Part shown: positions 1 to 64,000 of the stretch, piece by piece
Numbering within the stretch: the first letter of the stretch is position 1
Layout: every line of letters begins with the position of its first letter
NCBI GenBank assembly: GCA_023664345.1
Contig: JAMPFQ010000011.1
Location: forward strand, 56,382-120,381
DNA: 64,000 nt
Direction: 5' to 3'
From: Lachnospiraceae bacterium
GTDB taxonomy: Bacteria; Bacillota; Clostridia; Lachnospirales; Lachnospiraceae
The notes under the pieces: generated by a model
What the model was told of the DNA's origin: nothing
The model's database searches: none
The model's input: the letters and a program-made list of their open reading frames with translations, nothing else
Program-made: the position numbers and the translations under genes

Positions 1-1
1 G

Positions 2-1525
2 GAAGGCGATTATCGCTTTGAGAACGACACTTTCTACAAGGGTGAGACAGACCTGACAGCAGGCATGGAGGAACTGGACAATTATGTCAAGGGTTCCGAT
101 GCCGCGGTCACGGTGTGTTACGGCCCTACCCGTGTGATGACCACACTGACAGATCCCTCCACCGGCGAGCGCATCATCGGCACGAATGTATCGGACGCGG
201 TGTGGGAGACCGTACAAAAAGGGGAAGTCTATGAGACCACGCATATCACGATCAATAACGAGGATTACGTGGCGTGCTATGTGCCTCTGCAGAATCCGGA
301 CGGCACTATTATCGGTATTGTGTTCGCGGGAGAGCCCAGGACGGAGATCGACGCGTTCATTGGTCTGAGAGTATCAGCGATCGTCGGGCTGGCGGTGCTT
401 TTGAGCGCGATATTTGTGGTGGTCGGCTGGTTCCTGGCGAACAGGATCGCGAACTGCCTGATCAGGACGAAGAACGGTCTGGAGAGCCTGGCCACAGGCG
501 AGCTGAACACCAAAGTGGACGATTCCATCCTGAAACGTAACGATGAACTGGGAGCCATGGGAGATTCCCTGAGCGGCCTGATCGCAAGACTGCACGATAT
601 CGTGGGCAATATGCAGGATTCCGCAAACAGGCTGAATGAGGCAGGACAATCCATGGATGAGATGGCGACTCAGTGCAGCACGGCGACGGATGAGATTAGC
701 AGGGCAGTGGATGAAATCTCCAGAGGCGCTGTGATGCAGGCGGAAGAGATTGAGAATGCTTCCGGCCAGATCGTGGAAATGGGCGGCCAGATCGAGAGCA
801 TCGTGGAGTGCGTGGGCAGACAGACGACCGTATCCGTGACTATGGGCAAGGCCGGAGACGCATCCATGAAGACCATTCACCAGCTCAGTGAATCCAATGA
901 TAAGACGGTTGCGGCGCTGAACAGCATCGCGAAGCAGATACAGCTTACGAATGAGTCCGTACAGAAGATCGGAGCCGCTACGGAACTGATCACTTCCATC
1001 GCGTCCCAGACCAGCCTGCTGTCCCTGAACGCATCCATTGAAGCTGCGAGGGCAGGGGAGGCAGGAAAGGGATTCGCGGTGGTCGCCACAGAGATCCAGA
1101 AGCTTTCCGTGCAGTCCAATGACGCCGCTGTGGAGATCCAGGGTATCATATCCACCCTGCAGGATGAGGCACAGAAGACTGTGGATGAAATGCGGAACGC
1201 GGAAGTCCTGATGAAGGAGCAGCAGGAGAAGCTGGAGGATACCAAGGATAAGTTCAATGATGTGAGCAACGGCATCGATGTCTCCCGGAAAGGGACGGAA
1301 GAGATCCGTGTAAGCGCGGACTCCGCTGATACCTCCAGATCCACGGTCATTGACGTTATCTCCAATCTCTCCGCCATCTCGCAGGAAAATGCGGCCTCCG
1401 CTGAGGAAACAGCCGCTTCCATGGAAGAACTGAATGCCACGATCAATATGATGGCGGAAGAAGCTGCCAGACTGAAACAGATATCAAATGGGCTGAATGA
1501 AGATATGAATTTCTTTAAAATGTAG
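2..1525 (+). CDS. Methyl-accepting chemotaxis protein, 5'-truncated by window edge
   Basis: The reading frame is open from base 2, so the start lies outside the window and the first visible ATG (65) is probably internal. What remains is the distal part of an extracellular sensor domain of Cache type (to about 355), one transmembrane helix (about 357-450), a HAMP segment (about 450-610) and a complete cytoplasmic signalling coiled coil. The hairpin tip that contacts CheA and CheW lies at about 1000-1110 and contains [18 protein letters not shown], close to the family consensus. No C-terminal CheR/CheB-tethering pentapeptide is seen. The ligand cannot be inferred. A terminator follows directly, so this is the last gene of its transcript. 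The family call is certain; only the N-terminus is missing. Confidence 0.95.
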
Positions 1526-1544
1526 CAATCATCTGGAAAATATG

Positions 1545-1576
1545 TGCCCCGGCGTATACGGCCGGGGCATTTTTTT
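1545..1576 (+). terminator. Intrinsic terminator after the chemotaxis receptor gene
   Basis: A perfect 9-bp stem (TGCCCCGGC at 1545-1553 with GCCGGGGCA at 1561-1569), a 7-nt loop and then seven T residues. This is a textbook Rho-independent terminator 20 nt after the stop codon. Confidence 0.92.
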
Positions 1577-1586
1577 GATATTTTGC

Positions 1587-1614
1587 TTGCAATCGGAATA
1601 TTCTATGGTAAAAT
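1587..1614 (+). promoter_or_regulatory. Candidate sigma-A promoter for the peptide ABC importer
   Basis: TTGCAA (1587-1592), a 16-nt spacer and TAAAAT (1609-1614) lie between the preceding terminator and the lipoprotein gene, about 50 nt ahead of its start. Judged from sequence alone. Confidence 0.45.
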
Positions 1615-1666
1615 AGTGGGGACAATTGAATAGTGAGAGGTTTATTTGATCGAAGAGGAGAAGAGC

Positions 1667-3205
1667 ATGATGAAACGTATTTGTTTTCTTTTAACGGCGC
1701 TTCTGACAATGGCTGTACTGGGCGCATGCGGCGCAGACGGCACAGGAGAGTCTTCGGGGGATAATTCCTCTAAGGAGCCTGTTTACGGAGGCTCCGTTGT
1801 TGTAGGCATACAGCAGGATATTGACAGTCTTGACCCTCATAAAGCAACGGCGGCAGGAACGAAAGAAATCTTGTTTAACATTTTTGAAGGCTTGGTAAAG
1901 CCTGATGAAAACGGCAATCTGATCGATGCGGTGGCAAGTGGCTATACGATCTCCGAGGATGGTCTGGTATATACCTTTACCCTCAGGGACAACGTAAAGT
2001 TCCACAATGGCAATGTTGTGACGTGTGAGGACGTGAAGTACTCTCTGGAGAGAGTGTCGGGACTTCTGGACGGCACGCCCCTCATTTCCACGCTGAAAAC
2101 GATCCAGGCCGTAGACATATTGGATGAAAAGACGGTTCAGGTAACAGTGGAGAGCGCGAACACAGAGCTGATCTACAGTTTTGTGGCGGCGATCATTCCC
2201 GCGAGGAGCGGGGAGGACGCGGAGGCGGAACCCATTGGCACGGGACCGTTTTCTTATGTTTCCTATACCCCTCAGGTGGGCATCGTGCTGAAGAAGAATC
2301 CCGATTACTGGCAGATGGGCCTGCCCTATCTGGATGAGGTCAACTTCAAGATCGTCAACAGCCCGGACTCCGCCGTGCTGGAGTTACAGGGCGGGACGAT
2401 CGATATCTATGCCTATCTGACGGATTCCCAGGCACAGGAACTGCAGGATGGCTTTAATGTGGAGGCTTCCGCATCCAATGTGGTGCAGGCGCTGTTTTTG
2501 AACAACGCGGTGGCGCCCCTGGATGACGTGCGGGTGCGCCAGGCGATCTGCTATGCCCTTGACAAGGACAGCATCAATGATTTCGTAGGCGGCGGGAACG
2601 GGACCATCATCAGTTCGGCCATGCTTCCCACATTGAAGGACAATTATGTGGACCTGAACGATATGTACGGTACCACGGCAAATGTGGAGAAAGCGAAGGA
2701 ACTGCTTGCCGATGCGGGTTATGGGAACGGACTGGATCTGGAGATTGCCATTCCCTCCAACTACGAGTTCCATATGCAGACCGGAGAGGTGGTGGTGGAG
2801 CAGCTGAAAGAAGCGGGCATCAACGCGACCATCAAGGCGGTGGAGTGGAGTACCTGGCTGGACGAGATCTACAACGGGCGCCAGTATCAGGCGACCATCA
2901 GCGGCATTACCTGTGATTCCACGCCCGGATATCTGCTGAACCGGTTCCAGACAGACTCCAAAAAGAACTTTATCAACTTTGCCAACGCGGAGTATGACAC
3001 ATTGTATCTGAGCGCTCAGTCAACCCTTGACGTGCAGGAGAAGATCGAGGATTACGCGCAGCTTCAGAAGATCTTGTGCGACGAGGCGGGCAGCGCGTTC
3101 CTGCAGGTTCCTGCCAATATGACGGCAATCAATAAGAAACTTGCAGGCTACAAGTTCTATCCTGTGTATGTGCAGGATATGAGTACGGTATTTTTTGTTG
3201 AATAA
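1667..3205 (+). CDS. ABC transporter substrate-binding lipoprotein, SBP family 5
   Basis: Extracytoplasmic binding protein of the oligopeptide/dipeptide/nickel type (512 aa). A short basic N-terminus, a hydrophobic stretch and the lipobox LGAC (Cys21) mark it as a lipoprotein. The mature part shows family features such as the early SLDPHKATA segment and the GTGPFSYVSY and NPDYW motifs. ATG 1667 is chosen because GAGGAG lies 6 nt before it; a TTG at 1646 would put extra acidic residues in front of the signal peptide. Two permeases and a double ATPase follow in the same direction, which makes a complete importer. Family 5 proteins bind peptides, nickel chelates, opines and some sugars, so the substrate is not settled. 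Confidence 0.93.
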   Translation: MMKRICFLLTALLTMAVLGACGADGTGESSGDNSSKEPVYGGSVVVGIQQDIDSLDPHKATAAGTKEILFNIFEGLVKPDENGNLIDAVASGYTISEDGLVYTFTLRDNVKFHNGNVVTCEDVKYSLERVSGLLDGTPLISTLKTIQAVDILDEKTVQVTVESANTELIYSFVAAIIPARSGEDAEAEPIGTGPFSYVSYTPQVGIVLKKNPDYWQMGLPYLDEVNFKIVNSPDSAVLELQGGTIDIYAYLTDSQAQELQDGFNVEASASNVVQALFLNNAVAPLDDVRVRQAICYALDKDSINDFVGGGNGTIISSAMLPTLKDNYVDLNDMYGTTANVEKAKELLADAGYGNGLDLEIAIPSNYEFHMQTGEVVVEQLKEAGINATIKAVEWSTWLDEIYNGRQYQATISGITCDSTPGYLLNRFQTDSKKNFINFANAEYDTLYLSAQSTLDVQEKIEDYAQLQKILCDEAGSAFLQVPANMTAINKKLAGYKFYPVYVQDMSTVFFVE

Positions 3206-3223
3206 AAAGGAGGTGGCGGCCAC

Positions 3224-4183
3224 ATGAAATATTTCCTGAAAAAACTATTTACTCTCATTATGACATTGTTCCTGGTTTCTGTGGCCGCTTTCCTGGCTTT
3301 TCAGATCATCCCCGGAGATGTGGTGACATCCATCCTGGGGACAGAGGCGACTCCCGAGAGGGAGGAACAGCTTCGGGAAGAACTGGGACTGAACAGACCG
3401 CCCGTGGAGCGGTATCTTGACTGGGTGGCGGATGTGCTCCGGGGGGACCTGGGGGAAAGCTACCGCTACTCCAAGAATATGAATGAGATGATGCCCGTGG
3501 CGGAGCTGATCGGGGATAAACTGCCTGTGACGCTCTGGCTGGCGGCGGTGTCGCTGGCGCTGATCGTGGCCGTGGCCATCCCTCTGGGGGTGCTGTGGGT
3601 CAGGAGCGGCAGCCATGTCCTGGATGCCGTGCTGGGGGTGGTGACGCAGGTTTCCATGGCGATCCCGTCTTTCTTTCTGGGCATCCTTGTAACGTATCTG
3701 TTCGGGATCCTGCTGAGATTTTTTGCTCCCGGCAGCTATATCAGCTATCAGGAAGATTTCGGCGGGTTTATAAAGTACCTGTTGTTCCCGGCGCTGTCCA
3801 TCGCCATTCCGAAGATCGCGATGACAGCCAGATTTCTGCGCAATTCCATGCTGACGGAGTTACAGTCGGATTACGTCCGCACCGCGTACAGCAAGGGCTG
3901 CACCAAACGGCGGGTGATGTATGGCCATGTGCTGCGCAACGCCATGATGCCGGTGGTCACCTTTCTGGGCATGATCATCGCGGAGATTGTGGCGGGCAGT
4001 ATTGTGATCGAGCAGGTCTTCGGGCTGCCCGGCATCGGGCGGCTGCTGATCAGTTCCATCTCCACCCGGGATTTCCCGGTGGTGCAGATATTGATCTTGT
4101 ATATTACATTTGTAGTTATTTTTGTGTATTTTCTGGTGGATATCCTGTATCGGGTGATCGATCCCAGGATCAGCGAACAATGA
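3224..4183 (+). CDS. Peptide-type ABC transporter permease, DppB/OppB family
   Basis: Inner-membrane subunit of 319 aa with six predicted helices. The N-terminal segment (KKLFTLIMTLFLVSVAAFLA) and the long first external loop with LGLNRPPVERYLDWV are typical of the B-type permease. The cytoplasmic EAA-type loop that docks on the ATPase is at about residues 220-250 (YVRTAYSKGCTKRRV onward). An AGGAGGT ribosome-binding site precedes ATG 3224, and the gene starts 18 nt after the lipoprotein stop, so both are in one operon. It would pair with the C-type permease that follows. No abnormal features. Confidence 0.95.
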   Translation: MKYFLKKLFTLIMTLFLVSVAAFLAFQIIPGDVVTSILGTEATPEREEQLREELGLNRPPVERYLDWVADVLRGDLGESYRYSKNMNEMMPVAELIGDKLPVTLWLAAVSLALIVAVAIPLGVLWVRSGSHVLDAVLGVVTQVSMAIPSFFLGILVTYLFGILLRFFAPGSYISYQEDFGGFIKYLLFPALSIAIPKIAMTARFLRNSMLTELQSDYVRTAYSKGCTKRRVMYGHVLRNAMMPVVTFLGMIIAEIVAGSIVIEQVFGLPGIGRLLISSISTRDFPVVQILILYITFVVIFVYFLVDILYRVIDPRISEQ

Positions 4184-4208
4184 CAGTGTGAGAAGAGAAA
4201 AGAATAGC

Positions 4209-5021
4209 ATGAAAAAAAGCAGCACAGGAAAATGGAATAAGTATCTGGCAGCGGGCCTGTTGATGACAGGTCTTGCTCTGCTGCTCGGCGTTGTGGGGAT
4301 GTTCTGGACGCCTTACAGCACCACGGCCATGTCCGCGGCGGAGAAATTTGATGCGCCCTCCCTGCGCCATATTTTCGGCACGGATAATTTCGGGCGGGAT
4401 ATTTTCTCCCGGGTGATGGAAGGCATGGGGACCACTGTGGCCATCAGCAGCCTTGTGGTGCTGTTTTCAGGCTCCGCCGGCATCCTGCTGGGGGCTCTGA
4501 CAGGGTATTTCGGGGGTCTGCTTGACGAAATCGTGATGCGAGTGACCGATGCGGTCAATGGCTTTCCCAGCATCCTGCTGACGCTGGTGATCATCAGTCT
4601 TCTGGGCAGCGGCAGGCAGAATGTGATCCTGTCTTTGGGGATCGTGTTCGTGCCAAGCTATGTGAGGATCGTCCGCAGCGAGTTCATCCGTCTGCGGGAC
4701 GCGGATTATATCAGGAGGGCAAGGCTTATGGGAGTGGGCAGGATGCGGATCTTGTTCGTGCACATCCTGCCCAATGTCTTTTCCGTGTTCTGGGTATCTG
4801 TGATGATCGGGTTCAACAACGCGATCCTGGCGGAGTCCGGCATGAGTTATCTGGGGATCGGCGTGCAGCCCCCTGATGCAAGTCTGGGCAAGATGCTCTC
4901 GGATGCCCAGGGATACCTGCGGACGGCTCCCTGGTACGCCCTGGCGCCGGGGCTGGCTATCGTGTGGGTGGTGCTGGGATTCGCCCTGTTCAGCGAGGGG
5001 ATCCGGAGAAAGAGCGAGTAG
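4209..5021 (+). CDS. Peptide-type ABC transporter permease, DppC/OppC family
   Basis: Second permease (270 aa), with the N-terminal helix, a short external segment containing HIFGTDNFGRDIFSRV (the C-type permease signature) and five more helices. The ATPase-docking loop contains DADYIRRARLMGVGRMRI. ATG 4209 is preferred; a GTG at 4188 only adds a charged stretch and has no better ribosome-binding site. It lies 25 nt after the first permease. The family is certain; the substrate remains open. Confidence 0.94.
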   Translation: MKKSSTGKWNKYLAAGLLMTGLALLLGVVGMFWTPYSTTAMSAAEKFDAPSLRHIFGTDNFGRDIFSRVMEGMGTTVAISSLVVLFSGSAGILLGALTGYFGGLLDEIVMRVTDAVNGFPSILLTLVIISLLGSGRQNVILSLGIVFVPSYVRIVRSEFIRLRDADYIRRARLMGVGRMRILFVHILPNVFSVFWVSVMIGFNNAILAESGMSYLGIGVQPPDASLGKMLSDAQGYLRTAPWYALAPGLAIVWVVLGFALFSEGIRRKSE

Positions 5022-5096
5022 AGATGGGGACGGCGTGGTGTGAAGATCTGGAACAAGAAGCGGGAGTGCCGTGGGATGGCGGAATGAGAGGGAGAA

Positions 5097-6677
5097 ATGA
5101 TCAGGATAGAAGATCTTTCCGTGTCCTTTGGGGATACGGAAGCGGTAAAACATGTGAGTCTGGACCTGATTGACGGAGAGATCCTGGGGGTTGTGGGGGA
5201 GTCCGGTTCGGGAAAGTCCGTGACGGCGCTGACGCTGATGGGCCTGGTGTCCGATTCCGCGCAGGTCACTTCCGGCCGGATCCTCTTTGACGATGTGGCG
5301 CTGCGGGAAGCGGGAAAGCCCTGTGACAAGGGATTGTACAGGGCCTATCAGGGTGTCCGTATGTCCATGGTGTTCCAGGAGCCAATGACTTCCCTGAACC
5401 CTACCCAGAGAGTGGGCAGGCAGGTGGAGGAGATGCTCCGGCTGCACGCGGCGCTGAAAAGAGAGGAAATGCGGGAGAGGGTGTTGGAAGCTTTTCGGTC
5501 TGTGGGACTGCGGGATGTGGAGAAGGTCTATTCCTGTTATCCCCATCAGCTTTCCGGCGGGATGCGCCAGCGGGTCATGATCGCCATGGCGGTGATCCTG
5601 CATCCCAGGCTGATCGTGGCGGATGAACCCACCACGGCGCTGGATGTGACCATACAGAACCAGATCATCGAACTGCTCCGGGAGATCAACCGGAAGCAGG
5701 ATAACGCCATGCTCTTTATCACCCATGACCTGAACCTGGCGAGACGGTTGTGCAGCAGGATCGCAGTGATGAAGGATGGGGAAGTAGTGGAACTGGGGGA
5801 GACGGAGGAAATCTTTCGGAATCCGAAAGAAGCTTATACGAAACGGCTGATAGAGGCGGTTCCCTCCCGGGTAAAGCGCAGGAGGAACATTGCTGCCGTT
5901 CAGGGGCAGCCGATCCTCCGGGTGAGAGATCTGTCCGTCTATTATAAGGACGGCGGCAACAGTCTGTTTTCCCGCAGGAAAAAGCAGTGCGTGGTCTTTG
6001 GAGCGGAGTTTGAACTGTATGCCGGGGAGAGCCTGGGACTGGTGGGGGAGAGCGGATGCGGCAAGACTTCTCTTTCCAAAGCCATATTGGGCATGAACAA
6101 GGAGATAGAGGGGGAGATTGTCCACACTACCCTGCGCCCCCAGATGATCTTTCAGGATCCCTACAGCAGCCTGAATCCCTCTAAGACCATCGGCTGGCTG
6201 CTGATGGAGCCGCTGCGGGCAAGGGCGGCGCTGGACCGGTCTTTTGCCATGACCGGCAAGGACATGGAGGCGGCTGCCTATGACATGCTCCACAAAGTGG
6301 GCATGGAGGACAGGTATTTTCACAGAAAGCCCTCCCAGCTTTCCGGAGGACAGAGACAGCGCGTCAGCATCGGCCAGGCGCTGATCACCCATCCCGGCAT
6401 GATCGTGGCGGACGAGCCGGTGTCCGCGCTGGACGTGACCATTCAGGCGCAGATCATGGAACTGATGCAGAAGCTGCAGCAGGAGATGCACCTGTCCTAC
6501 CTGTTCATTTCCCATGATATCAACGTGGTCTATCGAATGTGCGACCGGATCATGGTCATGAAGGACGGCAGGATCATTGAGAGCGGGGAGACCGAGGAGA
6601 TATTTGCTCATCCCAAAGAAGACTATACGAAACTGTTATTCTCGCGGGCAATGAGCCATAAGTCCAGGGAATCATGA
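5097..6677 (+). CDS. Double ABC ATPase (fused DppD-DppF type) of the peptide importer
   Basis: Two complete nucleotide-binding domains in one 526-aa chain, replacing the separate D and F subunits of classic Dpp/Opp systems. Domain 1: Walker A GESGSGKS (34-41), signature LSGGMRQR (about 152-159), Walker B LIVADEPT. Domain 2: Walker A GESGCGKT (317-324), signature LSGGQRQR (415-422), Walker B MIVADEPVSALD. Both sites look catalytically intact. The start at 5097 follows AGGGAGAA. Its last ten residues (RAMSHKSRES) and stop are encoded by a 30-bp sequence that recurs in non-coding DNA at 46481-46510, so the native C-terminus may have been replaced by a repeat. Confidence 0.94.
   Translation: MIRIEDLSVSFGDTEAVKHVSLDLIDGEILGVVGESGSGKSVTALTLMGLVSDSAQVTSGRILFDDVALREAGKPCDKGLYRAYQGVRMSMVFQEPMTSLNPTQRVGRQVEEMLRLHAALKREEMRERVLEAFRSVGLRDVEKVYSCYPHQLSGGMRQRVMIAMAVILHPRLIVADEPTTALDVTIQNQIIELLREINRKQDNAMLFITHDLNLARRLCSRIAVMKDGEVVELGETEEIFRNPKEAYTKRLIEAVPSRVKRRRNIAAVQGQPILRVRDLSVYYKDGGNSLFSRRKKQCVVFGAEFELYAGESLGLVGESGCGKTSLSKAILGMNKEIEGEIVHTTLRPQMIFQDPYSSLNPSKTIGWLLMEPLRARAALDRSFAMTGKDMEAAAYDMLHKVGMEDRYFHRKPSQLSGGQRQRVSIGQALITHPGMIVADEPVSALDVTIQAQIMELMQKLQQEMHLSYLFISHDINVVYRMCDRIMVMKDGRIIESGETEEIFAHPKEDYTKLLFSRAMSHKSRES
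6647..6676 (+). repeat. Copy A of a dispersed 30-bp repeat
   Basis: Bases 6647-6676 match 46481-46510 at 28 of 30 positions. Here the repeat overlaps the last codons and stop of the ABC ATPase gene. Its right half is the left arm of an inverted repeat at about 6662-6688 (GTCCA..GGGAATCAT against ATGATTCCC..TGGAC), so the element ends in a hairpin around the stop codon. Confidence 0.7.
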
Positions 6678-6709
6678 TTCCCTTGGACCTTGGCGAATGC
6701 CGCGAGGGT

Positions 6710-6742
6710 CAAAGACCCCGTCAGCTTGCTACGGGGTCTTTG
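6710..6742 (+). terminator. Strong hairpin, probable terminator of the ABC importer operon
   Basis: A perfect 12-bp stem, CAAAGACCCCGT (6710-6721) with ACGGGGTCTTTG (6731-6742), and a 9-nt loop. The T tract after it is poor, so termination is probable but not textbook. It separates the importer operon from the P-type ATPase gene. Confidence 0.6.
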
Positions 6743-6785
6743 ATTGGGAAATCCTGAGACAACCTCATAAAACTTGGACTACTTT

Positions 6786-6831
6786 CCCTCCCGGAAGCAT
6801 AAAATGCATCAGCAACCAAGCTTCGGGAGGG
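6786..6831 (+). promoter_or_regulatory. Inverted repeat that would pair with the P-type ATPase ribosome-binding site
   Basis: CCCTCCCGGAAGC (6786-6798) can pair with GCTTCGGGAGGG (6820-6831) with one bulged base. The second arm contains the GGGAGG ribosome-binding site of the GTG start at 6839, so the hairpin would hide it. Whether it regulates translation is inference. Confidence 0.45.
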
Positions 6832-6838
6832 ATTTGTC

Positions 6839-9529
6839 GTGTTTGAACAGTGCAGCATACAGGAAACCTTACAACAACTGGAAAGCGACCTGGAACAGGG
6901 GCTTACGGAAAAGAACGCCGCCATCCGTCTTGCCAGGGACGGCAGGAACGAGATGCGGGGAGAGAGGAAAAAGACAGTCATAGAATCTTTTCTGGCGCAG
7001 CTGAACGACCCGCTGATCTACGTGCTCATTGTGGCGGCGGTGGTTTCCGTGCTGCTCAAGGAGATCAGCGATGCGGCGATCATCGGGGTGGTGGTCTGCA
7101 TGAATGCCGTGATAGGCATGCTCCAGGAAGGAAAAGCCAGAAAGGCCCTGGAATCCTTAAAGAAACTGACCAGCCCCAGGGCAATCGTGATACGGGACGG
7201 GAAGCGCAGGGAGATTCCTGCGGCGGAACTGGTAAAAGGCGATATCGTCTGTCTGGAGGCGGGGTGCCAGGTTCCTGCGGATCTGCGGCTGACAGAGACG
7301 GTAAATTTAAAGATAGAGGAATCCGCCCTTACGGGGGAGTCCCTGCCTGTGGAAAAGGACGCCGCTTTCACAGGCAGGCGGGGAGAGCATCTGCCTCTGG
7401 GGGACAGGTATAACATGGCCTATATGTCCACCATAGTGACCTATGGCAGAGGCGAGGGAATCGTCACCGCGGTGGGGATGCAGACGGAGTTGGGACAGAT
7501 TGCGGAAATGATCACCGGGGCAAAAGAGGAAATGACACCTCTGCAGAAGAGGCTGGGGGAATTGGGGAAAGTCTTAAGCTTCCTGTCCCTGCTCCTTTGT
7601 GCCACGCTGTTTGGACTGGCAGTGTTTCAGCGCCGCAATGTGGGGGAAATGCTGATCACGGCGATCTCCCTGGCGGTGGCGGCAGTGCCGGAGGGTCTGC
7701 CCGCAGTGGTGACCATATGCCTCGCCCTGAGTGTGACCAGGATGGTCAAGGTCAATACTATCGTGAGGAGGCTGCCTTCCGTGGAGACGCTGGGAGCCGT
7801 CAGCGTGGTCTGTTCCGACAAGACAGGGACTCTGACGCAGAACCGCATGATCGTGGAAAAGGTGGCCATAGGCGGCAGATGCATGGGAGCATCGGAGATA
7901 TCGCCTGCGGTCTGTCCGGAATTTTTTCAGGGAATGGCGCTGTGCAACGACGCTTCCCTGGGACAGGGAATGGGAGATCCCACGGAACTGGCGCTTTTGG
8001 ACATGGCTTCCAGGGTGGGGATACAGAAAGAGGAATTGGAGCGTCAGATGCCCAGGATCGGTGAACTGGCTTTCGATTCGGACAGAAAGATGATGACCAC
8101 TTTACACAGGATGGCCACTTCCCGTGGGGGAGAGCTTCATGCCGCGGGCTACGGCACTTATCAGAATATCAGCTTTACCAAAGGAGCGCCCGACGAGGTG
8201 TGGAAGCGGTGCACGGAAATCTGGACTTCCAGGGGCATCGTCCGCATGGGTGCGCAGCAGATCAGACAGCTTCAGGCAGCCCTCAGGGAAATGTCAGGGG
8301 AGGCGCTGCGCACGCTGGCTATCGCCATGCGGCGGAACGCGGCGGAGGCCAGGGAAGAAGGATTGGTATTTTTAGGATTGGTGGGAATGAAAGATCCCGC
8401 CAGACCGGAGGCCGCAGGCGCCGTTGCGGACTTTAAGGGGGCGGGCGTCACCACCGTGATGATCACCGGTGACCATGTGGACACTGCCTTTGCCATCGGC
8501 AGGCAGCTTGGAATCGTGGAAAACAGGAACCAGTGCATGACAGGGGAGGAACTGGCCCGGATGTCCGAGGAGAACCTGATCAGACGGCTGGAGACAAACA
8601 GGGTTTTTGCCAGGGTTTCCCCGGCGCAGAAAGTGCGCATTGTGGACGGCTTCCAGAAACGGGGAGAGATCGTTGCCATGACCGGGGACGGGGTCAATGA
8701 CGCTCCCTCCTTAAAAGAGGCGGATATCGGCATCGCCATGGGGATGAACGGTACGGATGTGGCCAGGCAGGCGGCGGATATGATCCTGACGGATGATAAT
8801 TTTGCCACCATCAGAAAAGCCATAGAGGAGGGCAGGGGCGTCTATGAAAATATCCGAAAATCGGTGATATTTCTGCTATCCTCCAACCTGGGCGAGATCA
8901 TCACCATGTTCGCGGCGGTGCTCTGCGGCCTGGCATCTCCCTTAAAGTCCAGCCATATCCTGTGGATCAATCTGATCACGGATTCCCTTCCGGCGCTGGC
9001 TCTGGGGGTGGATAAAAATGACGGGAAAAGCCTGATGCGCCAGCCGCCCAGAAAGGCACAGGAAAGCCTTTTCGCAAGAGGAGGCCTGGTCTGTACCTGC
9101 TTTTACGGGGTGCTGATCGGTGCCATCAGCCTGACCGCTTTTCTGATGCTGCCCTGCGCCCTGCTCCGGGCAGGCGGCCAGCCCCTGACGCCTGGGGGGA
9201 TATCTCATCTGCTGGGAAACCCTCATGTACTTTCCAAGGCGCAGACCTATGCGTTTACGGTGCTGGGAATCTCGCAGCTGTTCCATGCCATCGGTATGCG
9301 GGATACGGGAAAATCCGTATTTCGCATGAAGCATCTGGAAAATAAACTGATGATAGCTGCCTGTGTGGCAGGTTTCTGTTTACAGTTCGCCGTGACGGAG
9401 ATCCCTTTCCTGATCCGGGCGTTCGGCACGTCCCATCTCTCGGGAAGCGAATGGCTGAGATTGAGCGTTCTGGCCGCAGTGCCGTTGTTCGCCCACGAGA
9501 TATTGATATTACTGCGCAGAAATTCCTGA
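6839..9529 (+). CDS. P-type Ca2+-transporting ATPase, P2A (SERCA-like) family
   Basis: An 896-aa cation pump with the standard order: cytoplasmic N-terminus, TM1-2, actuator domain with TGES, TM3-4, phosphorylation domain with SDKTGTLT (phosphorylated Asp327), nucleotide-binding domain with FTKGAPDEV, hinge [18 protein letters not shown], and the C-terminal helices. The helix-4 motif [10 protein letters not shown] and the helix-6 motif [13 protein letters not shown] match the calcium-binding SERCA/PMR1 type rather than Mg2+ or heavy-metal pumps. GTG 6839 has GGGAGG 8 nt upstream. It should export Ca2+ (possibly Mn2+) from the cytoplasm. The gene stands alone, and its 3' end overlaps the convergent gene by 21 nt. 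Confidence 0.93.
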
Positions 9530-10126
9530 GCGCTTTCCGGCTTTGGCAGAGGATCTTTGACGGCTCCCTTTTTTGACTTTGTTCAGTTCGGCGTTGATGA
9601 TCTGCAGAGCGTTCTCAGGCGCTTTCTTTCCCGTGCCTGAGCCGCCTGCGGGATCCAGCGCGGAGGCAAGTTCCAGCAGTGTCCTGTCTCCCAACATTGC
9701 CGCCAGGGGTCTGGTCATCTTGATACCGCTCATGGAGTACATGGCATCGGCCAGAATCCGAAAAGCGTTGCCGTCCGCGGTGATATCGCCCAGGGTATCG
9801 CAGACGGAGAAGCACTCTTCGGAAAACTCCATGGGCGCATCGCTTGCCACGGTCTCTATACGGTCGAACCAGTCTGCCGCGCAGGCCCCGCCATTTTTCA
9901 GGGGAAGCGTGTAAACCTCCGGTCTTCCGGTCTTTCTGTCCAAAGTGACAGTGATGGCGGCGGACTTCTCCTTATCCGGCGAATCAGGCATATCCGTGAC
10001 ATCTACCGTAAAGGAGGCGCAGTCTCCCGGGACTCCTGACGCAAGGATTTCCAGCCTGATATCCCTGGGGCGAGGGCTGTCTTTTGGATTATTTCTGCTA
10101 TCGTGGAAGGTCAAGGTCTGTCTCAT
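9509..10126 (-). CDS. Hypothetical protein, 205 aa
   Basis: I do not recognise this protein. It has no signal peptide or membrane segment. The first half looks like a compact beta-rich domain (RLEILASGVPGDCASFTV, then AAITVTLDRKTGRPEVYTL); the middle is acidic and helical with two cysteines (SEECFSVCDTLGD); the tail is strongly basic ([17 protein letters not shown]), as in some nucleic-acid-associated or ribosome-associated proteins. ATG at 10126 follows a weak ACAGG site. The 3' end overlaps the Ca2+ ATPase gene tail-to-tail by 21 nt. Codon use resembles its neighbours, so it is probably a genuine native gene. Confidence 0.7.
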   Translation of the reverse strand: MRQTLTFHDSRNNPKDSPRPRDIRLEILASGVPGDCASFTVDVTDMPDSPDKEKSAAITVTLDRKTGRPEVYTLPLKNGGACAADWFDRIETVASDAPMEFSEECFSVCDTLGDITADGNAFRILADAMYSMSGIKMTRPLAAMLGDRTLLELASALDPAGGSGTGKKAPENALQIINAELNKVKKGSRQRSSAKAGKRSGISAQ

Positions 10127-10404
10127 CGTCCTGTTCTCTTTTCTTTCTTATATGATCTTGTGACCGTATCGTCTGTTACGGCTCGCGTGTCAGTCCTGGC
10201 TTTAGTATAAAGCGCTTTTGGAAAATTATCCTTCACATGCCTGCAAATTTTTTTGTAAACTTTTCCTGTGATCTGTGGTAACATGTTGATAAGTGGAACC
10301 ATATCCGGGGAACCATAGACCAGATGGGTCAATGGACTTTCATCTGCCGGATGATATCAGGATAAACACAGTCTCAGGACAAAATCGGACGGGAGGACAA
10401 CCAT
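10127..10404. other. Divergent intergenic region, 278 bp
   Basis: This holds the upstream regions of the minus-strand hypothetical gene and the plus-strand amidohydrolase gene. A short inverted repeat (CCGTA/TACGG near 10164-10182) and AT-rich patches are visible. I could not assign a convincing promoter on either strand. Confidence 0.5.
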
Positions 10405-11331
10405 ATGAAGATTATAGACGCGCACATTCATCTCTGTCAGAGCCTGAACGGCTTTGGCGCGAAAGGGGAACTGCGCTGCATCGGCGGCGGATTTGTGGAA
10501 TATGCGGACGGGAGCCGCTTTCAGATGTTCCCGGAGGAACTGGGGGAAGACCGGGTGACGCCGGAAGCTGTCCTTGCTCTGATGGACAGGGAAGGCGTGG
10601 AGAAAGCCGTGATGCTCCAGGGGAACTTTATCGGCCCCCAGAATCTCTACACATGGGAGGCCATGCAGAAATACCCGGATCGTTTTACCGGAGCGGCGTG
10701 CTACGATCCCTTTTGCAGGAAATATGAGGATGTCCGCAGGCATCTGTTCGAAGATCTGGGATTTCCCATCGTAAAATTTGAGGTCAGCGACGGAAGCGGG
10801 CTGATGAGTTACCACAGGGAGTTTCCCCTGGATGGGGAAATGATGGAGGAACAGCTTTGCTACGCGGAATCCCTGGGGTTGACTGTAGTAGTCGATATCG
10901 GGCGCCATGGGGGATGCTGCTGGCAGACGCAGAGACTGGCAGCGGCTGTGAAGCGCCATCCCCGGATACAGTTCGTGGTCTGTCATCTGCTGGCTCCCCA
11001 GGGGCGCGGTTATGAGGATGACTGGCGGGAGGCGATAAAGGCGTTGAACCTGGAAAATGTAGTTTTTGACCTGGCCAGTCTGAGCGGCAATCAGAGGCCG
11101 GAGCCTTATCCCTATCCCACCGCCATATGGTTTATCAGGGAAGCCATGGGCATCCTGGGAGCGGACCGTATGATGTGGGGGAGCGACCTGCCCAGCAACC
11201 TGTGCAGGGACACATATCGACATCTTTTTGACTATATTTTGGAGAGTCCGGTGTTCACGGAGGGCGAGAAAGAGGCTATTTTGTGGAAAACTGCTGAGAA
11301 AATTTATTTTAAGGGTTCCTATTTATGCTAA
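10405..11331 (+). CDS. Amidohydrolase family protein (metal-dependent TIM-barrel hydrolase)
   Basis: A 308-aa protein of the amidohydrolase-2 type. The N-terminal DAHIHL motif supplies the first metal-binding histidines, VVCHLLAP lies where a further metal-site histidine is expected, and MMWGSDLPSN near the C-terminus carries the conserved Asp. The family hydrolyses or decarboxylates small cyclic or aromatic substrates; the reaction here is unknown. GGGAGGA lies 8-9 nt before ATG 10405. It reads in the same direction as the exopolysaccharide operon, and no terminator is visible before the 35-codon ORF at 11365, so read-through into that operon is possible. Confidence 0.85.
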   Translation: MKIIDAHIHLCQSLNGFGAKGELRCIGGGFVEYADGSRFQMFPEELGEDRVTPEAVLALMDREGVEKAVMLQGNFIGPQNLYTWEAMQKYPDRFTGAACYDPFCRKYEDVRRHLFEDLGFPIVKFEVSDGSGLMSYHREFPLDGEMMEEQLCYAESLGLTVVVDIGRHGGCCWQTQRLAAAVKRHPRIQFVVCHLLAPQGRGYEDDWREAIKALNLENVVFDLASLSGNQRPEPYPYPTAIWFIREAMGILGADRMMWGSDLPSNLCRDTYRHLFDYILESPVFTEGEKEAILWKTAEKIYFKGSYLC

Positions 11332-11364
11332 AGTGTGATATTATTTTTGAAAACGGGTGATATT

Positions 11365-11472
11365 ATGCGGAAATATGTTGACTTGACGAGTCATCAACCG
11401 AAAGGGACAAACTGGCAGAGTCGATCCAAGACTCTGCAGCAGGTATCCGCAAACAGCGGGCATGAGGCGTAA
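11365..11472 (+). CDS. Small ORF of 35 codons ahead of the PqqD-like gene
   Basis: ATG 11365 to TAA 11470-11472. GGGTGA lies upstream as a weak ribosome-binding site. The stop is 2 nt before the PqqD-like start at 11475, whose own GAGG site lies inside the end of this ORF, so the two are arranged for translational coupling. The peptide is hydrophilic, starts MRKYVDLTSHQPKGTN and ends SANSGHEA; it has no Cys and no hydrophobic core. An 8-bp perfect hairpin (GCAGAGTC 11415-11422 with GACTCTGC 11430-11437) lies within it, so the segment could instead be a structured RNA leader. It may be a peptide substrate for the PqqD-like protein, a leader peptide or an untranslated leader; the sequence alone does not decide. 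Confidence 0.45.
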   Translation: MRKYVDLTSHQPKGTNWQSRSKTLQQVSANSGHEA

Positions 11473-11474
11473 CT

Positions 11475-11744
11475 ATGGAAAAAAGGAACCGTTACCAGAT
11501 GCGCAAGGCAGCAGGCTTATTTTGGCTGCTTGATATGGAACAGGACGGTCCAGATTGGAAAGAACCTGCGGTCATGAATGAAAGCGGCGCGTATATCTGG
11601 GAAAGATATCAATGTCTGAAGTCGGAAGAAGCCGTGGCGGAAGAACTGTACAGGGAGCATGGGGTGCCTGTGCAGGAAGCCCTGGCGGATATCAGGCGCT
11701 TTTTGCGACAGCTTAAGGAACAGGGAATCGTTCCAGAGCAGTGA
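11475..11744 (+). CDS. PqqD-like peptide-chaperone (RRE-fold) protein, 89 aa
   Basis: The size and pattern (RNRYQMRKAAGLFWLLDME, then MNESGAYIWERYQ, then EEAVAEELYREHGVPVQEALADIRRFL) match the PqqD / RiPP-recognition-element fold, a small winged helix that binds precursor peptides for modifying enzymes. No radical SAM maturase is found nearby, which is unusual for a peptide-modification locus. The gene sits between a 35-codon ORF (2 nt upstream) and pelD (70 nt downstream), all in one direction. It might bind the small peptide, or it might be a PqqD-fold protein reused in exopolysaccharide control. The fold assignment is fairly secure; the role is unknown. Confidence 0.75.
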   Translation: MEKRNRYQMRKAAGLFWLLDMEQDGPDWKEPAVMNESGAYIWERYQCLKSEEAVAEELYREHGVPVQEALADIRRFLRQLKEQGIVPEQ

Positions 11745-11814
11745 TTTGCAGCATGGCTGGACAGACAGTGCGTGCGGTGCAGTTGTCTGCATAAAGGGGA
11801 ATGGAGCATAGGGA

Positions 11815-14388
11815 ATGGATTTTTTATTGGTGGGAAGCACAGGCAACCTGATGCAAAAGCTGATAGACAAATTGGATAAAGAAAGGCACAGGGTTTTTGT
11901 GCTGACGGAAGAGGGCAAGGAAGTCCCGGGTTATCGAAGAACTTTTGAAACATATCGTTTCAGCTACAATAATGCCTGCATCCGTGAAGTGTTCAACAGT
12001 GTGAAGCCGGATGTGACGATCTTTCTGGGGGCATATGACTGGAATTTCAACTGGGAAGGCAGGCAGAGTACGTCTGTTGATTATTCCTCGGCTATCCTGA
12101 ATATGCTGATGGCTTTTTCTGCCCAGCAAAAGGGAAAATTCATCTACCTGTCTTCAGAGGAAGTGTTCGAGGGTCTCAGCATCAATGAGAAAAATGTGGT
12201 CATAAACCGGACGGAACAGTATCCCAAGGCCCAGGCCATAGCCATGGGTGAGAAGATGTGCCTGGATTATGGTCGCATGGTGGATGGGACGGTCATGGTG
12301 TTGCGGCTGGATCATTTATATGGGATTCCTACCCGCCGGGAGGAGATTGACAATATCTGTGCCCGGATGTGCATGGAAGCCATAGACACGGGCGAAATCA
12401 CCATAGACGGCGACAAGGGAATCTATGTGGAAGAAGCGGAGGCGGCGGTGGAGACCATCGACCAGTCGCATTTCACGGTGGAAAAGGAGAAAGAGTTTTC
12501 TCCTGTGTATCTGGCTGACGCCGTGGAATATATTTATCAGGTGGCGGCGGCAAAAGAGTATAAACAATCCGTTTACCAGGTGTCCGGCAGCAGAGTAGTG
12601 ACCCAGGCGGAGCTCGCCGGCATGATAAAGCAGAACCTGCAGAAAGGGCCGAACGAGCAGAAAGCGTCTAAGAAGCAGAAAGAGCAGAAAGAATCGAAAA
12701 AGCAGAAAGAACAGAAAGAATCAAAGAAACAGAAAGAATCGAAAGAACAGAAGGAATCAAAGAAACAGAAAGAATCGAAAAAAAAGAAGCCGAAAGAGCA
12801 GAGCGAGCCGAAAGAACAGAAAGAATCGAAAGAGCAGAAAGCGCCAGGCGAACAGAAAGAACCGGAAAAAGATAAGGCGCCGGACGAACGGAAAGCACCG
12901 GGGATATCCGGGGAGATGAGGGAACCGGAAGAACTGGAAAAGACAAAAGGATCAGACGAGGACGGCGTTCAGATCGTGAATGCCCCGGAAAAAGGTGTGA
13001 ACAGTGTGGTCCTGTCCGGTCTCGCTTTCATGGAGGAATTTAATCTGAAGAGTTTTAACCCGCCCGGCAAGGTGATCCCCAAGCTGGTCGAGTATCTTCA
13101 GAAGAACGCGGCGCAGTTTTCCAGACGGTCGGATATGGAAGAAAGCCTGACAGAAAAGGTGAAGCGCGGGTTTAAAGAGATCGTAAGGCTTTTCATCCCT
13201 TTCCTGGAGAACATGATCATGTTTGTTCCCTTTTTCATGCTGAACAACAGGGCTGTGGGAAGCAAATATTTTACGCGCCTTGACTTTTATCTGCTGTATG
13301 TGCTGCTTTTTGCCATCGTCTATGGACAGCAGCAGGCTATCTTCTCCAGCCTGCTGGCCATCGCGGGCTACTGTTTCCGGCAGATGTACCAGAGAAGCGG
13401 TTTTGATGTCATGCTGGACTACAACACATACGTCTGGATGGCGCAGATCCTGATCCTCGGACTGGTAGTGGGATACATGAGGGACCAGTTGAAATCCATC
13501 CGGGAGGAACATGCGGGAGAGATACAGTTTTTGACGAAACAGCTGGCTGACCTGTCGGAGATCAACGGCAGCAACGTCAGGGTAAAGGATGTCCTGTCGG
13601 ATCATCTGCTGAACCAGAACGACAGCATGGGGAAGATCTATGAGATCACTTCCGAACTTGGCAGCTATCAGCCGGCGGAGGTCTTGTTCTATGCGGCGGA
13701 AGTGCTTTCCAAGATCATGCGGAGCAAAGACGTAGCAATCTATTCCGTGGCGAACCGCTCCTATGCGAGACTGTTTTCCGCCACATCGGACAGGGCGAGG
13801 ATCCTGGGGAATTCTGTGAATTATTCGGAGATGACGGAACTGTATGGGGCGATCCAGGAACATAAGGTTTATATCAATAAGAATATGACCGAGAAATATC
13901 CGCTGATGGCCAGCGCCATCTATGAGGGGGATGAGATGCAGATGATACTGATGGTCTGGGATATCCCCTGGGAGCGGATGACGCTGGGCCAGGCGGACAT
14001 GCTGGCAATCACGGGACATCTGATCCAGGACGCCGTGCTGAGGGCCAACCGCTATATGGCGGCATTGGAGCAGCAGCGGTATATCCAGGGGACTCATATA
14101 TTGGAACCGGAGGCTTTCGAAGAACTGCTGTCCGCGTTTATGCGTGCAAGGAGCCGGAACCTTACTACCTGTGCGCTGCTGAACCTTGATCCGGGAGAAT
14201 TGTCTCAGGAGGAGGTCAATGAGAAACTCGGCAAGCTGGTGAGGCAGACCGACTATCTTGGACAGGATTCCAAGGGGAAATTGCATGTATTGCTGGCCAA
14301 TACTGATGTGGAGGGAGCGCGGTTCGTGCAGAAGAGATTTGAAGATGTGGGCATGGGATGTCAGGTTGAGGAGGCGTTGGTGGTATGA
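11815..14388 (+). CDS. pelD: PelD-type c-di-GMP receptor fused to an N-terminal epimerase-like domain
   Basis: 857 aa. Residues 1-277 form an NAD-dependent epimerase-like Rossmann domain (LLVGSTGN nucleotide loop). Residues about 278-385 are a Lys/Gln/Glu-rich low-complexity run. Residues about 386-430 resume an epimerase-like C-terminus (VVLSGLAFMEEF). Four membrane helices follow (about 459-556), then a GAF domain (about 600-745) and a degenerate GGDEF domain (762-857). In the last, the active site is replaced by SKGKL (819-823) but the inhibitory-site motif RxxD is kept as RQTD (810-813), the arrangement by which PelD binds c-di-GMP. The expected Tyr/Lys of the epimerase active site are not visible (the aligned stretch reads PKAQAIAMGEK), so that domain may be non-catalytic. 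GGAG lies 8 nt before ATG 11815. The stop overlaps the pelE start by 4 nt. Confidence 0.85.
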   Translation: MDFLLVGSTGNLMQKLIDKLDKERHRVFVLTEEGKEVPGYRRTFETYRFSYNNACIREVFNSVKPDVTIFLGAYDWNFNWEGRQSTSVDYSSAILNMLMAFSAQQKGKFIYLSSEEVFEGLSINEKNVVINRTEQYPKAQAIAMGEKMCLDYGRMVDGTVMVLRLDHLYGIPTRREEIDNICARMCMEAIDTGEITIDGDKGIYVEEAEAAVETIDQSHFTVEKEKEFSPVYLADAVEYIYQVAAAKEYKQSVYQVSGSRVVTQAELAGMIKQNLQKGPNEQKASKKQKEQKESKKQKEQKESKKQKESKEQKESKKQKESKKKKPKEQSEPKEQKESKEQKAPGEQKEPEKDKAPDERKAPGISGEMREPEELEKTKGSDEDGVQIVNAPEKGVNSVVLSGLAFMEEFNLKSFNPPGKVIPKLVEYLQKNAAQFSRRSDMEESLTEKVKRGFKEIVRLFIPFLENMIMFVPFFMLNNRAVGSKYFTRLDFYLLYVLLFAIVYGQQQAIFSSLLAIAGYCFRQMYQRSGFDVMLDYNTYVWMAQILILGLVVGYMRDQLKSIREEHAGEIQFLTKQLADLSEINGSNVRVKDVLSDHLLNQNDSMGKIYEITSELGSYQPAEVLFYAAEVLSKIMRSKDVAIYSVANRSYARLFSATSDRARILGNSVNYSEMTELYGAIQEHKVYINKNMTEKYPLMASAIYEGDEMQMILMVWDIPWERMTLGQADMLAITGHLIQDAVLRANRYMAALEQQRYIQGTHILEPEAFEELLSAFMRARSRNLTTCALLNLDPGELSQEEVNEKLGKLVRQTDYLGQDSKGKLHVLLANTDVEGARFVQKRFEDVGMGCQVEEALVV
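12646..12969 (+). repeat. Low-complexity Lys/Gln/Glu repeat tract inside pelD
   Basis: The coding strand is made of variants of GAAAGAA and AAGCAGAAAGA, encoding KKQKEQKES-type repeats over about 100 residues. The clearest tandem part is 12655-12860. The tract interrupts the epimerase-like domain rather than sitting at a domain border. Such tracts change length by slippage, so strain-to-strain length variation is expected. Confidence 0.8.
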
Positions 14389-15512
14389 CAACTGCTGAAA
14401 AGGTTTTTTTGATCATCCTGCTGTTGAATACCGTTATCTCCATTGCGTATTTTGTTTGGGGATGCATGGTACAGGCAGTCCGGCCTGGAAAGCATGCCGC
14501 CCGGGGAAAGGCGAAGGGAAAGCCGGAAGCGGGCAGGACGAAAATCGGGGATACAAAAGCCGGGGGAAGTAAAACCGGTGAACCAACGACTGAAAACGCG
14601 AAAGAGGGAGAAGCCGGGAAAGGGAAAACAAACGAAGACACCGGATCGGAACAGGAAGAAGAGGAAAATGACTGGCCGGAGTGGAGGATGCTCAGCCGGA
14701 CAGGATACTTTTTCAAAGCCCTTGTGATGTTCTTATGTCCGGTGGTGGGCGTTCTGTTCTTCACGACCGTCCAGCTGATGTATGTATTGTTCTTCCGGAC
14801 CAAGGTCGATCTGACGGACGTTATCTTTGGCAAAGAGAAAGTGGTGGCAAACCGAAGAGCGGACGAGGAAAGTGAGAAGAACAGGGTACCCATAGAGGAA
14901 GCGCTGGCTGTGGCGGACAAGGAGAGCCTGCGTTCGCTGGTCATGGATGTGGTAAAGGGGGATGTCAAAAAATCCCTGGCCACGATTTCCCTTGCCCTGA
15001 ACAGTGAGGATACGGAGACTTCCCACTATGCGGCTTCCGTGCTGAGGGATGCTTTGAATGATTTCCGCCAGGAGGCGCAGGAGATATACAACGCGCTCCA
15101 CAGAGGTGATGACAGGGCGGCGGATTATGCCTGCATGCTGATAGAGTACATGAACCAGGTACTGAGCCAGGATGTTTTTCCCGAGATCGAGCAGCGCAGC
15201 TATGTGGACATGATGGAAGAGGCATGTACCTGGCTTTACAGGAGCGAGGAACACAGATACCGCCTGCAGTGCGAGTATATAGAATGGATTGCCGACCTGC
15301 TGCTGCGCCTGAAAGAATATGAGCGCATGGGCACATGGTGCAGCCGCTGTATGGAAATATATCCTGAGGAACTGACGAGTTATACGATCCAACTCAAGCT
15401 GTATTTCAGTATCCAGGACAGGGAGAAGTTCTTTGACACTATGAATCGGTTAAAGAAATCGGACGTCGTGATCGACAAGGATACATTGGATCTGATCAGA
15501 GTATTCGGATGA
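14385..15512 (+). CDS. pelE: PelE-like membrane protein with C-terminal TPR-like helices
   Basis: A 375-aa protein that overlaps pelD by 4 nt (ATGA), so the two are probably co-translated. Helix 1 is at residues 8-28, followed by a charged Gly/Lys-rich linker (about 35-95), a hydrophobic segment (about 108-135) and a long helical soluble region (about 165-375) with TPR-like helix pairs (RDALNDFRQEAQEIYNAL, ADYACMLIEYMNQVL). This is the architecture of PelE, a scaffold that works with PelD and PelG in polymer export. The assignment rests on topology and operon position more than on motifs. Confidence 0.75.
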   Translation: MTTAEKVFLIILLLNTVISIAYFVWGCMVQAVRPGKHAARGKAKGKPEAGRTKIGDTKAGGSKTGEPTTENAKEGEAGKGKTNEDTGSEQEEEENDWPEWRMLSRTGYFFKALVMFLCPVVGVLFFTTVQLMYVLFFRTKVDLTDVIFGKEKVVANRRADEESEKNRVPIEEALAVADKESLRSLVMDVVKGDVKKSLATISLALNSEDTETSHYAASVLRDALNDFRQEAQEIYNALHRGDDRAADYACMLIEYMNQVLSQDVFPEIEQRSYVDMMEEACTWLYRSEEHRYRLQCEYIEWIADLLLRLKEYERMGTWCSRCMEIYPEELTSYTIQLKLYFSIQDREKFFDTMNRLKKSDVVIDKDTLDLIRVFG

Positions 15513-15533
15513 CGGCGCGAAAGAGGATATGCT

Positions 15534-17354
15534 ATGGTATCACGCAGGAATTTTGTGACGATTACGATGCTGCTGCTGATCCTTACATTCATGTTCATGT
15601 TTACAGGGGTGATCAAGGAGGCATTGAATGAGTATGATGTCAACAGATTTGAAGACACGACGAAAACAGGGCTGACCGGGGAAAGCATGGTACGTGCGGA
15701 AGACCAAAAAAACGACGGCTTTGCGATTCCAAGGGAATACGTCCTGTTTGTGGGGTCGAAATATTCCCAGGACATCAGGGCAGTGGTGAGCAGCTGGTGC
15801 ACCTATACCAAGAGGGGGTATGAGGAATGTGAGTCCCTGGCGGATCATGCGATGCCGGAGGACGATCTCCCGGAAGTGGTGGTGGTGGACGGCCAGTATA
15901 TCGATGTGGACACGGAATTTCCGTTCATGCAGGAATTGACGGAGAAAGGGGTGCACCTGATCATGGCGCGGATGCCCCATCACCTGACCATGGCGGATCA
16001 TCCGGAGTTCTGCGATTTCCTGGGGATCAGGAGTGTAAGGAGAAGAGAGATACTGGTGGACGGCGTCCATTTGTTTGACGGCTTCCTGCTGGGAGGCGAG
16101 CGGATCTATGCGACGGAAATGGACGACGAATCCGGCCTCCAGGATCTGGAGATGGTGGTCCACTGGTATATGCTGGGCAGCGGCACCAAGACGTATGTCA
16201 TGGGGATGCTGGATGAGAATGAATATAAGAATGAAGAGATGCCGGCCATCGTCTGGAGGAAAAGCACGGGCAGCGCTTATATTTTCTGCGTGAATGCCAA
16301 TTATATGTCTAATATGTACGGCATGGGATTTTTGAGCGCCATGATGGCGGAAACGGACGTTTATGAGATCTATCCCATCGTCAATGCGCAGTGCATGACC
16401 GTGGCGGAGTTCTCCGCTTTCTCGGAAGATAACACGGAGGAACTGATGTCGATCTACAGCAGCAAGCAGCCCGCGTTATACGAGAGTGTGATATGGCCGT
16501 CCCTGATATCCGTTACCGAGAGGACGGGGGCGCATATGACGTTGATGGCAGCGCCGCAGCTGGATTACGATGATGGAAACGAACCGGACAATGCGCTGTT
16601 TCCACAGTACATGGCGCTTGTCAATGAGGAATACGGCGAGATAGGCGCTTCCATGGGAAGGGTTTCTGAGACCCCATTGGAAAACAAGATGTCAAGGGAC
16701 GTGCCCTTTTACATGGAGGGCGCGGATGGTTATACGATCCTTTCCATGTATGCGGAGGATCTGGACGAAGTGATGGAAGCACCCTGGGAGAAGTATTTTC
16801 CCAAGCTGCGGACTGTTGCCACCGCCCCGGACAGCGGCGCTCCGCCCATTGACTATCTGAGTCGGGATGTGACGCTGCAGCGGGCCACGGCCATTGGAAG
16901 AGAGCATCCCTACAGCGCGAACCTGGCGATTATGGGTTATGAGACAGCGTTGGGGTATTCCAACATTGTGCTGAACATGAAAGAGGTATCTTATCCGAAG
17001 AACGAGAAGGATTACTGGCAGAATCTGTCCCGGACGATCTCCCAGAATCTCTGCACTTACTGGAAAGATTATAAAGCTTTTACCCAGACGACGCTGGCGG
17101 AAAGCGATGCCAGGGTCAGGAGATTCCTTGCGCTGGATTATCGGACGGAAAGCAGCGGGGATCGAATCCTGCTGCACATAAATGAGTTTGAGGATTCCGT
17201 GTGGTTCCTTGTAAAACTCAATAATGGAAAACTGGGGGAGGTGCAGGGAGGCACTCTTCAGGAGATGGGCGGGGGGTATTATCTTCTGGAAGCAACAGAG
17301 ACGGAAGTGACGATCGATATGGGTTCCCCTGAAATGGAGTATTTCTATCGATGA
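15534..17354 (+). CDS. Membrane-anchored extracytoplasmic protein of the Pel operon (PelA position, DUF2194-like)
   Basis: 606 aa with one N-terminal helix (residues about 8-26) and a large predicted external region. It lies between pelE and pelF, where Gram-positive pel operons carry a PelA-type carbohydrate-processing protein. I see no clear carbohydrate-esterase-4 Asp-His-His triad, so deacetylase activity should not be assumed. The middle (residues about 20-270) looks like a flavodoxin- or ThuA-like alpha/beta domain (YVLFVGSKYSQDIRAVVSSW); the C-terminal third ends in a beta-rich module (LHINEFEDSVWFLVKLNNG). It may correspond to DUF2194. It starts 21 nt after pelE with an AGAGGA site. 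Likely part of the export and modification machinery; the reaction is unknown. Confidence 0.65.
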   Translation: MVSRRNFVTITMLLLILTFMFMFTGVIKEALNEYDVNRFEDTTKTGLTGESMVRAEDQKNDGFAIPREYVLFVGSKYSQDIRAVVSSWCTYTKRGYEECESLADHAMPEDDLPEVVVVDGQYIDVDTEFPFMQELTEKGVHLIMARMPHHLTMADHPEFCDFLGIRSVRRREILVDGVHLFDGFLLGGERIYATEMDDESGLQDLEMVVHWYMLGSGTKTYVMGMLDENEYKNEEMPAIVWRKSTGSAYIFCVNANYMSNMYGMGFLSAMMAETDVYEIYPIVNAQCMTVAEFSAFSEDNTEELMSIYSSKQPALYESVIWPSLISVTERTGAHMTLMAAPQLDYDDGNEPDNALFPQYMALVNEEYGEIGASMGRVSETPLENKMSRDVPFYMEGADGYTILSMYAEDLDEVMEAPWEKYFPKLRTVATAPDSGAPPIDYLSRDVTLQRATAIGREHPYSANLAIMGYETALGYSNIVLNMKEVSYPKNEKDYWQNLSRTISQNLCTYWKDYKAFTQTTLAESDARVRRFLALDYRTESSGDRILLHINEFEDSVWFLVKLNNGKLGEVQGGTLQEMGGGYYLLEATETEVTIDMGSPEMEYFYR

Positions 17355-17382
17355 AAAAACGTGATGTGGAAAAGGGCGTAAG

Positions 17383-18807
17383 ATGAAGATTTGTATTGTT
17401 GCAGAAGGCTGCTATCCTTATGTGGTGGGCGGCGTGTCCAGTTGGGTACACAGTATGATAAAGTCATTCCCGGATCAGGATTTTATCCTCCTGACCATTG
17501 TGGCGAACCGGTCTTACAGGGGGAAGTTTGTCTATGAACTGCCTGAAAATCTGCTGGAAGTCCATGAAGTGTACCTGGAAGACAGCGATTGGAAGAAAGA
17601 AGGAACGGCTGACAGGCATAAGCGTCTGGAGAAGCAGGAGTATGAGGCGCTTAAGAGCCTGCTGCTGAACCAGAATGTAAAATGGCGGGAACTGTTTAAA
17701 TTTTTTGCCAGCAAGAAGTTCTCCCTGAATGAACTGCTGATGGGGCCGGATTTCCTGAGAGCCGTGAAAGAATGTTATCAGATCCGCTATCCGGAAGTGG
17801 TGTTTTCCGATTTCCTGTGGACCATGCGCTCCATTTATCTGCCTTTGTTCCTGGTCATGGAGACGGATGTGCCAAAAGCCCATCTTTATCACTGCGTGGC
17901 TACGGGATATGCGGGAATCCTGGGCTGTATGGCCAGATATAAGCACAGAAGCCGTCTGATCATCTCGGAGCACGGCATTTATACCAGAGAGCGCGAGGAG
18001 GAACTGATCCGCGCAAAGTGGGTGGAGGGCATTTATAAAAACATCTGGATCGAGCAGTTTAAGAAGATGTCCCGGCTGGCGTACAGTGAGGCGGAACTGG
18101 TCACAAGCCTGTATGAACATGCCAGGGAACTGCAGGTAGAACTGGGATGCCCCAAGGAGATCACGATGGTGACACCCAATGGGATCGATGCGTCCCGTTT
18201 TGTGGTGACGGAGGATATGCAGCGCACACTGGATGAGGGGATGATCCATGTGGGCGCGGTGCTGCGGGTAACCCCAATCAAGGATGTGAAGACATTGATC
18301 AGGGCATTTTCGTTTGCGAAAGAGAAGGTTTCTGCCCTGAAACTCTGGATCATGGGTCCCACGGACGAGGATCCGAAATATGCGCAGGAGTGCGTGGATC
18401 TGGTACAGGCGCTGGAGGTCAAGGATATTGTCTTTACGGGTAGGATCAACGTGACGGAATATCTGTGGCAGATGGATATGACGATCCTGACCAGCATCAG
18501 CGAGGGGCAGCCCCTGACCATACTGGAGGGATACGCGGCCCATAAACCGGCCATAGCCACCGATGTGGGAAACTGCAGAGGATTGATCTATGGGGAGGGG
18601 GATTCTTTCGGCGCAGCGGGGATCCTGACCCATGTGATGAACGTGGAGGAGATCACGGCGGCGATCCTGGAACTGGCATACAGTAAGGAAAAGCGCGTGG
18701 AGATGGGAGAGAACGGCTACAAGCGCCTTATGGCAAAATATAAGATAGAGGATATGAGGAAGACATATCAGAAGATATACAGGGATATCGAGGACTGGCT
18801 TTATTAG
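17383..18807 (+). CDS. pelF: PelF-type glycosyltransferase, GT4 family
   Basis: A 474-aa cytoplasmic GT-B fold enzyme. The N-terminal motif MKICIVAEGCYPYVVGGVSS is characteristic of PelF. The C-terminal nucleotide-sugar domain carries the retaining EX7E signature in ISEGQPLTILEG (Glu374 and Glu382). PelF polymerises the Pel backbone from UDP-activated N-acetylhexosamine. It starts 28 nt after the preceding gene and is followed 18 nt later by pelG, its expected membrane partner. Length and motifs are normal for the family. Confidence 0.93.
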   Translation: MKICIVAEGCYPYVVGGVSSWVHSMIKSFPDQDFILLTIVANRSYRGKFVYELPENLLEVHEVYLEDSDWKKEGTADRHKRLEKQEYEALKSLLLNQNVKWRELFKFFASKKFSLNELLMGPDFLRAVKECYQIRYPEVVFSDFLWTMRSIYLPLFLVMETDVPKAHLYHCVATGYAGILGCMARYKHRSRLIISEHGIYTREREEELIRAKWVEGIYKNIWIEQFKKMSRLAYSEAELVTSLYEHARELQVELGCPKEITMVTPNGIDASRFVVTEDMQRTLDEGMIHVGAVLRVTPIKDVKTLIRAFSFAKEKVSALKLWIMGPTDEDPKYAQECVDLVQALEVKDIVFTGRINVTEYLWQMDMTILTSISEGQPLTILEGYAAHKPAIATDVGNCRGLIYGEGDSFGAAGILTHVMNVEEITAAILELAYSKEKRVEMGENGYKRLMAKYKIEDMRKTYQKIYRDIEDWLY

Positions 18808-18825
18808 CCGGGAACAGGAGGAACT

Positions 18826-20328
18826 ATGGCAGGATTAGGGGTACGTCTGAACCGGATCTACGAAAAGGGCGGCATTACAATGAATCTGCTGGGCTTTGGG
18901 TACAGCATGGTGGTCACCGTTGCGCCCATGATGGTGGTCATTGGAAATATTATGCTGATGAGTATCGTGCTGGGATATGATAAACTGGGATATGTGGACA
19001 GGAATCTTTTTTCCGCTACGATACTGTATATCTTCATTTTTGCCCTGCTGACGGCGGCGCCCCTGAACGCGGTACTGTCCCGGTATATTTCCGATGTGAT
19101 CTACGAGGAACATTATGAAGATATCATGCCCTGTTATTATGCGGGACTGGCCCTGAACATTGTCCTGAGCAGCCTGCTGGGCATACCTTTCTGTGTGCGG
19201 GAATATCTGGTGGGAAATGTGGCGCTGCATTTTGTGTTCACCGGGTACTGTGGGTATATCGCGCTGGTACTGGTGTTCTATTCCATGCTGTATTTATCTA
19301 TCTGCAAGGATTACGCGAAGATCTCCCTGTATTTTTTCGCAGGCATGCTGCTGGCCTTTGTGATCGCGGTAGTGCTGGTCATGGTGCTGAACGCCGGGCT
19401 GACCTACAGTATGCTGCTGTCCCTGAGCCTGAGCTTTTTGCTGACGGCGGTGCTGGAGATGTCAACAATCCGACGTTATTTTAAACGGAACAGCAACCGT
19501 TATAAAAAGGTATTTCAATATTTTAAAAAATACTGGAAGCTGGTAGTGGTCAATACAGGATACACGCTGGGACTGTACATCCATAATTTTGTGTTCTGGG
19601 ACACGAGGATGCGGATGGTGGTGGCTGATTCTTTCGTAATGGCGCCGATCTATGATATGGCTACCTGTCTGGCCATGTTTACAAACATTTCCGCCACGGT
19701 CATCTTTATCTCCAGGGTAGAAATGCATTTTCACGGACGATATAAGGTATATTCGGAGGCGGTCACGGGCGGCCGATGGCAGGACATCATCAACACCAAG
19801 AACCGGATGTTCCGCCAGCTGTCGCGGGAAGTCCAGAACCTGGTGCGCATACAGTTCATCATATCCATCGTACTGTATCTGCTGATGCTCGTGTTCCTGC
19901 CCAGGCTGGGTTTTTCCGGAACGGTACTGAGGATCTACCCCTGTCTCGCGGCGGGGTATTTCATCCTGTTTGTCATGTATTCGGAAATAATATTCCTGTA
20001 TTATTTCAATGACCTGAACGGGGCAGTGCTGACTTCCATGGCATTCTGCATGGTCACTCTGCTGGGAAGTCTGATTTCCAGGAACCTGTCGGAGATCTGG
20101 TATGGCCTGGGGCTGCTGCTCAGCAGTTTCATCGGGCTGACGACGGCATACATGCGGATCCGCTGGGTGGAGAAACATCTGGATGAACATGTGTTCTGCC
20201 GGGGCGTTCTGTTCCCGTCCGGCAAGGGAAAGAAGCCGGATTCCAAAGTATATGACTGGCGGAAAGCGCGTAAGAAGCTGGTGGATGAAAACTGGCTGTA
20301 TGGGCTGGGTGACGATGCGTCTTCTTAA
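18826..20328 (+). CDS. pelG: PelG-type polytopic membrane protein (exopolysaccharide translocation)
   Basis: 500 aa with about twelve hydrophobic helices and a MATE/MOP-like layout. The N-terminal segment (GVRLNRIYEKGGITMNLLGF) and the short cytoplasmic tail rich in Lys/Trp match PelG, which with PelD, PelE and PelF forms the membrane synthase and export complex. AGGAGG lies 6 nt before ATG 18826. It is the last core pel gene; a GC-rich hairpin follows, and further polysaccharide genes resume 90 nt later. Confidence 0.9.
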   Translation: MAGLGVRLNRIYEKGGITMNLLGFGYSMVVTVAPMMVVIGNIMLMSIVLGYDKLGYVDRNLFSATILYIFIFALLTAAPLNAVLSRYISDVIYEEHYEDIMPCYYAGLALNIVLSSLLGIPFCVREYLVGNVALHFVFTGYCGYIALVLVFYSMLYLSICKDYAKISLYFFAGMLLAFVIAVVLVMVLNAGLTYSMLLSLSLSFLLTAVLEMSTIRRYFKRNSNRYKKVFQYFKKYWKLVVVNTGYTLGLYIHNFVFWDTRMRMVVADSFVMAPIYDMATCLAMFTNISATVIFISRVEMHFHGRYKVYSEAVTGGRWQDIINTKNRMFRQLSREVQNLVRIQFIISIVLYLLMLVFLPRLGFSGTVLRIYPCLAAGYFILFVMYSEIIFLYYFNDLNGAVLTSMAFCMVTLLGSLISRNLSEIWYGLGLLLSSFIGLTTAYMRIRWVEKHLDEHVFCRGVLFPSGKGKKPDSKVYDWRKARKKLVDENWLYGLGDDASS

Positions 20329-20352
20329 GGTCTGAAACAGTCTCGGAACGAA

Positions 20353-20372
20353 AGCCCCCGGCAAAGGGGGCT
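20353..20372 (+). terminator. GC-rich hairpin after pelG, possible weak terminator
   Basis: AGCCCCC (20353-20359) pairs with GGGGGCT (20366-20372) around a 6-nt loop. GTCTC and GAGAC flank it and may extend the stem. There is no T tract, so it may only lower expression of the downstream genes or stabilise the upstream mRNA end. Confidence 0.4.
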
Positions 20373-20417
20373 GTAGTGCAGAGACGGAACTAAAATGGAA
20401 AGAGATGGGGGTGCGTT

Positions 20418-20789
20418 ATGGAAATGGCAAGGATAGCGGGAATCGTCCTGACCGTGTTGGGGGCGATGCTCCTGGTCGGAAGTTTTACGGCGTATGCGCG
20501 CCGCAAGCTCACAGAGGATTTCGGCATGATATGGGTGATCGTAGCGGTCTGCTTCCTGGGGGGGGGAATCGTGCTGATCGCGATGGGACAGAGTGTCACC
20601 GCATTGTTTGTTGTAACGGTCTTTCTGGGCGTGCTGCTGGTAGCGGGACTGTTTGGATTCAGCAGGGTGATATCCATTCTGGTCATGAAGAATCAGGAGC
20701 TTGCCATGCAGGTGTCGCTGCTGAACCAGGAAAATGAAAGTTTTATCCGTATGTTTACAGCGAAAAAGGAAGAAAATACCCATGAGTAA
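20418..20789 (+). CDS. Small DUF2304-like membrane protein
   Basis: 123 aa with three hydrophobic helices (about 5-22, 33-55, 62-82) and a short coiled-coil tail (KNQELAMQVSLLNQENESF). The pattern, including RRKLTEDFGMIWVIVAV after helix 1, matches the DUF2304 family, which is usually encoded beside GT2 or GT4 glycosyltransferases in cell-surface polysaccharide loci and is thought to help lipid-linked sugar transfer. Its stop overlaps the next gene start by 8 nt, so the two are coupled. The biochemical role is not established. Confidence 0.7.
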   Translation: MEMARIAGIVLTVLGAMLLVGSFTAYARRKLTEDFGMIWVIVAVCFLGGGIVLIAMGQSVTALFVVTVFLGVLLVAGLFGFSRVISILVMKNQELAMQVSLLNQENESFIRMFTAKKEENTHE

Positions 20790-21990
20790 GAGAGTCCTGT
20801 TTGTCATAAATACGCTGGGGCATGCAGGGGCGGAGACTGCGCTCCTGGAATTGTTGGAGAGGCTGAAGGACAGCTGTGAGATTGACCTTTATGTGCTGTT
20901 GGGACAGGGGGAGATGGCGGCAAAGCTTCCGCCGGGCGTGCATCTTTTGAACAGGCGTTTCAATGATTGTTCCGTCCTTTCTGCCAGAGGCCGCCTGCAT
21001 ATGGCGGGTACGGTCATGAAAGCCTTTCTCTGCCGCGCAGCGGGGATACGCCTGCTCCCCTACCTGTGTCGAAATTTCTTTGCGATGCTGGGACAGCACA
21101 GGGTGCAGGCAGATAAGCTACTCTGGAGGGTTCTGTCGGACGGCGGTATGCGCCTGAATCAGGAATATGACCTGGCGGTGGCGTTCATTGAGGGCGGCTC
21201 CGCGTATTATGTGGCTGACCATGTGAAAGCAAGAAAAAAGGCCGCTTTCATACATATCGACTATGAACAGGCGGGATATACCAGGGAACTTGACAGGGAC
21301 TGTTATCTGCGGTTTGATGCAATCTTCCCCATAGCGGAGGAAATCAGGGACAGGCTGTTAAAGGTTTACCCTGAATGTGCTGACAGGACGAGAGTCTTTC
21401 ACAATCTGATCAACAGGGACAAAATCCTGGAGAAAGCAAAAGAGGGGGAGGGCTTTACGGATGGCTATCAGGGGACAAGGATTCTGACGGTCGGGAGGTT
21501 GACACGGCAGAAAGCGTATCCTGTCGCCATTGAGGCCATGAAGCTGCTGAAAGCCGGTGGATGCCGGGCCAGATGGTATGTGCTTGGGGAAGGGGAAGAG
21601 AGGCGCACCCTGGAGAAAAAGATCGGGGAATACGGCCTGGAAGAAGATTTTGTCCTTATGGGGGCGGTCGAGAATCCGTTTCCTTATTACAAGCAGACAG
21701 ACCTTTATGTCCATGCCACCGGTTTCGAGGGAAAGAGCATTGCCATACAGGAGGCGCAGATCCTTGGATGCGCGATCATCGCTTCAGACTGTACGGGAAA
21801 CAGGGAGCAGATCGTTCATGGGACGGACGGTCTCTTATGTGATCTGTCCCCCCAGGCAGTGAAAGATGCCGTGTTAAGATTGATCGAAGATAGCGGGCTG
21901 CGTGAAAAGCTGAAGCATGCGGCGGCCTGTAAAAGAATAACTTATGAGGAAGACATCAGACTTTTGACGGAGATACTGGACAGTGATTAA
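20782..21990 (+). CDS. Glycosyltransferase, GT4 family
   Basis: A 402-aa GT-B enzyme. The N-terminal nucleotide-fold segment is KRVLFVINTLGHAGAETALL, and the C-terminal donor-binding signature is EX7E in FEGKSIAIQEAQ (Glu316, Glu324). ATG 20782 is chosen because it lies inside the coupled overlap with the preceding gene; an upstream ATG at 20734 only extends through that gene's tail. It should transfer a sugar from a nucleotide donor to a lipid-linked or growing glycan. Donor and acceptor cannot be predicted. Confidence 0.9.
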   Translation: MSKRVLFVINTLGHAGAETALLELLERLKDSCEIDLYVLLGQGEMAAKLPPGVHLLNRRFNDCSVLSARGRLHMAGTVMKAFLCRAAGIRLLPYLCRNFFAMLGQHRVQADKLLWRVLSDGGMRLNQEYDLAVAFIEGGSAYYVADHVKARKKAAFIHIDYEQAGYTRELDRDCYLRFDAIFPIAEEIRDRLLKVYPECADRTRVFHNLINRDKILEKAKEGEGFTDGYQGTRILTVGRLTRQKAYPVAIEAMKLLKAGGCRARWYVLGEGEERRTLEKKIGEYGLEEDFVLMGAVENPFPYYKQTDLYVHATGFEGKSIAIQEAQILGCAIIASDCTGNREQIVHGTDGLLCDLSPQAVKDAVLRLIEDSGLREKLKHAAACKRITYEEDIRLLTEILDSD

Positions 21991-21999
21991 AAGGGAGAG

Positions 22000-22794
22000 A
22001 TGGATGTGAAATACGGGGAACAGAAAGATTTGCTGATTATTATGCCGGCATATAACGAGGAACAGAATATACCTGAGGTGTTGAAGCAGCTTTCCGCGCC
22101 GGAGATAAAAGAGATAGCGGATGTGCTGGTGATGAATGACGCCTCTTCGGATTCCACGAACTGGATCGTAAAGAAGCAGGGCTTTAAACTGGTGACGAAT
22201 GTCTTTAACCTGGGTTACGGCAGCGCCATCCAGCTGGGGTATAAATATGCCGTCCGCAGGAAATATAAATACATCATCCAGATGGACGCAGACGGGCAGC
22301 ATGACGTCTGTAACATTCCCTCGCTGTACAGGACGCTGCGGATGCCGGGGGCAGGCGGCGAGTGTCCTGATATCGTGCTGGGTTCCCGTTTCATGGAAGG
22401 AAGCGGTGATTTTCCCATATCACTGTCCAAGAAGATCGCTTACGCATTGTTCAGGCGCTGCATCAGGATGACCACGGGCCGATGGATCTCCGATCCCACC
22501 ACAGGCCTGCAGGGACTGAGCAGCCGGGCGGCGTTATTTTATTCCAAGTTCGGCAATTTCGACAACAAGTATCCCGATGCCAATATGCTGATCCAGATGC
22601 TGCTGCTGGGATATCAGGTAGTGGAAGTGCCCGCGGTGATGCATAACAGGAGCCATGGCGTCAGTATGCATTCCGGATTGAAGCCGTTTGTCTATATGTT
22701 CCGCATGATGTTCTCCATCATGGCGGTGGTTTTCCGGATCAAGGTCTTACATATCGGGACAGGAGCGAAGAAAGATGATATTTTTTTCCAATAA
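22000..22794 (+). CDS. Glycosyltransferase, GT2 family (polyprenyl-phosphate glycosyltransferase-like)
   Basis: A 264-aa GT-A enzyme resembling dolichol/undecaprenyl-phosphate hexosyltransferases. It opens with LLIIMPAYNEEQNIPEVL and has the metal-binding DAD at residues 96-98 within QMDADGQHD. No C-terminal pair of transmembrane helices is present, so it resembles the soluble DPM1-like subtype and may rely on the nearby DUF2304-like protein for membrane association. The start is ambiguous: ATG 22000 is close to GGGAG, while GTG 22006 has better spacing. It overlaps the next gene by 20 nt. Confidence 0.88.
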   Translation: MDVKYGEQKDLLIIMPAYNEEQNIPEVLKQLSAPEIKEIADVLVMNDASSDSTNWIVKKQGFKLVTNVFNLGYGSAIQLGYKYAVRRKYKYIIQMDADGQHDVCNIPSLYRTLRMPGAGGECPDIVLGSRFMEGSGDFPISLSKKIAYALFRRCIRMTTGRWISDPTTGLQGLSSRAALFYSKFGNFDNKYPDANMLIQMLLLGYQVVEVPAVMHNRSHGVSMHSGLKPFVYMFRMMFSIMAVVFRIKVLHIGTGAKKDDIFFQ

Positions 22795-24040
22795 GGGCAT
22801 GCCTGCTTTCCGACAGGAGAAGTTCCGCGAGACGCCGGGCAATGTATTGAATCCCGGAAGGGGCTGGTACCGCATTTATACCTATGCCCTGACGGAAGAC
22901 GGACAGTATGAACTTCCTCCGGCGCTGTATGACGGGGAGACGCTTGCGCTGGTGCTGATCGACATCAGCGCGTATCAGGAGCGGCCCATATCCGATCAGG
23001 GTCTGTCTGATATGGACCGGATCCTGGGGTGTTTTGCCGAAAGCGGCCGGGAGATGATCCTGCGGGTGGTTTATGATACGGCGGGCAGAGGGATGGAGCA
23101 TGAACCCGCTCTTTTTTCCCAGGTGCAGCGGCATATGGAACAGATGGCGCCGCTGCTGGTGAGATACAGTGATCACATTTTTGTTTATCAGGGGCTGCTT
23201 GTGGGAAGCTGGGGGGAAATGCACACCTCGAAATTTGTATCGGAAAAATACCTGCGGCAGCTGGCAGAGAACTTTTTCTTCCTGACAGAGAACAGGTTAA
23301 AGCTTGCGGTAAGAAGACCGGTGCAATACCGTCTGATCCAGGGGGTTGAGTGCGAGAGGCTGCCCTTGACGGGCTGTTTTGACGATGCCATATTTGCATC
23401 GGAAACCCATATGGGGACCTTTGGCATCCAGGAGAGGCAGGAGGCGGGCTGGGATGGCCCGTGGTGTCCGGAGGAGGAAATCCGGTTTCTGGAGAAGCTG
23501 GCGGAAAAAGTCCCGTTCGGAGGCGAGGTCTTAAGCGGGGAGGACGGCATGGCAGCGGCGGATGCGGTGCGCCGGCTCAGCGGGCTCCATGTCAGTTACT
23601 TAAACTGCGTGCACGAGGAAGCAAGGCTTAAAGAGTGGCGTGAGACGGAATACGCTCCGGGGATCAGCCTCTATGACTATATAGGCGCGCATTTGGGCTA
23701 TCGGTTTGTGGTGGAGAAAGCCGTGTGCGAGAGGAAGAAAAAGGAAGCCCATCTGGCGGTGAAAGTCGCCAACCGCGGTTTTGCCTGCTGTACGGAGGAA
23801 TTACAGTTTATCCTATGCCTGCGGCGGGGAGGAGAGGAACGCCAGATCCCTGTTGACTGTGGATTAGGGAAGCTTGAGGGAGGCAAGAGCATGACGCTGC
23901 AGATTCCTCTGGAAGAAGAAATGCAGCGGAGAGGGACATGTCTTTACGGAAGATTACAGCGGGTGAGGGACCGGCGAGTGATAGCCTTTGCCAACGAAGG
24001 AGCTGGTGAGAGCCTGTTGCTGGGGAGTTACGGTGATTAA
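22775..24040 (+). CDS. DUF4832/DUF4874-type protein (predicted TIM-barrel), cytoplasmic form
   Basis: 421 aa without a signal peptide or membrane segment. It has the family hallmarks NPGRGWYRIY near the N-terminus, QGLLVGSWGEMH in the middle and a beta-sandwich-like C-terminus. DUF4832 proteins resemble glycoside-hydrolase barrels, but their activity is unknown. A second family member, with a membrane anchor, is encoded at 30502-32010 and shares the NP(G/N)RG and QGL.(V/I)G.WGEM motifs. AGGAG lies 9 nt before ATG 22775, which is inside the end of the preceding gene. Probably a glycan-acting protein of this locus. Confidence 0.75.
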   Translation: MIFFSNKGMPAFRQEKFRETPGNVLNPGRGWYRIYTYALTEDGQYELPPALYDGETLALVLIDISAYQERPISDQGLSDMDRILGCFAESGREMILRVVYDTAGRGMEHEPALFSQVQRHMEQMAPLLVRYSDHIFVYQGLLVGSWGEMHTSKFVSEKYLRQLAENFFFLTENRLKLAVRRPVQYRLIQGVECERLPLTGCFDDAIFASETHMGTFGIQERQEAGWDGPWCPEEEIRFLEKLAEKVPFGGEVLSGEDGMAAADAVRRLSGLHVSYLNCVHEEARLKEWRETEYAPGISLYDYIGAHLGYRFVVEKAVCERKKKEAHLAVKVANRGFACCTEELQFILCLRRGGEERQIPVDCGLGKLEGGKSMTLQIPLEEEMQRRGTCLYGRLQRVRDRRVIAFANEGAGESLLLGSYGD

Positions 24041-24123
24041 TGTCCTTGCAAGCTGCTGTGGTGTTCGCGCGTATATTTTGGCGATATGGATTTATCTTGG
24101 TGAGAGTTGAGGATGAAAGCATA

Positions 24124-25140
24124 ATGCACCTGAAAGATGATATGGATCAGCAGATAGATTTTGTGATTACATGGATAGACGGACAGAACGAGGCATGGCG
24201 CAAGGAAAAGAGCATGTTTCAACCTGACAGGCGCGATGATGACCAGGAGGCGCGTTACAGGGATTGGGGATTATTGAAATATTGGTTTCGAGGAGTGGAC
24301 AAGTTTGCGCCCTGGGTAAGAAAGATTCATTTCATCACATGGGGATATGTGCCGGAGTGGCTCAATACCGGAAATCCCAGGCTGCACGTGGTCCAACATA
24401 AAGACTATGTCCCGGAACAATACCTTCCCGTTTACAATAGCAATGTCCTTGAGATATATATGCATAGGATCGAGGGATTGGCGGAGCATTTTGTGTATTT
24501 TAATGATGATATGTTCTTGATTCGCAATGTCAGGCCATCTTACTTCTTCCGTCACGGACAGCCTTGCGATATGCTGGCATTTCAGCCTGTGGTGGCGAAT
24601 CCTGCGAATCCGCTGATGTCCCATCTCTATTTAAACAATACACTGGCATTGTCTAGGCATTTTGTGAAGCGAGAAAATATACGGCGACAGCCGGGAAAAT
24701 ATTTTAATCTCAGGTATCCGCCCCTGTACTTCTTTTATAATCTGCTGGAACTGGCCTTTCCGCTATATACGGGTTTTTACACAGTGCACGGGCCTTCACC
24801 TTTCTGTAAGAGTACCTTTGAGGAAGTATGGGAAAAAGAAAGGGAAGCTTTGGAAGAAATGTCGTTTAACAGATTTCGGAGCGAGGGCGATCTGACCCCA
24901 TATTTGTTCAGGGAATGGCAGAAATTGTCAGGGCGCTTTTATCCCTGGAACATACGAAAGGATTTTCGCTATTTTGGCGTGGGTAGTGATAATACAAGAT
25001 TGCTGCGCACGATTTCAAGGCAGAGGAAGAGAGTGATCTGTATAAATGACACGGTTTCACATAGTGAATTTGAGAGCGCCGACACCCAGCTAAAAGCGGC
25101 TTTTCAACAGATACTGCCGGAGAGATCAGCCTTTGAATAG
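24124..25140 (+). CDS. Stealth-family hexose-1-phosphate transferase (capsular polysaccharide synthesis)
   Basis: 338 aa from ATG 24124. The four conserved Stealth regions are visible: CR1 with IDFVITWIDGQNEAWRKEK, CR2 with ARYRDWGLLKYWFRG and VRKIHFITWGYVPEWL, CR3 with the FVYFNDDMFL segment and SHLYLNNTLALSRHF, and CR4 near GDLTPYLFREWQ. Stealth enzymes transfer sugar-1-phosphate from a nucleotide sugar to make phosphodiester-linked glycans. An ATG at 24040, overlapping the previous stop as TAATG, would add 28 atypical residues; 24124 has GAGGA 10 nt upstream. AT content rises from here on, compared with the genes before. Confidence 0.87.
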   Translation: MHLKDDMDQQIDFVITWIDGQNEAWRKEKSMFQPDRRDDDQEARYRDWGLLKYWFRGVDKFAPWVRKIHFITWGYVPEWLNTGNPRLHVVQHKDYVPEQYLPVYNSNVLEIYMHRIEGLAEHFVYFNDDMFLIRNVRPSYFFRHGQPCDMLAFQPVVANPANPLMSHLYLNNTLALSRHFVKRENIRRQPGKYFNLRYPPLYFFYNLLELAFPLYTGFYTVHGPSPFCKSTFEEVWEKEREALEEMSFNRFRSEGDLTPYLFREWQKLSGRFYPWNIRKDFRYFGVGSDNTRLLRTISRQRKRVICINDTVSHSEFESADTQLKAAFQQILPERSAFE

Positions 25141-25159
25141 GGTAAATGGAGGATAAGAC

Positions 25160-26716
25160 TTGAGTGAGAACAGTAGAACGGAGCATTCCGCACGTAATGC
25201 CACAGTAGCAGTGGTGGCAAAGATTATCGCCATATTGGCAGGATATGTAACCCGGGTAGTGTTCACTCACACGCTCAGCCAGGATTATGTGGGGATTAAC
25301 GGATTACTCACCAATATCTTGAATGTGCTGGCATTATCAGAACTCGGTGTAGGAACAGCAATCACCTATGCGCTGTATCTTCCAATCTCAAGACGGGATG
25401 TGGAAAAGCAGAAAAGCCTGATGCGGATGTACAGGCATTTTTACAGAATCATAGCTGTGATTGTGTTAGTCTGCGGGCTGCTGGTGATTCCTTTTTTCGG
25501 AAAGCTGATAAAAAACCAGCCGGATGTGGATCATCTGGTTTTGATCTATCTCTTGTATTTGCTGAATTCTGTGCTGTCATATCTGTTGATTTATAAGAAA
25601 ACGCTGATAGAGGCACATCAACTCAGTTATATTGTCACTTTATATCAGACGGTTTTTTTGCTCCTGCAGAATCTGGTGCAGGTAACGGTTCTCGTACTTA
25701 CCGGTAATTTCCTGCTTTTCGTGACAATACAGCTGGCGTGTACGCTGGGAAATAATCTTAGTATCTCCCGCAAAGCTGACAGAATGTATCCCTATCTGAA
25801 AGAAAAAGAAGTACAGAAGTTGCCGGAGAATGAAAAAAGGTCCATTTTTCGCAGCATCAGGGCAATGCTGATGCACAAGATAGGCAGTGTAGTGGTAAAT
25901 GATTCAGATAACCTGTTACTGTCCGCAATCGTCGGAATTGTCAGCGTCAGCAAATACTCAAATTATTTTTTGGTGATTGGCTCCGTCCGTCAGGTACTGG
26001 ATCAGGCTTTTCAGGGCATTACGGCCAGCGTTGGCAACTTGGGAGTAGAGGAGGGCAGGGAGCGAATCAGGAAAATATTTGAATCCTCTTTTTTTATGGG
26101 ACAGTGGATGTTTGGCTTGACAGCCATATGCCTTTTTGAACTCTGCGATGTGTTCGTGGAGATCAGCTTTGGCCCTCAGTATGTATTTCCGCGCAGCGTG
26201 ACGCTGATTCTGTGTCTGAATTTTTATCTCACGGGGATGCGTCAGCCCGTATTGGTATTTCACGACTCCATGGGGTTGTTTTGGTATGATCGGTATAAAT
26301 CGCTTGCGGAAGCGTTGATCAATTTGACAGCGTCCATTATATTGGGGAAATACTGGGGAACTTTCGGCATTTTCCTGGGGACAATGGTCAGTACGATAAC
26401 GACTTCTTTTTGGGTGGAGCCTTTGGTATTGTATAAGTATCGTTTGGAAATGCCGGTTCGTGGGTATTTCTGCAGGTATGGTCTATATGCAGCGGTTACT
26501 TTTGGAATCTGGCAGGCGATCGATTTTCTGTGCGGCTGTATTACTGGTGGATTGTGGAAAATATGTTTTCTCAGATCGATTGTGTGCCTGCTGGGAGTGA
26601 ATGCAGTATATCTGTTGATATATCACAGGACCAGGGAATTTCGACTGCTGGCACAAAAAGCACGGAAGATCATACAGGACAGGCAAACACAGCGTCATGC
26701 CAGAAAAGGAGTATAG
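25160..26716 (+). CDS. Polysaccharide flippase-like membrane protein (MOP/PST type)
   Basis: 518 aa with about twelve to fourteen membrane helices. The opening segment (VAVVAKIIAILAGYVTRVVF) and the conserved GINGLLTNILNVLALSELGVG stretch are typical of oligosaccharide flippases in Gram-positive capsule loci. It should move lipid-linked glycan units to the outer face of the membrane. A TTG start at 25160 is chosen, with GGAGGA 6 nt upstream. It is distinct from PelG, so the locus has two translocases and probably makes two polymers. Confidence 0.85.
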   Translation: MSENSRTEHSARNATVAVVAKIIAILAGYVTRVVFTHTLSQDYVGINGLLTNILNVLALSELGVGTAITYALYLPISRRDVEKQKSLMRMYRHFYRIIAVIVLVCGLLVIPFFGKLIKNQPDVDHLVLIYLLYLLNSVLSYLLIYKKTLIEAHQLSYIVTLYQTVFLLLQNLVQVTVLVLTGNFLLFVTIQLACTLGNNLSISRKADRMYPYLKEKEVQKLPENEKRSIFRSIRAMLMHKIGSVVVNDSDNLLLSAIVGIVSVSKYSNYFLVIGSVRQVLDQAFQGITASVGNLGVEEGRERIRKIFESSFFMGQWMFGLTAICLFELCDVFVEISFGPQYVFPRSVTLILCLNFYLTGMRQPVLVFHDSMGLFWYDRYKSLAEALINLTASIILGKYWGTFGIFLGTMVSTITTSFWVEPLVLYKYRLEMPVRGYFCRYGLYAAVTFGIWQAIDFLCGCITGGLWKICFLRSIVCLLGVNAVYLLIYHRTREFRLLAQKARKIIQDRQTQRHARKGV

Positions 26717-26718
26717 CG

Positions 26719-27927
26719 TTGGAAAGAGCGTTTAGGACAGAGCAGCTTTATGTCATGCAGCTGCTGAAAGAAGCATTGACAGAACAGAAAAATCTTGAAG
26801 AAGACATTTTTCAGGTTCCCGTGGATTGGTTTGAATTTATAAAACTGGCGGAAAACCATAATGTGTTGTCTTTGCTCTATGATGTGCTCGAGGAAAGAAA
26901 AGATCTCATTCCGCCAGATATCCTGCAGAGGACACAGGAAGTGTCAAAGCGTGTGGCAATGCAGAGTTATCATTTGCTGTTCGTCGGCCGTTATCTGGTC
27001 TCTGCGCTGGAAAAAGCAGGGATTACCGTAATCTTACTGAAAGGTGTTGGGACAGCTTCCTTGTATCCTGTGCCGGAAGTGCGCAAAACAGGAGATATAG
27101 ATCTGTTGCTGCCGGAAATGGACAGGCTGGAGGAAGCGTGTCAGATTCTGGAAGAGAACGGATGCAGGAAGAGCGATGTCCAGAATGCCCTGCACCATAT
27201 ACAGTTTTATTTGAAAGACGCGATAGAGATAGAACTTCACACAATGTTGGTAGAACCTTTTGACAACAATGAGATTAATGAGTTCCTTCGGCAGACCCAG
27301 AAAACATATGCGGAGCATCTGGTCAGGACAGATGCGATGGGAGTGGAAATACCCATGCTTACACCCGGGTATCATGCATATGAACTACTGTTGCATATGC
27401 TACAGCATTTTTTGCGTTCTGGGTTTGGATTGAAGCTTCTCTGTGACTGGGTGGTACTGTGGAACAGGATAGAAGATCCCGGAGAGAGAGAGAACTATCT
27501 GCGTTTGGTAACGGAGAGCAGACTGAAAGGTTTTTCTGACGCGGTCACGGAAGTGTGCTGTCGTTTCCTGGGGCTTCGGCGTGAGGCGGTGCAGTGGATG
27601 AAAGTGAGTTATGGAGAAACTCAGGCAAATGAATTTATGGCAGAGATTCTGGAGGCGGAGGAATTTGGAAAGTCATCCAAGGATCGCATGGTGGCCTTGC
27701 GGGGCACGGGCCTGACTGGGTATGCCAGAGAGTTTCACCATCAGATGTCTCTCAATTACCCCAAAGCGTCAAAATGCATCGTCTGCTGGCCGGTCCTGTG
27801 GGCGGCTACACTGGCCAGATTCCTGTATAATAACCGCAAGATTCGTCATGTTTCTGTCAGAACTGTTCTGAAGAAAGCGGGGAAACGGGGAAAAGTGATA
27901 GAACAGATGCGGTTATGGAAAAACTGA
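26719..27927 (+). CDS. Nucleotidyltransferase-fold protein (NTP_transf_5-like)
   Basis: 402 aa. The key region is LKGVGTASLYPVPEVRKTGD followed by IDLLL: a Gly-rich segment, then Asp126 and Asp128, the metal-binding pair of the polymerase-beta-type nucleotidyltransferase fold. This matches the family of uncharacterised nucleotidyltransferases found in capsule and lasso-peptide loci. TTG 26719 is preferred because AAGGAG lies 7 nt before it and the flippase stop is just upstream; ATG 26530 would bury 190 nt inside the flippase gene. Possible roles include modification of a sugar or lipid carrier, but the substrate is unknown. Confidence 0.78.
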   Translation: MERAFRTEQLYVMQLLKEALTEQKNLEEDIFQVPVDWFEFIKLAENHNVLSLLYDVLEERKDLIPPDILQRTQEVSKRVAMQSYHLLFVGRYLVSALEKAGITVILLKGVGTASLYPVPEVRKTGDIDLLLPEMDRLEEACQILEENGCRKSDVQNALHHIQFYLKDAIEIELHTMLVEPFDNNEINEFLRQTQKTYAEHLVRTDAMGVEIPMLTPGYHAYELLLHMLQHFLRSGFGLKLLCDWVVLWNRIEDPGERENYLRLVTESRLKGFSDAVTEVCCRFLGLRREAVQWMKVSYGETQANEFMAEILEAEEFGKSSKDRMVALRGTGLTGYAREFHHQMSLNYPKASKCIVCWPVLWAATLARFLYNNRKIRHVSVRTVLKKAGKRGKVIEQMRLWKN

Positions 27928-27973
27928 TTTTCTTAAAAATTAGGATTGATGTCTATCAATAAGAACTTCTTTG

Positions 27974-30472
27974 ATGTATAATGATACATTATACAGGTTG
28001 CTTTGTCGGCTTTTTCAGAAGGCGGAGTTGGGAGAAAAAATATTGATCACATTATATTGGGTGACAGAGTATGTAAAAGTATTCCTTGCATATATGTTCA
28101 TCATGTTTATCTGGCCATCCGTCGTCTTCAGAGGTTATCTGAAGGGGAAGACGAAGACATTTCGTTTCGGCTTCTGCGTTACGGTACAGCCGGTTTTGAT
28201 GAACACGGTCGTTTTGTGTCTGGGGCTTATCCACTTGTTGTATCCTTTTATGGTAGGAGCAGTGGTCTATGGCATTTTTTTATACTGTGTCCTTAAAAAA
28301 ATACTGATTGAAGAAGGTGCGCTCAAAACGGTACATTGTCTGTTGAACAGAACATACGGGCTGAAACTTTTTGTATGTAACGGTGTTTCCGGTATCAAAA
28401 GAGGGATGAGGGCATGTCTCAGGAAATTTTTTTCTATGGTAAAAGGACATATATGGGAATACGGGCTTTTGGCTATCGTACTGCTCTATGGCATGATATA
28501 CTTTACTTATGGGGCGTTCCAGGATTATTCCTACGGCTTTGGTGATATGTATCCCCATAATGCGTGGATCTACGGGCTCGTTCAGGGGAAAATTTTTTCG
28601 GCAGGTGTGTATCCAGAGGGAATGCATTGTTTTCTATATACGATCCATGTGTTGTTCGGAATAAGAGTATATAGTGTTCTGCTTTTTACGGCAGGCATCC
28701 ATATCGTGGCATTTCTGCTGTCGGCATATGTTCTGTTGAGACAGGTGTTCCGTTGGCGGTATACCCCGATACTGGCATTGACGATGTTTCTCACGCTTGA
28801 AGTAGTATGCGTTAACGAAATATACAGCATGTCCCGCCTTCAGTGGTCAATCCCTCAGGAATTTGCGCTTTATACCCAGTTCCTGTGTGCTGCGTTCCTG
28901 ATCAAATATCTCCGGGAAGCAAATCAGGTTCCGGCAGACAAGCCTCGCGCTAGATTTTACTGGAATGAAAATCTTGTGGTGTTTTCTCTAACTTTGGCGG
29001 CTTCTCTTGCCATTCATTTTTATGCTACCATTATGGCTTTTTTCCTCTGCGCGGCCTTTGTACCGATGTTTTTCAGGAAAATATTCTGTCGCAAGCGGTT
29101 TGTTCCGCTTGTGACAGGGGTGGTCTGCGGTTTTCTTATAGCAGTGCTACCTATGGCGGGCGCCCTTGCTTCAGGCATCCCTTTTCAGGGCTCCATAGGA
29201 TGGGCCATGAACGTCATCAATGGCACGGACGAGGAAAGTGGCGGCAATGTTGTGATCGATGAAAATACCGGAGAAGAAATCACAGGCAGTCTGTTTGGCG
29301 GCTCCCAGAAAGAATCCTCAGAAGATACGGAGCGTGCAGAAGGGGAAGAGACCTCCGTGGGAGAGGAACTCGCGCAGATTCAGGAACCGCCGCAGCCAGA
29401 ACTGTCTTTTCAGGAACGGCTTCAGGGATTTGCGGAGAAATTGCGAGGTTTTATCTTGCGGGAGGCAAGAGCCCTGTACGATGAAGCGTACGTGACCCTG
29501 TACAGACAGACAAGCGCTAATGTGATTCTGGCGTTTACGTTCCTGGCTTTGATAATCTGGCTGGCGTGCAGGATGATCGCGTCTGTCCTTAAGCGGCTAT
29601 TGCAAAAAAGAAAGAAGATTGATCCGGGATATTATGATCAGTATTTTTCCATAACGGTGGCATCGGTGCTGTTTATGGCACTGTACTGTGCCAGCGCTCT
29701 GGGATTGCCTTCCCTGGTTGCAGGATCCAGGCTGTGTTCGGTGGCGCAGCTTCTGATTGTTTCCGTGATGGCGGTTCCTGTCGATCTACTGTTTTCCCTG
29801 ATGGGGCTTATGGTATATGAGGGAGTCATGAAAGTGGTCGCTGCCTTGTGCATGGCGGGGATATATTTGGGGACCATGGTGACAGGAACTTTTCACGGGT
29901 ATTTATATTATGAACTGACACGCTATAATGCCGCTGTTATGACAACATATTCCATTGTGGAGAACCTGCCGGAGGGCAATTTTACCATTGTATCATCTGT
30001 AGATGAACTGTATCAGATTATTCAATACGGTTTTCATGAGGAGGCGATAACTTTTATCAATCAAAGTATATCGGAAGATTACACCCTGCCTTCGGAGTAT
30101 GTATTTATCTTTGTTGAGAAAAAGCCTCTCCAATATGGACAGAGCCATTTCTTTTCGGGCCCCCGGTGGCTGGCCTGGGAAAAGTATCCCATGTATTATG
30201 ATTCTTTCGTCAGTCAGTGCCCGGATATCACGGCATCGAAAATATCAAGGGAACTGGCGGAAGATAATATGGTCCTTTTGCCTGATTCCGCGAAGATTTA
30301 TTCTAATCTAACGACCCGTACCATAGTGGAATCCAGATTATACGAATGGTGCAGAAAATTTGAACAGATGTATCCGAATGAGCTGAATGTGTATTATGAA
30401 GATGAAGACTTTGTATGTTTTTATTTTAAACAAAACATTATGAGGCTGTATCAGTTGGCGATATATCAATAA
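27974..30472 (+). CDS. Large polytopic membrane protein, possible GT-C-type glycosyltransferase
   Basis: 832 aa. Several N-terminal helices precede an external loop with FGDMYPHNAWIYGLVQGKIF, whose acidic residue soon after a helix resembles GT-C transferases that use lipid-phosphate sugars. About ten more helices follow, with a charged external or cytoplasmic insert (about residues 415-490, Glu/Gly-rich) and a soluble C-terminal region (about 660-832). I cannot name the family with certainty. The start is weak: ATG 27974 has no good ribosome-binding site, but a 10-codon ORF (27949-27981, preceded by AGGATTG) ends across it and could feed ribosomes by re-initiation. Base composition is AT-richer than the flanking genes. 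Confidence 0.6.
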   Translation: MYNDTLYRLLCRLFQKAELGEKILITLYWVTEYVKVFLAYMFIMFIWPSVVFRGYLKGKTKTFRFGFCVTVQPVLMNTVVLCLGLIHLLYPFMVGAVVYGIFLYCVLKKILIEEGALKTVHCLLNRTYGLKLFVCNGVSGIKRGMRACLRKFFSMVKGHIWEYGLLAIVLLYGMIYFTYGAFQDYSYGFGDMYPHNAWIYGLVQGKIFSAGVYPEGMHCFLYTIHVLFGIRVYSVLLFTAGIHIVAFLLSAYVLLRQVFRWRYTPILALTMFLTLEVVCVNEIYSMSRLQWSIPQEFALYTQFLCAAFLIKYLREANQVPADKPRARFYWNENLVVFSLTLAASLAIHFYATIMAFFLCAAFVPMFFRKIFCRKRFVPLVTGVVCGFLIAVLPMAGALASGIPFQGSIGWAMNVINGTDEESGGNVVIDENTGEEITGSLFGGSQKESSEDTERAEGEETSVGEELAQIQEPPQPELSFQERLQGFAEKLRGFILREARALYDEAYVTLYRQTSANVILAFTFLALIIWLACRMIASVLKRLLQKRKKIDPGYYDQYFSITVASVLFMALYCASALGLPSLVAGSRLCSVAQLLIVSVMAVPVDLLFSLMGLMVYEGVMKVVAALCMAGIYLGTMVTGTFHGYLYYELTRYNAAVMTTYSIVENLPEGNFTIVSSVDELYQIIQYGFHEEAITFINQSISEDYTLPSEYVFIFVEKKPLQYGQSHFFSGPRWLAWEKYPMYYDSFVSQCPDITASKISRELAEDNMVLLPDSAKIYSNLTTRTIVESRLYEWCRKFEQMYPNELNVYYEDEDFVCFYFKQNIMRLYQLAIYQ

Positions 30473-30501
30473 AACAGCCTGTGTGATGGATGGGAGGAGC
30501 C

Positions 30502-32010
30502 TTGAAGAAGTTTTTGACAAGAAGCGCGATATGTTTATTTATACTTGCTGTGATATCAGCGTCCGGCGTGCTGCTGTACAGGTGCGGGAATGGTCTTCTG
30601 GCAGCAAGAGGACATGGTGATGTGGAACTGGAGAACTGTGTCTTCACGGAATCTGACAGACAGCTTTACAATCCCAACAGGGGTTTTTATCATATGCATG
30701 GTTTTCATATCAATGACGAAGAGACGGATTTCCGGCAGAATATTGCCGATAGATTCTGTCGAGATGAGGATACGATGCTGACCATGATAGAGTTCAATCT
30801 ACAGACTTTCAGAGACAGGCCGATCTCGGAACAGGGGCTTGAGAATCTGGAAGCCTTGTTCCAGGCGCTGGAACAGGTGGATAAGCGGCTTATCGTCAGG
30901 TTCCTGTATGACTGGAACGGGGAGAATGAGCAGGTGGAGCCTGAGAACATCGATGTGATTCTGGAGCATATACGTCAGGTGGGACCGACATTGAGAAAGT
31001 ATAAGGACAGGATATTTGCCATGCAGGGATTGTTCATAGGCAACTGGGGGGAGATGAACGGAACGGAATATTCCGATCCCCAAAGTATGCAGATGCTGGC
31101 AGAGGAACTGATGAACGCCACAGACCCATCTACGTTCCTTTCCGTGCGGATGCCCATGCAGTGGCGGATGGTGACCCGGCTAGGGGAGGTCTCGGGAGTG
31201 GCGAGAGGAGACGGAACGCTTGCGTCCCGACTGGGACTGTTTAATGACGGAATGTTGGGAAGTTGGAGCGATTATGGCACTTATGGAGAGCATACCAGGG
31301 AGGAAGACGGTGACTTTACGTACTGGAGCAGGGAGGAGGAACTGGAGTTTCAGGAGGAACTCTGTAAAATGGTACCTATCGGGGGAGAGGTGATTGTCGA
31401 TAATTCCTACAATGATTTTGAAAACGCACTGCAGGATATGAAGCGGATGCATGTCACTTATCTCAATAAGGATTTTGACAGGAATGTGCTGGATAAGTGG
31501 GCGGCGCATACAGTAACGGAGGAGGGCTGTTTTCAGGGTATGGATGGCCTGTCTTACATGGAAAGGCATTTGGGATATCGGCTGCTGATCAGTGAAACGG
31601 TATTGGATTATCAGTTTGCGGAAGATACGCTTTCTGCGGATGTCACCTTGCGGAATGTGGGATTTGCGCCCCTGTACCATGGGACGGATACGTGGATTGT
31701 ATTGAAAGAAACAGACAGCGGCATTGTGCATTATTATCCTGTTGACTGTAATCTGGGAGTCCTGACAGGCGGAAATGACGCGGAACAGTCTTACACGGTC
31801 CATGTGGAACTGATGCTCAATGGTAAGGCGGAGGGAGACTATGAAATTTATTTCGATATCAGGGATGCGGCATCGGGAGAGAGGATTTTTCTTGCAAACG
31901 AACAGGATCCGGAGGCCTGCGGCTACAGAGTGGGAACGGCGGAACTGATGCCCGTAGGAGAACTGAAAGATTACATTATGGCAAAGTTGAGGCAAAGTGC
32001 AATAAAATAG
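30502..32010 (+). CDS. DUF4832-type protein with N-terminal membrane anchor
   Basis: 502 aa from TTG 30502, which has GGAGGAG just upstream; ATG 30490 would place that site inside the coding region. An N-terminal helix (about residues 9-28) probably anchors a large external domain. Family motifs include NPNRGFYHMHGF, QGLFIGNWGEMNG and a C-terminal beta-sandwich with LRNVGFAPLY. It is a paralogue of the unanchored protein at 22775-24040. A long perfect inverted repeat follows the stop, so this is the last gene of the polysaccharide locus. The activity is unknown; a glycan-processing role outside the cell is a reasonable guess. Confidence 0.75.
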   Translation: MKKFLTRSAICLFILAVISASGVLLYRCGNGLLAARGHGDVELENCVFTESDRQLYNPNRGFYHMHGFHINDEETDFRQNIADRFCRDEDTMLTMIEFNLQTFRDRPISEQGLENLEALFQALEQVDKRLIVRFLYDWNGENEQVEPENIDVILEHIRQVGPTLRKYKDRIFAMQGLFIGNWGEMNGTEYSDPQSMQMLAEELMNATDPSTFLSVRMPMQWRMVTRLGEVSGVARGDGTLASRLGLFNDGMLGSWSDYGTYGEHTREEDGDFTYWSREEELEFQEELCKMVPIGGEVIVDNSYNDFENALQDMKRMHVTYLNKDFDRNVLDKWAAHTVTEEGCFQGMDGLSYMERHLGYRLLISETVLDYQFAEDTLSADVTLRNVGFAPLYHGTDTWIVLKETDSGIVHYYPVDCNLGVLTGGNDAEQSYTVHVELMLNGKAEGDYEIYFDIRDAASGERIFLANEQDPEACGYRVGTAELMPVGELKDYIMAKLRQSAIK

Positions 32011-32019
32011 AAAGAAAAA

Positions 32020-32052
32020 TCAGGAGAAATTGTATTGTACAATTTCTCCTGA
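32020..32052 (+). terminator. Perfect 15-bp inverted repeat: end of the polysaccharide locus and possible operator
   Basis: TCAGGAGAAATTGTA (32020-32034) pairs exactly with TACAATTTCTCCTGA (32038-32052) around TTG. No T tract follows, so termination strength is uncertain. The right arm contains most of the -35 hexamer of the promoter for the DEAD-box helicase gene, so the palindrome could also be a protein-binding site. Confidence 0.55.
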
Positions 32053-32064
32053 ATCTGTTATAAT
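32035..32064 (+). promoter_or_regulatory. Candidate promoter of the DEAD-box helicase gene
   Basis: TTGTAC (32035-32040), an 18-nt spacer and a perfect TATAAT (32059-32064). The start codon lies 53 nt downstream of the -10 element. Confidence 0.6.
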
Positions 32065-32116
32065 GTTCATATTTGCTGAAAAACTTTGGAATCACATATT
32101 TTAGAAGGAGATCACA

Positions 32117-33910
32117 GTGGAAGAATTATTAATGGAAGACTTATTGGAAGATTTATTGGATGAGCGCATTGCCCATGCGGTGAGGGAGATGGGATTTGAG
32201 AAGCTTTCCCCGATTCAGAAAGAAGCGATTCCTTACCTTCTGGAGGGGGATGACGTGATCGGACAGGCTCAGACGGGCACCGGAAAAACGGCGGCCTTTG
32301 GAATACCGATCCTGCAGAAAGTGGACCCGGAGATGAGAAAGCTTCAGGCGATCATCCTGTGCCCTACCAGGGAACTGGCCATGCAGGCTGCGGAGGAACT
32401 TCGCAAGATGGCCAAGTATATGCATGGCATCAAGATACTCCCTGTATATGGCGGCCAGGAGATCGGAAAGCAGATCGCGGGGCTGAAAGGGGTGCAGATC
32501 ATCGTAGGCACACCGGGACGTGTCATGGATCATATGCGCCGCCGTACCATCAAGCTGGATGATATCAGCATGGTAGTGCTGGATGAGGCGGATGAGATGC
32601 TGAACATGGGGTTCAGGGAGGATATGGAGACGATCCTGGGGCAGATCCCTAACGAGCACCAGACCGCGCTCTTTTCCGCTACCATGCCCCAGCCCATCCT
32701 GGATATCACGAAGCAGTTCCAGAACAACGCCAGGATGATACGGGTAGCGGCAAAGGAACTGACCATACCGTTGGTATCCCAGCGGTATTACAGGATAAAA
32801 GGACGGGATAAGGATGCGGCCTGCGTGCGCCTGCTGGAGTATTATCAGCCCAGGCTGTGCCTGATCTTCTGTAATACGAAGAGAATGGTGGACGAACTTG
32901 CGGAAGTGCTGAAAAAGGCAGGCTTTCAGGCGGAAGGGCTTCATGGGGACATGTCCCAGCATCAGCGGGATGTGGCAATGAACCGGTTCCGCAACGGCAG
33001 TACCAGCATACTGATCGCCACGGATGTGGCGGCCAGAGGCATTGATGTGGATAATGTAGAGGTGGTCATCAATTACGATATCCCTCAGGACAATGAATAT
33101 TATGTGCACCGCATCGGCAGGACGGGCAGGGCGGGCAAGACAGGGCGGTCTTTTACCTTTGTCACCAACAGGGAATTTCATCGAATCCGCGAGATCGAGA
33201 GGGTCTGTCATACCACCATTGAAGAGAAAAAGCTGCCCGGAGCCGCTAAAGTGCTGAAAGCGAAAGCGGACAAATACCTGAACCGCGCGTGGGAGCTCCA
33301 TGAGCATGAGGATATGGAACTGATGAAGTCCTATGTCCAGCGCAAGATGGAGGAAGAGGGCTGTGATGCCCTGGAGATCGCCGCGGTGATGCTGAAGCTG
33401 CAGGTGGGCGACAAGGGGCCGGAGATCCTGGCAGATGAGCCCGCAAGCCGCAAAGGCCTGCGCCTCGGCAGCCGCCGTGACGGCAAAGAAGACGGTGGCA
33501 GCCGCCGTGACAGAAGAGAGAGCGGCAGCCGCCGTGACAGAAGAGAAAGCGACAGCCGCCGTGACAGAAGAGAGGGCGGCAGCGGTCGTGACGGCAGAGA
33601 GAACGGCAGCCGCCGTGACAGAAGAGAGGGCGGCAGCTGGAGAGACAGCCGGGAGAACGACAGCCGCCGTGACAGAAGAGAGGGCGGCAGCTGGAGAGAC
33701 AGCTGGGAGAACGACAGCCGCCGTGACAGGAGAAAGAACAGCGGGCGCGAGGACGACAGGCGCAGGGAAAGCGGCAGGTGGGGCGACAGAGCCCCCAGGG
33801 AGCGTGATGTGCGCCGCGACGGCAGCCTCCGTGAGAGCAGCCGCAGGGAGCAGGAATTTGGCAGCAGGCCTCCCAGGAGGAGACGGGACAGAAGCGGCGC
33901 AGAGGACTGA
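32117..33910 (+). CDS. DEAD-box ATP-dependent RNA helicase with Arg/Asp-rich tail
   Basis: 597 aa from GTG 32117 (GAAGGAG 6 nt upstream). RecA-like domain 1 has the Q motif (LSPIQKEAIP), Walker A AQTGTGKT (51-58), DEAD (156-159) and SAT; domain 2 has the HRIGRTGRAGK motif. After a dimerisation-like segment (about 370-440) comes a 150-residue tail of SRRDRRE-type repeats, a flexible RNA-binding region. This layout fits the CshA/DeaD group that remodels rRNA precursors and mRNA, often during cold or growth change. The tail repeats are short near-identical DNA units and may vary in number. Confidence 0.93.
   Translation: MEELLMEDLLEDLLDERIAHAVREMGFEKLSPIQKEAIPYLLEGDDVIGQAQTGTGKTAAFGIPILQKVDPEMRKLQAIILCPTRELAMQAAEELRKMAKYMHGIKILPVYGGQEIGKQIAGLKGVQIIVGTPGRVMDHMRRRTIKLDDISMVVLDEADEMLNMGFREDMETILGQIPNEHQTALFSATMPQPILDITKQFQNNARMIRVAAKELTIPLVSQRYYRIKGRDKDAACVRLLEYYQPRLCLIFCNTKRMVDELAEVLKKAGFQAEGLHGDMSQHQRDVAMNRFRNGSTSILIATDVAARGIDVDNVEVVINYDIPQDNEYYVHRIGRTGRAGKTGRSFTFVTNREFHRIREIERVCHTTIEEKKLPGAAKVLKAKADKYLNRAWELHEHEDMELMKSYVQRKMEEEGCDALEIAAVMLKLQVGDKGPEILADEPASRKGLRLGSRRDGKEDGGSRRDRRESGSRRDRRESDSRRDRREGGSGRDGRENGSRRDRREGGSWRDSRENDSRRDRREGGSWRDSWENDSRRDRRKNSGREDDRRRESGRWGDRAPRERDVRRDGSLRESSRREQEFGSRPPRRRRDRSGAED
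33490..33735 (+). repeat. In-frame tandem repeats encoding the helicase tail
   Basis: Units of about 27 bp built on GGCAGCCGCCGTGACAGAAG recur with small changes, giving GSRRDRRES, DSRRDRREG and GSWRDSREN repeats. Some units are grouped into a larger duplicated block (about 33622-33675 and 33676-33720), showing recent expansion. Confidence 0.8.
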
Positions 33911-33950
33911 ACCATAAAGACAGATCTGGGATCGGAATAGGAAATCGTTT

Positions 33951-34490
33951 ATGAGGATCGGAATGGGATATGATGTCCACCGTCTGGTGGAAGACAGAGA
34001 ACTGATCATCGGCGGTGTGTCCATTCCCTGTGAAAAGGGATTGTTGGGGCATTCGGACGCGGATGTACTGCTCCATGCCATCATGGATGCCTTGCTGGGG
34101 GCTGCCGCACTGGGAGATATCGGGAAACATTTTCCCGATACGGATCCTGCGTATCAAGGGATCTCTTCCCTGACGCTGCTGAAAAAGGTGGGACAACTGC
34201 TTGCGGAGAAAGGCTTTCTCATTGAGAATATCGATGCCACCATTATCGCCCAGGCGCCGAAGATGCGTCCCTATATTGACGTCATGCGGGAAAATATCGC
34301 CAGGGCGCTGGAGATGGATGCCGAGCATGTCAATGTGAAAGCTACTACGGAGGAGGGCCTGGGCTTTACGGGAACCGGAGAGGGCATATCCTCTCAGGCG
34401 GTCTGCATGCTGACCAGTCCCTTTGACCTGACAGCCGGACAGATAGCAGGGGGCTGTGAGGGTTGTAGCGGCTGCAGCAGAAAGGGTTGA
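33951..34490 (+). CDS. ispF: 2-C-methyl-D-erythritol 2,4-cyclodiphosphate synthase
   Basis: Fifth enzyme of the non-mevalonate isoprenoid pathway: converts CDP-methylerythritol 2-phosphate to the cyclic diphosphate with loss of CMP. 179 aa. Metal-binding Asp8, His10 (GYDVHRL) and His42 ([10 protein letters not shown]) are in place, and FPDTDP and the C-terminal FTGTGEGI motif are normal. The usual length is about 158 aa; here a tail [13 protein letters not shown] adds three closely spaced cysteines of unknown use. The -35 element of the next promoter overlaps the stop codon. Confidence 0.95.
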
Positions 34491-34515
34491 CAAAATCAGG
34501 ATTTTTGCATATCCT
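34487..34515 (+). promoter_or_regulatory. Promoter of the cysteine T-box operon
   Basis: TTGACA (34487-34492), a 17-nt spacer and TATCCT (34510-34515). The -35 hexamer overlaps the ispF stop codon. The position fits transcription starting just before the T-box leader. Confidence 0.7.
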
Positions 34516-34534
34516 AATAAAAAGAAAAGTAAAA

Positions 34535-34761
34535 TGCGATGAACGGGAAGAGTACCTTTTTGCAACGTGCCAGAGAGAAGCCGCAGACCGCTGTGAGCGG
34601 CTTTCACGGGAGAAAAGGGAAGTGCGCCCGGGAGCAGGTCCGTTGAAAGGCGGACACGCAGGCGGGCGTTAGACGCGTTGAGTGAAAGGCATATGCCTTT
34701 AAGTAGAGTGGAACCGCGGATGAATTCGTCTCTGAACAGGGAAGGGTCGTCCGCGGTTTTT
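34535..34761 (+). promoter_or_regulatory. T-box leader (probable tRNA-Cys sensor) before cysE-cysS
   Basis: This fills most of the 351-bp gap after ispF. The T-box core AGAGTGGAACCGCGG is at 34715-34729. The terminator uses CCGCGGA (34724-34730) with TCCGCGG (34750-34756) and then TTTTT; the alternative antiterminator uses the T-box core itself. A candidate specifier, TGC (Cys), sits at 34623-34625 in the expected 3' side of Stem I, within GAAGTGCGCC. Uncharged tRNA-Cys would then allow read-through into cysE and cysS, which is consistent with both downstream genes. The class is certain; the exact specifier is read by eye. Confidence 0.9.
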
Positions 34762-34841
34762 GCGGTTGTCCGGAACCACGCAGTGTTTCCGGGGCCGACT
34801 TTGAAAAGTTGCGCAGGGAATATGTCCGCAGGAGACCGATT

Positions 34842-35516
34842 ATGGGAATGATAGGCAGTATTAAGGAAGAGATCAAGATCATCAGGGAGAGGGATCCGGC
34901 GATTCACTCGTCCATGGAAGTGTTCCTCTATCCCAGCTTTAAGGTGATGCTGCATTACCGTCTGGCACACAAGCTGTATGAGAACGGGCACTATTTCTGG
35001 GCCAGATGGGTTTCCCAGAGAGGGGTGAAAAAGACCGGCATAGAGATTCATCCCGGTGCAAGGATTGGAAAAGGGTTCTTTATCGACCATGGAAACGGCG
35101 TTATCATCGGGGAGACAACGATCATCGGCGACAATGTCACTCTGTATCAGGGAGTGACGCTGGGAGGGACCGGCAAGGAGCACGGCAAGCGCCATCCCAC
35201 TCTGGGCAGCAATATCATGATCGGCGCAGGCGCCAAGGTGCTGGGTTCCTGTACCATCGGGGACAACTGCAAGATAGGCGCGGGCAGCGTGGTGCTCAGC
35301 GATGTGCCCTCCAATTCCACAGTGGTGGGAGTGCCGGGACGAGTGGTGAAACGCTGCAATGTGGCGCTGCCCCAGGAGACCATGAACCAGACCGATCTGC
35401 CCGATCCCGTGCGGGAAGATATCGTAGACCTCCAGCGGGCCAACAGCGAACTGATCAACCGCGTCCTGGAACTGGAACAGCAGATGAAGCGGATCATCCG
35501 CGAGGATAAAAATTGA
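34842..35516 (+). CDS. cysE: Serine O-acetyltransferase
   Basis: Makes O-acetylserine from serine and acetyl-CoA, the first step of cysteine synthesis. 224 aa. The N-terminal helical region is followed by a left-handed beta-helix of hexapeptide repeats (IEIHPGARIGKGFFIDHGNG, GETTIIGDNVTLYQGVTLGG) with the catalytic His-Asp region in DHGNGVIIGE. The C-terminal extension (about 185-224) ends in a coiled coil. ATG 34842 has AGGAGA about 7 nt upstream; TTG 34809 is less likely. The gene lies behind the Cys T-box and 65 nt before cysS. Confidence 0.95.
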   Translation: MGMIGSIKEEIKIIRERDPAIHSSMEVFLYPSFKVMLHYRLAHKLYENGHYFWARWVSQRGVKKTGIEIHPGARIGKGFFIDHGNGVIIGETTIIGDNVTLYQGVTLGGTGKEHGKRHPTLGSNIMIGAGAKVLGSCTIGDNCKIGAGSVVLSDVPSNSTVVGVPGRVVKRCNVALPQETMNQTDLPDPVREDIVDLQRANSELINRVLELEQQMKRIIREDKN

Positions 35517-35581
35517 AACGGCATAAAGGAACAGCCTCGGAACAAATTGCCGCAGGCGGCAATGGAACAGGAGTTATGATT

Positions 35582-37003
35582 ATGGAAAACAGATTACAGA
35601 TGTACAACACACTGACCAGAAAGGTAGAGAGGTTCATCCCCAATGAGGACGGAAAGGTGGCCATGTATACCTGCGGCCCCACCGTGTATCATTATGCCCA
35701 TATCGGGAACCTGAGAAGCTATATCATGGAAGATTTGCTGGAAAAAACGCTCCGCTATCTCGGCTACGACGTGAAACGCGTTATGAACATCACCGATGTG
35801 GGCCATCTTTCCAGCGATGCGGATACTGGCGAGGATAAGATGCTGAAAGGGGCGAAGAGGGAGCATAAGACCGTGATGGAGATCGCGAAGTTCTACACGG
35901 ACGCCTTTTTTGGCGACTGCGGAAAGCTGAACATCAAGACCCCTGACGTGGTGGAGCCCGCCACCAACTGCATCGACGACTTTATCCGCGTGATAGAGGG
36001 ACTTCTGGAAAAAGGATATGCCTATGAGAGCGGCGGGAACATTTATTTTGATACCTCTAAATTAAAGGAGTACTATGTGTTCTCCAACCAGAGCGAAAAA
36101 GAACTGCTGGTGGGCGTTCGGGATGATGTGGACGAGGACAGGAACAAGAGGAACAAGAGTGATTTCGTGCTGTGGTTCACCAAGTCCAAGTTCGACGATC
36201 AGGAGCTGAAATGGGAGAGCCCCTGGGGCGTCGGATATCCCGGCTGGCATATCGAGTGCTCCTGCATCAGCATGAAGCACCTGGGGGAATATATGGACAT
36301 CCACTGCGGCGGCGTGGACAATATCTTCCCCCACCATACCAACGAAGTTGCCCAGAGCGAGGCATACCTGGGGCACAAATGGTGTAATTACTGGTTCCAT
36401 GTGCACCATTTAAATGACAGATCCGGCAAGATGAGTAAGTCCAGGGGGGATTTCCTCACCGTGTCCCTGCTGGAGTCCAAGGGTTATGACCCCATTGTAT
36501 ACAGACTGTTCTGCTTACAGTCCCATTACCGCAAGCCGTTAGAATTTTCCTATGAAAATCTGGACAATATGGTCGCCGCCTATGACAAGCTGGTCAAGAA
36601 GATCGGCAGCCTGCGGAAAGAGGGCGAGGTGGATCAGGCGAAGTTCGGGGCGTACAGGGAGCAGTTTGAGGCGGCCCTCTGCAATGACCTGAATTCCGCC
36701 ACGGCCATCACCGTGCTCTATGATATGCTGAAGGCGGATATATCGGATGCCACCAAATACGCCCTGGCTGAGAGTTTTGACGAGGTTCTTTCCCTGAACC
36801 TGACCACCGCCCATGCGGCAAAGGAGGCGGGCAGCAGCGTGGATGCCGAACTGGAAAGCTACATCCTGGCCAAGATCGAGGAACGGAAAGCGGCAAAGAA
36901 GGAGAAAGATTTTGCCAGGGCCGATGCCATCAGGAACGAGTTGCTGGAAAAGGGTATCGCGCTGGAGGATACACGCGAGGGTGTGAAATGGAAGAAAGTG
37001 TAA
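35582..37003 (+). CDS. cysS: Cysteine--tRNA ligase
   Basis: Charges tRNA-Cys. 473 aa, class I synthetase. The zinc ligand Cys31 (MYTCGPTVY), HIGN (40-43, the HIGH variant), a second zinc motif in WHIECSCIS and KMSKS (283-287) are all present. ATG 35582 has AGGAG 8 nt upstream, whereas upstream in-frame starts lie in the cysE tail or too close to the ribosome-binding site. The 3' end overlaps mrnC by 16 nt. Regulation by the T-box leader through cysE read-through is expected. Confidence 0.97.
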   Translation: MENRLQMYNTLTRKVERFIPNEDGKVAMYTCGPTVYHYAHIGNLRSYIMEDLLEKTLRYLGYDVKRVMNITDVGHLSSDADTGEDKMLKGAKREHKTVMEIAKFYTDAFFGDCGKLNIKTPDVVEPATNCIDDFIRVIEGLLEKGYAYESGGNIYFDTSKLKEYYVFSNQSEKELLVGVRDDVDEDRNKRNKSDFVLWFTKSKFDDQELKWESPWGVGYPGWHIECSCISMKHLGEYMDIHCGGVDNIFPHHTNEVAQSEAYLGHKWCNYWFHVHHLNDRSGKMSKSRGDFLTVSLLESKGYDPIVYRLFCLQSHYRKPLEFSYENLDNMVAAYDKLVKKIGSLRKEGEVDQAKFGAYREQFEAALCNDLNSATAITVLYDMLKADISDATKYALAESFDEVLSLNLTTAHAAKEAGSSVDAELESYILAKIEERKAAKKEKDFARADAIRNELLEKGIALEDTREGVKWKKV

Positions 37004-37500
37004 GAGACACGGAAAGCCATGCGGCAATGAGGGAAGAGCGGCAGGAGGAACAGCGGGGAGACAGCGGCGCGGACGGATTCCTGGCAAAGATCCTGGAGAC
37101 TTTCCCCGGAAAGCGTCAGGATATTCGGACCTATTCGCCCCTGGCGCTGGCTTATATTGGGGATGCGGTTTATGACCTGATCATCCGCACCGTAGTGGTG
37201 GGGAGGGCAAACCGTCCGGTAAACAATCTCCACCGTATCACTGTGAGATATGTCAGCGCCACCGCACAGGCAGCAATTGTGCAGGCGCTTATGGAAAGCT
37301 TCACCGAGGAGGAACAGTCGATCTACCGGAGAGGGAAGAATTCCAAGCCCCATACCACGGCGAAAAATGCCTCCCTGGCGGATTATCTGAAAGCCACCGG
37401 ATTTGAGGCGGTGATAGGTTATCTCTATCTGACGGGCCGTATGGACAGGGCGCTGGAGCTGGTGCAAAAAGGCCTGGAACTGGCGGGCATGGAGATCTGA
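36988..37500 (+). CDS. mrnC: Mini-ribonuclease III
   Basis: 170 aa. A single RNase III catalytic domain without the double-stranded-RNA-binding domain, as in Mini-III, which trims the ends of 23S rRNA precursor. The signature LALAYIGDAVYDLIIR supplies conserved acidic residues, and KNASLADYLKATGFEAVIGYLYL carries the second catalytic cluster. It overlaps cysS by 16 nt and keeps the conserved order cysS-mrnC-rlmB. The N-terminal 30 residues are charged and less conserved. Confidence 0.93.
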   Translation: MEESVRDTESHAAMREERQEEQRGDSGADGFLAKILETFPGKRQDIRTYSPLALAYIGDAVYDLIIRTVVVGRANRPVNNLHRITVRYVSATAQAAIVQALMESFTEEEQSIYRRGKNSKPHTTAKNASLADYLKATGFEAVIGYLYLTGRMDRALELVQKGLELAGMEI

Positions 37501-37520
37501 TCAAAAACAAGGAGGTGTAA

Positions 37521-37663
37521 GTGTGAGAAGAATTTCTAATGCTCATGCCAGAGGGCATTTCGCAAAGAAATTCTAAATCTCACACGGAAGAATCGCAAGA
37601 GCAGCGATTCTTCCCGGAATCGACGGATTCCGTGGGATTGGTTTGTGCCGCCGGAGGCGGCAT
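37521..37663 (+). repeat. Cluster of perfect inverted repeats between mrnC and rlmB
   Basis: Four hairpins follow one another: GTGTGAGA/TCTCACAC (37521-37528 with 37578-37585) enclosing AGAATTTCT/AGAAATTCT; GGAAGAATCGC/GCGATTCTTCC (37586-37596 with 37604-37614); CGGAATC/GATTCCG (37615-37621 with 37626-37632); and TGCCGCC/GGCGGCA (37646-37652 with 37656-37662). None has a T tract, so they are not ordinary terminators. Confidence 0.8.
37523..37576 (+). CDS. Candidate 17-codon ORF between mrnC and rlmB
   Basis: GTG 37523 to TAA 37574-37576, with a perfect AAGGAGGT 6 nt upstream (37509-37516). The peptide is basic (MRRISNAHARGHFAKKF). The coding segment is folded into a long inverted repeat (37521-37585), so translation and RNA folding would compete. 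It could be a leader peptide, or the ribosome-binding site could be chance. No similarity is recognised. Confidence 0.35.
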   Translation: MRRISNAHARGHFAKKF

Positions 37664-37673
37664 GACGGGAAGT

Positions 37674-37729
37674 GTGAAAATAAAACTTTCAAATATTGAT
37701 TGTATGCGTGCTGGAGCACGCAAGGAGGT
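37674..37729 (+). promoter_or_regulatory. Repeated 5'-leader element, copy A (before rlmB)
   Basis: Contains TTCAAATATTGAT (37688-37700), a 5-nt link, the hairpin GCGTGC-TGGA-GCACGC (37706-37721) and, directly after it, the ribosome-binding site AAGGAGGT (37722-37729), 6 nt before the rlmB ATG. The same 13-mer, hairpin and spacing occur at 54309-54364 before an unrelated gene, where the closing G-C pair of the hairpin is A-T. That compensatory change supports a functional RNA fold. Confidence 0.6.
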
Positions 37730-37735
37730 GTACAT

Positions 37736-38482
37736 ATGGCATACGAAGAATCTGCCATAGAGGGACGCAACGCTGTCATAGAGGCGTTCCGCAGCGGAAA
37801 GACGATCGACAAACTATATATTCTGGATGGCTGTCAGGACGGCCCTGTCATGACCATCAAACGTGAGGCAAGGAAACAGGATACCATAGTGAAATATGTG
37901 ACCAGGGAACGGCTGGATCAGATGTCCGATACGGGGAAACATCAGGGAGTCATTGCCATAACGGCGGCGTATGAGTACGCGGAGGTGGAGGATATCCTGG
38001 CGGCAGCCCGGAAGAAAGAGGAGGATCCTTTCATCCTCATTCTGGATAATATCGAGGATCCCCATAATCTTGGCGCCATCATCCGTACCGCTGATCTGGC
38101 GGGCGCCCATGGCGTTATCATCCCCAAAAACCGAGCGGTGGGGCTGACCGCCGCCGTGGCAAAGACGTCCGCGGGGGCGCTGAATTATGTACCGGTGGCC
38201 AGAGTGACCAATCTGGCGAAGACCATCGAGGATCTGAAAAAAGAGGGTCTCTGGTTCGTGTGCGCGGATATGAGTGGGACTACCATGTACCAGCTGGATC
38301 TGAAAGGCCCGATCGGGCTTGTGATCGGCAGCGAGGGGCAGGGTGTGGGCAGGCTGGTCAGGGAAAAATGCGATATGACGGCTGCTATTCCCATGAAGGG
38401 AAATATTGATTCCCTGAACGCTTCCGTGGCAGCGGGCGTGCTGGCATACGAGATTGTGCGGCAGCGCGGGAAGAACTTCTAA
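37736..38482 (+). CDS. rlmB: 23S rRNA (guanosine-2'-O-)-methyltransferase, TrmH/RlmB family
   Basis: 248 aa. An N-terminal substrate-binding domain (IEGRNAVIEAFRSG...) and a C-terminal SPOUT methyltransferase knot with the three family motifs: NIEDPHNLGAIIRTADLAGA, GLVIGSEGQGVGRLV and IPMKGNIDSLNASVAAGVLA. It methylates a guanosine in the 23S rRNA peptidyl-transferase region, using S-adenosylmethionine. ATG 37736 follows AAGGAGGT by 6 nt; an ATG at 37700 falls inside the leader element. The stop codon lies within a large hairpin. Gene order mrnC-rlmB-sigH is conserved in Firmicutes. Confidence 0.95.
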   Translation: MAYEESAIEGRNAVIEAFRSGKTIDKLYILDGCQDGPVMTIKREARKQDTIVKYVTRERLDQMSDTGKHQGVIAITAAYEYAEVEDILAAARKKEEDPFILILDNIEDPHNLGAIIRTADLAGAHGVIIPKNRAVGLTAAVAKTSAGALNYVPVARVTNLAKTIEDLKKEGLWFVCADMSGTTMYQLDLKGPIGLVIGSEGQGVGRLVREKCDMTAAIPMKGNIDSLNASVAAGVLAYEIVRQRGKNF

Positions 38483-38519
38483 AGGCATCCTATAATGGGA
38501 TGCCAAGAAGTTCTTCCCG
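38467..38519 (+). other. Compound perfect hairpin spanning the rlmB stop codon
   Basis: Outer arms CGGGAAGAACTTCT (38467-38480) and AGAAGTTCTTCCCG (38506-38519) pair over 14 bp; inner arms GGCATCC (38484-38490) and GGATGCC (38498-38504) pair over 7 bp. The rlmB stop is in the left outer arm. There is no T tract, so it may act in mRNA processing or stability rather than termination. Confidence 0.7.
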
Positions 38520-38550
38520 GAATGTAGGCAAAGGGAGCAGGGGGATTGAA

Positions 38551-39174
38551 ATGGCTTACGGAAATGTGGATTATGGCTCTTTTACGGACGAGGAACTGAT
38601 AGACCGGCTCCGGCACGGGGAAGATGCCATCATGGATCATATCTGCGATAAATATAAGAACCTGGTGCGGAGCAAGGCCAAGTCCATGTTCATTTTAGGA
38701 GCAGACAGCGACGACCTGATCCAGGAGGGCATGATCGGGCTCTTCAAGGCGGTACGGGATTATGATATGGGCAGGGATGCCAGTTTCTTTACGTTTGCGG
38801 AACTGTGCATCAGCAGGCAGATGTACACGGCGGTACAGGCCGCCAAGAGGCAGAAACATTTCCCGCTGAACACGTATGTTTCGCTGGATGCGGGCAGTAG
38901 TATGGACGGGAAAGGCCGGGAGGAGAGCACGCTGGCGGAACTGATCGCCGACAGGGCGGAACTCACCCCTGAGCAGATGGTACTGGACAAGGAGCGGGTG
39001 GCGTATCTGGAGAAGACCATCGAGACGGAACTCAGCGACTTTGAAAAGCAGGTGCTGGATCTCTATATGACGGGCATGAGCTATTCCCAGATCGCCAGAG
39101 TGCTGGGCAGGGAGGAAAAAGCCACCGACAACGCGCTGCAGAGACTGAAAGCAAAAATAAAAAAAATGTTATAA
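38551..39174 (+). CDS. sigH: RNA polymerase sigma factor of the SigH (Spo0H) type
   Basis: 207 aa, sigma-70 family with regions 2 and 4 and no region 3. Region 2 includes SDDLIQEGMIGLFKAVRDYD (core binding and -10 recognition); region 4 includes FEKQVLDLYMTGMSYSQIAR, a helix-turn-helix for -35 recognition. SigH drives early-sporulation and competence genes in Firmicutes, and the location right after rlmB is its conserved place. ATG 38551 is preceded by AGGGGG. The promoter for the next operon starts 24 nt after the stop. Confidence 0.9.
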   Translation: MAYGNVDYGSFTDEELIDRLRHGEDAIMDHICDKYKNLVRSKAKSMFILGADSDDLIQEGMIGLFKAVRDYDMGRDASFFTFAELCISRQMYTAVQAAKRQKHFPLNTYVSLDAGSSMDGKGREESTLAELIADRAELTPEQMVLDKERVAYLEKTIETELSDFEKQVLDLYMTGMSYSQIARVLGREEKATDNALQRLKAKIKKML

Positions 39175-39197
39175 AAATATTAAAAATTATAAAGACC

Positions 39198-39226
39198 TTG
39201 ACTTTAAACAGTCAGGGTCATATAAT
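39198..39226 (+). promoter_or_regulatory. Strong sigma-A promoter of the RND exporter operon
   Basis: TTGACT (39198-39203), a 17-nt spacer and TATAAT (39221-39226). A small inverted repeat, TAGAATTC/GAATTCTA (39236-39243 with 39255-39262), lies in the transcribed leader. Confidence 0.85.
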
Positions 39227-39279
39227 TCATGACGATAGAATTCTCGTGAAGCGTGAATTCTATTGTTTACAGCGTAAAA

Positions 39280-39299
39280 CCGACCGACTGGTCAGACGG
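39280..39299. promoter_or_regulatory. Candidate TetR-family operator before the RND exporter gene
   Basis: CCGACCGAC (39280-39288), TG, then GTCAGACGG (39291-39299): seven of nine positions are dyad-symmetric. The core ACCGACTGGTC resembles operators of TetR-type efflux regulators. It lies about 55 nt downstream of the -10, so binding could act as a roadblock. The TetR gene at the end of the operon is the obvious candidate ligand. Confidence 0.55.
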
Positions 39300-39326
39300 A
39301 ATAAATACAGTTTAGGAGCAGGTGAG

Positions 39327-42300
39327 ATGATTTCAAGATTCAGCGTGAAAAAACCTTATACGGTGCTGGTGGGCGTTGTGCTGGCAATCATCCTGGGGGT
39401 GGTATCTTTTACCAGGATGACGGCAGATCTGCTGCCCAGCATCAGTCTTCCCTATGTGATCGTGATGACTACATATCCCGGCGCAAGTCCGGAGACAGTG
39501 GAGATGGCAGTGACCCAGCCGGTGGAAGCCAGTATGGCGACGGTCAGCAATATCGAGAGTATCAGTTCTGTATCTGCTGAAAATTATTCCATGGTAGTCC
39601 TGGAGTTCGCCCAGACCGCGGATATGAACGCGGTGTCGCTGGAGATCAGGGAAAGCCTGGATCAGATCAAGAGTTATTGGGATGATTCCGTGGGAAATCC
39701 CATTATCATGAAGCTGAACCCGGATATGCTGCCCGTGATGATCGCGGCAGTGGGCGTGGACGGCATGGATAACGGCGCAATTAGCACCTATGTCCAGGAA
39801 TCCATCATGCCCGAACTGGAGAGCATAGAGGGCGTGGCCAGCGTCAGCGCCACCGGTCTGCTGGAGGAGAGCGTCCATGTGATCATCCGGCAGGATAAGG
39901 TGGATGAACTGAATGAGAAAGTATTTGCCGCCGTTGACGATAAGATGAAAGAAGCCGAGGAGGAACTGGAGGACGGCAGGAAGCAGCTGGAGGACGGCAG
40001 GAAAGAGATCTCCGACGGCTGGAAAGAATTGAATGACGGCAGGAAAGAACTGGAGGACGGCAGACAGGAACTTGTGGACGGACAGAAGGAACTGGACGAA
40101 AACAAGGATAAGCTGGACGAGGGCAAGGATGCACTGGCGGAAGGGAAAGAACAGCTGAATGACGCACAGGCGGCTACCGCAGCGCAGCTGGCGGCGAAAA
40201 AGACAGAACTGCTTGCGCTGAAAGCACAGCTGGACAACATGAAAAGTAATCTGGATTCGGTGAAACAGTTATCGGACCAGATCAATCAGATCGCTAAAGC
40301 GAAAGATGAGGATACGCCTGCCAAATTGGGAGAAGCTATTGGGGGGCTTCAAGCAATTCAAAGCCAGGTTAATAATTTACCGTCAGAAACAAATCCTGAT
40401 GATATAAAAGTCCAGGTGATGCAAATGCCCGGCATGAGCGAGGAACTTTTGCAAATGATCGACTGGAATACTATGGATTCTGTCAAGAGTTCGCTGCAGA
40501 ATTCGATTGATGCCATGACAGAACAGAAAGAAAGTCTGGAGGCGCTTATAGCGCTGCTTCCTGATCTGGAAGCGGAACTTGCGGTTCAGACTTACGGCCA
40601 GGGCTATGAAAATTATGTGAAAGAGATAAACACAGCGATAGCCGCCATGGGCATGACTGATCTGACCACTGCCATTGCCACGATAAACGCAGGCCTGGCA
40701 GAACTGGAAAAAGGCGAGATGACTGCGGCCATTGAGTTTGCCAACGGAAAGGCTTCCATTTCCCTTGGGGAATACCAGATGAACCTGGCGGATTCCCAGC
40801 TGGAAGCGGCACAGAAGCAGATTGATAGCGGATGGGACGCTATGAAAGACGCCCAGGAGCAGCTTGACAGCGCGGCGGATCAGCTGAAAGAGGCCCAAGA
40901 TCAGTTGAAAGAAGCGGAAGACCAGCTGAAAGAGGGCGAGGAACAGTTGGAAGACGCAAGGCAGCATGCCTATGATTCCGCCGACCTGAACGGTATTCTC
41001 ACCGTGGAGGCCATAGAGGGACTGCTGACGGCGCAGAACTTCTCCATGCCCGCAGGCTATGTGACGGAGGAGGGCATCGACTATATGGTCCGCGTGGGCG
41101 ATAAGCCGTCCACTGTGGAAGAACTGCAGGCTCTGCCCCTTTTGAACCTGCATATGGACGGCGTGCCCGTGATCACGTTGGGGGATGTGGCGGATGTGTT
41201 TTACACCGATAATTCCGATGAGATATACGCCAATGTGGACGGCAGCGCAGGCATCATGCTGACCATCCAGAAACAGACGGGATATTCCACCGGGGAGGTT
41301 TCCGACCTGCTGGCGGAACGGTTTGCGGAACTGATGGATGATAATCCAGATCTGTCCCTGATCACATTGATGGACCAGGGTATCTACATAGACCTGGTGA
41401 TGGATTCCATTATCAATAATATTCTCTTTGGAGCTGTGCTGGCGATTCTGATCCTGCTGGTATTCTTAAAGGATTTCAGGCCCACCATGGTGGTGGCTTT
41501 TTCCATCCCCATCAGCCTGGTGACTGCCATTGTATGCATGTATTTCAGCGGCGTGACGCTGAACGTCATTTCCCTGTCCGGTCTGGCGCTGGGTATCGGT
41601 ATGCTGGTGGATAACTCCATTGTCGTGATCGAGAACATTTACAGGCTGCGGAGCGAGGGATATTCTGTGCAGGAAGCTGCCATAAAAGGTTCCAAGGAGG
41701 TTTCCGGCGCGATCATGGCCTCCACCCTGACCACCGTCTGCGTGTTCCTGCCCATTGTATTTACGGAGGGAATCACCAGACAGCTGTTCGTGGATATGGG
41801 TCTGACCATCGCCTATTCGCTGCTGGCCAGCCTTGCGATCGCCTTGACCGTTGTGCCGGCTATGTCCTCCAAACTGCTGGTGAAGACGAAAGAGCAGAAA
41901 GAGGGCAGATTTTTCAAAGGCATGACGAAAGGATATGAAAAACTGTTATCCACCTCCCTGAAAGTAAAGCCAGTGGTATTTGTCCTTGTGCTGGCGCTGC
42001 TGGCAGTCAGCGTGGCGCTGGCGTTTTCCAACGGTACGGCCTTTATGTCGGATATGGACTCCAACCAGCTGACCGTCAATGTGCAGCTGGCGGACGATGC
42101 TGCCCTGTCGGAGACGGCGGCGCTGACCGACCAGGTGGTGGATGCCATCCTTTCCATAGAGGATGTGCAGAATGTGGGCGCCATGACAGGTGGCTCCGAC
42201 CTGTCGCTGCTGGGCGGCAGCAGCACCGGCGGCGCCACAAACGCCACATCCATCTATGTGGTGACCAGGGATGACAAGTCCATGAGCAATGAAGAGATTG

Positions 42301-43502
42301 CGGATATCATTGAGGAAAAGACGGCGGGACTGGATGCGGAGATTACCATTGACACTTCCAGCATGGATATGTCCGCTCTGGGCGGCAGCGGTATTTCCAT
42401 CCAGGTGCGGGGACGCGACCTGGATACCTTGCAGCGGATCGCCGGGGAAGTGGCAGCGATCCTGGAAAGTGTGGAGGGAACCGCTGACGTCAGCGACGGC
42501 CTGGAGGAGGCGGAGGAGGAACTTCGCGTGCTCATCGACCGCGAGAAGGCGGTGGATTACGGCCTCACCGTTGCCCAGGTCTTCACCCAGATCGCCGCGA
42601 AACTGGCGGCGGCAAGCAGCAGCACCACACTGGTGGCCGCGGATAAGGACTACAGCGTTTATGTGATGAACGGCAGTGACATAGAATTGACCAGAGAACT
42701 GGTGAAAGAGATTGAGATCACAGGCACGGACGAGGACGGCGAGAGCGTGAAAGTGCCCCTGTCCGACCTGGCGTCCTTTGAACCCTCCTACGCGCTGACA
42801 TCCATCAACCGCGCGGAACAGACCAGATATGTGCAGGTATCCGCAGCGATTGCGGAGGGATATAATGTGGGACTTGTGTCGGATGATGTGGAGGAAGCGC
42901 TGGCGGGCTATGAGGTTCCCAGCGGATACCAGCTGGTATTTTCCGGTGAGAATGAGATGATAGAGGATGCCATGGGACAGATGGTGCTGATGCTGGTTCT
43001 GGCGGTGGCGTTCATGTACCTGATCATGGTGGCTCAGTTCCAGTCCCTGTTGTCTCCATTCATCATCATGTTCACGATTCCTCTGGCGTTCACGGGAGGT
43101 TTCCTGGGATTGTTCGTCAGCGGCAGCGAGGTCAGCGTCATTGCTATGATCGGCTTCGTCATGCTGGCAGGTATCATCGTAAATAACGGTATCGTGCTGA
43201 TCGATTACATGAACCAGCTGCGAGAGGGTGGCATGGAAAAGAGGGAAGCGATCCTCACTGCGGGCCGTACCAGGCTCCGTCCCGTACTGATGACGGCGCT
43301 GACCACCATACTGGCTTTGTCCACCATGGTATTCAGCAGCGATATGGGTTCCGAGATGGGCAGACCCATGGCCATCGTGACCATCGGCGGACTGCTTTAC
43401 GGTACCCTGCTGACATTGGTGGTGATCCCTTGCGTCTATGATATCATGATCAGGGAGAAGAAACAGAAAGGTGAGATCGCGCTGGAGGACTTTGACTCTT
43501 AA
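39327..43502 (+). CDS. RND-family exporter (AcrB/HAE1-like) with long heptad-repeat insertion
   Basis: 1391 aa, against about 1030 for a typical member. TM1 (about 11-30) is followed by the first porter domain, then the central helices (from about residue 690) with GIGMLVDNSIVVIENIYRLR, a second porter domain and the last helices with the matching MLAGIIVNNGIVLIDYMN. Residues about 205-550 are an insertion in the first external loop. Its first part repeats ELEDGRK-type heptads, its second part repeats QLKEAQD-type heptads, and a helical region joins them, so it can fold as a long antiparallel coiled-coil hairpin. The pump would use proton or ion flow to export a hydrophobic substrate, which is unknown. 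AGGAG precedes ATG 39327. Confidence 0.9.
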   Translation: MISRFSVKKPYTVLVGVVLAIILGVVSFTRMTADLLPSISLPYVIVMTTYPGASPETVEMAVTQPVEASMATVSNIESISSVSAENYSMVVLEFAQTADMNAVSLEIRESLDQIKSYWDDSVGNPIIMKLNPDMLPVMIAAVGVDGMDNGAISTYVQESIMPELESIEGVASVSATGLLEESVHVIIRQDKVDELNEKVFAAVDDKMKEAEEELEDGRKQLEDGRKEISDGWKELNDGRKELEDGRQELVDGQKELDENKDKLDEGKDALAEGKEQLNDAQAATAAQLAAKKTELLALKAQLDNMKSNLDSVKQLSDQINQIAKAKDEDTPAKLGEAIGGLQAIQSQVNNLPSETNPDDIKVQVMQMPGMSEELLQMIDWNTMDSVKSSLQNSIDAMTEQKESLEALIALLPDLEAELAVQTYGQGYENYVKEINTAIAAMGMTDLTTAIATINAGLAELEKGEMTAAIEFANGKASISLGEYQMNLADSQLEAAQKQIDSGWDAMKDAQEQLDSAADQLKEAQDQLKEAEDQLKEGEEQLEDARQHAYDSADLNGILTVEAIEGLLTAQNFSMPAGYVTEEGIDYMVRVGDKPSTVEELQALPLLNLHMDGVPVITLGDVADVFYTDNSDEIYANVDGSAGIMLTIQKQTGYSTGEVSDLLAERFAELMDDNPDLSLITLMDQGIYIDLVMDSIINNILFGAVLAILILLVFLKDFRPTMVVAFSIPISLVTAIVCMYFSGVTLNVISLSGLALGIGMLVDNSIVVIENIYRLRSEGYSVQEAAIKGSKEVSGAIMASTLTTVCVFLPIVFTEGITRQLFVDMGLTIAYSLLASLAIALTVVPAMSSKLLVKTKEQKEGRFFKGMTKGYEKLLSTSLKVKPVVFVLVLALLAVSVALAFSNGTAFMSDMDSNQLTVNVQLADDAALSETAALTDQVVDAILSIEDVQNVGAMTGGSDLSLLGGSSTGGATNATSIYVVTRDDKSMSNEEIADIIEEKTAGLDAEITIDTSSMDMSALGGSGISIQVRGRDLDTLQRIAGEVAAILESVEGTADVSDGLEEAEEELRVLIDREKAVDYGLTVAQVFTQIAAKLAAASSSTTLVAADKDYSVYVMNGSDIELTRELVKEIEITGTDEDGESVKVPLSDLASFEPSYALTSINRAEQTRYVQVSAAIAEGYNVGLVSDDVEEALAGYEVPSGYQLVFSGENEMIEDAMGQMVLMLVLAVAFMYLIMVAQFQSLLSPFIIMFTIPLAFTGGFLGLFVSGSEVSVIAMIGFVMLAGIIVNNGIVLIDYMNQLREGGMEKREAILTAGRTRLRPVLMTALTTILALSTMVFSSDMGSEMGRPMAIVTIGGLLYGTLLTLVVIPCVYDIMIREKKQKGEIALEDFDS

Positions 43503-43533
43503 AGAGGAGCGGTTGACGGTGAGGGGAATGACT

Positions 43534-44172
43534 ATGGCTAAAATGACAGGTCTGGAAGATTTCCAGGAAATCCCGCCCAAGGTGCTGCGCATGTATGATG
43601 CGGTGATTCAGCTGATCGAGGAGGGGGAAGATGTGTCAGGCATCCGCGTCTCCACGATCACGGATCGGGCGGGGATCGGCAAGGGCACTGCATACGATTA
43701 TTTTGACTCCAAGGAGGATATCATCGCCTGTGCGGTGGTATTCCATATCCAGCGGGCATTTCGTCTCCTGGAGCGGGAACTTAAAAAACAGGAAAGTTTT
43801 GAAAAACAGCTGTCCTGGCTGCTGGATCAGATGGACAGGGAGAGCGGACGGAAATATTGTTTCATCCGCATGGTGCATATTTTGACGGACAATTCCGAAT
43901 TCAGCCTGCTGGTGCGTCAGAAGATGATGTCCAGGCCCTTTGAGAGATATCACCCGGTCAATGTCTTTGGAAATATCCTGAAGCGTGGCGTGGAGCGGAA
44001 AGAGATTCGGAACGACCTGCCCGTGGAATTTATGGTGTACACAATCTTTTCGGGCTTGTTGACTTATATGCTGGGCATCAGCACGGAGGAATGCTTCCAT
44101 GTAAGCCCGGCTGAAATGAAACCTTTTGTATATCGCCAGATCATGCAGGGATTAGGTGAAAAAAATCTGTGA
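43534..44172 (+). CDS. TetR/AcrR-family transcriptional regulator
   Basis: 212 aa. The N-terminal helix-turn-helix is VSTITDRAGIGKGTAYDYFD followed by SKEDIIACAV, the classic TetR pattern; the C-terminal helices form the ligand and dimer domain. ATG 43534 has GAGGGG about 8 nt upstream; ATG 43528 and GTG 43519 are alternatives. It lies 31 nt after the RND exporter gene in one operon and probably represses it through the site near 39280-39299. A hairpin follows the stop. Confidence 0.9.
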   Translation: MAKMTGLEDFQEIPPKVLRMYDAVIQLIEEGEDVSGIRVSTITDRAGIGKGTAYDYFDSKEDIIACAVVFHIQRAFRLLERELKKQESFEKQLSWLLDQMDRESGRKYCFIRMVHILTDNSEFSLLVRQKMMSRPFERYHPVNVFGNILKRGVERKEIRNDLPVEFMVYTIFSGLLTYMLGISTEECFHVSPAEMKPFVYRQIMQGLGEKNL

Positions 44173-44231
44173 ACAAATCCCTCGGAATGCGGGGGAGTGG
44201 CGGTTTCAGAGCACAAAACAAACACTGGATC

Positions 44232-44259
44232 AACGGCGCACAATTAACTTTGCGCCGTT
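44232..44259. terminator. Hairpin between convergent genes, possible bidirectional terminator
   Basis: AACGGCGCA (44232-44240) pairs with TGCGCCGTT (44251-44259) over 9 bp with a 10-nt loop. It sits between the tetR stop and the end of the minus-strand Rpn-type gene. T tracts are poor on both sides. Confidence 0.5.
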
Positions 44260-44293
44260 AGTCTGTTTACCATTAGGACAAGTGAAGAGTTCT

Positions 44294-45373
44294 TTATTTT
44301 ACGCTTTCCTTATCTGAGAGAAGCCTTTTAAGGCATGCAATTTCAGCGTCTTTATCTGCGATCTGAGCGTTCTTATCTGCGATCTGAGCGTTCTTATCTG
44401 CGATCTGGGCGTCCTTATCTGCGATCTGAGCGTTCTTATCTGCGATCTGAGCGTTCTTATCTGCAATCTGGGCGTCCTTATCCGCAATCTGGGCGTCCTT
44501 ATCCGCAATCTGGGCATCTTTTTCAGCAAGCTCTGCATCCTTATCAGCAAGTGCAGCTTCTTTCCTGGAAAACTCCTCTTCCACATAGTTTTGCCGGCGA
44601 TAATAATCTTCGCGGGCTTCACATTGTAAACGTATTTTCTCTTCCCGGGTCAGCTGGTAGATGGTGTTGGATGCGTCATTGATCAGATCATCTTTCTGTG
44701 CAAGCATTTTGATCTCCTCCCATGTGGTGGACTTAAAAAGGGAAGCCCAATAGTCGATATGATATGACCGGTCCTCCTCGGTGGCCAGATCGATACGAGT
44801 CAAGTTTAACACAGAGAGGCGCAGTTTGTCACTATATAACATATGATTTTTTACGTTGAGGAACTGATAAGTGGCATAAAACTCCGGGTTTTCCGGAAAC
44901 AGAGTAAAATTTAACAGGCCGATCTGGATGGTCGGCTTCGCATAGCGGTAGTCCTGGCCATGCTCCAGATGGTCAAAGGAACGGCAGAGGTAGCTCAGGG
45001 AGCGGTCTGTCCAGTTGTGCTCGTTGATGACCTGCATCTCCAGATTGATATAGGCCTGGTCGTTCATCAGTACTTTGACATCAAGGAAAAAGTCCCTGCT
45101 GTCAATGGTATCACCCAGTTCGATGGGGTTCCTGATGGACACTGTGCGGACCTGTTCGCTGTCCAGGTGCAGCAGGGAGCAGATCAGGCCTTTCAGGACG
45201 CGGTTGTTTTGCTGCAGCAGGGCACGGAACAGATAGTCATTGTACATGGGGATGGAGACAGGGCCGGTGGCGGAATCGAGATCCGTGCCGGAGATGGTTC
45301 CGGGTGAGACATCAGGCCTTATGATGCCGGAAGCCGGATCGATGGGTACATGGTTCGTGTTTTTGCTGTTCAT
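44294..45373 (-). CDS. Rpn/PD-(D/E)XK nuclease-family protein with C-terminal heptad repeats
   Basis: 359 aa. Residues about 40-275 match the recombination-promoting nuclease / YhgA-like family: FLDVKVLMNDQAYINLEMQV carries the D...ExQ core of the PD-(D/E)XK nuclease site, followed by RSLSYLCRSFDHLEHGQDY. Residues about 285-359 are a coiled coil of DKDAQIA heptads encoded by 21-bp repeats. Such proteins are often labelled transposases, but they are DNA nucleases that may act in recombination or phage defence. ATG 45373 has AAGGAGA 6 nt upstream; earlier ATGs overlap that site. Confidence 0.85.
   Translation of the reverse strand: MNSKNTNHVPIDPASGIIRPDVSPGTISGTDLDSATGPVSIPMYNDYLFRALLQQNNRVLKGLICSLLHLDSEQVRTVSIRNPIELGDTIDSRDFFLDVKVLMNDQAYINLEMQVINEHNWTDRSLSYLCRSFDHLEHGQDYRYAKPTIQIGLLNFTLFPENPEFYATYQFLNVKNHMLYSDKLRLSVLNLTRIDLATEEDRSYHIDYWASLFKSTTWEEIKMLAQKDDLINDASNTIYQLTREEKIRLQCEAREDYYRRQNYVEEEFSRKEAALADKDAELAEKDAQIADKDAQIADKDAQIADKNAQIADKNAQIADKDAQIADKNAQIADKNAQIADKDAEIACLKRLLSDKESVK
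44346..44513 (-). repeat. Eight 21-bp in-frame repeats in the Rpn-type gene
   Basis: Eight near-identical units of the pattern GCGTTCTTATCTGCGATCTGA (given without its last base as GCGTTCTTATCTGCGATCTG) run from 44346 to 44513, and two diverged units follow to 44555. Each encodes seven residues, (D/N)AQIADK. Copy-number change would lengthen or shorten the coiled coil without a frameshift. Confidence 0.9.
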
Positions 45374-45788
45374 ATACATTCTCCTTTGCAAGTGTGACAT
45401 GGCATTTTAACTCGATTGGGATCGCAGATCTTTGCAACATGCGCAAAATAACGCGAAACTCCAAGGAAATAGATTGAAAAATAAGCTTGATAGCTTATTT
45501 TTCAATCGGCAATTTGAGTCAGAGCCTCAAATATGCCCTGATCGCAGCCGGGAATTTAAAATTCTCGGCGCGTGTCATCGCAGTAAACGGCTCTGACATG
45601 GAGGATTAAAATGCAGTTTGTGATCTTTGTGGTACAGGGTATAAGCGGCGAAACGCCGCAGGACATTAAGTCATTAGATGACTTAATTTAATAAAACAAT
45701 AACATCTTTTCAGGATAATGTCAATAATAAAATGTTTTTTAATGGTAGCGATAGGTAAATGCTTGTTGAAAAAAATCTGTGATTTTTA
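45374..45788. other. Non-coding, palindrome-rich interval with a structured leader
   Basis: Inverted repeats in order: a 16-bp perfect hairpin (45472-45487 with 45492-45507); long-range GTCAGAGCC/GGCTCTGAC (45518-45526 with 45589-45597), which encloses CCGGGAATTT/AAATTCTCGG (45548-45557 with 45559-45568); GCGGCG/CGCCGC (45645-45650 with 45654-45659); and ATTAAGTCAT/ATGACTTAAT (45665-45674 with 45678-45687). A GGAGG site and a 26-codon ORF follow the long-range stem. From 45692 to 45788 I see only AT-rich sequence. Confidence 0.7.
45611..45691 (+). CDS. Candidate 26-codon ORF behind a structured leader
   Basis: ATG 45611 to TAA 45689-45691, with GGAGG 6-7 nt upstream, immediately after the closing stem GGCTCTGAC. 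The peptide begins MQFVIFVVQGISGETPQD and ends SLDDLI; its first part is hydrophobic. Two hairpins lie inside the coding sequence. It may be a real small protein or a piece of a structured RNA; no similarity is recognised. Confidence 0.3.
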   Translation: MQFVIFVVQGISGETPQDIKSLDDLI

Positions 45789-45817
45789 TTGACAAACAGG
45801 AGGGTGTTTGGTAGAAT
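45789..45817 (+). promoter_or_regulatory. Promoter of the tRNA-Thr gene
   Basis: TTGACA (45789-45794), a 17-nt spacer and TAGAAT (45812-45817), about 47 nt before the tRNA 5' end. This is close to the sigma-A consensus. Confidence 0.85.
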
Positions 45818-45863
45818 AACTCATGGTGGCTGTGGCGGATATATTGTCGCGCAGTCGCGAGAT

Positions 45864-45936
45864 GCTGCTGTGGCTCAGTCGGTAGAGCGTCGCATTGGTA
45901 GTGCGGAGGTCACGGGTCCGATTCCCGTCAGCAGCT
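45864..45936 (+). tRNA. tRNA-Thr (anticodon GGT)
   Basis: A complete cloverleaf: acceptor arms GCTGCTG (45864-45870) and CAGCAGC (45929-45935), D arm GCTC/GAGC, anticodon stem TCGCA/TGCGG with loop TTGGTAG (anticodon GGT), and T arm ACGGG/CCCGT with TCCGATT loop. Discriminator base T at 45936; CCA is not encoded. A promoter precedes it and an intrinsic terminator follows. A conceptual reading frame across it is spurious. Confidence 0.96.
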
Positions 45937-45938
45937 TA

Positions 45939-45967
45939 AGAAAACCCTTGATTTTCAAGGGTTTTCT
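45939..45967 (+). terminator. Intrinsic terminator of tRNA-Thr
   Basis: AGAAAACCCTTGA (45939-45951) pairs perfectly with TCAAGGGTTTTCT (45955-45967) around TTT. The T residues lie in the descending arm. It starts 3 nt after the tRNA. Confidence 0.85.
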
Positions 45968-46027
45968 TGCATCAGGAAGCAAGTGAAGATAATCTATATG
46001 ACAGCTGGCATCAAGGAGGTATCGCAA

Positions 46028-46360
46028 ATGAAGAGAATGTGTATGGTGGTAGCGGTCGTATTATTGGCGCTATCAGGGATACTTATCTATAAAAATGCCA
46101 GCGCCTCAAAACCGGAGGGTTCCACATTAGAAGAAACAGAAGCCATGTTGAGGGAATACAGGGAGGGCAATCCGAATGGCCTGACGCAGGAGCAGATCCG
46201 TGAGATATTGAAAGAATACGCCGAATCCAACCCGGAAAGATTGACCGGGGAGGAGTTCAATGAGAGAGTGGAAGGAAATGTGGTGTCATACGGCGAATCC
46301 GGCGTTGGTTTTGTGAACCATGAAACAGGCGAAGTGATTTTGTATGTCACGAATCCGTGA
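46028..46360 (+). CDS. Small hypothetical protein with an N-terminal membrane anchor
   Basis: 110 aa. One hydrophobic helix (residues about 4-20, MCMVVAVVLLALSGILIY) follows a short basic start, then an acidic helical domain (ETEAMLREYREGNPNGLTQ and EILKEYAESNPERLTGEEF, two similar segments) and a short beta-like end. It looks exported or anchored outside. AAGGAGGT lies 7 nt before ATG 46028. I do not recognise a family. It is probably transcribed alone, ending at the terminator near 46439. Confidence 0.7.
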   Translation: MKRMCMVVAVVLLALSGILIYKNASASKPEGSTLEETEAMLREYREGNPNGLTQEQIREILKEYAESNPERLTGEEFNERVEGNVVSYGESGVGFVNHETGEVILYVTNP

Positions 46361-46438
46361 GACGAGATGTAGGGTTGCTAAAAAATGTATAAAACAGTTA
46401 ATATAGAATTATCCCCATGGGTAACCATGCAATCATCC

Positions 46439-46472
46439 CCCATCGCTTTTTGTAGAGCGATGGGTATTTTTA
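46439..46472 (+). terminator. Intrinsic terminator
   Basis: CCCATCGCT (46439-46447) pairs with AGCGATGGG (46456-46464), followed by TATTTTTATT. It ends the small membrane-anchored gene upstream. Confidence 0.85.
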
Positions 46473-46480
46473 TTCCTGCA

Positions 46481-46592
46481 GGCAATGAGTCACAAGTCCA
46501 GGGAATCATGTGTTCGTATATTACTCCGTTGTTGCATTATAATTTATTTCATTTTGTGTCATAGATTCGACACGATAATATAAATTATAATG
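46481..46592 (+). repeat. Dispersed repeat, copy B, with AT-rich inverted repeat
   Basis: Bases 46481-46510 match 6647-6676 at 28 of 30 positions. The sequence continues into CATTATAATTTAT (46535-46547) and its exact inverted copy ATAAATTATAATG (46580-46592), with GTGTC/GACAC (46556-46560 with 46569-46573) between them. It fills the gap before the ribbon-helix-helix gene. It may be a short palindromic intergenic element, and its inverted repeat could also serve as an operator for the downstream gene. Confidence 0.65.
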
Positions 46593-46624
46593 GCTTTATA
46601 ACATTATGGAGGAAATAACGATTT

Positions 46625-46870
46625 ATGGAAAAATTCGTTGTTGTGCCAAAAGAGGATAAAGCCGTTACCATGACGATTCGTATAGACAGAGTATTGCAGG
46701 AGCAGTATAACGAACTTGCCGCCAAAACCAACCGTTCCAGAAATGAGTTGATTGGCATGGCTTTGCAATATGCTCTTGATAATATGGTGATACAGGATCT
46801 TAAAATAGTGCCAGTTGCCATTTTCGAAAACAGTGAGGTCGGTGATGTTGATTCCCAGGAATATGAATAA
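46625..46870 (+). CDS. Ribbon-helix-helix (CopG/Arc-type) DNA-binding protein
   Basis: 81 aa. The MTIRIDRVLQEQYNELAAKT segment supplies the beta-strand and first helix, and NRSRNELIGMALQYALDNM the second helix, of the ribbon-helix-helix fold, which binds DNA as a dimer. The C-terminal acidic tail (EVGDVDSQEYE) is typical of antitoxin partners, but no toxin gene follows. GGAGG lies about 10 nt before ATG 46625. The inverted repeat at 46535-46592 could be its operator. Confidence 0.75.
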   Translation: MEKFVVVPKEDKAVTMTIRIDRVLQEQYNELAAKTNRSRNELIGMALQYALDNMVIQDLKIVPVAIFENSEVGDVDSQEYE

Positions 46871-46940
46871 TAGATCAACAAACGGATACATTAATGACGG
46901 CGGATTGGATTATGAGTGAAAATATCGGGAGAGGCTCATT

Positions 46941-47114
46941 ATGGAAGATTTACTTGTTTTCGCGGTGGTATGTTTGGTGTTTCTCTGCATGCTTTGGTGG
47001 ATCGTTATCTTTATCGGCAAGCGGATACGCCGGGCAGGCGGCAAATGCCCGCAGGACGGCATTTGCCGGGATGCCGGATGCCGATGGAAATTCTGGTGCG
47101 GGAAACACAGGTGA
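46941..47114 (+). CDS. Small single-pass membrane protein with a cysteine-rich tail, 57 aa
   Basis: ATG 46941 to TGA 47112-47114. GGGAGAGG lies 6 nt upstream, and a strong intrinsic terminator begins 6 nt after the stop, which together support a real gene. Residues 3-26 form one hydrophobic helix (DLLVFAVVCLVFLCMLWWIV). The tail has five closely spaced features: CPQDGICRDAGC, then CRWKFWC-like spacing with basic residues (four Cys in all after residue 35). It could bind a metal or form disulfides. Other frames over this stretch are longer but have no comparable start and end signals. Family unknown. Confidence 0.6.
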   Translation: MEDLLVFAVVCLVFLCMLWWIVIFIGKRIRRAGGKCPQDGICRDAGCRWKFWCGKHR

Positions 47115-47120
47115 TAGGGG

Positions 47121-47155
47121 ATACTTGCCAAATATTGTTTTTGGCAAGTATTTTT
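47121..47155 (+). terminator. Intrinsic terminator after the small cysteine-rich protein
   Basis: ATACTTGCCAAA (47121-47132) pairs perfectly with TTTGGCAAGTAT (47140-47151), followed by a run of T. A 12-bp stem. Confidence 0.9.
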
Positions 47156-47317
47156 CTTGCGCAAGCCATGGTAATTTATGACCGGATGGTATATAATGTG
47201 CTTGGAAAGTAGGTAAGGCCTGAAAATTGGAATTTTAATTTTGAAATTCATGTTGCTGCATGTCCCAAAGTTCCCATTGATCAAGATGCCGCCCGCGCGG
47301 CGGAAAGAGAGGTAAGG

Positions 47318-47863
47318 ATGGACGCACTGAGAAAAGAAGAAGTATACACCACGGCTGATATTTACGCATTGCCGGACGGAGAGCGGGCGGAGTTGATAGA
47401 TGGCAGGATTTATTATATGGCTCCGCCAAATACAAAACACCAAATGCTTGTTTCGGAGTTGCATTATCAAATCAAAGATTATATCAGGCGCAGTCAGGGC
47501 GGGTGCCGGGTATTTCCTGCCCCGTTCGCCGTGTTTTTGAATGAAGATGACACAACCTATGTGGAGCCGGACATATCCGTGATCTGCGACAGGAACAAGA
47601 TCACGAATCGGGGATGTAACGGTGCGCCGGACTGGGTGATCGAGATCGTTTCGCCAGGGAGCAGGTCCATGGATTATTTTACAAAACTGTTTAAGTACCG
47701 GACAGCCGGCGTCAGGGAATATTGGATCGTGGATCCCATAAAACAGCGCGTGATGGTTTATTTCTTTGAAAAAGAAACCATAGAAGAATATTCTTTTGGA
47801 ACGGAAGTCCCGGTGGGGATATATGAAGGATTTGAGATAAGGGTTGAGCAGGCTATCATATGA
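47318..47863 (+). CDS. Uma2-family (DUF820) restriction-endonuclease-fold protein
   Basis: 181 aa. The Uma2 pattern is clear: ELIDGRIYYMAPPNTKHQML, then VEPDISVICDR, then GAPDWVIEIVSPGSRSMDYF and KYRTAGVREYWIVDP. The PD-(D/E)XK active residues are Asp in EPDISV and Glu in WVIEIVSPGS. The family is common in mobile or accessory DNA; its biological role is not established. A GAGAGG site precedes ATG 47318, and a GC-rich hairpin (GCCGC/GCGGC) lies just upstream. A terminator follows 14 nt after the stop. Confidence 0.9.
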   Translation: MDALRKEEVYTTADIYALPDGERAELIDGRIYYMAPPNTKHQMLVSELHYQIKDYIRRSQGGCRVFPAPFAVFLNEDDTTYVEPDISVICDRNKITNRGCNGAPDWVIEIVSPGSRSMDYFTKLFKYRTAGVREYWIVDPIKQRVMVYFFEKETIEEYSFGTEVPVGIYEGFEIRVEQAII

Positions 47864-47877
47864 CTGGCAGAAACGGG

Positions 47878-47906
47878 GACCGCTGTATCATGCAGCGGTC
47901 TTATTG
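47878..47906 (+). terminator. Intrinsic terminator after the Uma2-family gene
   Basis: GACCGCTG (47878-47885) pairs with CAGCGGTC (47893-47900), followed by TTATTG. An 8-bp stem with a modest T tract. Confidence 0.7.
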
Positions 47907-47919
47907 TCTGACAATAAAA

Positions 47920-47974
47920 TGAATAAAAATACACAAAAGGAATATTTATTCAATGAATAATGAATAAATATTCA
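47920..47974. promoter_or_regulatory. Cluster of ARG boxes (ArgR/AhrC operators) before argC
   Basis: TGAATAAATATTCA (47961-47974) is a perfect ARG-box palindrome. GGAATATTTATTCA (47939-47952) is a second box with one mismatch; the two centres are 22 bp apart, about two helical turns, as ArgR hexamers require. TGAATAAAAATACA (47920-47933) is a weaker third site. The site set predicts arginine-dependent repression of the operon that starts at 48122. Confidence 0.85.
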
Positions 47975-48011
47975 ACAAATATAAAAATTTTGCATAAAGA
48001 TAAAAATATAG

Positions 48012-48039
48012 TGGACATTTGCGCAAAAAGTGGTATGAT
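48012..48039 (+). promoter_or_regulatory. Candidate promoter of the arginine operon
   Basis: TGGACA (48012-48017), a 16-nt spacer and TATGAT (48034-48039), ending 82 nt before the argC start and starting 38 nt after the ARG boxes. A promoter inside the boxes cannot be excluded. Confidence 0.6.
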
Positions 48040-48121
48040 TACAAAAGACACTGTTTGACAGGCACTGAAGTGCGGAGGGCGGAACAGATCGCCATCAAGG
48101 GCGATCGAACAGGAGGACAGG

Positions 48122-49180
48122 ATGATCAAAGTTGGTATCATCGGGGCAACCGGTTATGCGGGCGGGGAACTTGTGCGTCTGTTGGCGAACCACAGAGAGG
48201 CGCAGATCGTATGGTATGGCTCCAGAAGCTACATAGATAAAAGGTACAGCGAAGTATATCAGAATATGTTCCGGATCGTGGAGGATATCTGTAGGGACGA
48301 TGATCTGGCGGAACTGGCGGAGCAGGCAGACGTGATCTTCACCGCCACGCCCCAGGGTTTTCTGGCGGGGATCCTGACGGAGGAGATTCTCTCGAAGGTA
48401 AAGATTGTGGATCTGTCCGCGGATTACCGCATCAAGGATGTGGCTGTCTATGAGAAATGGTATGGCATAGAGCACAAGTCGCCCCAGTTCATTCCCGAGG
48501 CAGTGTATGGCCTGTGTGAGATCAATCGGGGGCAGATCACGGATAAGCCCCGCCTGGTGGCGAATCCCGGCTGTTATACCACCTGTTCCATCCTGACGGC
48601 CTATCCGCTGGTAAAAGAGGGGCTGATCGATGTCGGCACGCTGATCGTGGACGCCAAGTCAGGAACTTCCGGCGCGGGGAGAGGGGCGAAAGTGCCCAAC
48701 CTGTTCTGCGAGGTCAATGAGAATATGAAAGCGTACGGCGTTGCCAGCCACCGTCATACGCCGGAGATAGAGGAACAGCTGGGCTATGCGGGAAATTGTC
48801 AGGTGACGATCAGTTTTACCCCTCATCTGGTTCCCATGAACAGGGGGATTCTCTCCACGGAATATGCCACGCTCCGGAAAAAGACGGACGGTACGCTTCC
48901 CACCTATGAGGAGATCAGGGCAGTGTATGATAAATATTATGCCGGGGAAAAGTTCATCCGTGTCCTGGAGAAAGGTGTCTGCCCGGAGACGAAGTGGGTG
49001 GAGGGCAGCAATTATGTGGATATCAATTTCGTGATCGATGAGCGTACTGGCCGCATCATCATGATGGGTGCGCTGGATAATCTGGTAAAAGGCGCCGCAG
49101 GCCAGGCCATACAGAACATGAACCTGATGTTCGGCCTGGAGGAGAGCGAGGGACTGGAACTGATCCCCTGTTTCCCTTAA
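48122..49180 (+). CDS. argC: N-acetyl-gamma-glutamyl-phosphate reductase
   Basis: Reduces N-acetylglutamyl phosphate to the semialdehyde, with NADPH, in arginine synthesis. 352 aa. The Rossmann motif GIIGATGYAGGELVRLLANH opens the protein, the catalytic cysteine is Cys151 in VANPGCYTTCS, and HTPEIEEQL marks the substrate region. GGAGGACAGG precedes ATG 48122. First gene of the operon, behind the ARG boxes. Length is normal. Confidence 0.97.
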   Translation: MIKVGIIGATGYAGGELVRLLANHREAQIVWYGSRSYIDKRYSEVYQNMFRIVEDICRDDDLAELAEQADVIFTATPQGFLAGILTEEILSKVKIVDLSADYRIKDVAVYEKWYGIEHKSPQFIPEAVYGLCEINRGQITDKPRLVANPGCYTTCSILTAYPLVKEGLIDVGTLIVDAKSGTSGAGRGAKVPNLFCEVNENMKAYGVASHRHTPEIEEQLGYAGNCQVTISFTPHLVPMNRGILSTEYATLRKKTDGTLPTYEEIRAVYDKYYAGEKFIRVLEKGVCPETKWVEGSNYVDINFVIDERTGRIIMMGALDNLVKGAAGQAIQNMNLMFGLEESEGLELIPCFP

Positions 49181-49200
49181 AAGCGGAAAGATTTAGGAAT

Positions 49201-49812
49201 ATGTACTGTACCGATATTTCAAAGAGGGAAGAACAGAATGACGACTGGAAAGAGGAGTTAAGGCTCCGAAAGGACTGGAACTGGCTGAGCGGAGCGGTGA
49301 TGATCCAGATAACGGTCTGGTATCTGGCGGCCTTTGGCAGGATAATCCTGTTGAACTGGCTGACCATAAAGGGGTTGTCGGCGGAAAAGGATCCCTTCCA
49401 CGGATGGAACGCGTCGGATGTGGTAAAATGCGTCAGTTTTGTGACCGGGGCAATCCTTGTGATCATGACCATAAAGCTGTCCGCGCTGCTGATCTGCAGG
49501 GCAAACTGGCTGAAACGGAAGCGCCGGGACACAGGCCTTCAGATCGTGCGGAGAAATCCCCTGCGATGGTTCTGGATGATTCCGGCCCAGTGTCTGCTGG
49601 ACATCCTGCTCTTTGGGTGGGCACTCTACATACAGGATTTTCACTGGATAGAACAGCTGGAACAGGGGCCGGTGGAAGGCCATCCGGGGCCGCTGTTGTT
49701 GATAGCTGCCATGTTTTGCGCTGTCTGGCTTACCTTGGGAGCGGCAGTGGCTGCCTGTGTCTGCGCCTGTGTCAGCCGGTATCGGGAAAAGCGTTGGAAA
49801 GGATGTAAATAA
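49201..49812 (+). CDS. Hypothetical membrane protein in the arginine operon
   Basis: 203 aa with about four hydrophobic segments (residues about 24-40, 78-98, 126-146, 165-190), a cytoplasmic basic stretch between the second and third (NWLKRKRRDTGLQIVRRNP), and a basic C-terminus. I recognise no family. It lies 20 nt after argC and ends 4 nt before the acetyltransferase start, so it belongs to the operon. The position suggests a link to arginine or polyamine movement, but that is only context. AGGA lies close to the ATG at 49201, so the start is uncertain. Confidence 0.6.
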   Translation: MYCTDISKREEQNDDWKEELRLRKDWNWLSGAVMIQITVWYLAAFGRIILLNWLTIKGLSAEKDPFHGWNASDVVKCVSFVTGAILVIMTIKLSALLICRANWLKRKRRDTGLQIVRRNPLRWFWMIPAQCLLDILLFGWALYIQDFHWIEQLEQGPVEGHPGPLLLIAAMFCAVWLTLGAAVAACVCACVSRYREKRWKGCK

Positions 49813-49816
49813 GAGG

Positions 49817-50281
49817 ATGGGTAAGAAATCTTTTACCGTCAGGACAATGACGGCGGCGGACTATGACGGGCTGAAGGCTCTGTGGATGACGATCAAAGGC
49901 TTCGGCATCCGCAGCATCGATGATTCCAGGGAGGGTGTGGAGCGCTTTTTAAAGAGGAATCCGGACACCAGCGTGGTGGCGGTGGGGGAGGACGGCGCCA
50001 TTGTAGGCGGGATCCTCTGCGGCCATGACGGCAGGCGGGGCTGCCTGTACCACGTCTGTGTCAGGGAGGATCACAGGCGGCTGGGCATCGGCAAGGCCAT
50101 GGTGGTGTATTGCATGAATGCGCTGAAAGCGGAGCGGATCAATAAGGTAAGCCTGATCGCGTTTACGAAAAATGACGTGGGCAACGCGTTCTGGAACTGC
50201 ATCGGATGGACAAAGCGGGAAGATCTGAATTATTATGACTTTACGTTGAATGAGGCCAACATTACGGCGTTCAATCAATGA
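49817..50281 (+). CDS. GNAT-family N-acetyltransferase in the arginine operon
   Basis: 154 aa from ATG 49817. The acetyl-CoA loop motif is VREDHRRLGIGKAMVVYCMN, with LYHVCV as the preceding strand; FTKNDVGNAFWNCIGW is the conserved C-terminal GNAT segment. A single-domain GNAT acts as N-acetylglutamate synthase in some bacteria, and the location between argC and argJ makes that possible, but the sequence is equally RimI-like. Its stop overlaps the first candidate argJ ATG (50278). The ribosome-binding site is weak. Confidence 0.85.
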   Translation: MGKKSFTVRTMTAADYDGLKALWMTIKGFGIRSIDDSREGVERFLKRNPDTSVVAVGEDGAIVGGILCGHDGRRGCLYHVCVREDHRRLGIGKAMVVYCMNALKAERINKVSLIAFTKNDVGNAFWNCIGWTKREDLNYYDFTLNEANITAFNQ

Positions 50282-50301
50282 GATGCGGGAGGATGAAAGA
50301 A

Positions 50302-51525
50302 ATGAAGCAGATAGAAGGCGGCGTAACTGCGGCAAAAGGATTCTGGGCGGCGGGAACCGCGGCAAATATCAAGTATAAGGACAGGATGGATATGGCGCTG
50401 ATCTACAGCGAGGCGCCCTGCAGGGCGGCGGGAACTTTCACCACCAATGTGGTGAAGGCAGCTCCGGTCCTGTGGGACAAGGCGATCGTGGAAAACAGCC
50501 CCTATGCCCAGGCGGTTGTGGTAAACGCGGGGATCGCCAATGCCTGTACGGGAAAGCAGGGCATGGACTATTGCCGCGAAGAGGCCCGGACAGCCGCGAG
50601 CCTGTTAAACATTCCCGAGGATTCCGTCCTGGTGGGTTCCACCGGTGTGATCGGTATGCAGCTTCCCATGGATCGTATTAATGCGGGTATCAAAAAGCTT
50701 GCGGCGGCGAAAGGGAACGGCCTGGCGGACGGCACGACCGCGTCCAGGGCGATCATGACCACCGATACGGTCAATAAGGAGATCGCCGTGCAGTTCGAAC
50801 TGGACGGAAAGATTGTCACGGTGGGCGGAATGAGCAAGGGTTCCGGCATGATACACCCCAATATGTGCACCATGCTTGCCTATATCACAACGGATGCCGC
50901 CATCAGCAAGGCGCTTTTGCAGGAGGCCTTAAGCGCCAGTATCGTGGATTCCTACAATATGATCTCGGTGGACGGCGATACTTCCACCAACGATACCTGC
51001 CTGGCGCTGGCAAACGGTCTTGCGGGCAATGAGGAGATCGCACAAAAGGGCGAGGCTTACGACAGGTTCTGCGAGGCGCTGGACTTTGTCAACAGGTTTC
51101 TTGCCAGGAAGATGGCGGGGGACGGCGAGGGCGCAACGGCGCTGTTCGAGACCACGGTGGTCAATGCGGCCACAAAGCAGGAGGCAAGGATTCTTGCTAA
51201 GTCCGTGATCGGCTCCAGCCTCTGCAAGGCGGCGATCTACGGACATGACGCCAATTTCGGCAGATTTTTATGCGCCCTTGGCTATTCCGGCGTAACCTTT
51301 GACCCGGAAAAGGTGGAACTGTATTTTGAGAGCAGCGCGGGAAAACTGCTGATTTATCAAGATGGGACGGCGGCGGACTACAGCGAGGAGAAAGCCACGG
51401 AGATCCTCTCCCGGCCCGAGGTCACGGTGCTGGTGGATATGAAGATGGGAACGGAGACGGCCACCGCCTGGGGCTGTGACCTGACATACGATTATGTGAA
51501 GATCAATGCGGATTACAGAAGCTGA
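50302..51525 (+). CDS. argJ: Bifunctional glutamate N-acetyltransferase / ornithine acetyltransferase
   Basis: Transfers acetyl from N-acetylornithine to glutamate (recycling), and in bifunctional members also acetylates glutamate with acetyl-CoA. 407 aa from ATG 50302 (GGGAGG 9 nt upstream; ATGs at 50278 and 50293 are less well placed). The proenzyme cuts itself before the nucleophile threonine, here Thr190 in KGSGMIHPNMCTML, where most homologues have Ala-Thr rather than Cys-Thr. The oxyanion-type TTDA motif follows. Length is normal. Its presence together with argB and argD gives the cyclic pathway. Confidence 0.96.
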   Translation: MKQIEGGVTAAKGFWAAGTAANIKYKDRMDMALIYSEAPCRAAGTFTTNVVKAAPVLWDKAIVENSPYAQAVVVNAGIANACTGKQGMDYCREEARTAASLLNIPEDSVLVGSTGVIGMQLPMDRINAGIKKLAAAKGNGLADGTTASRAIMTTDTVNKEIAVQFELDGKIVTVGGMSKGSGMIHPNMCTMLAYITTDAAISKALLQEALSASIVDSYNMISVDGDTSTNDTCLALANGLAGNEEIAQKGEAYDRFCEALDFVNRFLARKMAGDGEGATALFETTVVNAATKQEARILAKSVIGSSLCKAAIYGHDANFGRFLCALGYSGVTFDPEKVELYFESSAGKLLIYQDGTAADYSEEKATEILSRPEVTVLVDMKMGTETATAWGCDLTYDYVKINADYRS

Positions 51526-51552
51526 CAGATTGCGGGAAAGGAACAGTACATT

Positions 51553-52068
51553 ATGATCAAACCAAAACATCTTGCAAAAATCTACCATCCCACCGACGAC
51601 GAGGGGATGGAGGGAGAAATCCTCTGCGAGTGTGGGTGCAGGGCGTTTCAGCTTCGGTGCTTCGGTGAATTTTATAAAAAAAACCAAATGGCGGTCAATG
51701 AATACAAGGGTAAATACGGACAGGCGGTGCGGGCAGTCTGCGCGGACTGTGGAACAGACTGGTTGTTATATGATTTTGCGCTTCACAGCTATGACGGGCT
51801 GCTCTGCGGGGACGGGATCGCCGTTCCCGATGAAATGCTGGAAGATTTCATGACGGAAACGGACAACTTGTTTGAGATAAAAATGTCCCTGGAATATGAT
51901 GACGAAGAACAGTTCCGTGAGGAAGTCGTGGAAGATGAATTATGCCAGGAAGAGTTTCATTTTACCATGGCTGACAGGGCGGATATCTGGAGTTGGGTCG
52001 TGATCGAACTGAAAGGCGTGCGATCGGGAACGGTGTATAAAGACTTTGTCAACGAGGAACTGGCGTAG
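51553..52068 (+). CDS. Hypothetical protein with a possible zinc-binding motif
   Basis: 171 aa, acidic, cytoplasmic. ECGCRAFQLRCFGEFY followed by RAVCADCGTDWLLYDF gives a set of cysteines (CECGC...C, then CADC) that could hold a zinc ion. The second half is very acidic (EYDDEEQFREEVVEDE) and ends in a compact strand-rich segment. No family is recognised. It lies 27 nt after argJ and 63 nt before argB, in the same direction, so it is co-transcribed with arginine genes. AAGGAA precedes ATG 51553. Confidence 0.65.
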   Translation: MIKPKHLAKIYHPTDDEGMEGEILCECGCRAFQLRCFGEFYKKNQMAVNEYKGKYGQAVRAVCADCGTDWLLYDFALHSYDGLLCGDGIAVPDEMLEDFMTETDNLFEIKMSLEYDDEEQFREEVVEDELCQEEFHFTMADRADIWSWVVIELKGVRSGTVYKDFVNEELA

Positions 52069-52131
52069 CGTGCCATCTCCGATGGCGGGATTATCCCAGG
52101 CAGAAGACTAACCGGAAAGGAATCACATATC

Positions 52132-53058
52132 ATGGAAAAAGACATGGAAAAAGTACTTCAAAAAGCGGAGGTTCTCATCGAAGCCCTCCCCTACATCCAG
52201 CGTTTCAACCGTAAGATTATCGTGGTCAAATACGGCGGCAGCGCCATGAGCAACGAAGAACTGCAGAAAAATGTCATCAAGGACGTCACCCTGCTGAAAC
52301 TGGTGGGCTTCAAGCCTATCATCGTCCACGGCGGCGGCAAGGAGATCAGCCGCTGGGTGGGGAAAGTGGGCAAGGAGGCAAAGTTCGTGAACGGCCTCCG
52401 GGTCACCGACGACGAGACCATGGAGATCGCCGAGATGGTGCTGAACAAAGTAAACAAGAGCCTGGTCACCATGGTACAGGAGCTGGGCGTCAAGGCGGTG
52501 GGCATCAGCGGCAAGGACGGCGGCCTGCTCCGGGTGGAGAAGAAATATGCCGACGGACAGGATATCGGCTATGTGGGCGAGATCACGGGGGTCAACCCCA
52601 AGGTGCTCTACGACCTGCTGGAGAAAGATTTCCTGCCCATCGTGGCGCCCATCGGACTGGATGAGGATTTCCAGACTTATAATATCAATGCGGATGATGC
52701 GGCCTGCGCCATCGCGAAAGCCGTTTCCGCGGAGAAGCTGGCGTTCCTCACGGATATCGAGGGACTTTACCGGGATATCAACGACAAGAGTTCCTTTATC
52801 TCCAGGATCACCGCCTCCGAGGCGGAGAAACTGATCGACAGCGGCATCATCGGCGGCGGTATGCTGCCCAAGCTGAACAACTGCACTTCCGCCATCAGAA
52901 ACGGCGTCAGCAGAGTCCATATACTGGACGGGCGTGTGCCCCACTGCCTGCTTCTGGAGATCTTTACCAAGGAGGGCATCGGCACAGCCCTGATCGCGGA
53001 TGATGATAACCTGGCAATGGGGATCAAGCGGGACAGGTTCTGTACGGACAACGATTAA
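52132..53058 (+). CDS. argB: Acetylglutamate kinase
   Basis: Phosphorylates N-acetylglutamate, the usual feedback-controlled step of the cyclic pathway. 308 aa, amino-acid kinase fold: [15 protein letters not shown] for phosphate binding, [11 protein letters not shown] for the substrate and [10 protein letters not shown] near the end. The N-terminal helix before the core ([20 protein letters not shown]) is characteristic of hexameric, arginine-inhibited forms. AAGGAA lies upstream of ATG 52132. argD follows after 18 nt. Confidence 0.96.
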
Positions 53059-53076
53059 CAAAGTGAGGAAAAGATC

Positions 53077-54273
53077 ATGGACATGAAAGCATATATCGAG
53101 CAGGCGGAAAAAGACCTGCTCCATACTTACAACCGATATCAGATCGTCCTGGACCGGGGTGAGGGCGTATACCTCTATGACATTGAGGGGAAAAAATATC
53201 TGGATTTCTGCGCGGGTATCGCGGTGTTTGCCCTGGGGTATCATGATGAGGAGTACAACAATGCCCTGAAAGCCCAGATCGACAAGGTGATCCACACTTC
53301 AAACTACTATTACAATGTGCCTGCCATCGAGGCAGCCAGGAAGATCAAAAAGGCATCCGGCATGGACAGGGTGTTTTTCACCAATTCCGGCGCGGAGGCC
53401 AACGAGGGTGCCATCAAGGCGGCGCGGAAATACGCTTTCCTGAAAGACGGGACCACGGATCACGAGATCATTGCCATGAACAATTCTTTCCATGGCAGGA
53501 CCATGGGGGCCCTGGCGGTCACCGGGAACGCTCATTACCGGGAAGCTTTCGAGCCTTTGATCGGCAATATCCGGTTTGCGGATCTGAATGACTTTGACAG
53601 CGTGCTCTCCCAGGTGACGGACAAGACCTGCGCTATCCTGCTGGAGCCTGTGCAGGGTGAGGGCGGCCTGTATCCTGCCACGGAGGACTTTTTGAAAAAA
53701 GTCCGTGCACTCTGTGACGAGCGGGATATCCTGTTGATCTTTGACGAGGTACAGTGCGGCATGGGCCGGACCGGCTATATGTACGCATGGCAGAAGTACG
53801 GCGTAAAGCCCGATATCATGACTACCGCGAAAGCCCTGGGCTGCGGCGTGCCCATCGGGGCGTTTTTGCTGACGGAGCATGTGGCGCAGCATTCCCTGGA
53901 GGCGGGCGACCATGGGACCACTTACGGCGGGAATCCCCTTGCCTGCGCGGCGGCTGAAAAAGTGCTTGATTTATTTGAAAAGAACCATATAATAGAACAT
54001 GTGAGAGAGGTTGCGCCTTACCTGGAGCGACGGCTGGAGGAACTGAAGGACAGGTATCCCTGTATCATGGAACGCCGTGGGACGGGGCTGATGCAGGGAC
54101 TGGTATTTGACAGACCGGTCAGGGACATGATCGCGGCGGCTATGGATCGGGGGCTGATCCTGATCAACGCGGGAGCGGATATCATCCGTTTCGTGCCTCC
54201 TCTCATCGTTACGAAAGAAAATATAGATGATATGATCTCGATCCTGGAACAGGTCATATCTATCGGGGATTGA
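53077..54273 (+). CDS. argD: Acetylornithine aminotransferase
   Basis: PLP-dependent class III aminotransferase that makes N-acetylornithine from the semialdehyde and glutamate. 398 aa. The PLP lysine is Lys252 in TTAKALGCGVPIG; FFTNSGAEANEGAIKAARK and LIFDEVQCGMGRTG are the other class III motifs. Normal length. Last recognised arginine gene; argF and argG/H are not in the window. No clear terminator follows. Confidence 0.96.
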   Translation: MDMKAYIEQAEKDLLHTYNRYQIVLDRGEGVYLYDIEGKKYLDFCAGIAVFALGYHDEEYNNALKAQIDKVIHTSNYYYNVPAIEAARKIKKASGMDRVFFTNSGAEANEGAIKAARKYAFLKDGTTDHEIIAMNNSFHGRTMGALAVTGNAHYREAFEPLIGNIRFADLNDFDSVLSQVTDKTCAILLEPVQGEGGLYPATEDFLKKVRALCDERDILLIFDEVQCGMGRTGYMYAWQKYGVKPDIMTTAKALGCGVPIGAFLLTEHVAQHSLEAGDHGTTYGGNPLACAAAEKVLDLFEKNHIIEHVREVAPYLERRLEELKDRYPCIMERRGTGLMQGLVFDRPVRDMIAAAMDRGLILINAGADIIRFVPPLIVTKENIDDMISILEQVISIGD

Positions 54274-54308
54274 TGGCAGGAACTGTCTGTGGGCGGTTTT
54301 CGTGAGCG

Positions 54309-54364
54309 TTTGAAAGGAAACCTTCAAATATTGATCGACATACGTGCCAAGGCACGTAAGGGGT
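54309..54364 (+). promoter_or_regulatory. Repeated 5'-leader element, copy B
   Basis: TTTGAAAGG and CCTTCAAA form a first inverted repeat (54309-54328), overlapping TTCAAATATTGAT (54323-54335). After 6 nt comes the hairpin ACGTGC-CAAG-GCACGT (54342-54357), then AAGGGGT (54358-54364), 6 nt before ATG 54371. The order, the 13-mer and the distances match copy A at 37674-37729; the hairpin stem differs by one compensatory pair. Confidence 0.6.
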
Positions 54365-54370
54365 ATATTT

Positions 54371-55771
54371 ATGCAATTGAATAAAAGACTGATTTCTGTG
54401 GCAGCTGTAGTGGCTATGGCTGCCGCGCTTTTTTACGGAAGCACCCTGGAGATGCGCACGGCGGAGGAAGAGGATACAGAGAGCCATCACAGATGGTTCG
54501 AGAAGACAGAGACCATTTATTTTTATTACACGGATGACTCCATGACGGATTTTATCAACAGTGCAGCCGTTACGTTCGGGGAACGGGAGGATGTCAGGGT
54601 CATTCCTGTGCTGACTGCGGACAGCGAGTATCTGGAAGCCCTGAACCAGGCGTCGCTGCACTCCGATCAGGTGCCGGATGCCTATATCATCAACAATGAT
54701 TCCCTGGAGAAAGCGTATCTGGCGGGACTGGCGGAAGAGATCAGGGATGAGGGAGGTGTCTGTAACGCATCCAATTTCCCGGCTGCGGCTCTGTCGGCGG
54801 TGGAGTATCAGGGGAAAACGGTGGCATATCCGCTCTCTTATGAGACCAGCGCCCTGGCCTACAATGAGACCTATCTGGCCGAATGGGCGGCGCAGATCGC
54901 CCAGAAAGACCTGCTGAACGCCGGGGAGGATTTGGCTTCCGCCGAGCATGACAGTGGGATTCCTGTGGATGAGGCGGAACTGGCGGCTCTCACAGAAGAG
55001 TATTTCCAGAATGCGGTTCCCTCCACGGTGGACGACATCCTGAACATTGCCAATACGTTTGATGTGCCCCAGGGCGTGGACGTCCTGAAATGGGATGTGA
55101 CGGATATTTTCTATAATTACTGGATCGTGGGAGATCATATGATAGTAGGCGGGGATGCCGGGGATGATGAGGCACAGATCGATATCAATAATCCGGAGAC
55201 GATCCAGTGCCTGGAGGTTTATAAGGCGCTGAACCAGTTCTTCTTCATTGAATCCGATACGGTGACATATGATTCCGTGCTGCAGGATTTTATAGACGGA
55301 AAGCTGGTGTTCACCATTGTCACTACCGATGCGGCGGCCCGTCTGGCGGAGGCGAAGCAGAACGGGGAACTGACTTTCGACTACGGCATCGCCATGATGC
55401 CCGATGTCAGCGAAGAACTGCGGAGCCGTTCCATGTCCGTCACGAAAACAGTGGCGGTAAACGGTTATTCAGGCAATAAGGAACTGGCCAACAGGTTTGC
55501 GTCTTATCTTGTGACAGAGTGCGCGGATTCCCTGTATGAGAGGAGCGGCAAGGCATCCGCTAACATAAATGCGGATCAGCAGAACGGTGCGCTGCAAATC
55601 TTCATGCTGGAGTACGGCGAGAGCGTTTCCCTGCCGAAGATGATGGAGACAGGGAACTTCTGGCTGCAGCTTGAGAGGCTGTTCTCCAGTGTGTGGAACG
55701 GCGCGGACGTGACTGCTATGGTGGAAGAACTGGATGACCAGATTGTCACTCAGGTGACCGCGTCACAGTAG
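54371..55771 (+). CDS. Extracellular solute-binding protein, family 1-like (orphan)
   Basis: 466 aa with an uncleaved-looking N-terminal hydrophobic segment (residues 7-24, no lipobox). The mature region follows the maltose-binding-protein layout: VPDAYIINNDSLEKAYLAGL, then AYPLSYETSALAYNETYLAE, and a C-terminal lobe. No permease or ATPase genes are adjacent, so it is an orphan binding protein or a sensor partner. ATG 54371 is preceded by AAGGGGT in the leader element. The ligand is unknown. Confidence 0.78.
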   Translation: MQLNKRLISVAAVVAMAAALFYGSTLEMRTAEEEDTESHHRWFEKTETIYFYYTDDSMTDFINSAAVTFGEREDVRVIPVLTADSEYLEALNQASLHSDQVPDAYIINNDSLEKAYLAGLAEEIRDEGGVCNASNFPAAALSAVEYQGKTVAYPLSYETSALAYNETYLAEWAAQIAQKDLLNAGEDLASAEHDSGIPVDEAELAALTEEYFQNAVPSTVDDILNIANTFDVPQGVDVLKWDVTDIFYNYWIVGDHMIVGGDAGDDEAQIDINNPETIQCLEVYKALNQFFFIESDTVTYDSVLQDFIDGKLVFTIVTTDAAARLAEAKQNGELTFDYGIAMMPDVSEELRSRSMSVTKTVAVNGYSGNKELANRFASYLVTECADSLYERSGKASANINADQQNGALQIFMLEYGESVSLPKMMETGNFWLQLERLFSSVWNGADVTAMVEELDDQIVTQVTASQ

Positions 55772-55881
55772 CCTGTGATCTGATCAAATGAATAAACAGC
55801 CAGTCATGGGATACACTTTTACTGGAAAGACAGTTTCGGGCGCTGAAGAGCAGAAACGGAACTGGAATGGAGGTGTCTTCT

Positions 55882-56313
55882 ATGATTGGTTTTTTGATTG
55901 CGCTGATATCCGGGGCGCTGATGAGCGTGCAGGGTGTGTTTAACACCCAGGTGACGAAAGCGTCCAGTATCTGGGCTGCAAGCGCGTTCGTGCAGCTGAC
56001 GGCGCTGGTGGTCTGCCTGGGAGCGTGGGCGAGCACGGACAGGAGCGATCTGATGAAAGTGTTTGCGGTACAGCCCAAATACATGCTTCTGGGAGGGGCC
56101 ATTGGCGCCTTTATCACTTATACGGTCATCAAGAGCATGGATATGCTGGGGCCGGCGAAAGCGGTCATGCTGATCGTGGTGGCGCAGCTGATCGTGGCTT
56201 ACGTGATCGAGCTGCTTGGCTGGTTCGGCGTGGAGAAGCAGCCCTGGGAGTGGAGGAAAGCCGCGGGCATGGCGGTGGCCATTGTGGGAATTATAATTTT
56301 TAAGTGGAAATAG
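55882..56313 (+). CDS. Small DMT-superfamily membrane protein (DUF606/YdcZ-like)
   Basis: 143 aa with five hydrophobic helices. The opening GFLIALISGALMSVQGVFNT is the DUF606 signature, half the size of EamA-type transporters, so it probably works as a dimer. GGAGGT lies 7 nt before ATG 55882, which makes ATG 55867 unlikely because it would overlap that site. The substrate is unknown. A promoter for the next gene starts 4 nt after the stop. Confidence 0.82.
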   Translation: MIGFLIALISGALMSVQGVFNTQVTKASSIWAASAFVQLTALVVCLGAWASTDRSDLMKVFAVQPKYMLLGGAIGAFITYTVIKSMDMLGPAKAVMLIVVAQLIVAYVIELLGWFGVEKQPWEWRKAAGMAVAIVGIIIFKWK

Positions 56314-56316
56314 CAC

Positions 56317-56345
56317 TTGTAAAACGCTCCTGATTCCTTTACAAT
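56317..56345 (+). promoter_or_regulatory. Candidate promoter of the comEA gene
   Basis: TTGTAA (56317-56322), a 17-nt spacer and TACAAT (56340-56345), about 78 nt before the comEA start. Confidence 0.6.
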
Positions 56346-56422
56346 AAAATACATCAGCATAGAGAGGCAGCCCTTTTGGATGGAGGCGCGGCGTGGAGTC
56401 GGCCCATCGGAAAGGGGCTATG

Positions 56423-57097
56423 ATGAGAAAAAACAGGATTTTGGCTGCTGTGTGCAGTCTTGTTTTCGTGGTGAACTGTGCCGCCTGCAGCGGGACGGAG
56501 CAGGAGATGCTGCTGATCGGGCAGCAGGAAGCGGAACGGGAAACCGTGTTGAGCGGATCGCAGGGAACCGGGCAGCAGGGAACTGACCGGGAGAACATGC
56601 AGGCCGAAGGGCAGGAAGCGGGATATTCCGGTTCTGATCGGGAATGGGGGCAGGCGCTCCAGGCTGAGGTGGTGCAGGAGATCTGCGTCTATGTCTGCGG
56701 GGCGGTGGAAGCCCCCGGCGTGGTGTTCCTGCCTGCTGGCAGCAGGGCGGCGGACGCCCTGGAGGCTGCGGGAGGTTTTGCTCCGGAGGCGGCGGAGGAA
56801 GCGGTGAACCTGGCGGCAAAGGTTTCCGATGGGGAAAAACTGTATTTCCCTGCCCGAGGGGAATATGAGATTCAGGCAGAGCAGGAAAAAGCCACCGCAT
56901 CGGGTCTGGTAAACATCAATACCGCCGATGCGGCGCAACTGTGCACGCTTCCCGGCATCGGGGAATCCAGGGCGGCGGATATCATTGCGTACAGGGAATC
57001 CCATGGGGACTTTGCCGCCTGCGAGGACATCATGCGGGTGTCAGGCATTAAAGAGAGCGTGTACAATAAAATAAGCGGTAAGATAACGGTCAACTGA
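56423..57097 (+). CDS. comEA: ComEA-type DNA-binding protein (competence)
   Basis: 224 aa. A signal sequence (residues about 5-22) ends in CAAC and may be lipidated. A Gln/Glu-rich linker follows, then an SLBB-type domain (EICVYVCGAVEAPGVVFLPA) and a C-terminal double helix-hairpin-helix domain (VNINTADAAQLCTLPGIGES, then RESHGDFAACEDIMRVSGI) that binds double-stranded DNA outside the membrane and passes it to ComEC. ATG 56423 has AAAGGGG 5 nt upstream. A two-component system and a GerMN gene separate it from comEC. Confidence 0.9.
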   Translation: MRKNRILAAVCSLVFVVNCAACSGTEQEMLLIGQQEAERETVLSGSQGTGQQGTDRENMQAEGQEAGYSGSDREWGQALQAEVVQEICVYVCGAVEAPGVVFLPAGSRAADALEAAGGFAPEAAEEAVNLAAKVSDGEKLYFPARGEYEIQAEQEKATASGLVNINTADAAQLCTLPGIGESRAADIIAYRESHGDFAACEDIMRVSGIKESVYNKISGKITVN

Positions 57098-57142
57098 ATA
57101 ATGACAACAACAGCATAAAGAGTGAATGAGAGGGAGAGCGTA

Positions 57143-57850
57143 ATGGCAGGAAAGAGGGCGCTGGTGGTAGATGATGAGAAACTGATCGTAAAGGGGATCC
57201 GGTTCAGTCTGGAACAGGATGACATGCAGGTGGACTGTGCTTATGACGGTGAGGAGGCGCTGGACTTTGCGCACAATAATCAATATGATATCATTCTGCT
57301 GGATGTAATGCTGCCCAAACTGACAGGTTTTGAAGTCTGCCAGCAGATCAGGGAGTTTTCCAATGTGCCGATCATCATGCTGACAGCAAAGGGCGATGAT
57401 ATGGACAAGATCCTGGGCCTGGAATACGGGGCGGACGATTATATCACCAAGCCCTTTAACATTCTGGAGGTAAAAGCGCGTATCAAGGCGATCATGCGCC
57501 GCATAGAGCCGAAGCGGGTCGCGGGAGAAGCGCCGAAAGTCATCGAGAGCGGTGAGATGCGCCTGGACTGCGAGGGCAGGCGGGCTTATATATCCGGGCA
57601 GGAGATCGGCCTGACGGCAAAAGAGTTCGAGGTGCTGGAGCTTCTGATGCTGAACCCCAACAAGGTGTACAGCAGGGAGAGCCTGCTCCAGATCGTCTGG
57701 GGAGCCGATTATCCCGGAGATGTCCGCACCGTTGACGTGCACATCCGCCGCCTGCGGGAGAAAGTGGAACAGAATCCCAGCGAGCCCAGATATGTACATA
57801 CAAAATGGGGCGTGGGCTACTATTTTTGTAACAGTTCAGCCATGAAATGA
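57143..57850 (+). CDS. OmpR/PhoB-family response regulator
   Basis: 235 aa. Receiver domain with acidic pocket DDE (10-12), phosphorylated Asp54 in ILLDVMLPK, LTAKGDD and the DDYITKPF lysine; winged-helix output domain with LTAKEFEVLELLMLNPNKVY and VDVHIRRLREKV. It pairs with the histidine kinase that starts 58 nt later. ATG 57143 is preceded by GGGAGAG. The regulon cannot be inferred; the location among competence genes is suggestive only. Confidence 0.95.
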   Translation: MAGKRALVVDDEKLIVKGIRFSLEQDDMQVDCAYDGEEALDFAHNNQYDIILLDVMLPKLTGFEVCQQIREFSNVPIIMLTAKGDDMDKILGLEYGADDYITKPFNILEVKARIKAIMRRIEPKRVAGEAPKVIESGEMRLDCEGRRAYISGQEIGLTAKEFEVLELLMLNPNKVYSRESLLQIVWGADYPGDVRTVDVHIRRLREKVEQNPSEPRYVHTKWGVGYYFCNSSAMK

Positions 57851-57908
57851 TCGGCTGTGCGTGAGGACGGAACTGCTTCCGGATGCATGACAGGGTATGG
57901 GAGAGAAG

Positions 57909-59405
57909 ATGTTTGCGAGATTATTCGGTGAACTGAAAGATCTGTTGTCTCTGCGCAGCTTAAAGGTACGTATCTTTGTGATCATCCTGATCGTAGGGAT
58001 CGTACCCAGTATCTTTATGCGCAGCGCCATAGTGAACAACTATGAGGAACGCGCGGTGGACAACAGGATCTTCACAGTCCAGAACCAGCTTCTGGTGGTG
58101 GGAAACCACCTTCTGAACAATAACTATCTGGCGACATATCGGTCGGACGAACTGAGTTATCAGAATTCCAGAGCGGTGGTGGACGCGGAACTGGAGATGA
58201 TCTCCAACCTTTATGAGGGCCGCGTCATGATCATAGATTCCAGCCTGAAAGTGGTCAAGGATACCTATGGGATCAGCGAGGGCAAAACGATTATCTCAGA
58301 GGAAGTGATCCGGTGCCTCCGGGGAGAGAATACTTACAATTATGACCAGGAGCACGGCTATATTGAAATGACCACGCCCATCACGGATACTTCTTCCGTG
58401 GACGAAGAGGGGAAGAATGTGGGCAAGATCGTGGGTGTCATGCTGACCAGCATTTCCAATGGCTCCATCGTGGAGACCATGGAGATCCTGAACAGCAAGT
58501 CCATGGTGATAGAGGAGCTGATGATCGTTGCGATCGTGTCTCTGGCGCTGGTCCTGTCCGTTATGCTGGCCAGGCCTTTTGCCCGGGTCACGGACGCCAT
58601 CAATGAGATCAAGGCAGGCTATAGCGATGAAGCCATCTCCGTGTCGGATTATACGGAAACGACCCATATCATTGACGCTTTCAACCAGCTGCTGAAGCAG
58701 ATGAGGACTCTGGATGATTCCAGGCAGGAGTTCGTGGCAAATGTGTCCCATGAATTAAAGACCCCCATGGCATCCATCAAGGTGCTGGCGGATTCCCTGC
58801 TGGCGCAGGGCAATGTACCGGCGGAACTTTACAGGGAGTTCATGGAGGATATCGTATCTGAGATTGACAGGGAAAACAGGATCATCACGGATCTTCTGGC
58901 GCTGGTGAAGATGGATAAAAAGGTGCAGGAACTCAATATCGTGTCTCTGAACATCAATGACCTGACGGAGCTGATCCTGAAACGTCTGCGCCCCATTGCG
59001 CGGAAGAAAGATGTGGAGGTGGTCTTTGAGAGCATGCGCCCCGTAGTGGCGGAGGTGGATGAGGTCAAGATCACTCTGGTGATGACAAATCTGGTGGAAA
59101 ATTCCATCAAATACAATAAGGAACACGGGTGGGTGAAAGTGGAACTGGATGCCGACCATCAGTTCTTTATCTTCAAAGTCAGCGATTCGGGGCTGGGGAT
59201 TCCGGAGGAGGAACTGCCTCATATCTATGAAAGGTTTTACAGGGTGGATAAGTCCCATTCCAGAGAGATCGGCGGCACGGGACTGGGGCTGGCGATCACC
59301 CGGAGCGCAGTGCTGATGCACCGCGGTTCCATCACCGCTACCAGTGTGGAGGGGGAGGGCTCCTGCTTTACGGTCAGGATTCCTCTGACTTATATCGCAA
59401 CATGA
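57909..59405 (+). CDS. Sensor histidine kinase
   Basis: 498 aa. Two helices (about residues 18-38 and 197-217) flank an extracellular sensor domain with YDQEHGYIEMTTPITDT, a Cache/PAS-like segment. HAMP is at about 218-270, the dimerisation domain has phospho-accepting His281 in NVSHELKTP, and the ATPase domain has NLVENSIKYN (N box), DSGLGIPEEELP (G1) and GGTGLGLAI (G2). ATG 57909 is preferred because GGGAGAG lies just upstream; ATG 57897 is possible. It works with the response regulator before it. Confidence 0.94.
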   Translation: MFARLFGELKDLLSLRSLKVRIFVIILIVGIVPSIFMRSAIVNNYEERAVDNRIFTVQNQLLVVGNHLLNNNYLATYRSDELSYQNSRAVVDAELEMISNLYEGRVMIIDSSLKVVKDTYGISEGKTIISEEVIRCLRGENTYNYDQEHGYIEMTTPITDTSSVDEEGKNVGKIVGVMLTSISNGSIVETMEILNSKSMVIEELMIVAIVSLALVLSVMLARPFARVTDAINEIKAGYSDEAISVSDYTETTHIIDAFNQLLKQMRTLDDSRQEFVANVSHELKTPMASIKVLADSLLAQGNVPAELYREFMEDIVSEIDRENRIITDLLALVKMDKKVQELNIVSLNINDLTELILKRLRPIARKKDVEVVFESMRPVVAEVDEVKITLVMTNLVENSIKYNKEHGWVKVELDADHQFFIFKVSDSGLGIPEEELPHIYERFYRVDKSHSREIGGTGLGLAITRSAVLMHRGSITATSVEGEGSCFTVRIPLTYIAT

Positions 59406-59459
59406 CGATCGGGTTCATGCGAATCTGAGTCGCCGCAGAGTGGCGACATGGAGGTTAAT

Positions 59460-60383
59460 GTGAAAAAATTATTATGTCTCACAGGAATGCTCCTTTTTCT
59501 GATGGCGGCATCGGCCTGCGGGAAAGAGGAGGTTCCTGAGGGGACGGAGTATCAGGTTTATTATATCAGCAGATCGGAGACGAAAGTGGAGATGCATCCT
59601 TACTGGACGCAGACGGAGAGCCGTCAGGCAATCCTGAGGGAATTGATGCAGTGTCTTTCCACAACCCCGGAGAAGCTGGAGTATCAGGCGCCCCTTGCCA
59701 TGGGATTTGAGATTCTGGGGATCGATCTGGATGAAGGGAAGATGACCATGGATGTGAACGCGGCGTATAAGAACCTGTCGGTCACTACAGAGGTGCTGGT
59801 ACGGGCGGCTATCGTGCGGACGCTGGCCCAGCTTCCGGAGATCAGCTATGTGGAGATCACCGTGGAGGGAGAGCCGCTGGTGGACAGTATGAGCAATGTG
59901 GTGGGAAGGATGAGCGCCGATCAGTTCATCGACAATGACGGCAATGAGATCAATACCTATGAACTTGCCAGAGTGAAGCTGTTTTTCGCCAGTGACAGCG
60001 GAACCCAGCTGATAGCGGCGTACCGTGAGAAGCATTATTCCACTAACACGCCCATAGAGCGCTTTATCGTGGAGGAGCTGATCGCCGGTCCCAGCGGGCA
60101 GGTGGCGGGACTGCACCCCACGCTGAATCCCAATACAAAAGTCATCAATGTGACGACCAAGGATGGTATCTGTTATGTGAATCTGGACGAGAATTTCCTC
60201 ACGGTGCCGGATAGTGTTTCCATGGAAGCGGCGGTCTATTCCATCGTGAATTCCCTGGTGGAACTGAGCAATATCAACAAGGTTCAGATCATGGTCAACG
60301 GCGAAGTGCCCACCACATCCTCGATCTTTCAGAATTCCACGTTTGAAAGGAACCTGGATATGATAACTTCCCTGAAAAACTAA
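59460..60383 (+). CDS. GerMN-domain lipoprotein
   Basis: 307 aa. The signal peptide ends in the lipobox ASAC, so it is a lipoprotein. Two GerMN-like repeats follow (about residues 60-165 and 190-300), recognisable by LGIDLDEGKMTMDVNAAYKN and NVTTKDGICYVNLDENFLTV. GerM proteins act in spore formation or germination, or bind cell-wall material. GTG 59460 has GGAGG 5 nt upstream, and the stem GTCGCC/GGCGAC lies just before it. In line with the two-component genes and comEC. Confidence 0.85.
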   Translation: MKKLLCLTGMLLFLMAASACGKEEVPEGTEYQVYYISRSETKVEMHPYWTQTESRQAILRELMQCLSTTPEKLEYQAPLAMGFEILGIDLDEGKMTMDVNAAYKNLSVTTEVLVRAAIVRTLAQLPEISYVEITVEGEPLVDSMSNVVGRMSADQFIDNDGNEINTYELARVKLFFASDSGTQLIAAYREKHYSTNTPIERFIVEELIAGPSGQVAGLHPTLNPNTKVINVTTKDGICYVNLDENFLTVPDSVSMEAAVYSIVNSLVELSNINKVQIMVNGEVPTTSSIFQNSTFERNLDMITSLKN

Positions 60384-60411
60384 AGATAAAAATAACGAAA
60401 GGACATTGTTT

Positions 60412-62775
60412 ATGCGGCGACCTTTACTGCTGGCTGCCATATGTCTGGTTTCGGTCATGGGTCTTCTGCTGCACCTGGGGGTGTTCGACCGGGTGCCGGA
60501 CGGGCAGATCGGCGCGGAAGCGCTGACTGCGGGAGAGCCCGTGACCTTTACGGGACAGGTATACCAGAAAGATTCCGAAAAGTTTTATCTTCGATCCGTT
60601 CGTATGATTTCTTCGGCTGAAATTTCACAGCCGGACATTCCATGTAAAGACAATTTCATCTGTATCCCGGAACAGGAAACGGACATCCCTCTGGGGAGCG
60701 TCGTGATGATGAGGGGAATCTTCCAGCCTTTTTCCATCGCCACAAATCCCGGAGAGTTTGACTCCCGGGAGTATTACAGGACGCTGGGCATCGGGGGCAG
60801 GGTGAGAGATGCCGCCGTGCTGGCTCGGGGGGAGTCTTGCTGGCGTCTCAGGGAGGCTCTGTACCAGGCGAGGAATCTGCTCGGACAGCGCCTGGAAAGT
60901 ATATTTCCGGAGAGAGAGGCGGCAGTGATGTGTGCCCTGCTGCTGGGGGATAAGGAGGATCTGGACCTTGAACTGAAAGAACTGTATCAGAGGAACGGGA
61001 TCCTGCATATCCTCAGTATCTCCTCACTTCATATCACCATGATCGGCATGTCGGTATACCGGCTGCTGCGCAGATGCAGGATGCCAGTGTGCCCGGCGGC
61101 AGCCGGGGGATGCTGCCTGCTGATCCTGTATGGCATGATGACGGGTTTTGGCGTATCCGCGTGCCGCGCTATCGGGATGTATCTGCTGCGGATGATGGCG
61201 GAGGCGGCGGGCAGGACTTACGATATGCCCACCGCCATGGGTGTCACTGCGGCGGCGCTGGTGGTGAAGAATCCTTATTATCTGCGCCATGCGGGCTTTC
61301 TGCTTTCCTTTACCTCCATGATCGGGATCGGCGTAGTGTATCCCGCCATGGAAAAGAACGGGAAGAAAAAAACAGTAAAAGAGCGGCTTCTGGAACCTGT
61401 TCTATCGGGGCTGTCCATTACCCTTGCCACGCTTCCGGTACAGCTGTGGTTCTATTATCAGGTGCCCAGCTACTCCGTATTGCTGAACATCCTGGTGCTT
61501 CCCTTTATGAAGATATTGATGATGGCAGGTTTTCTGACCCTGATCCCGGGGCTGGGCGCCTGCGTCTGGGCGGATCTGCTGATACTGCGGGGGTATGAAA
61601 TGCTGTGCGGGGTGTTCGACAGGTTCCCTTTCCACACATGGAACCCCGGAAAGCCCCGGCTCTGGCAGGTGATCGTCTATTATCTGGTGCTTGGGGCAGC
61701 GGTGTGGGGACGAAAGTGTCTGGCGGATCAGAGCAGGAACGCACAGGAGAAGCGAGGGCAAATGTCCGGAGGATCACCGGAGAAAAAACCGCGAACGTGC
61801 TGCGGCAGTTGGAAAGCGTATCTGGAAAGGATGAAGGAAAAAGTCTCGGATGCCGGGACAGGCAGAGGATGTGGGATAGGGATCATCGTCTGCCTGACAG
61901 GGATGCTTTTGGCCCCACTCATCTTTACATGGAAGCCTTCTGCGGAAAACAGACTGCTGTTCCTGGATGTGGGACAGGGGGACGGCATATTGGTGCGCAC
62001 CGCTTCCGGTGAGAATTACCTCTTTGACGGCGGCAGCAGCAGCCGGAGCCAGGTGGGAAAGTACGTGCTTCTCCCGTGCCTGCGGTATTATGGCATTCAG
62101 ACGCTGGACGCAGTCATTTTGTCCCATCCTGATGCCGACCATGTGAACGGCGCCATGGAATTATTGTCCATGGGGCAGAACAGCGGTGTTAAGATAAAGC
62201 AGCTTGTGTTGCCGGAATTATCGGAAAAGGGAAAGGCGGAAATGCTAAAACAGCTGGGACAGTTCACGGAGCAGGAGGACTGGAGCAGCCGGATTCCCAT
62301 AGGATATCTGGCCGCAGGTGAAAGTTTTCATTGTGACAGCGCCGGATTTCTCTGCCTGCATCCTGAAAGCGGATGGGACGGGGCGGGAGTAAATGCCTGT
62401 TCCATCTGTATCTATGGTCTGTTTACTGATAAAAAAGGGAAAGAGGAGTTTGACTTTCTGCTGACGGGAGACGTGGAAGATGCAGGGGAGGAGGCACTGC
62501 TGGCGGAACTGCGCGGCAGGGGCATTCAGGGTGTGGATGTGTTGAAGGTGGCGCATCATGGCTCTAAAAACTCTACCTCGGAGAGGCTTCTGGAGCAGGC
62601 GGCTCCCGCGCTTTCCGTCATATCCTGCGGCAGGAATAACCGCTACGGGCATCCCCATCAGGAACTGCTGGAGCGGCTGAAAAATACGGAATGCGTTATC
62701 CTGACCACAAGTGAGCGGGGCGCTGTCTGTGTCAGCGCTGAGCAGGGAAAGATCGGGGTGGAGGCATTTCGGTGA
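60412..62775 (+). CDS. comEC: ComEC-type DNA uptake channel
   Basis: 787 aa. N-terminal helices and an OB-like external domain (GEPVTFTGQVYQKDSEKFYL), the competence membrane domain with NGILHILSISSLHITMIGM, and a C-terminal metallo-beta-lactamase domain with LDVGQGDGILV and SHPDADHVNG (metal-binding His572, Asp574, Asp576, His577). ComEC carries one DNA strand through the membrane and may degrade the other. ATG 60412 has AAAGGA 9 nt upstream. No frameshift seen; the protein looks complete. It is convergent with holA. Confidence 0.95.
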   Translation: MRRPLLLAAICLVSVMGLLLHLGVFDRVPDGQIGAEALTAGEPVTFTGQVYQKDSEKFYLRSVRMISSAEISQPDIPCKDNFICIPEQETDIPLGSVVMMRGIFQPFSIATNPGEFDSREYYRTLGIGGRVRDAAVLARGESCWRLREALYQARNLLGQRLESIFPEREAAVMCALLLGDKEDLDLELKELYQRNGILHILSISSLHITMIGMSVYRLLRRCRMPVCPAAAGGCCLLILYGMMTGFGVSACRAIGMYLLRMMAEAAGRTYDMPTAMGVTAAALVVKNPYYLRHAGFLLSFTSMIGIGVVYPAMEKNGKKKTVKERLLEPVLSGLSITLATLPVQLWFYYQVPSYSVLLNILVLPFMKILMMAGFLTLIPGLGACVWADLLILRGYEMLCGVFDRFPFHTWNPGKPRLWQVIVYYLVLGAAVWGRKCLADQSRNAQEKRGQMSGGSPEKKPRTCCGSWKAYLERMKEKVSDAGTGRGCGIGIIVCLTGMLLAPLIFTWKPSAENRLLFLDVGQGDGILVRTASGENYLFDGGSSSRSQVGKYVLLPCLRYYGIQTLDAVILSHPDADHVNGAMELLSMGQNSGVKIKQLVLPELSEKGKAEMLKQLGQFTEQEDWSSRIPIGYLAAGESFHCDSAGFLCLHPESGWDGAGVNACSICIYGLFTDKKGKEEFDFLLTGDVEDAGEEALLAELRGRGIQGVDVLKVAHHGSKNSTSERLLEQAAPALSVISCGRNNRYGHPHQELLERLKNTECVILTTSERGAVCVSAEQGKIGVEAFR

Positions 62776-62797
62776 AATGCTACAGACAAAACTTTTG

Positions 62798-63772
62798 CTA
62801 TAACACCGAGAGGATCAGGATCTCCACGCTCATCACATCGTTCATGCGTCCGCTCTTGACGGCCTCCTCCGCCTCCACGCATTTGGCAACGGCGCCGCGG
62901 AGTTTCCCGGTCTTGAAGCGTGATGCCTGGGCCAGATATTTTCCGGCTGCGAAAGGCGGCACTCCGATCTTGGAGGCGATGGTGCGCTGGTCATTTCCCC
63001 TGGACTTTAATTCCTTTGCCTGCAGGAGCATATTGCATTGCCTGGCGATCAGGAAAAGAATCCGCATAGGAGGCTCTTTCAGCGCCAGAAGGTCATAATA
63101 CAGATCCAGTGCCTCTTTCTGTTTCCTGTCGGCGATGGCGTTGATCATGTCAAAGATATGACTGCTGACACGGGTGGTGCAGATGGCTTCCACATCCTCG
63201 TCCGTGACCACATCCCTGTCCATGCAGTAGCATACCAGCTTTTCCAGTTCCATCTGGATATTTTCCATATCGGACCCTGTCTTGGTTAGCAGCAGCTGGA
63301 CCGTGTTCTCGGTGATCTTCTTCCCATCCTTGCCCAGCGAGCCCGCGATCCAGCGCTTCAGCGTCTTTTCGTCCTGTACGGTAAAGTCCGCCGCATAGCC
63401 CCTGGACTGAACCGCCTTGAACAGCTTGCTGCGCTTGTCAACCTCGCTTTCCGTGAACACGAAATAGGCAGTCTCGTTAGGCGCCGCAAGATATTCCGCC
63501 ATCTTTTCGCCGCCGGATTTAAAGAGGCCGCTGTTGCTGATGAATATGACCCGCCGCTCGGCCAGAAAGGGCAGTGTCTCCGCCAGGTCGATGATCTCCC
63601 CCACAGAGATATTTTTTCCCTCGTAAAAGTGGGTGTTCATGGTGTCATCCCCGCTGCACAGGGCTTTCCGCAGTCTGTCCCTGTACTGCCTGCGCAGATA
63701 ACGCTCTTCCCCGTACAGCAGGTAAGCCTGTTTGAAATTTCCCTGTTTGATGTCCTCGTTGATCTGCTTCAT
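62798..63772 (-). CDS. holA: DNA polymerase III subunit delta
   Basis: 324 aa clamp-loader subunit that opens the beta sliding clamp. The opening MKQINEDIKQGNFKQAYLLY followed by GEERYLRRQY and the AAA+-like three-domain layout are typical; the middle has FISNSGLFKSGGEKMAEYL and KYLAQASRF lies near the C-terminus. It lies next to comEC as in other Firmicutes, but on the opposite strand. A GGAG site lies 6 nt before the ATG (63772 on the minus strand). Directly upstream are 72-bp tandem repeats that contain candidate -10 elements for this gene. Confidence 0.92.
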   Translation of the reverse strand: MKQINEDIKQGNFKQAYLLYGEERYLRRQYRDRLRKALCSGDDTMNTHFYEGKNISVGEIIDLAETLPFLAERRVIFISNSGLFKSGGEKMAEYLAAPNETAYFVFTESEVDKRSKLFKAVQSRGYAADFTVQDEKTLKRWIAGSLGKDGKKITENTVQLLLTKTGSDMENIQMELEKLVCYCMDRDVVTDEDVEAICTTRVSSHIFDMINAIADRKQKEALDLYYDLLALKEPPMRILFLIARQCNMLLQAKELKSRGNDQRTIASKIGVPPFAAGKYLAQASRFKTGKLRGAVAKCVEAEEAVKSGRMNDVMSVEILILSVL

Positions 63773-63801
63773 GTTTGCTCCAATTCAATACTTGTATTGG
63801 G

Positions 63802-64000
63802 TTATACCATGTTTCCGTGCGCTTCAGCGCACATTCGATTCAGAAGTTGACACAATGCCCTTTTGTGTCAACATTATACCATGTTTCCGTGCGCTTCAGC
63901 GCACATTCGATTCAGAAGTTGACACAATGCCCTTTTGTGTCAACATTATACCATGTTTCCGTGCGCTTCAGCGCACATTCGATTCAGAAGTTGACACAAT
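63802..64000 (-). repeat. 72-bp tandem repeats upstream of holA, running off the window
   Basis: Period 72 bp: copy 1 at 63802-63873, copy 2 at 63874-63945, and copy 3 from 63946, cut by the window edge. The copies look identical. Each has two perfect hairpins: GTGCGC-TTCA-GCGCAC (63817-63832 in copy 1) and TTGACACAA/TTGTGTCAA (63847-63855 with 63863-63871). On the minus strand each copy carries an extended -10 motif TGGTATAAY (TATAAC at the first copy, TATAAT at the next two), directed toward holA. Confidence 0.9.

Follow-up and report, generated by a model that had tools for sequence, protein, structure and literature searches.

Gene content of the locus

The window analyzed here (a 64,000-nucleotide stretch of DNA from a Lachnospiraceae genome) carries pelD, pelE, a gene in the pelA position (designated pelA* below), pelF, and pelG, which occupy positions 11815 to 20328 in this order with overlaps or short gaps (Table 1), an arrangement that had been described in an earlier sequence-only reading and is confirmed by the reading frames. 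The pelD and pelE genes share 4 bases, and the intergenic gaps that follow are 21, 28, and 18 bases long. The same reading had presented 11365..20328 as a complete operon; the genes are indeed there, but this interval takes in no more than the core of a longer series of closely spaced or overlapping genes, which spans positions 11475-32010. The operon borders were set by gene spacing, since promoter- and terminator-like sites were not used. On both strands of the 11250-21000 region, promoter-like sites were at the level of shuffled sequence (7 versus 8.9) and terminator-like sites were somewhat more numerous than in it (11 versus 6.8, standard deviation 2.6), and no Rfam RNA, the c-di-GMP riboswitch included, was detected in the 9500-33000 region at E values of up to 0.5.

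Table 1. Features of the pel core and adjacent genes (positions within the window)
Feature	Positions	Strand	Basis
PqqD-like small protein	11475..11744	+	Pfam PqqD, 49.2 bits (cut-off 23.4); 70 bases before pelD
pelD	11815..14388	+	857 aa; position, homologues, domains
Lys/Glu-rich repeat in pelD	12639-12901	+	Follows the epimerase-like domain
Candidate I-site RxxD, Arg810-Gln-Thr-Asp813	14242..14253	+	PelD alignment
Degenerate GGDEF signature SKGKL, residues 819-823	14269..14283	+	PelD alignment
Arg841, candidate third c-di-GMP ligand	14335..14337	+	Position like B. cereus R395 and P. aeruginosa R402
pelE, membrane protein	14385..15512	+	375 aa; position, homologues equally placed in other pel loci
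pelA* (DUF2194), PelADA homologue, membrane-anchored	15534..17354	+	606 aa; DUF2194, 57.9 bits
Place of the catalytic Asp-Asp, here Ala291-Glu292	16404..16409	+	Alignment with intact PelADA
pelF, GT4 polymerase	17383..18807	+	474 aa; NCBIfam PelF equivalog NF038011, 370 bits (cut-off 100)
pelG, exporter	18826..20328	+	500 aa; Pfam PelG PF16933, 485 bits (cut-off 29)
DUF2304-type small membrane protein (GacJ-like)	20418..20789	+	Window copy E 0.1, 13.3 bits (cut-off 25.5)
Second GT4 glycosyltransferase	20734..21990	+	Glycos_transf_1, 96.4 bits; PglJ-like, 89.8 bits (cut-off 500)
GT2, polyprenyl-phosphate sugar synthase type (GacI-like)	22000..22794	+	PpgS; window copy 68 bits (cut-off 370)
DUF4874/DUF4832 protein, no N-terminal membrane helix	22775..24040	+	Pfam; helix in 0/66 homologues
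Stealth-type sugar-phosphate transferase	24040..25140	+	Stealth_CR2, 145 bits
Wzx/MATE-like putative flippase (GacK-like role)	25160..26716	+	MatE, 15.5 bits (under cut-off 24.9); 9 hydrophobic peaks
NTP_transf_5 nucleotidyltransferase ORF	26530..27927	+	144 bits; real start probably past 26716
GT-C-type membrane glycosyltransferase (GacL-like role)	27971..30472	+	Profile comparison
DUF4874/DUF4832 protein with N-terminal membrane helix	30490..32010	+	DUF4832, 179 bits; helix in 43/48 homologues

PelF and PelG, encoded by adjacent genes, match their curated models far above chance. The pelE product has two hydrophobic peaks, and the PelA* protein carries a single N-terminal hydrophobic helix (residues 9-27), in agreement with its earlier description as anchored. 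The assignment of the operon to the Pel type stands for the D, E, F, and G genes but not for PelA, in which the catalytic residues of PelADA are gone. A PqqD-like gene is found within 700 bases upstream of pelD in 21 of the 66 genome_contigs loci (among the matches listed) and in 6 of the 43 same-family loci.

The genes downstream of pelG include several that resemble, in kind, the components of a side-chain module. The DUF2304 model matches 19 of 20 aligned homologues of the GacJ-like protein at E values of up to 1 (best, 3.1e-23), all 24 homologues of the GT2 protein match the PpgS, AglJ, and dolichyl-P transferase models (best PpgS value, 1.3e-29), and homologues of the Wzx/MATE-like protein are found again in related loci. 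The window's own DUF2304 protein and flippase fall under the Pfam cut-offs, and its GT2 falls under the equivalog cut-offs, with the processive PgaC/IcaA models likewise matching 24 of 24 homologues, which counts against the side-chain assignment proposed below. The GT-C protein had nothing over the cut-off in Pfam; a profile built from pel-adjacent genes matched PMT_2 in hhalign (95.7%, E value of 8.8e-9; controls, 0.6 and 1.7%), and Asp192 is invariant and lies in a loop with few Lys/Arg residues. The lack of a YfhO match (13.1%) or of a significant PDB chain (best E value, 0.24) for this profile, and its construction from pel-adjacent genes, are further points against the side-chain assignment. 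The helix-bearing DUF4874/DUF4832 protein is probably a secreted glycoside hydrolase; SIR_1591 of Streptococcus intermedius, which contains a DUF4832 domain, is reported to be an active hydrolase in the available part of PMC12345266.

PelD and predicted c-di-GMP binding

PelD comprises a degenerate SDR/epimerase domain, a KE-rich repeat linker, a membrane segment, and a cytoplasmic region with a degenerate GGDEF domain at its end. The N-terminal third is NAD-epimerase-like (Pfam Epimerase, 41.9 bits) with an altered dinucleotide motif; neither this domain nor the Lys/Glu-rich repeat appeared in the earlier description of the protein. The RQTD sequence (residues 810-813), which that description had placed five residues ahead of the degenerate SKGKL signature (residues 819-823), is located exactly there. 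Arg810, Asp813, and Arg841 are retained in 45 of 46 PelD rows (the window and 45 others from pel loci), the 46th row being an N-terminal half only, and in a second set of 67 rows the respective counts are 66, 67, and 64. Used as a single sequence, the C-terminal half of PelD found nothing useful in the PDB, so that a profile was needed; the profile had weak matches among solved structures of diguanylate-cyclase-type chains (best E value, 0.0036), and in the alignment with one solved diguanylate cyclase, 3ign (E value of 0.011), the RxxD falls on the RxxD of the I-site. No GAF domain was found in PelD by Pfam. In Bacillus cereus PelD, both RxxD residues and the third Arg (R395) are each required for c-di-GMP binding, according to the available text of PMC7112168. 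A search of the genome gave 17 GGDEF and 9 EAL matches. The proposed c-di-GMP control is thus supported at the sequence level by the near-invariant RxxD and third Arg, the alignment with 3ign, and the GGDEF and EAL genes, and PelD probably binds c-di-GMP via its I-site.

Loss of the known deacetylase active site in a single clade

A PDB search with PelA* as a single sequence likewise gave nothing useful, whereas profile-profile comparison with PelADA (hhalign) gave 99.9%, with an E value of 3e-33 over 462 columns, indicating homology across the CE domain. The PelADA catalytic residues are known for B. cereus (PMC13254593, in its available part) and were mapped onto the intact class via its match to chain 9zau (E value of 1.2e-99), an entry titled simply as a putative membrane protein; the 9zau-to-B. 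cereus numbering offset of 25 was counted by hand on the alignment. Eight PelADA residues were compared, and PelA* of the window lacks all of them, including D262, D263, H350, H354, R458, and H488. In the intact rows, D262, D263, H350, H354, P405, R458, and H488 are present in 33 of 33; in the window's class, whose 106 rows include probable duplicates of the same contigs and do not stand for 106 independent genomes, the base (D262), the zinc His pair (H350 and H354), R458, and the acid His (H488) are found in none, and D263, D491, and P405 are retained in 18, 10, and 7, respectively. As the two classes were sorted by the motifs DDF and HG[YF]xH, the sorting leaves only P405, R458, and H488 as independent evidence. 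Scaffold columns are kept in this class (Trp in 106 and Glu in 101 of the 106 rows). The strict motifs were found in none of the 74 PelA proteins, among the matches listed, of at least 80 genome_contigs loci that were chosen by PelF likeness and not by motif; a looser count, which accepted any HxxxH together with any DDF, gave 1 of these 74. Locus L066, whose A genes are fragmented, was treated as intact by motif in the locus and tree counts and left out of the residue counts, second PelA copies in L064, L065, and L082 were tallied separately in the residue count, and L053 has no PelA.

The pelA* gene is under purifying selection (dN/dS of 0.10, 0.13, 0.14, and 0.22 against four relatives); these values rule out a decaying pseudogene. 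Because the catalytic and metal residues are absent, PelA* is filed as a probable pseudo-enzyme homologue of PelADA (CE26), not as a member of that family, and it would be expected to lack deacetylase activity. The sequence-only reading had proposed a cationic polymer; charged Pel needs de-N-acetylation, and with none of the eight residues in PelA*, that proposal is not upheld.

In a rooted PelF tree of 65 rows, from which L186 (pelF present as a short fragment) and L194 (pelA missing from the stretch) were lost, the 31 lost-motif rows, the window included, form a single clade nested in the intact ones (SH-aLRT 100). Of the 53 genomes in which PelG was matched, G228, G090, G092, G177, and G214 were left out, as was a second site in G107. 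Within this clade of 31 loci, the GT-C gene is found in 29, the GT2 gene in 27, and the DUF2304 gene in 24; none of them was found in any of the 34 intact loci within the fetched stretch. Locus L052, considered as a module-free member of the class with CotH/PPP/DUF4956 genes, proved to be a hybrid, as its genome (G019) has the GT-C gene 165 bases past the stretch. Among 299 same-family genomes, GT-C occurs in 32, pelA* in 31, and both in 31; the two genes share a contig in 30 of these and lie on separate contigs in G025. Fisher's test gives p = 2.4e-41 for this co-occurrence, a value that takes no account of descent; since motif loss and module gain fall on one branch, the association counts as one event. 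In three loci from another family (L177-L179), the module lies inside the core, in the order DUF2304-pelD-pelE-GTC-GT2-pelA*-pelF-pelG, and the GT-C and GT2 genes are located between pelE and pelA* in these as well as in L085 and L093.

Interpretation and comparison with known systems

The explanation favored here, with a probability of roughly 0.5, is that the locus encodes a c-di-GMP-run backbone of the Pel family that is decorated outside the cell instead of being de-N-acetylated. The I-site of PelD would sense c-di-GMP, and PelD and PelE together would switch on PelF, which would polymerize the backbone for export by PelG. PelA* would be a maintained pseudo-enzyme that has kept the PelADA scaffold and the membrane anchor, performs no de-N-acetylation, and probably receives and steers the emerging chain. 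The GT2 with its DUF2304 partner would load a sugar (perhaps GalNAc) onto polyprenyl phosphate, the Wzx-type flippase would turn it outward, and the GT-C protein would join it to the chain outside the cell; the linkage and co-occurrence of these genes suggest the Pel chain as the acceptor. More tentatively, and with somewhat less than an even chance, a clade of gut Lachnospiraceae and their neighbors may make a c-di-GMP-controlled Pel that is glycosylated and uncharged; there, the GT2/DUF2304/Wzx/GT-C set would replace de-N-acetylation and the deacetylase would persist as a conserved pseudo-enzyme.

Two polymers could instead be made from one locus, PelDEA*FG producing undecorated poly-GalNAc and the GT2, DUF2304, GT-C, Stealth, and Wzx proteins building a separate capsule or wall glycan. 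The presence of Stealth, NTase, and Wzx-like genes agrees with this, as does the view of Whitfield et al., in the available part of PMC7112168, that the Roseburia cluster is capsule- or teichoic-acid-like; such genes, together with the second GT4 and other capsule-type genes, leave room for the module to build or decorate another polymer and in this respect count against a decorated Pel. The insertion of GT-C and GT2 genes between pelE and pelA* in five loci and the presence of pelA* in 31 of the 32 same-family genomes with this GT-C make this arrangement unlikely. The operon could also be an ordinary one, with normal PelF and PelG by the curated models and a cationic polymer de-N-acetylated in trans by another deacetylase. 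The genome holds 8 generic PF01522 matches elsewhere, which might act in this way and to that extent weigh against a decorated, uncharged chain. However, PF01522 domains are common (found in 11 of 14 control genomes), the intact-PelADA profile had no match in the genome besides the window's own gene at E values of up to 1, and B. cereus needs the activity of PelADA itself (PMC13254593, in its available part), all of which makes deacetylation in trans rather improbable.

There is only a slim chance that PelA* has been repurposed, with a pocket of new conserved residues performing a different modification. Purifying selection would fit such a role, and so would the residues newly conserved at the former active site in the 106 rows: Asp takes the place of the acid His, H488, in 95, position H350 is Ser in 83, and position D263 is Asn in 72. 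These residues may reflect a new activity and are in this sense a point against a pseudo-enzyme. Yet both metal His residues are lost, one alignment shows an apparent shortening past MT2, and two of the newly conserved places are occupied by Glu292 and Asn481 in the window. Decay of the whole locus, with no product, is hardly credible: the function of Roseburia-type operons was left undecided by Whitfield et al. (PMC7112168, as far as available), but the frames are open, dN/dS is 0.02-0.17 for eight genes compared with L096, and at least 80 related loci with many titles were found.

Pel was undetected in B. cereus or Pseudomonas aeruginosa without deacetylase activity, according to the available text of PMC13254593. 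A clade in which the catalytic residues are gone and the protein is kept suggests that Pel synthesis and export are separable from deacetylation. The question of whether the Roseburia-type cluster makes Pel or another polymer becomes testable, and pel genes in gut commensals do not by themselves imply a cationic, DNA-binding matrix.

The pelDEADAFG operon of B. cereus ATCC 10987, with its clostridial and streptococcal relatives (PMC7112168, in its available part), resembles that of the window in the D-E-A-F-G order, in a single-pass anchored PelA with no hydrolase domain, and in a degenerate GGDEF that carries both the RxxD and a third Arg. In contrast, the window has a PelA without the catalytic residues, a PelD with a degenerate SDR domain, a feature of clostridia but not of B. 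cereus, and GT2, DUF2304, GT-C, GT4, Stealth, and Wzx-like genes in place of CotH/PPP/DUF4956. The S. intermedius pel cluster, as described in the available part of PMC12345266, likewise has a degenerate SDR on PelD and a DUF4832 hydrolase, and its polymer, believed to consist largely of uncharged GalNAc, can be likened to the one proposed here; however, its PelD has no GGDEF domain and its accessory genes are of the CotH kind. The putative polyprenyl-phosphate GT2, the DUF2304 partner, the putative Wzx-type flippase, and the GT-C protein would have their counterparts in GacI/GacJ/GacK/GacL, which attach the side chain of the group A carbohydrate (PMC8327497 and PMC8035078, in their available parts), but the window's set adjoins a Pel synthase, not a rhamnan pathway, and its flippase and DUF2304 copies are under cut-off. 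A further published relative is the larger pel cluster of Roseburia (PMC7112168), with the core in a bigger cluster that includes GT1, GT2, PTase, NTase, and DUF genes; it very probably represents the window's class, to which Roseburia-titled loci such as L107-L109 belong, as does the locus of Fusicatenibacter saccharivorans (L155). As published, its A gene is called PelADA and its product is left open; the cluster itself is already on record, and a probably inactive deacetylase and a proposed side-chain module, neither of which was found in the available part of that account, are what the present analysis adds to it.

The pel operon and its PelD protein

The sequence-only reading had described pelD, pelE, a PelA-position gene, pelF, and pelG in that order, which is borne out; the PelG protein scores 485 bits against the Pfam PelG model and the PelF protein 370 bits against the NCBI PelF equivalog. 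The run of genes with short gaps or overlaps extends beyond this five-gene core and consists of a PqqD-like gene, the pel core, and genes for a DUF2304-type small membrane protein, a GT4 protein, a GT2 protein, a DUF4874/DUF4832 protein, a Stealth transferase, a Wzx-like protein, a nucleotidyltransferase, the 833-residue membrane protein TM833, and a second DUF4874/DUF4832 protein with a membrane anchor. The genome (3.88 Mb, 47 contigs) is estimated to be 100% complete, and the closest named loci among the matches listed, which may not include the window's own genome, bear the record titles Blautia, Acetatifactor, Lachnospiraceae, and Agathobacter. A PqqD-like gene, here in one operon with an NTP_transf_5 gene, is likewise found upstream of pelD in 21 of 66 loci from other genome contigs and in 6 of 43 same-family loci. 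The first DUF4874/DUF4832 protein is conserved in the class of loci to which the window belongs, with an N-terminal membrane helix in none of 66 homologues. Retained beside the GT2, it is related to a Pel hydrolase and seems to be cytosolic; in the second DUF4874/DUF4832 protein, such a helix is found in 43 of 48 homologues.

Features of the pel gene run (window positions)
Feature	Position
Gene run	11475-32010
PqqD-like gene	11475-11744
pelD to pelG core	11815-20328
18-base tandem repeat in pelD	12639-12901
PelA-position gene (pelA*)	15534-17354
First DUF4874/DUF4832 gene	22775-24040
NTP_transf_5 gene	26530-27927
TM833 gene	27971-30472
Second DUF4874/DUF4832 gene	30490-32010

In PelD, the previously noted RQTD (residues 810 to 813) and SKGKL (819 to 823) stand at those positions. 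The C-terminal regions of 19 PelD proteins yield a profile that weakly matches diguanylate cyclase-type chains (best E value, 0.0036) and is in register with chain 3ign (E = 0.011), placing RxxD on RQSD, five residues before GGEEF. Arg810, Asp813, and Arg841 are kept in 45 of 46 PelD rows, the remaining row being an N-terminal half, and in 66, 67, and 64, respectively, of 67 rows comprising the window and 66 loci from other genome contigs. The PelD protein of Bacillus cereus binds c-di-GMP with a KD of 103 nM, and changing its R363, D366, or R395 abolishes both binding and biofilm (PMC7112168). The third Arg lies 28 residues after the Asp in the window, compared with 29 in B. cereus (D366 to R395) and 32 in Pseudomonas aeruginosa (D370 to R402). 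The search for diguanylate cyclases that had been proposed found 17 GGDEF matches in the genome, at least 7 of them with the [GSA]G[DE][EQ]F signature (by regular expression in the longest frame per locus), along with 9 EAL matches. Given this register, the conserved residues, the B. cereus mutants, and the GGDEF and EAL complement, PelD is very probably a c-di-GMP receptor. Its N-terminal SDR domain carries a dinucleotide motif without the third Gly, a place taken by Met, Ile, Thr, or Leu (the four commonest letters) in 63 of 67 rows, in agreement with clostridial PelD as published (PMC7112168); a four-class scheme of PelD is cited in PMC12345266. The tandem repeat encodes a Lys/Glu-rich linker, and the window PelD has 857 residues, compared with 723 to 757 in most of 66 relatives from other genome contigs.

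Catalytic residues of the PelA-position protein

The Gram-positive pel operon has been described, with its A gene called PelADA (Whitfield et al. 2020, PMC7112168); the same study notes that the pel loci of Roseburia are part of a more extensive gene cluster, whose product may be a polymer with no relation to Pel. The product of pelA*, PelA* (606 residues), matches DUF2194 and was compared with PelA-position proteins from 48 stretches of 47 other same-family genomes; of 299 genomes of this family, 53 have a PelG match, counting that of the window. These proteins fall into two kinds, an intact one with the DDF and HGYNH motifs and one, including PelA*, that has lost both; profile-profile comparison of the two gives 99.9%. 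The intact-kind profile matches the solved chain 9zau (E = 1.2e-99), whose numbering, counted by hand, fits that of B. cereus PelADA in PMC13254593.

Residues were counted in 142 proteins (33 intact, 3 second copies, and 106 of the window's kind, PelA* included). The residues D262, H350, H354, R458, and H488 are retained in 33 of 33 intact proteins versus 0 of 106; for D263 the counts are 33 versus 18, for P405 33 versus 7, and for D491 29 versus 10. Since the classes were sorted by DDF and HG[YF]xH, the sorting-independent columns are P405, R458, H488, and D491. Both kinds share scaffold columns, namely a Trp (33 and 106), a Pro (30 and 105), and a Glu (33 and 101). At the eight PelADA residues PelA* has Ala291, Glu292, Ser373, Val377, Glu408, Ala451, Asn481, and Glu484, although the alignment is gapped near MT2, so that exact partners there are unsure, and a second alignment differs at H354. 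The strict motifs were found in none of 74 PelA proteins longer than 450 residues from 80 loci on other genome contigs picked by PelF similarity rather than by motif, among the matches listed. We consider it very likely, at a probability of about 0.9, that PelA* lacks PelADA activity.

The gene is under purifying selection. Between the window and loci L096, L097, L098, and L099 from other genomes, dN/dS values are 0.10, 0.13, 0.14, and 0.22 for pelA*, compared with 0.09, 0.07, 0.09, and 0.13 for pelD and 0.06, 0.07, 0.08, and 0.11 for pelF. Together with the residue columns and the motif count, these values mark PelA* as a maintained protein without the known catalytic apparatus. Such a class is not mentioned in the portions available of the 2026 PelADA work (PMC13254593), the Streptococcus intermedius study (PMC12345266), or PMC7112194, nor in titles and abstract openings on DUF2194, DUF2304, PelADA, and Gram-positive, Lachnospiraceae, or Roseburia Pel, among the matches listed; the 2021 Pel review (PMC7890745) could contain a description.

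Three other loci (L064, L065, and L082) carry tandem pelA genes, an intact PelADA adjoining a second copy in which one Asp, both metal His residues, and the acid His are gone and the other Asp and the Arg are kept. These second copies resemble the intact kind in sequence and represent an independent decay of PelADA; PelG in these loci sits in a frame of 1086 to 1091 residues.

A glycosyltransferase module linked to the loss

Of the 48 rows in a first PelF tree, the 28 that have lost the motifs all fall on one side of a branch (support, 100/98). Adding 17 rows, of which 16 come from other families, and rooting on three distant rows places the 31 lost rows, window included, in one clade inside the intact ones (SH-aLRT, 100; a quick method without bootstrap). 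The lost loci encode a GT-C-like protein related to TM833 (29 of 31), a GT2 (27 of 31), and a DUF2304 protein (24 of 31), whereas none of the three was found in 34 intact loci within the fetched stretch at the score thresholds used. Conversely, the published CotH-type gene occurs in 18 of 20 intact same-family loci versus 1 of 27 lost ones. In L177 to L179, from another family of the order (two being near copies), the genes of the module are placed within the core, as DUF2304-pelD-pelE-GTC-GT2-pelA*-pelF-pelG. Among the 299 same-family genomes, 32 have GT-C; pelA* (at E values below 1e-20) was found in 31 of these and in no others, on the same contig as GT-C in 30. The genome with GT-C only (G275) is 77% complete, and its match of 210 residues starts at contig base 5. 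One locus, L052, is a hybrid that combines a dead PelA with CotH, PPP, and DUF4956 genes and has GT-C just outside the fetched stretch.

DUF2304 was matched by 19 of 20 small proteins at E values up to 1 (best, 3.1e-23; window copy, 0.1). All 24 GT2 proteins matched the polyprenyl-phospho-GalNAc synthase model PpgS (best, 1.3e-29), as well as the AglJ, dolichyl-phosphate transferase, and PgaC/IcaA models; the window GT2 scores 68 bits versus the PpgS cutoff of 370. TM833 and its relatives share no common Pfam family, nine families each being matched by 1 of 18 members (best E value, 0.0032), and their profile has no significant match in the PDB. That profile matches proteins of the GT-C family PMT_2 at 95.7% (E = 8.8e-9 over 221 columns); the controls, PelG and the Wzx-like set, gave 1.7% and 0.6%, respectively. 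It reaches no more than 13.1% against YfhO, another GT-C family, which itself gives 93.2% against the same PMT_2 set. In TM833, the invariant Asp192, His196, Trp199, Tyr214-Pro215, and His219 lie in a Lys/Arg-poor loop following a hydrophobic helix, the setting expected for the outer loop of a GT-C protein.

Proposed decoration of the exported chain

In the mechanism that we propose, PelDEFG would carry out c-di-GMP-gated synthesis and export of a chain, PelA* would serve as a noncatalytic chain handler, and the exported chain would be glycosylated outside the cell. Whether the GT2/DUF2304/Wzx/GT-C module decorates this chain is, in our estimate, evenly balanced. Among the strongest points against the proposed mechanism is the single origin of the link between module and loss, owing to which the co-occurrence counts show that the two are linked and inherited together and are no sign of repeated convergence. 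The same operon also contains capsule-like genes. Further counterpoints of this rank are the subthreshold matches of single copies, the newly conserved residues in the old active site of PelA*, and eight PF01522 matches elsewhere in the genome. Decoration by the module has a precedent in the side-chain attachment of the group A carbohydrate, for which the set described comprises GT2, DUF2304, Wzx, and GT-C proteins (PMC8327497, PMC8035078); the window carries candidates for each.
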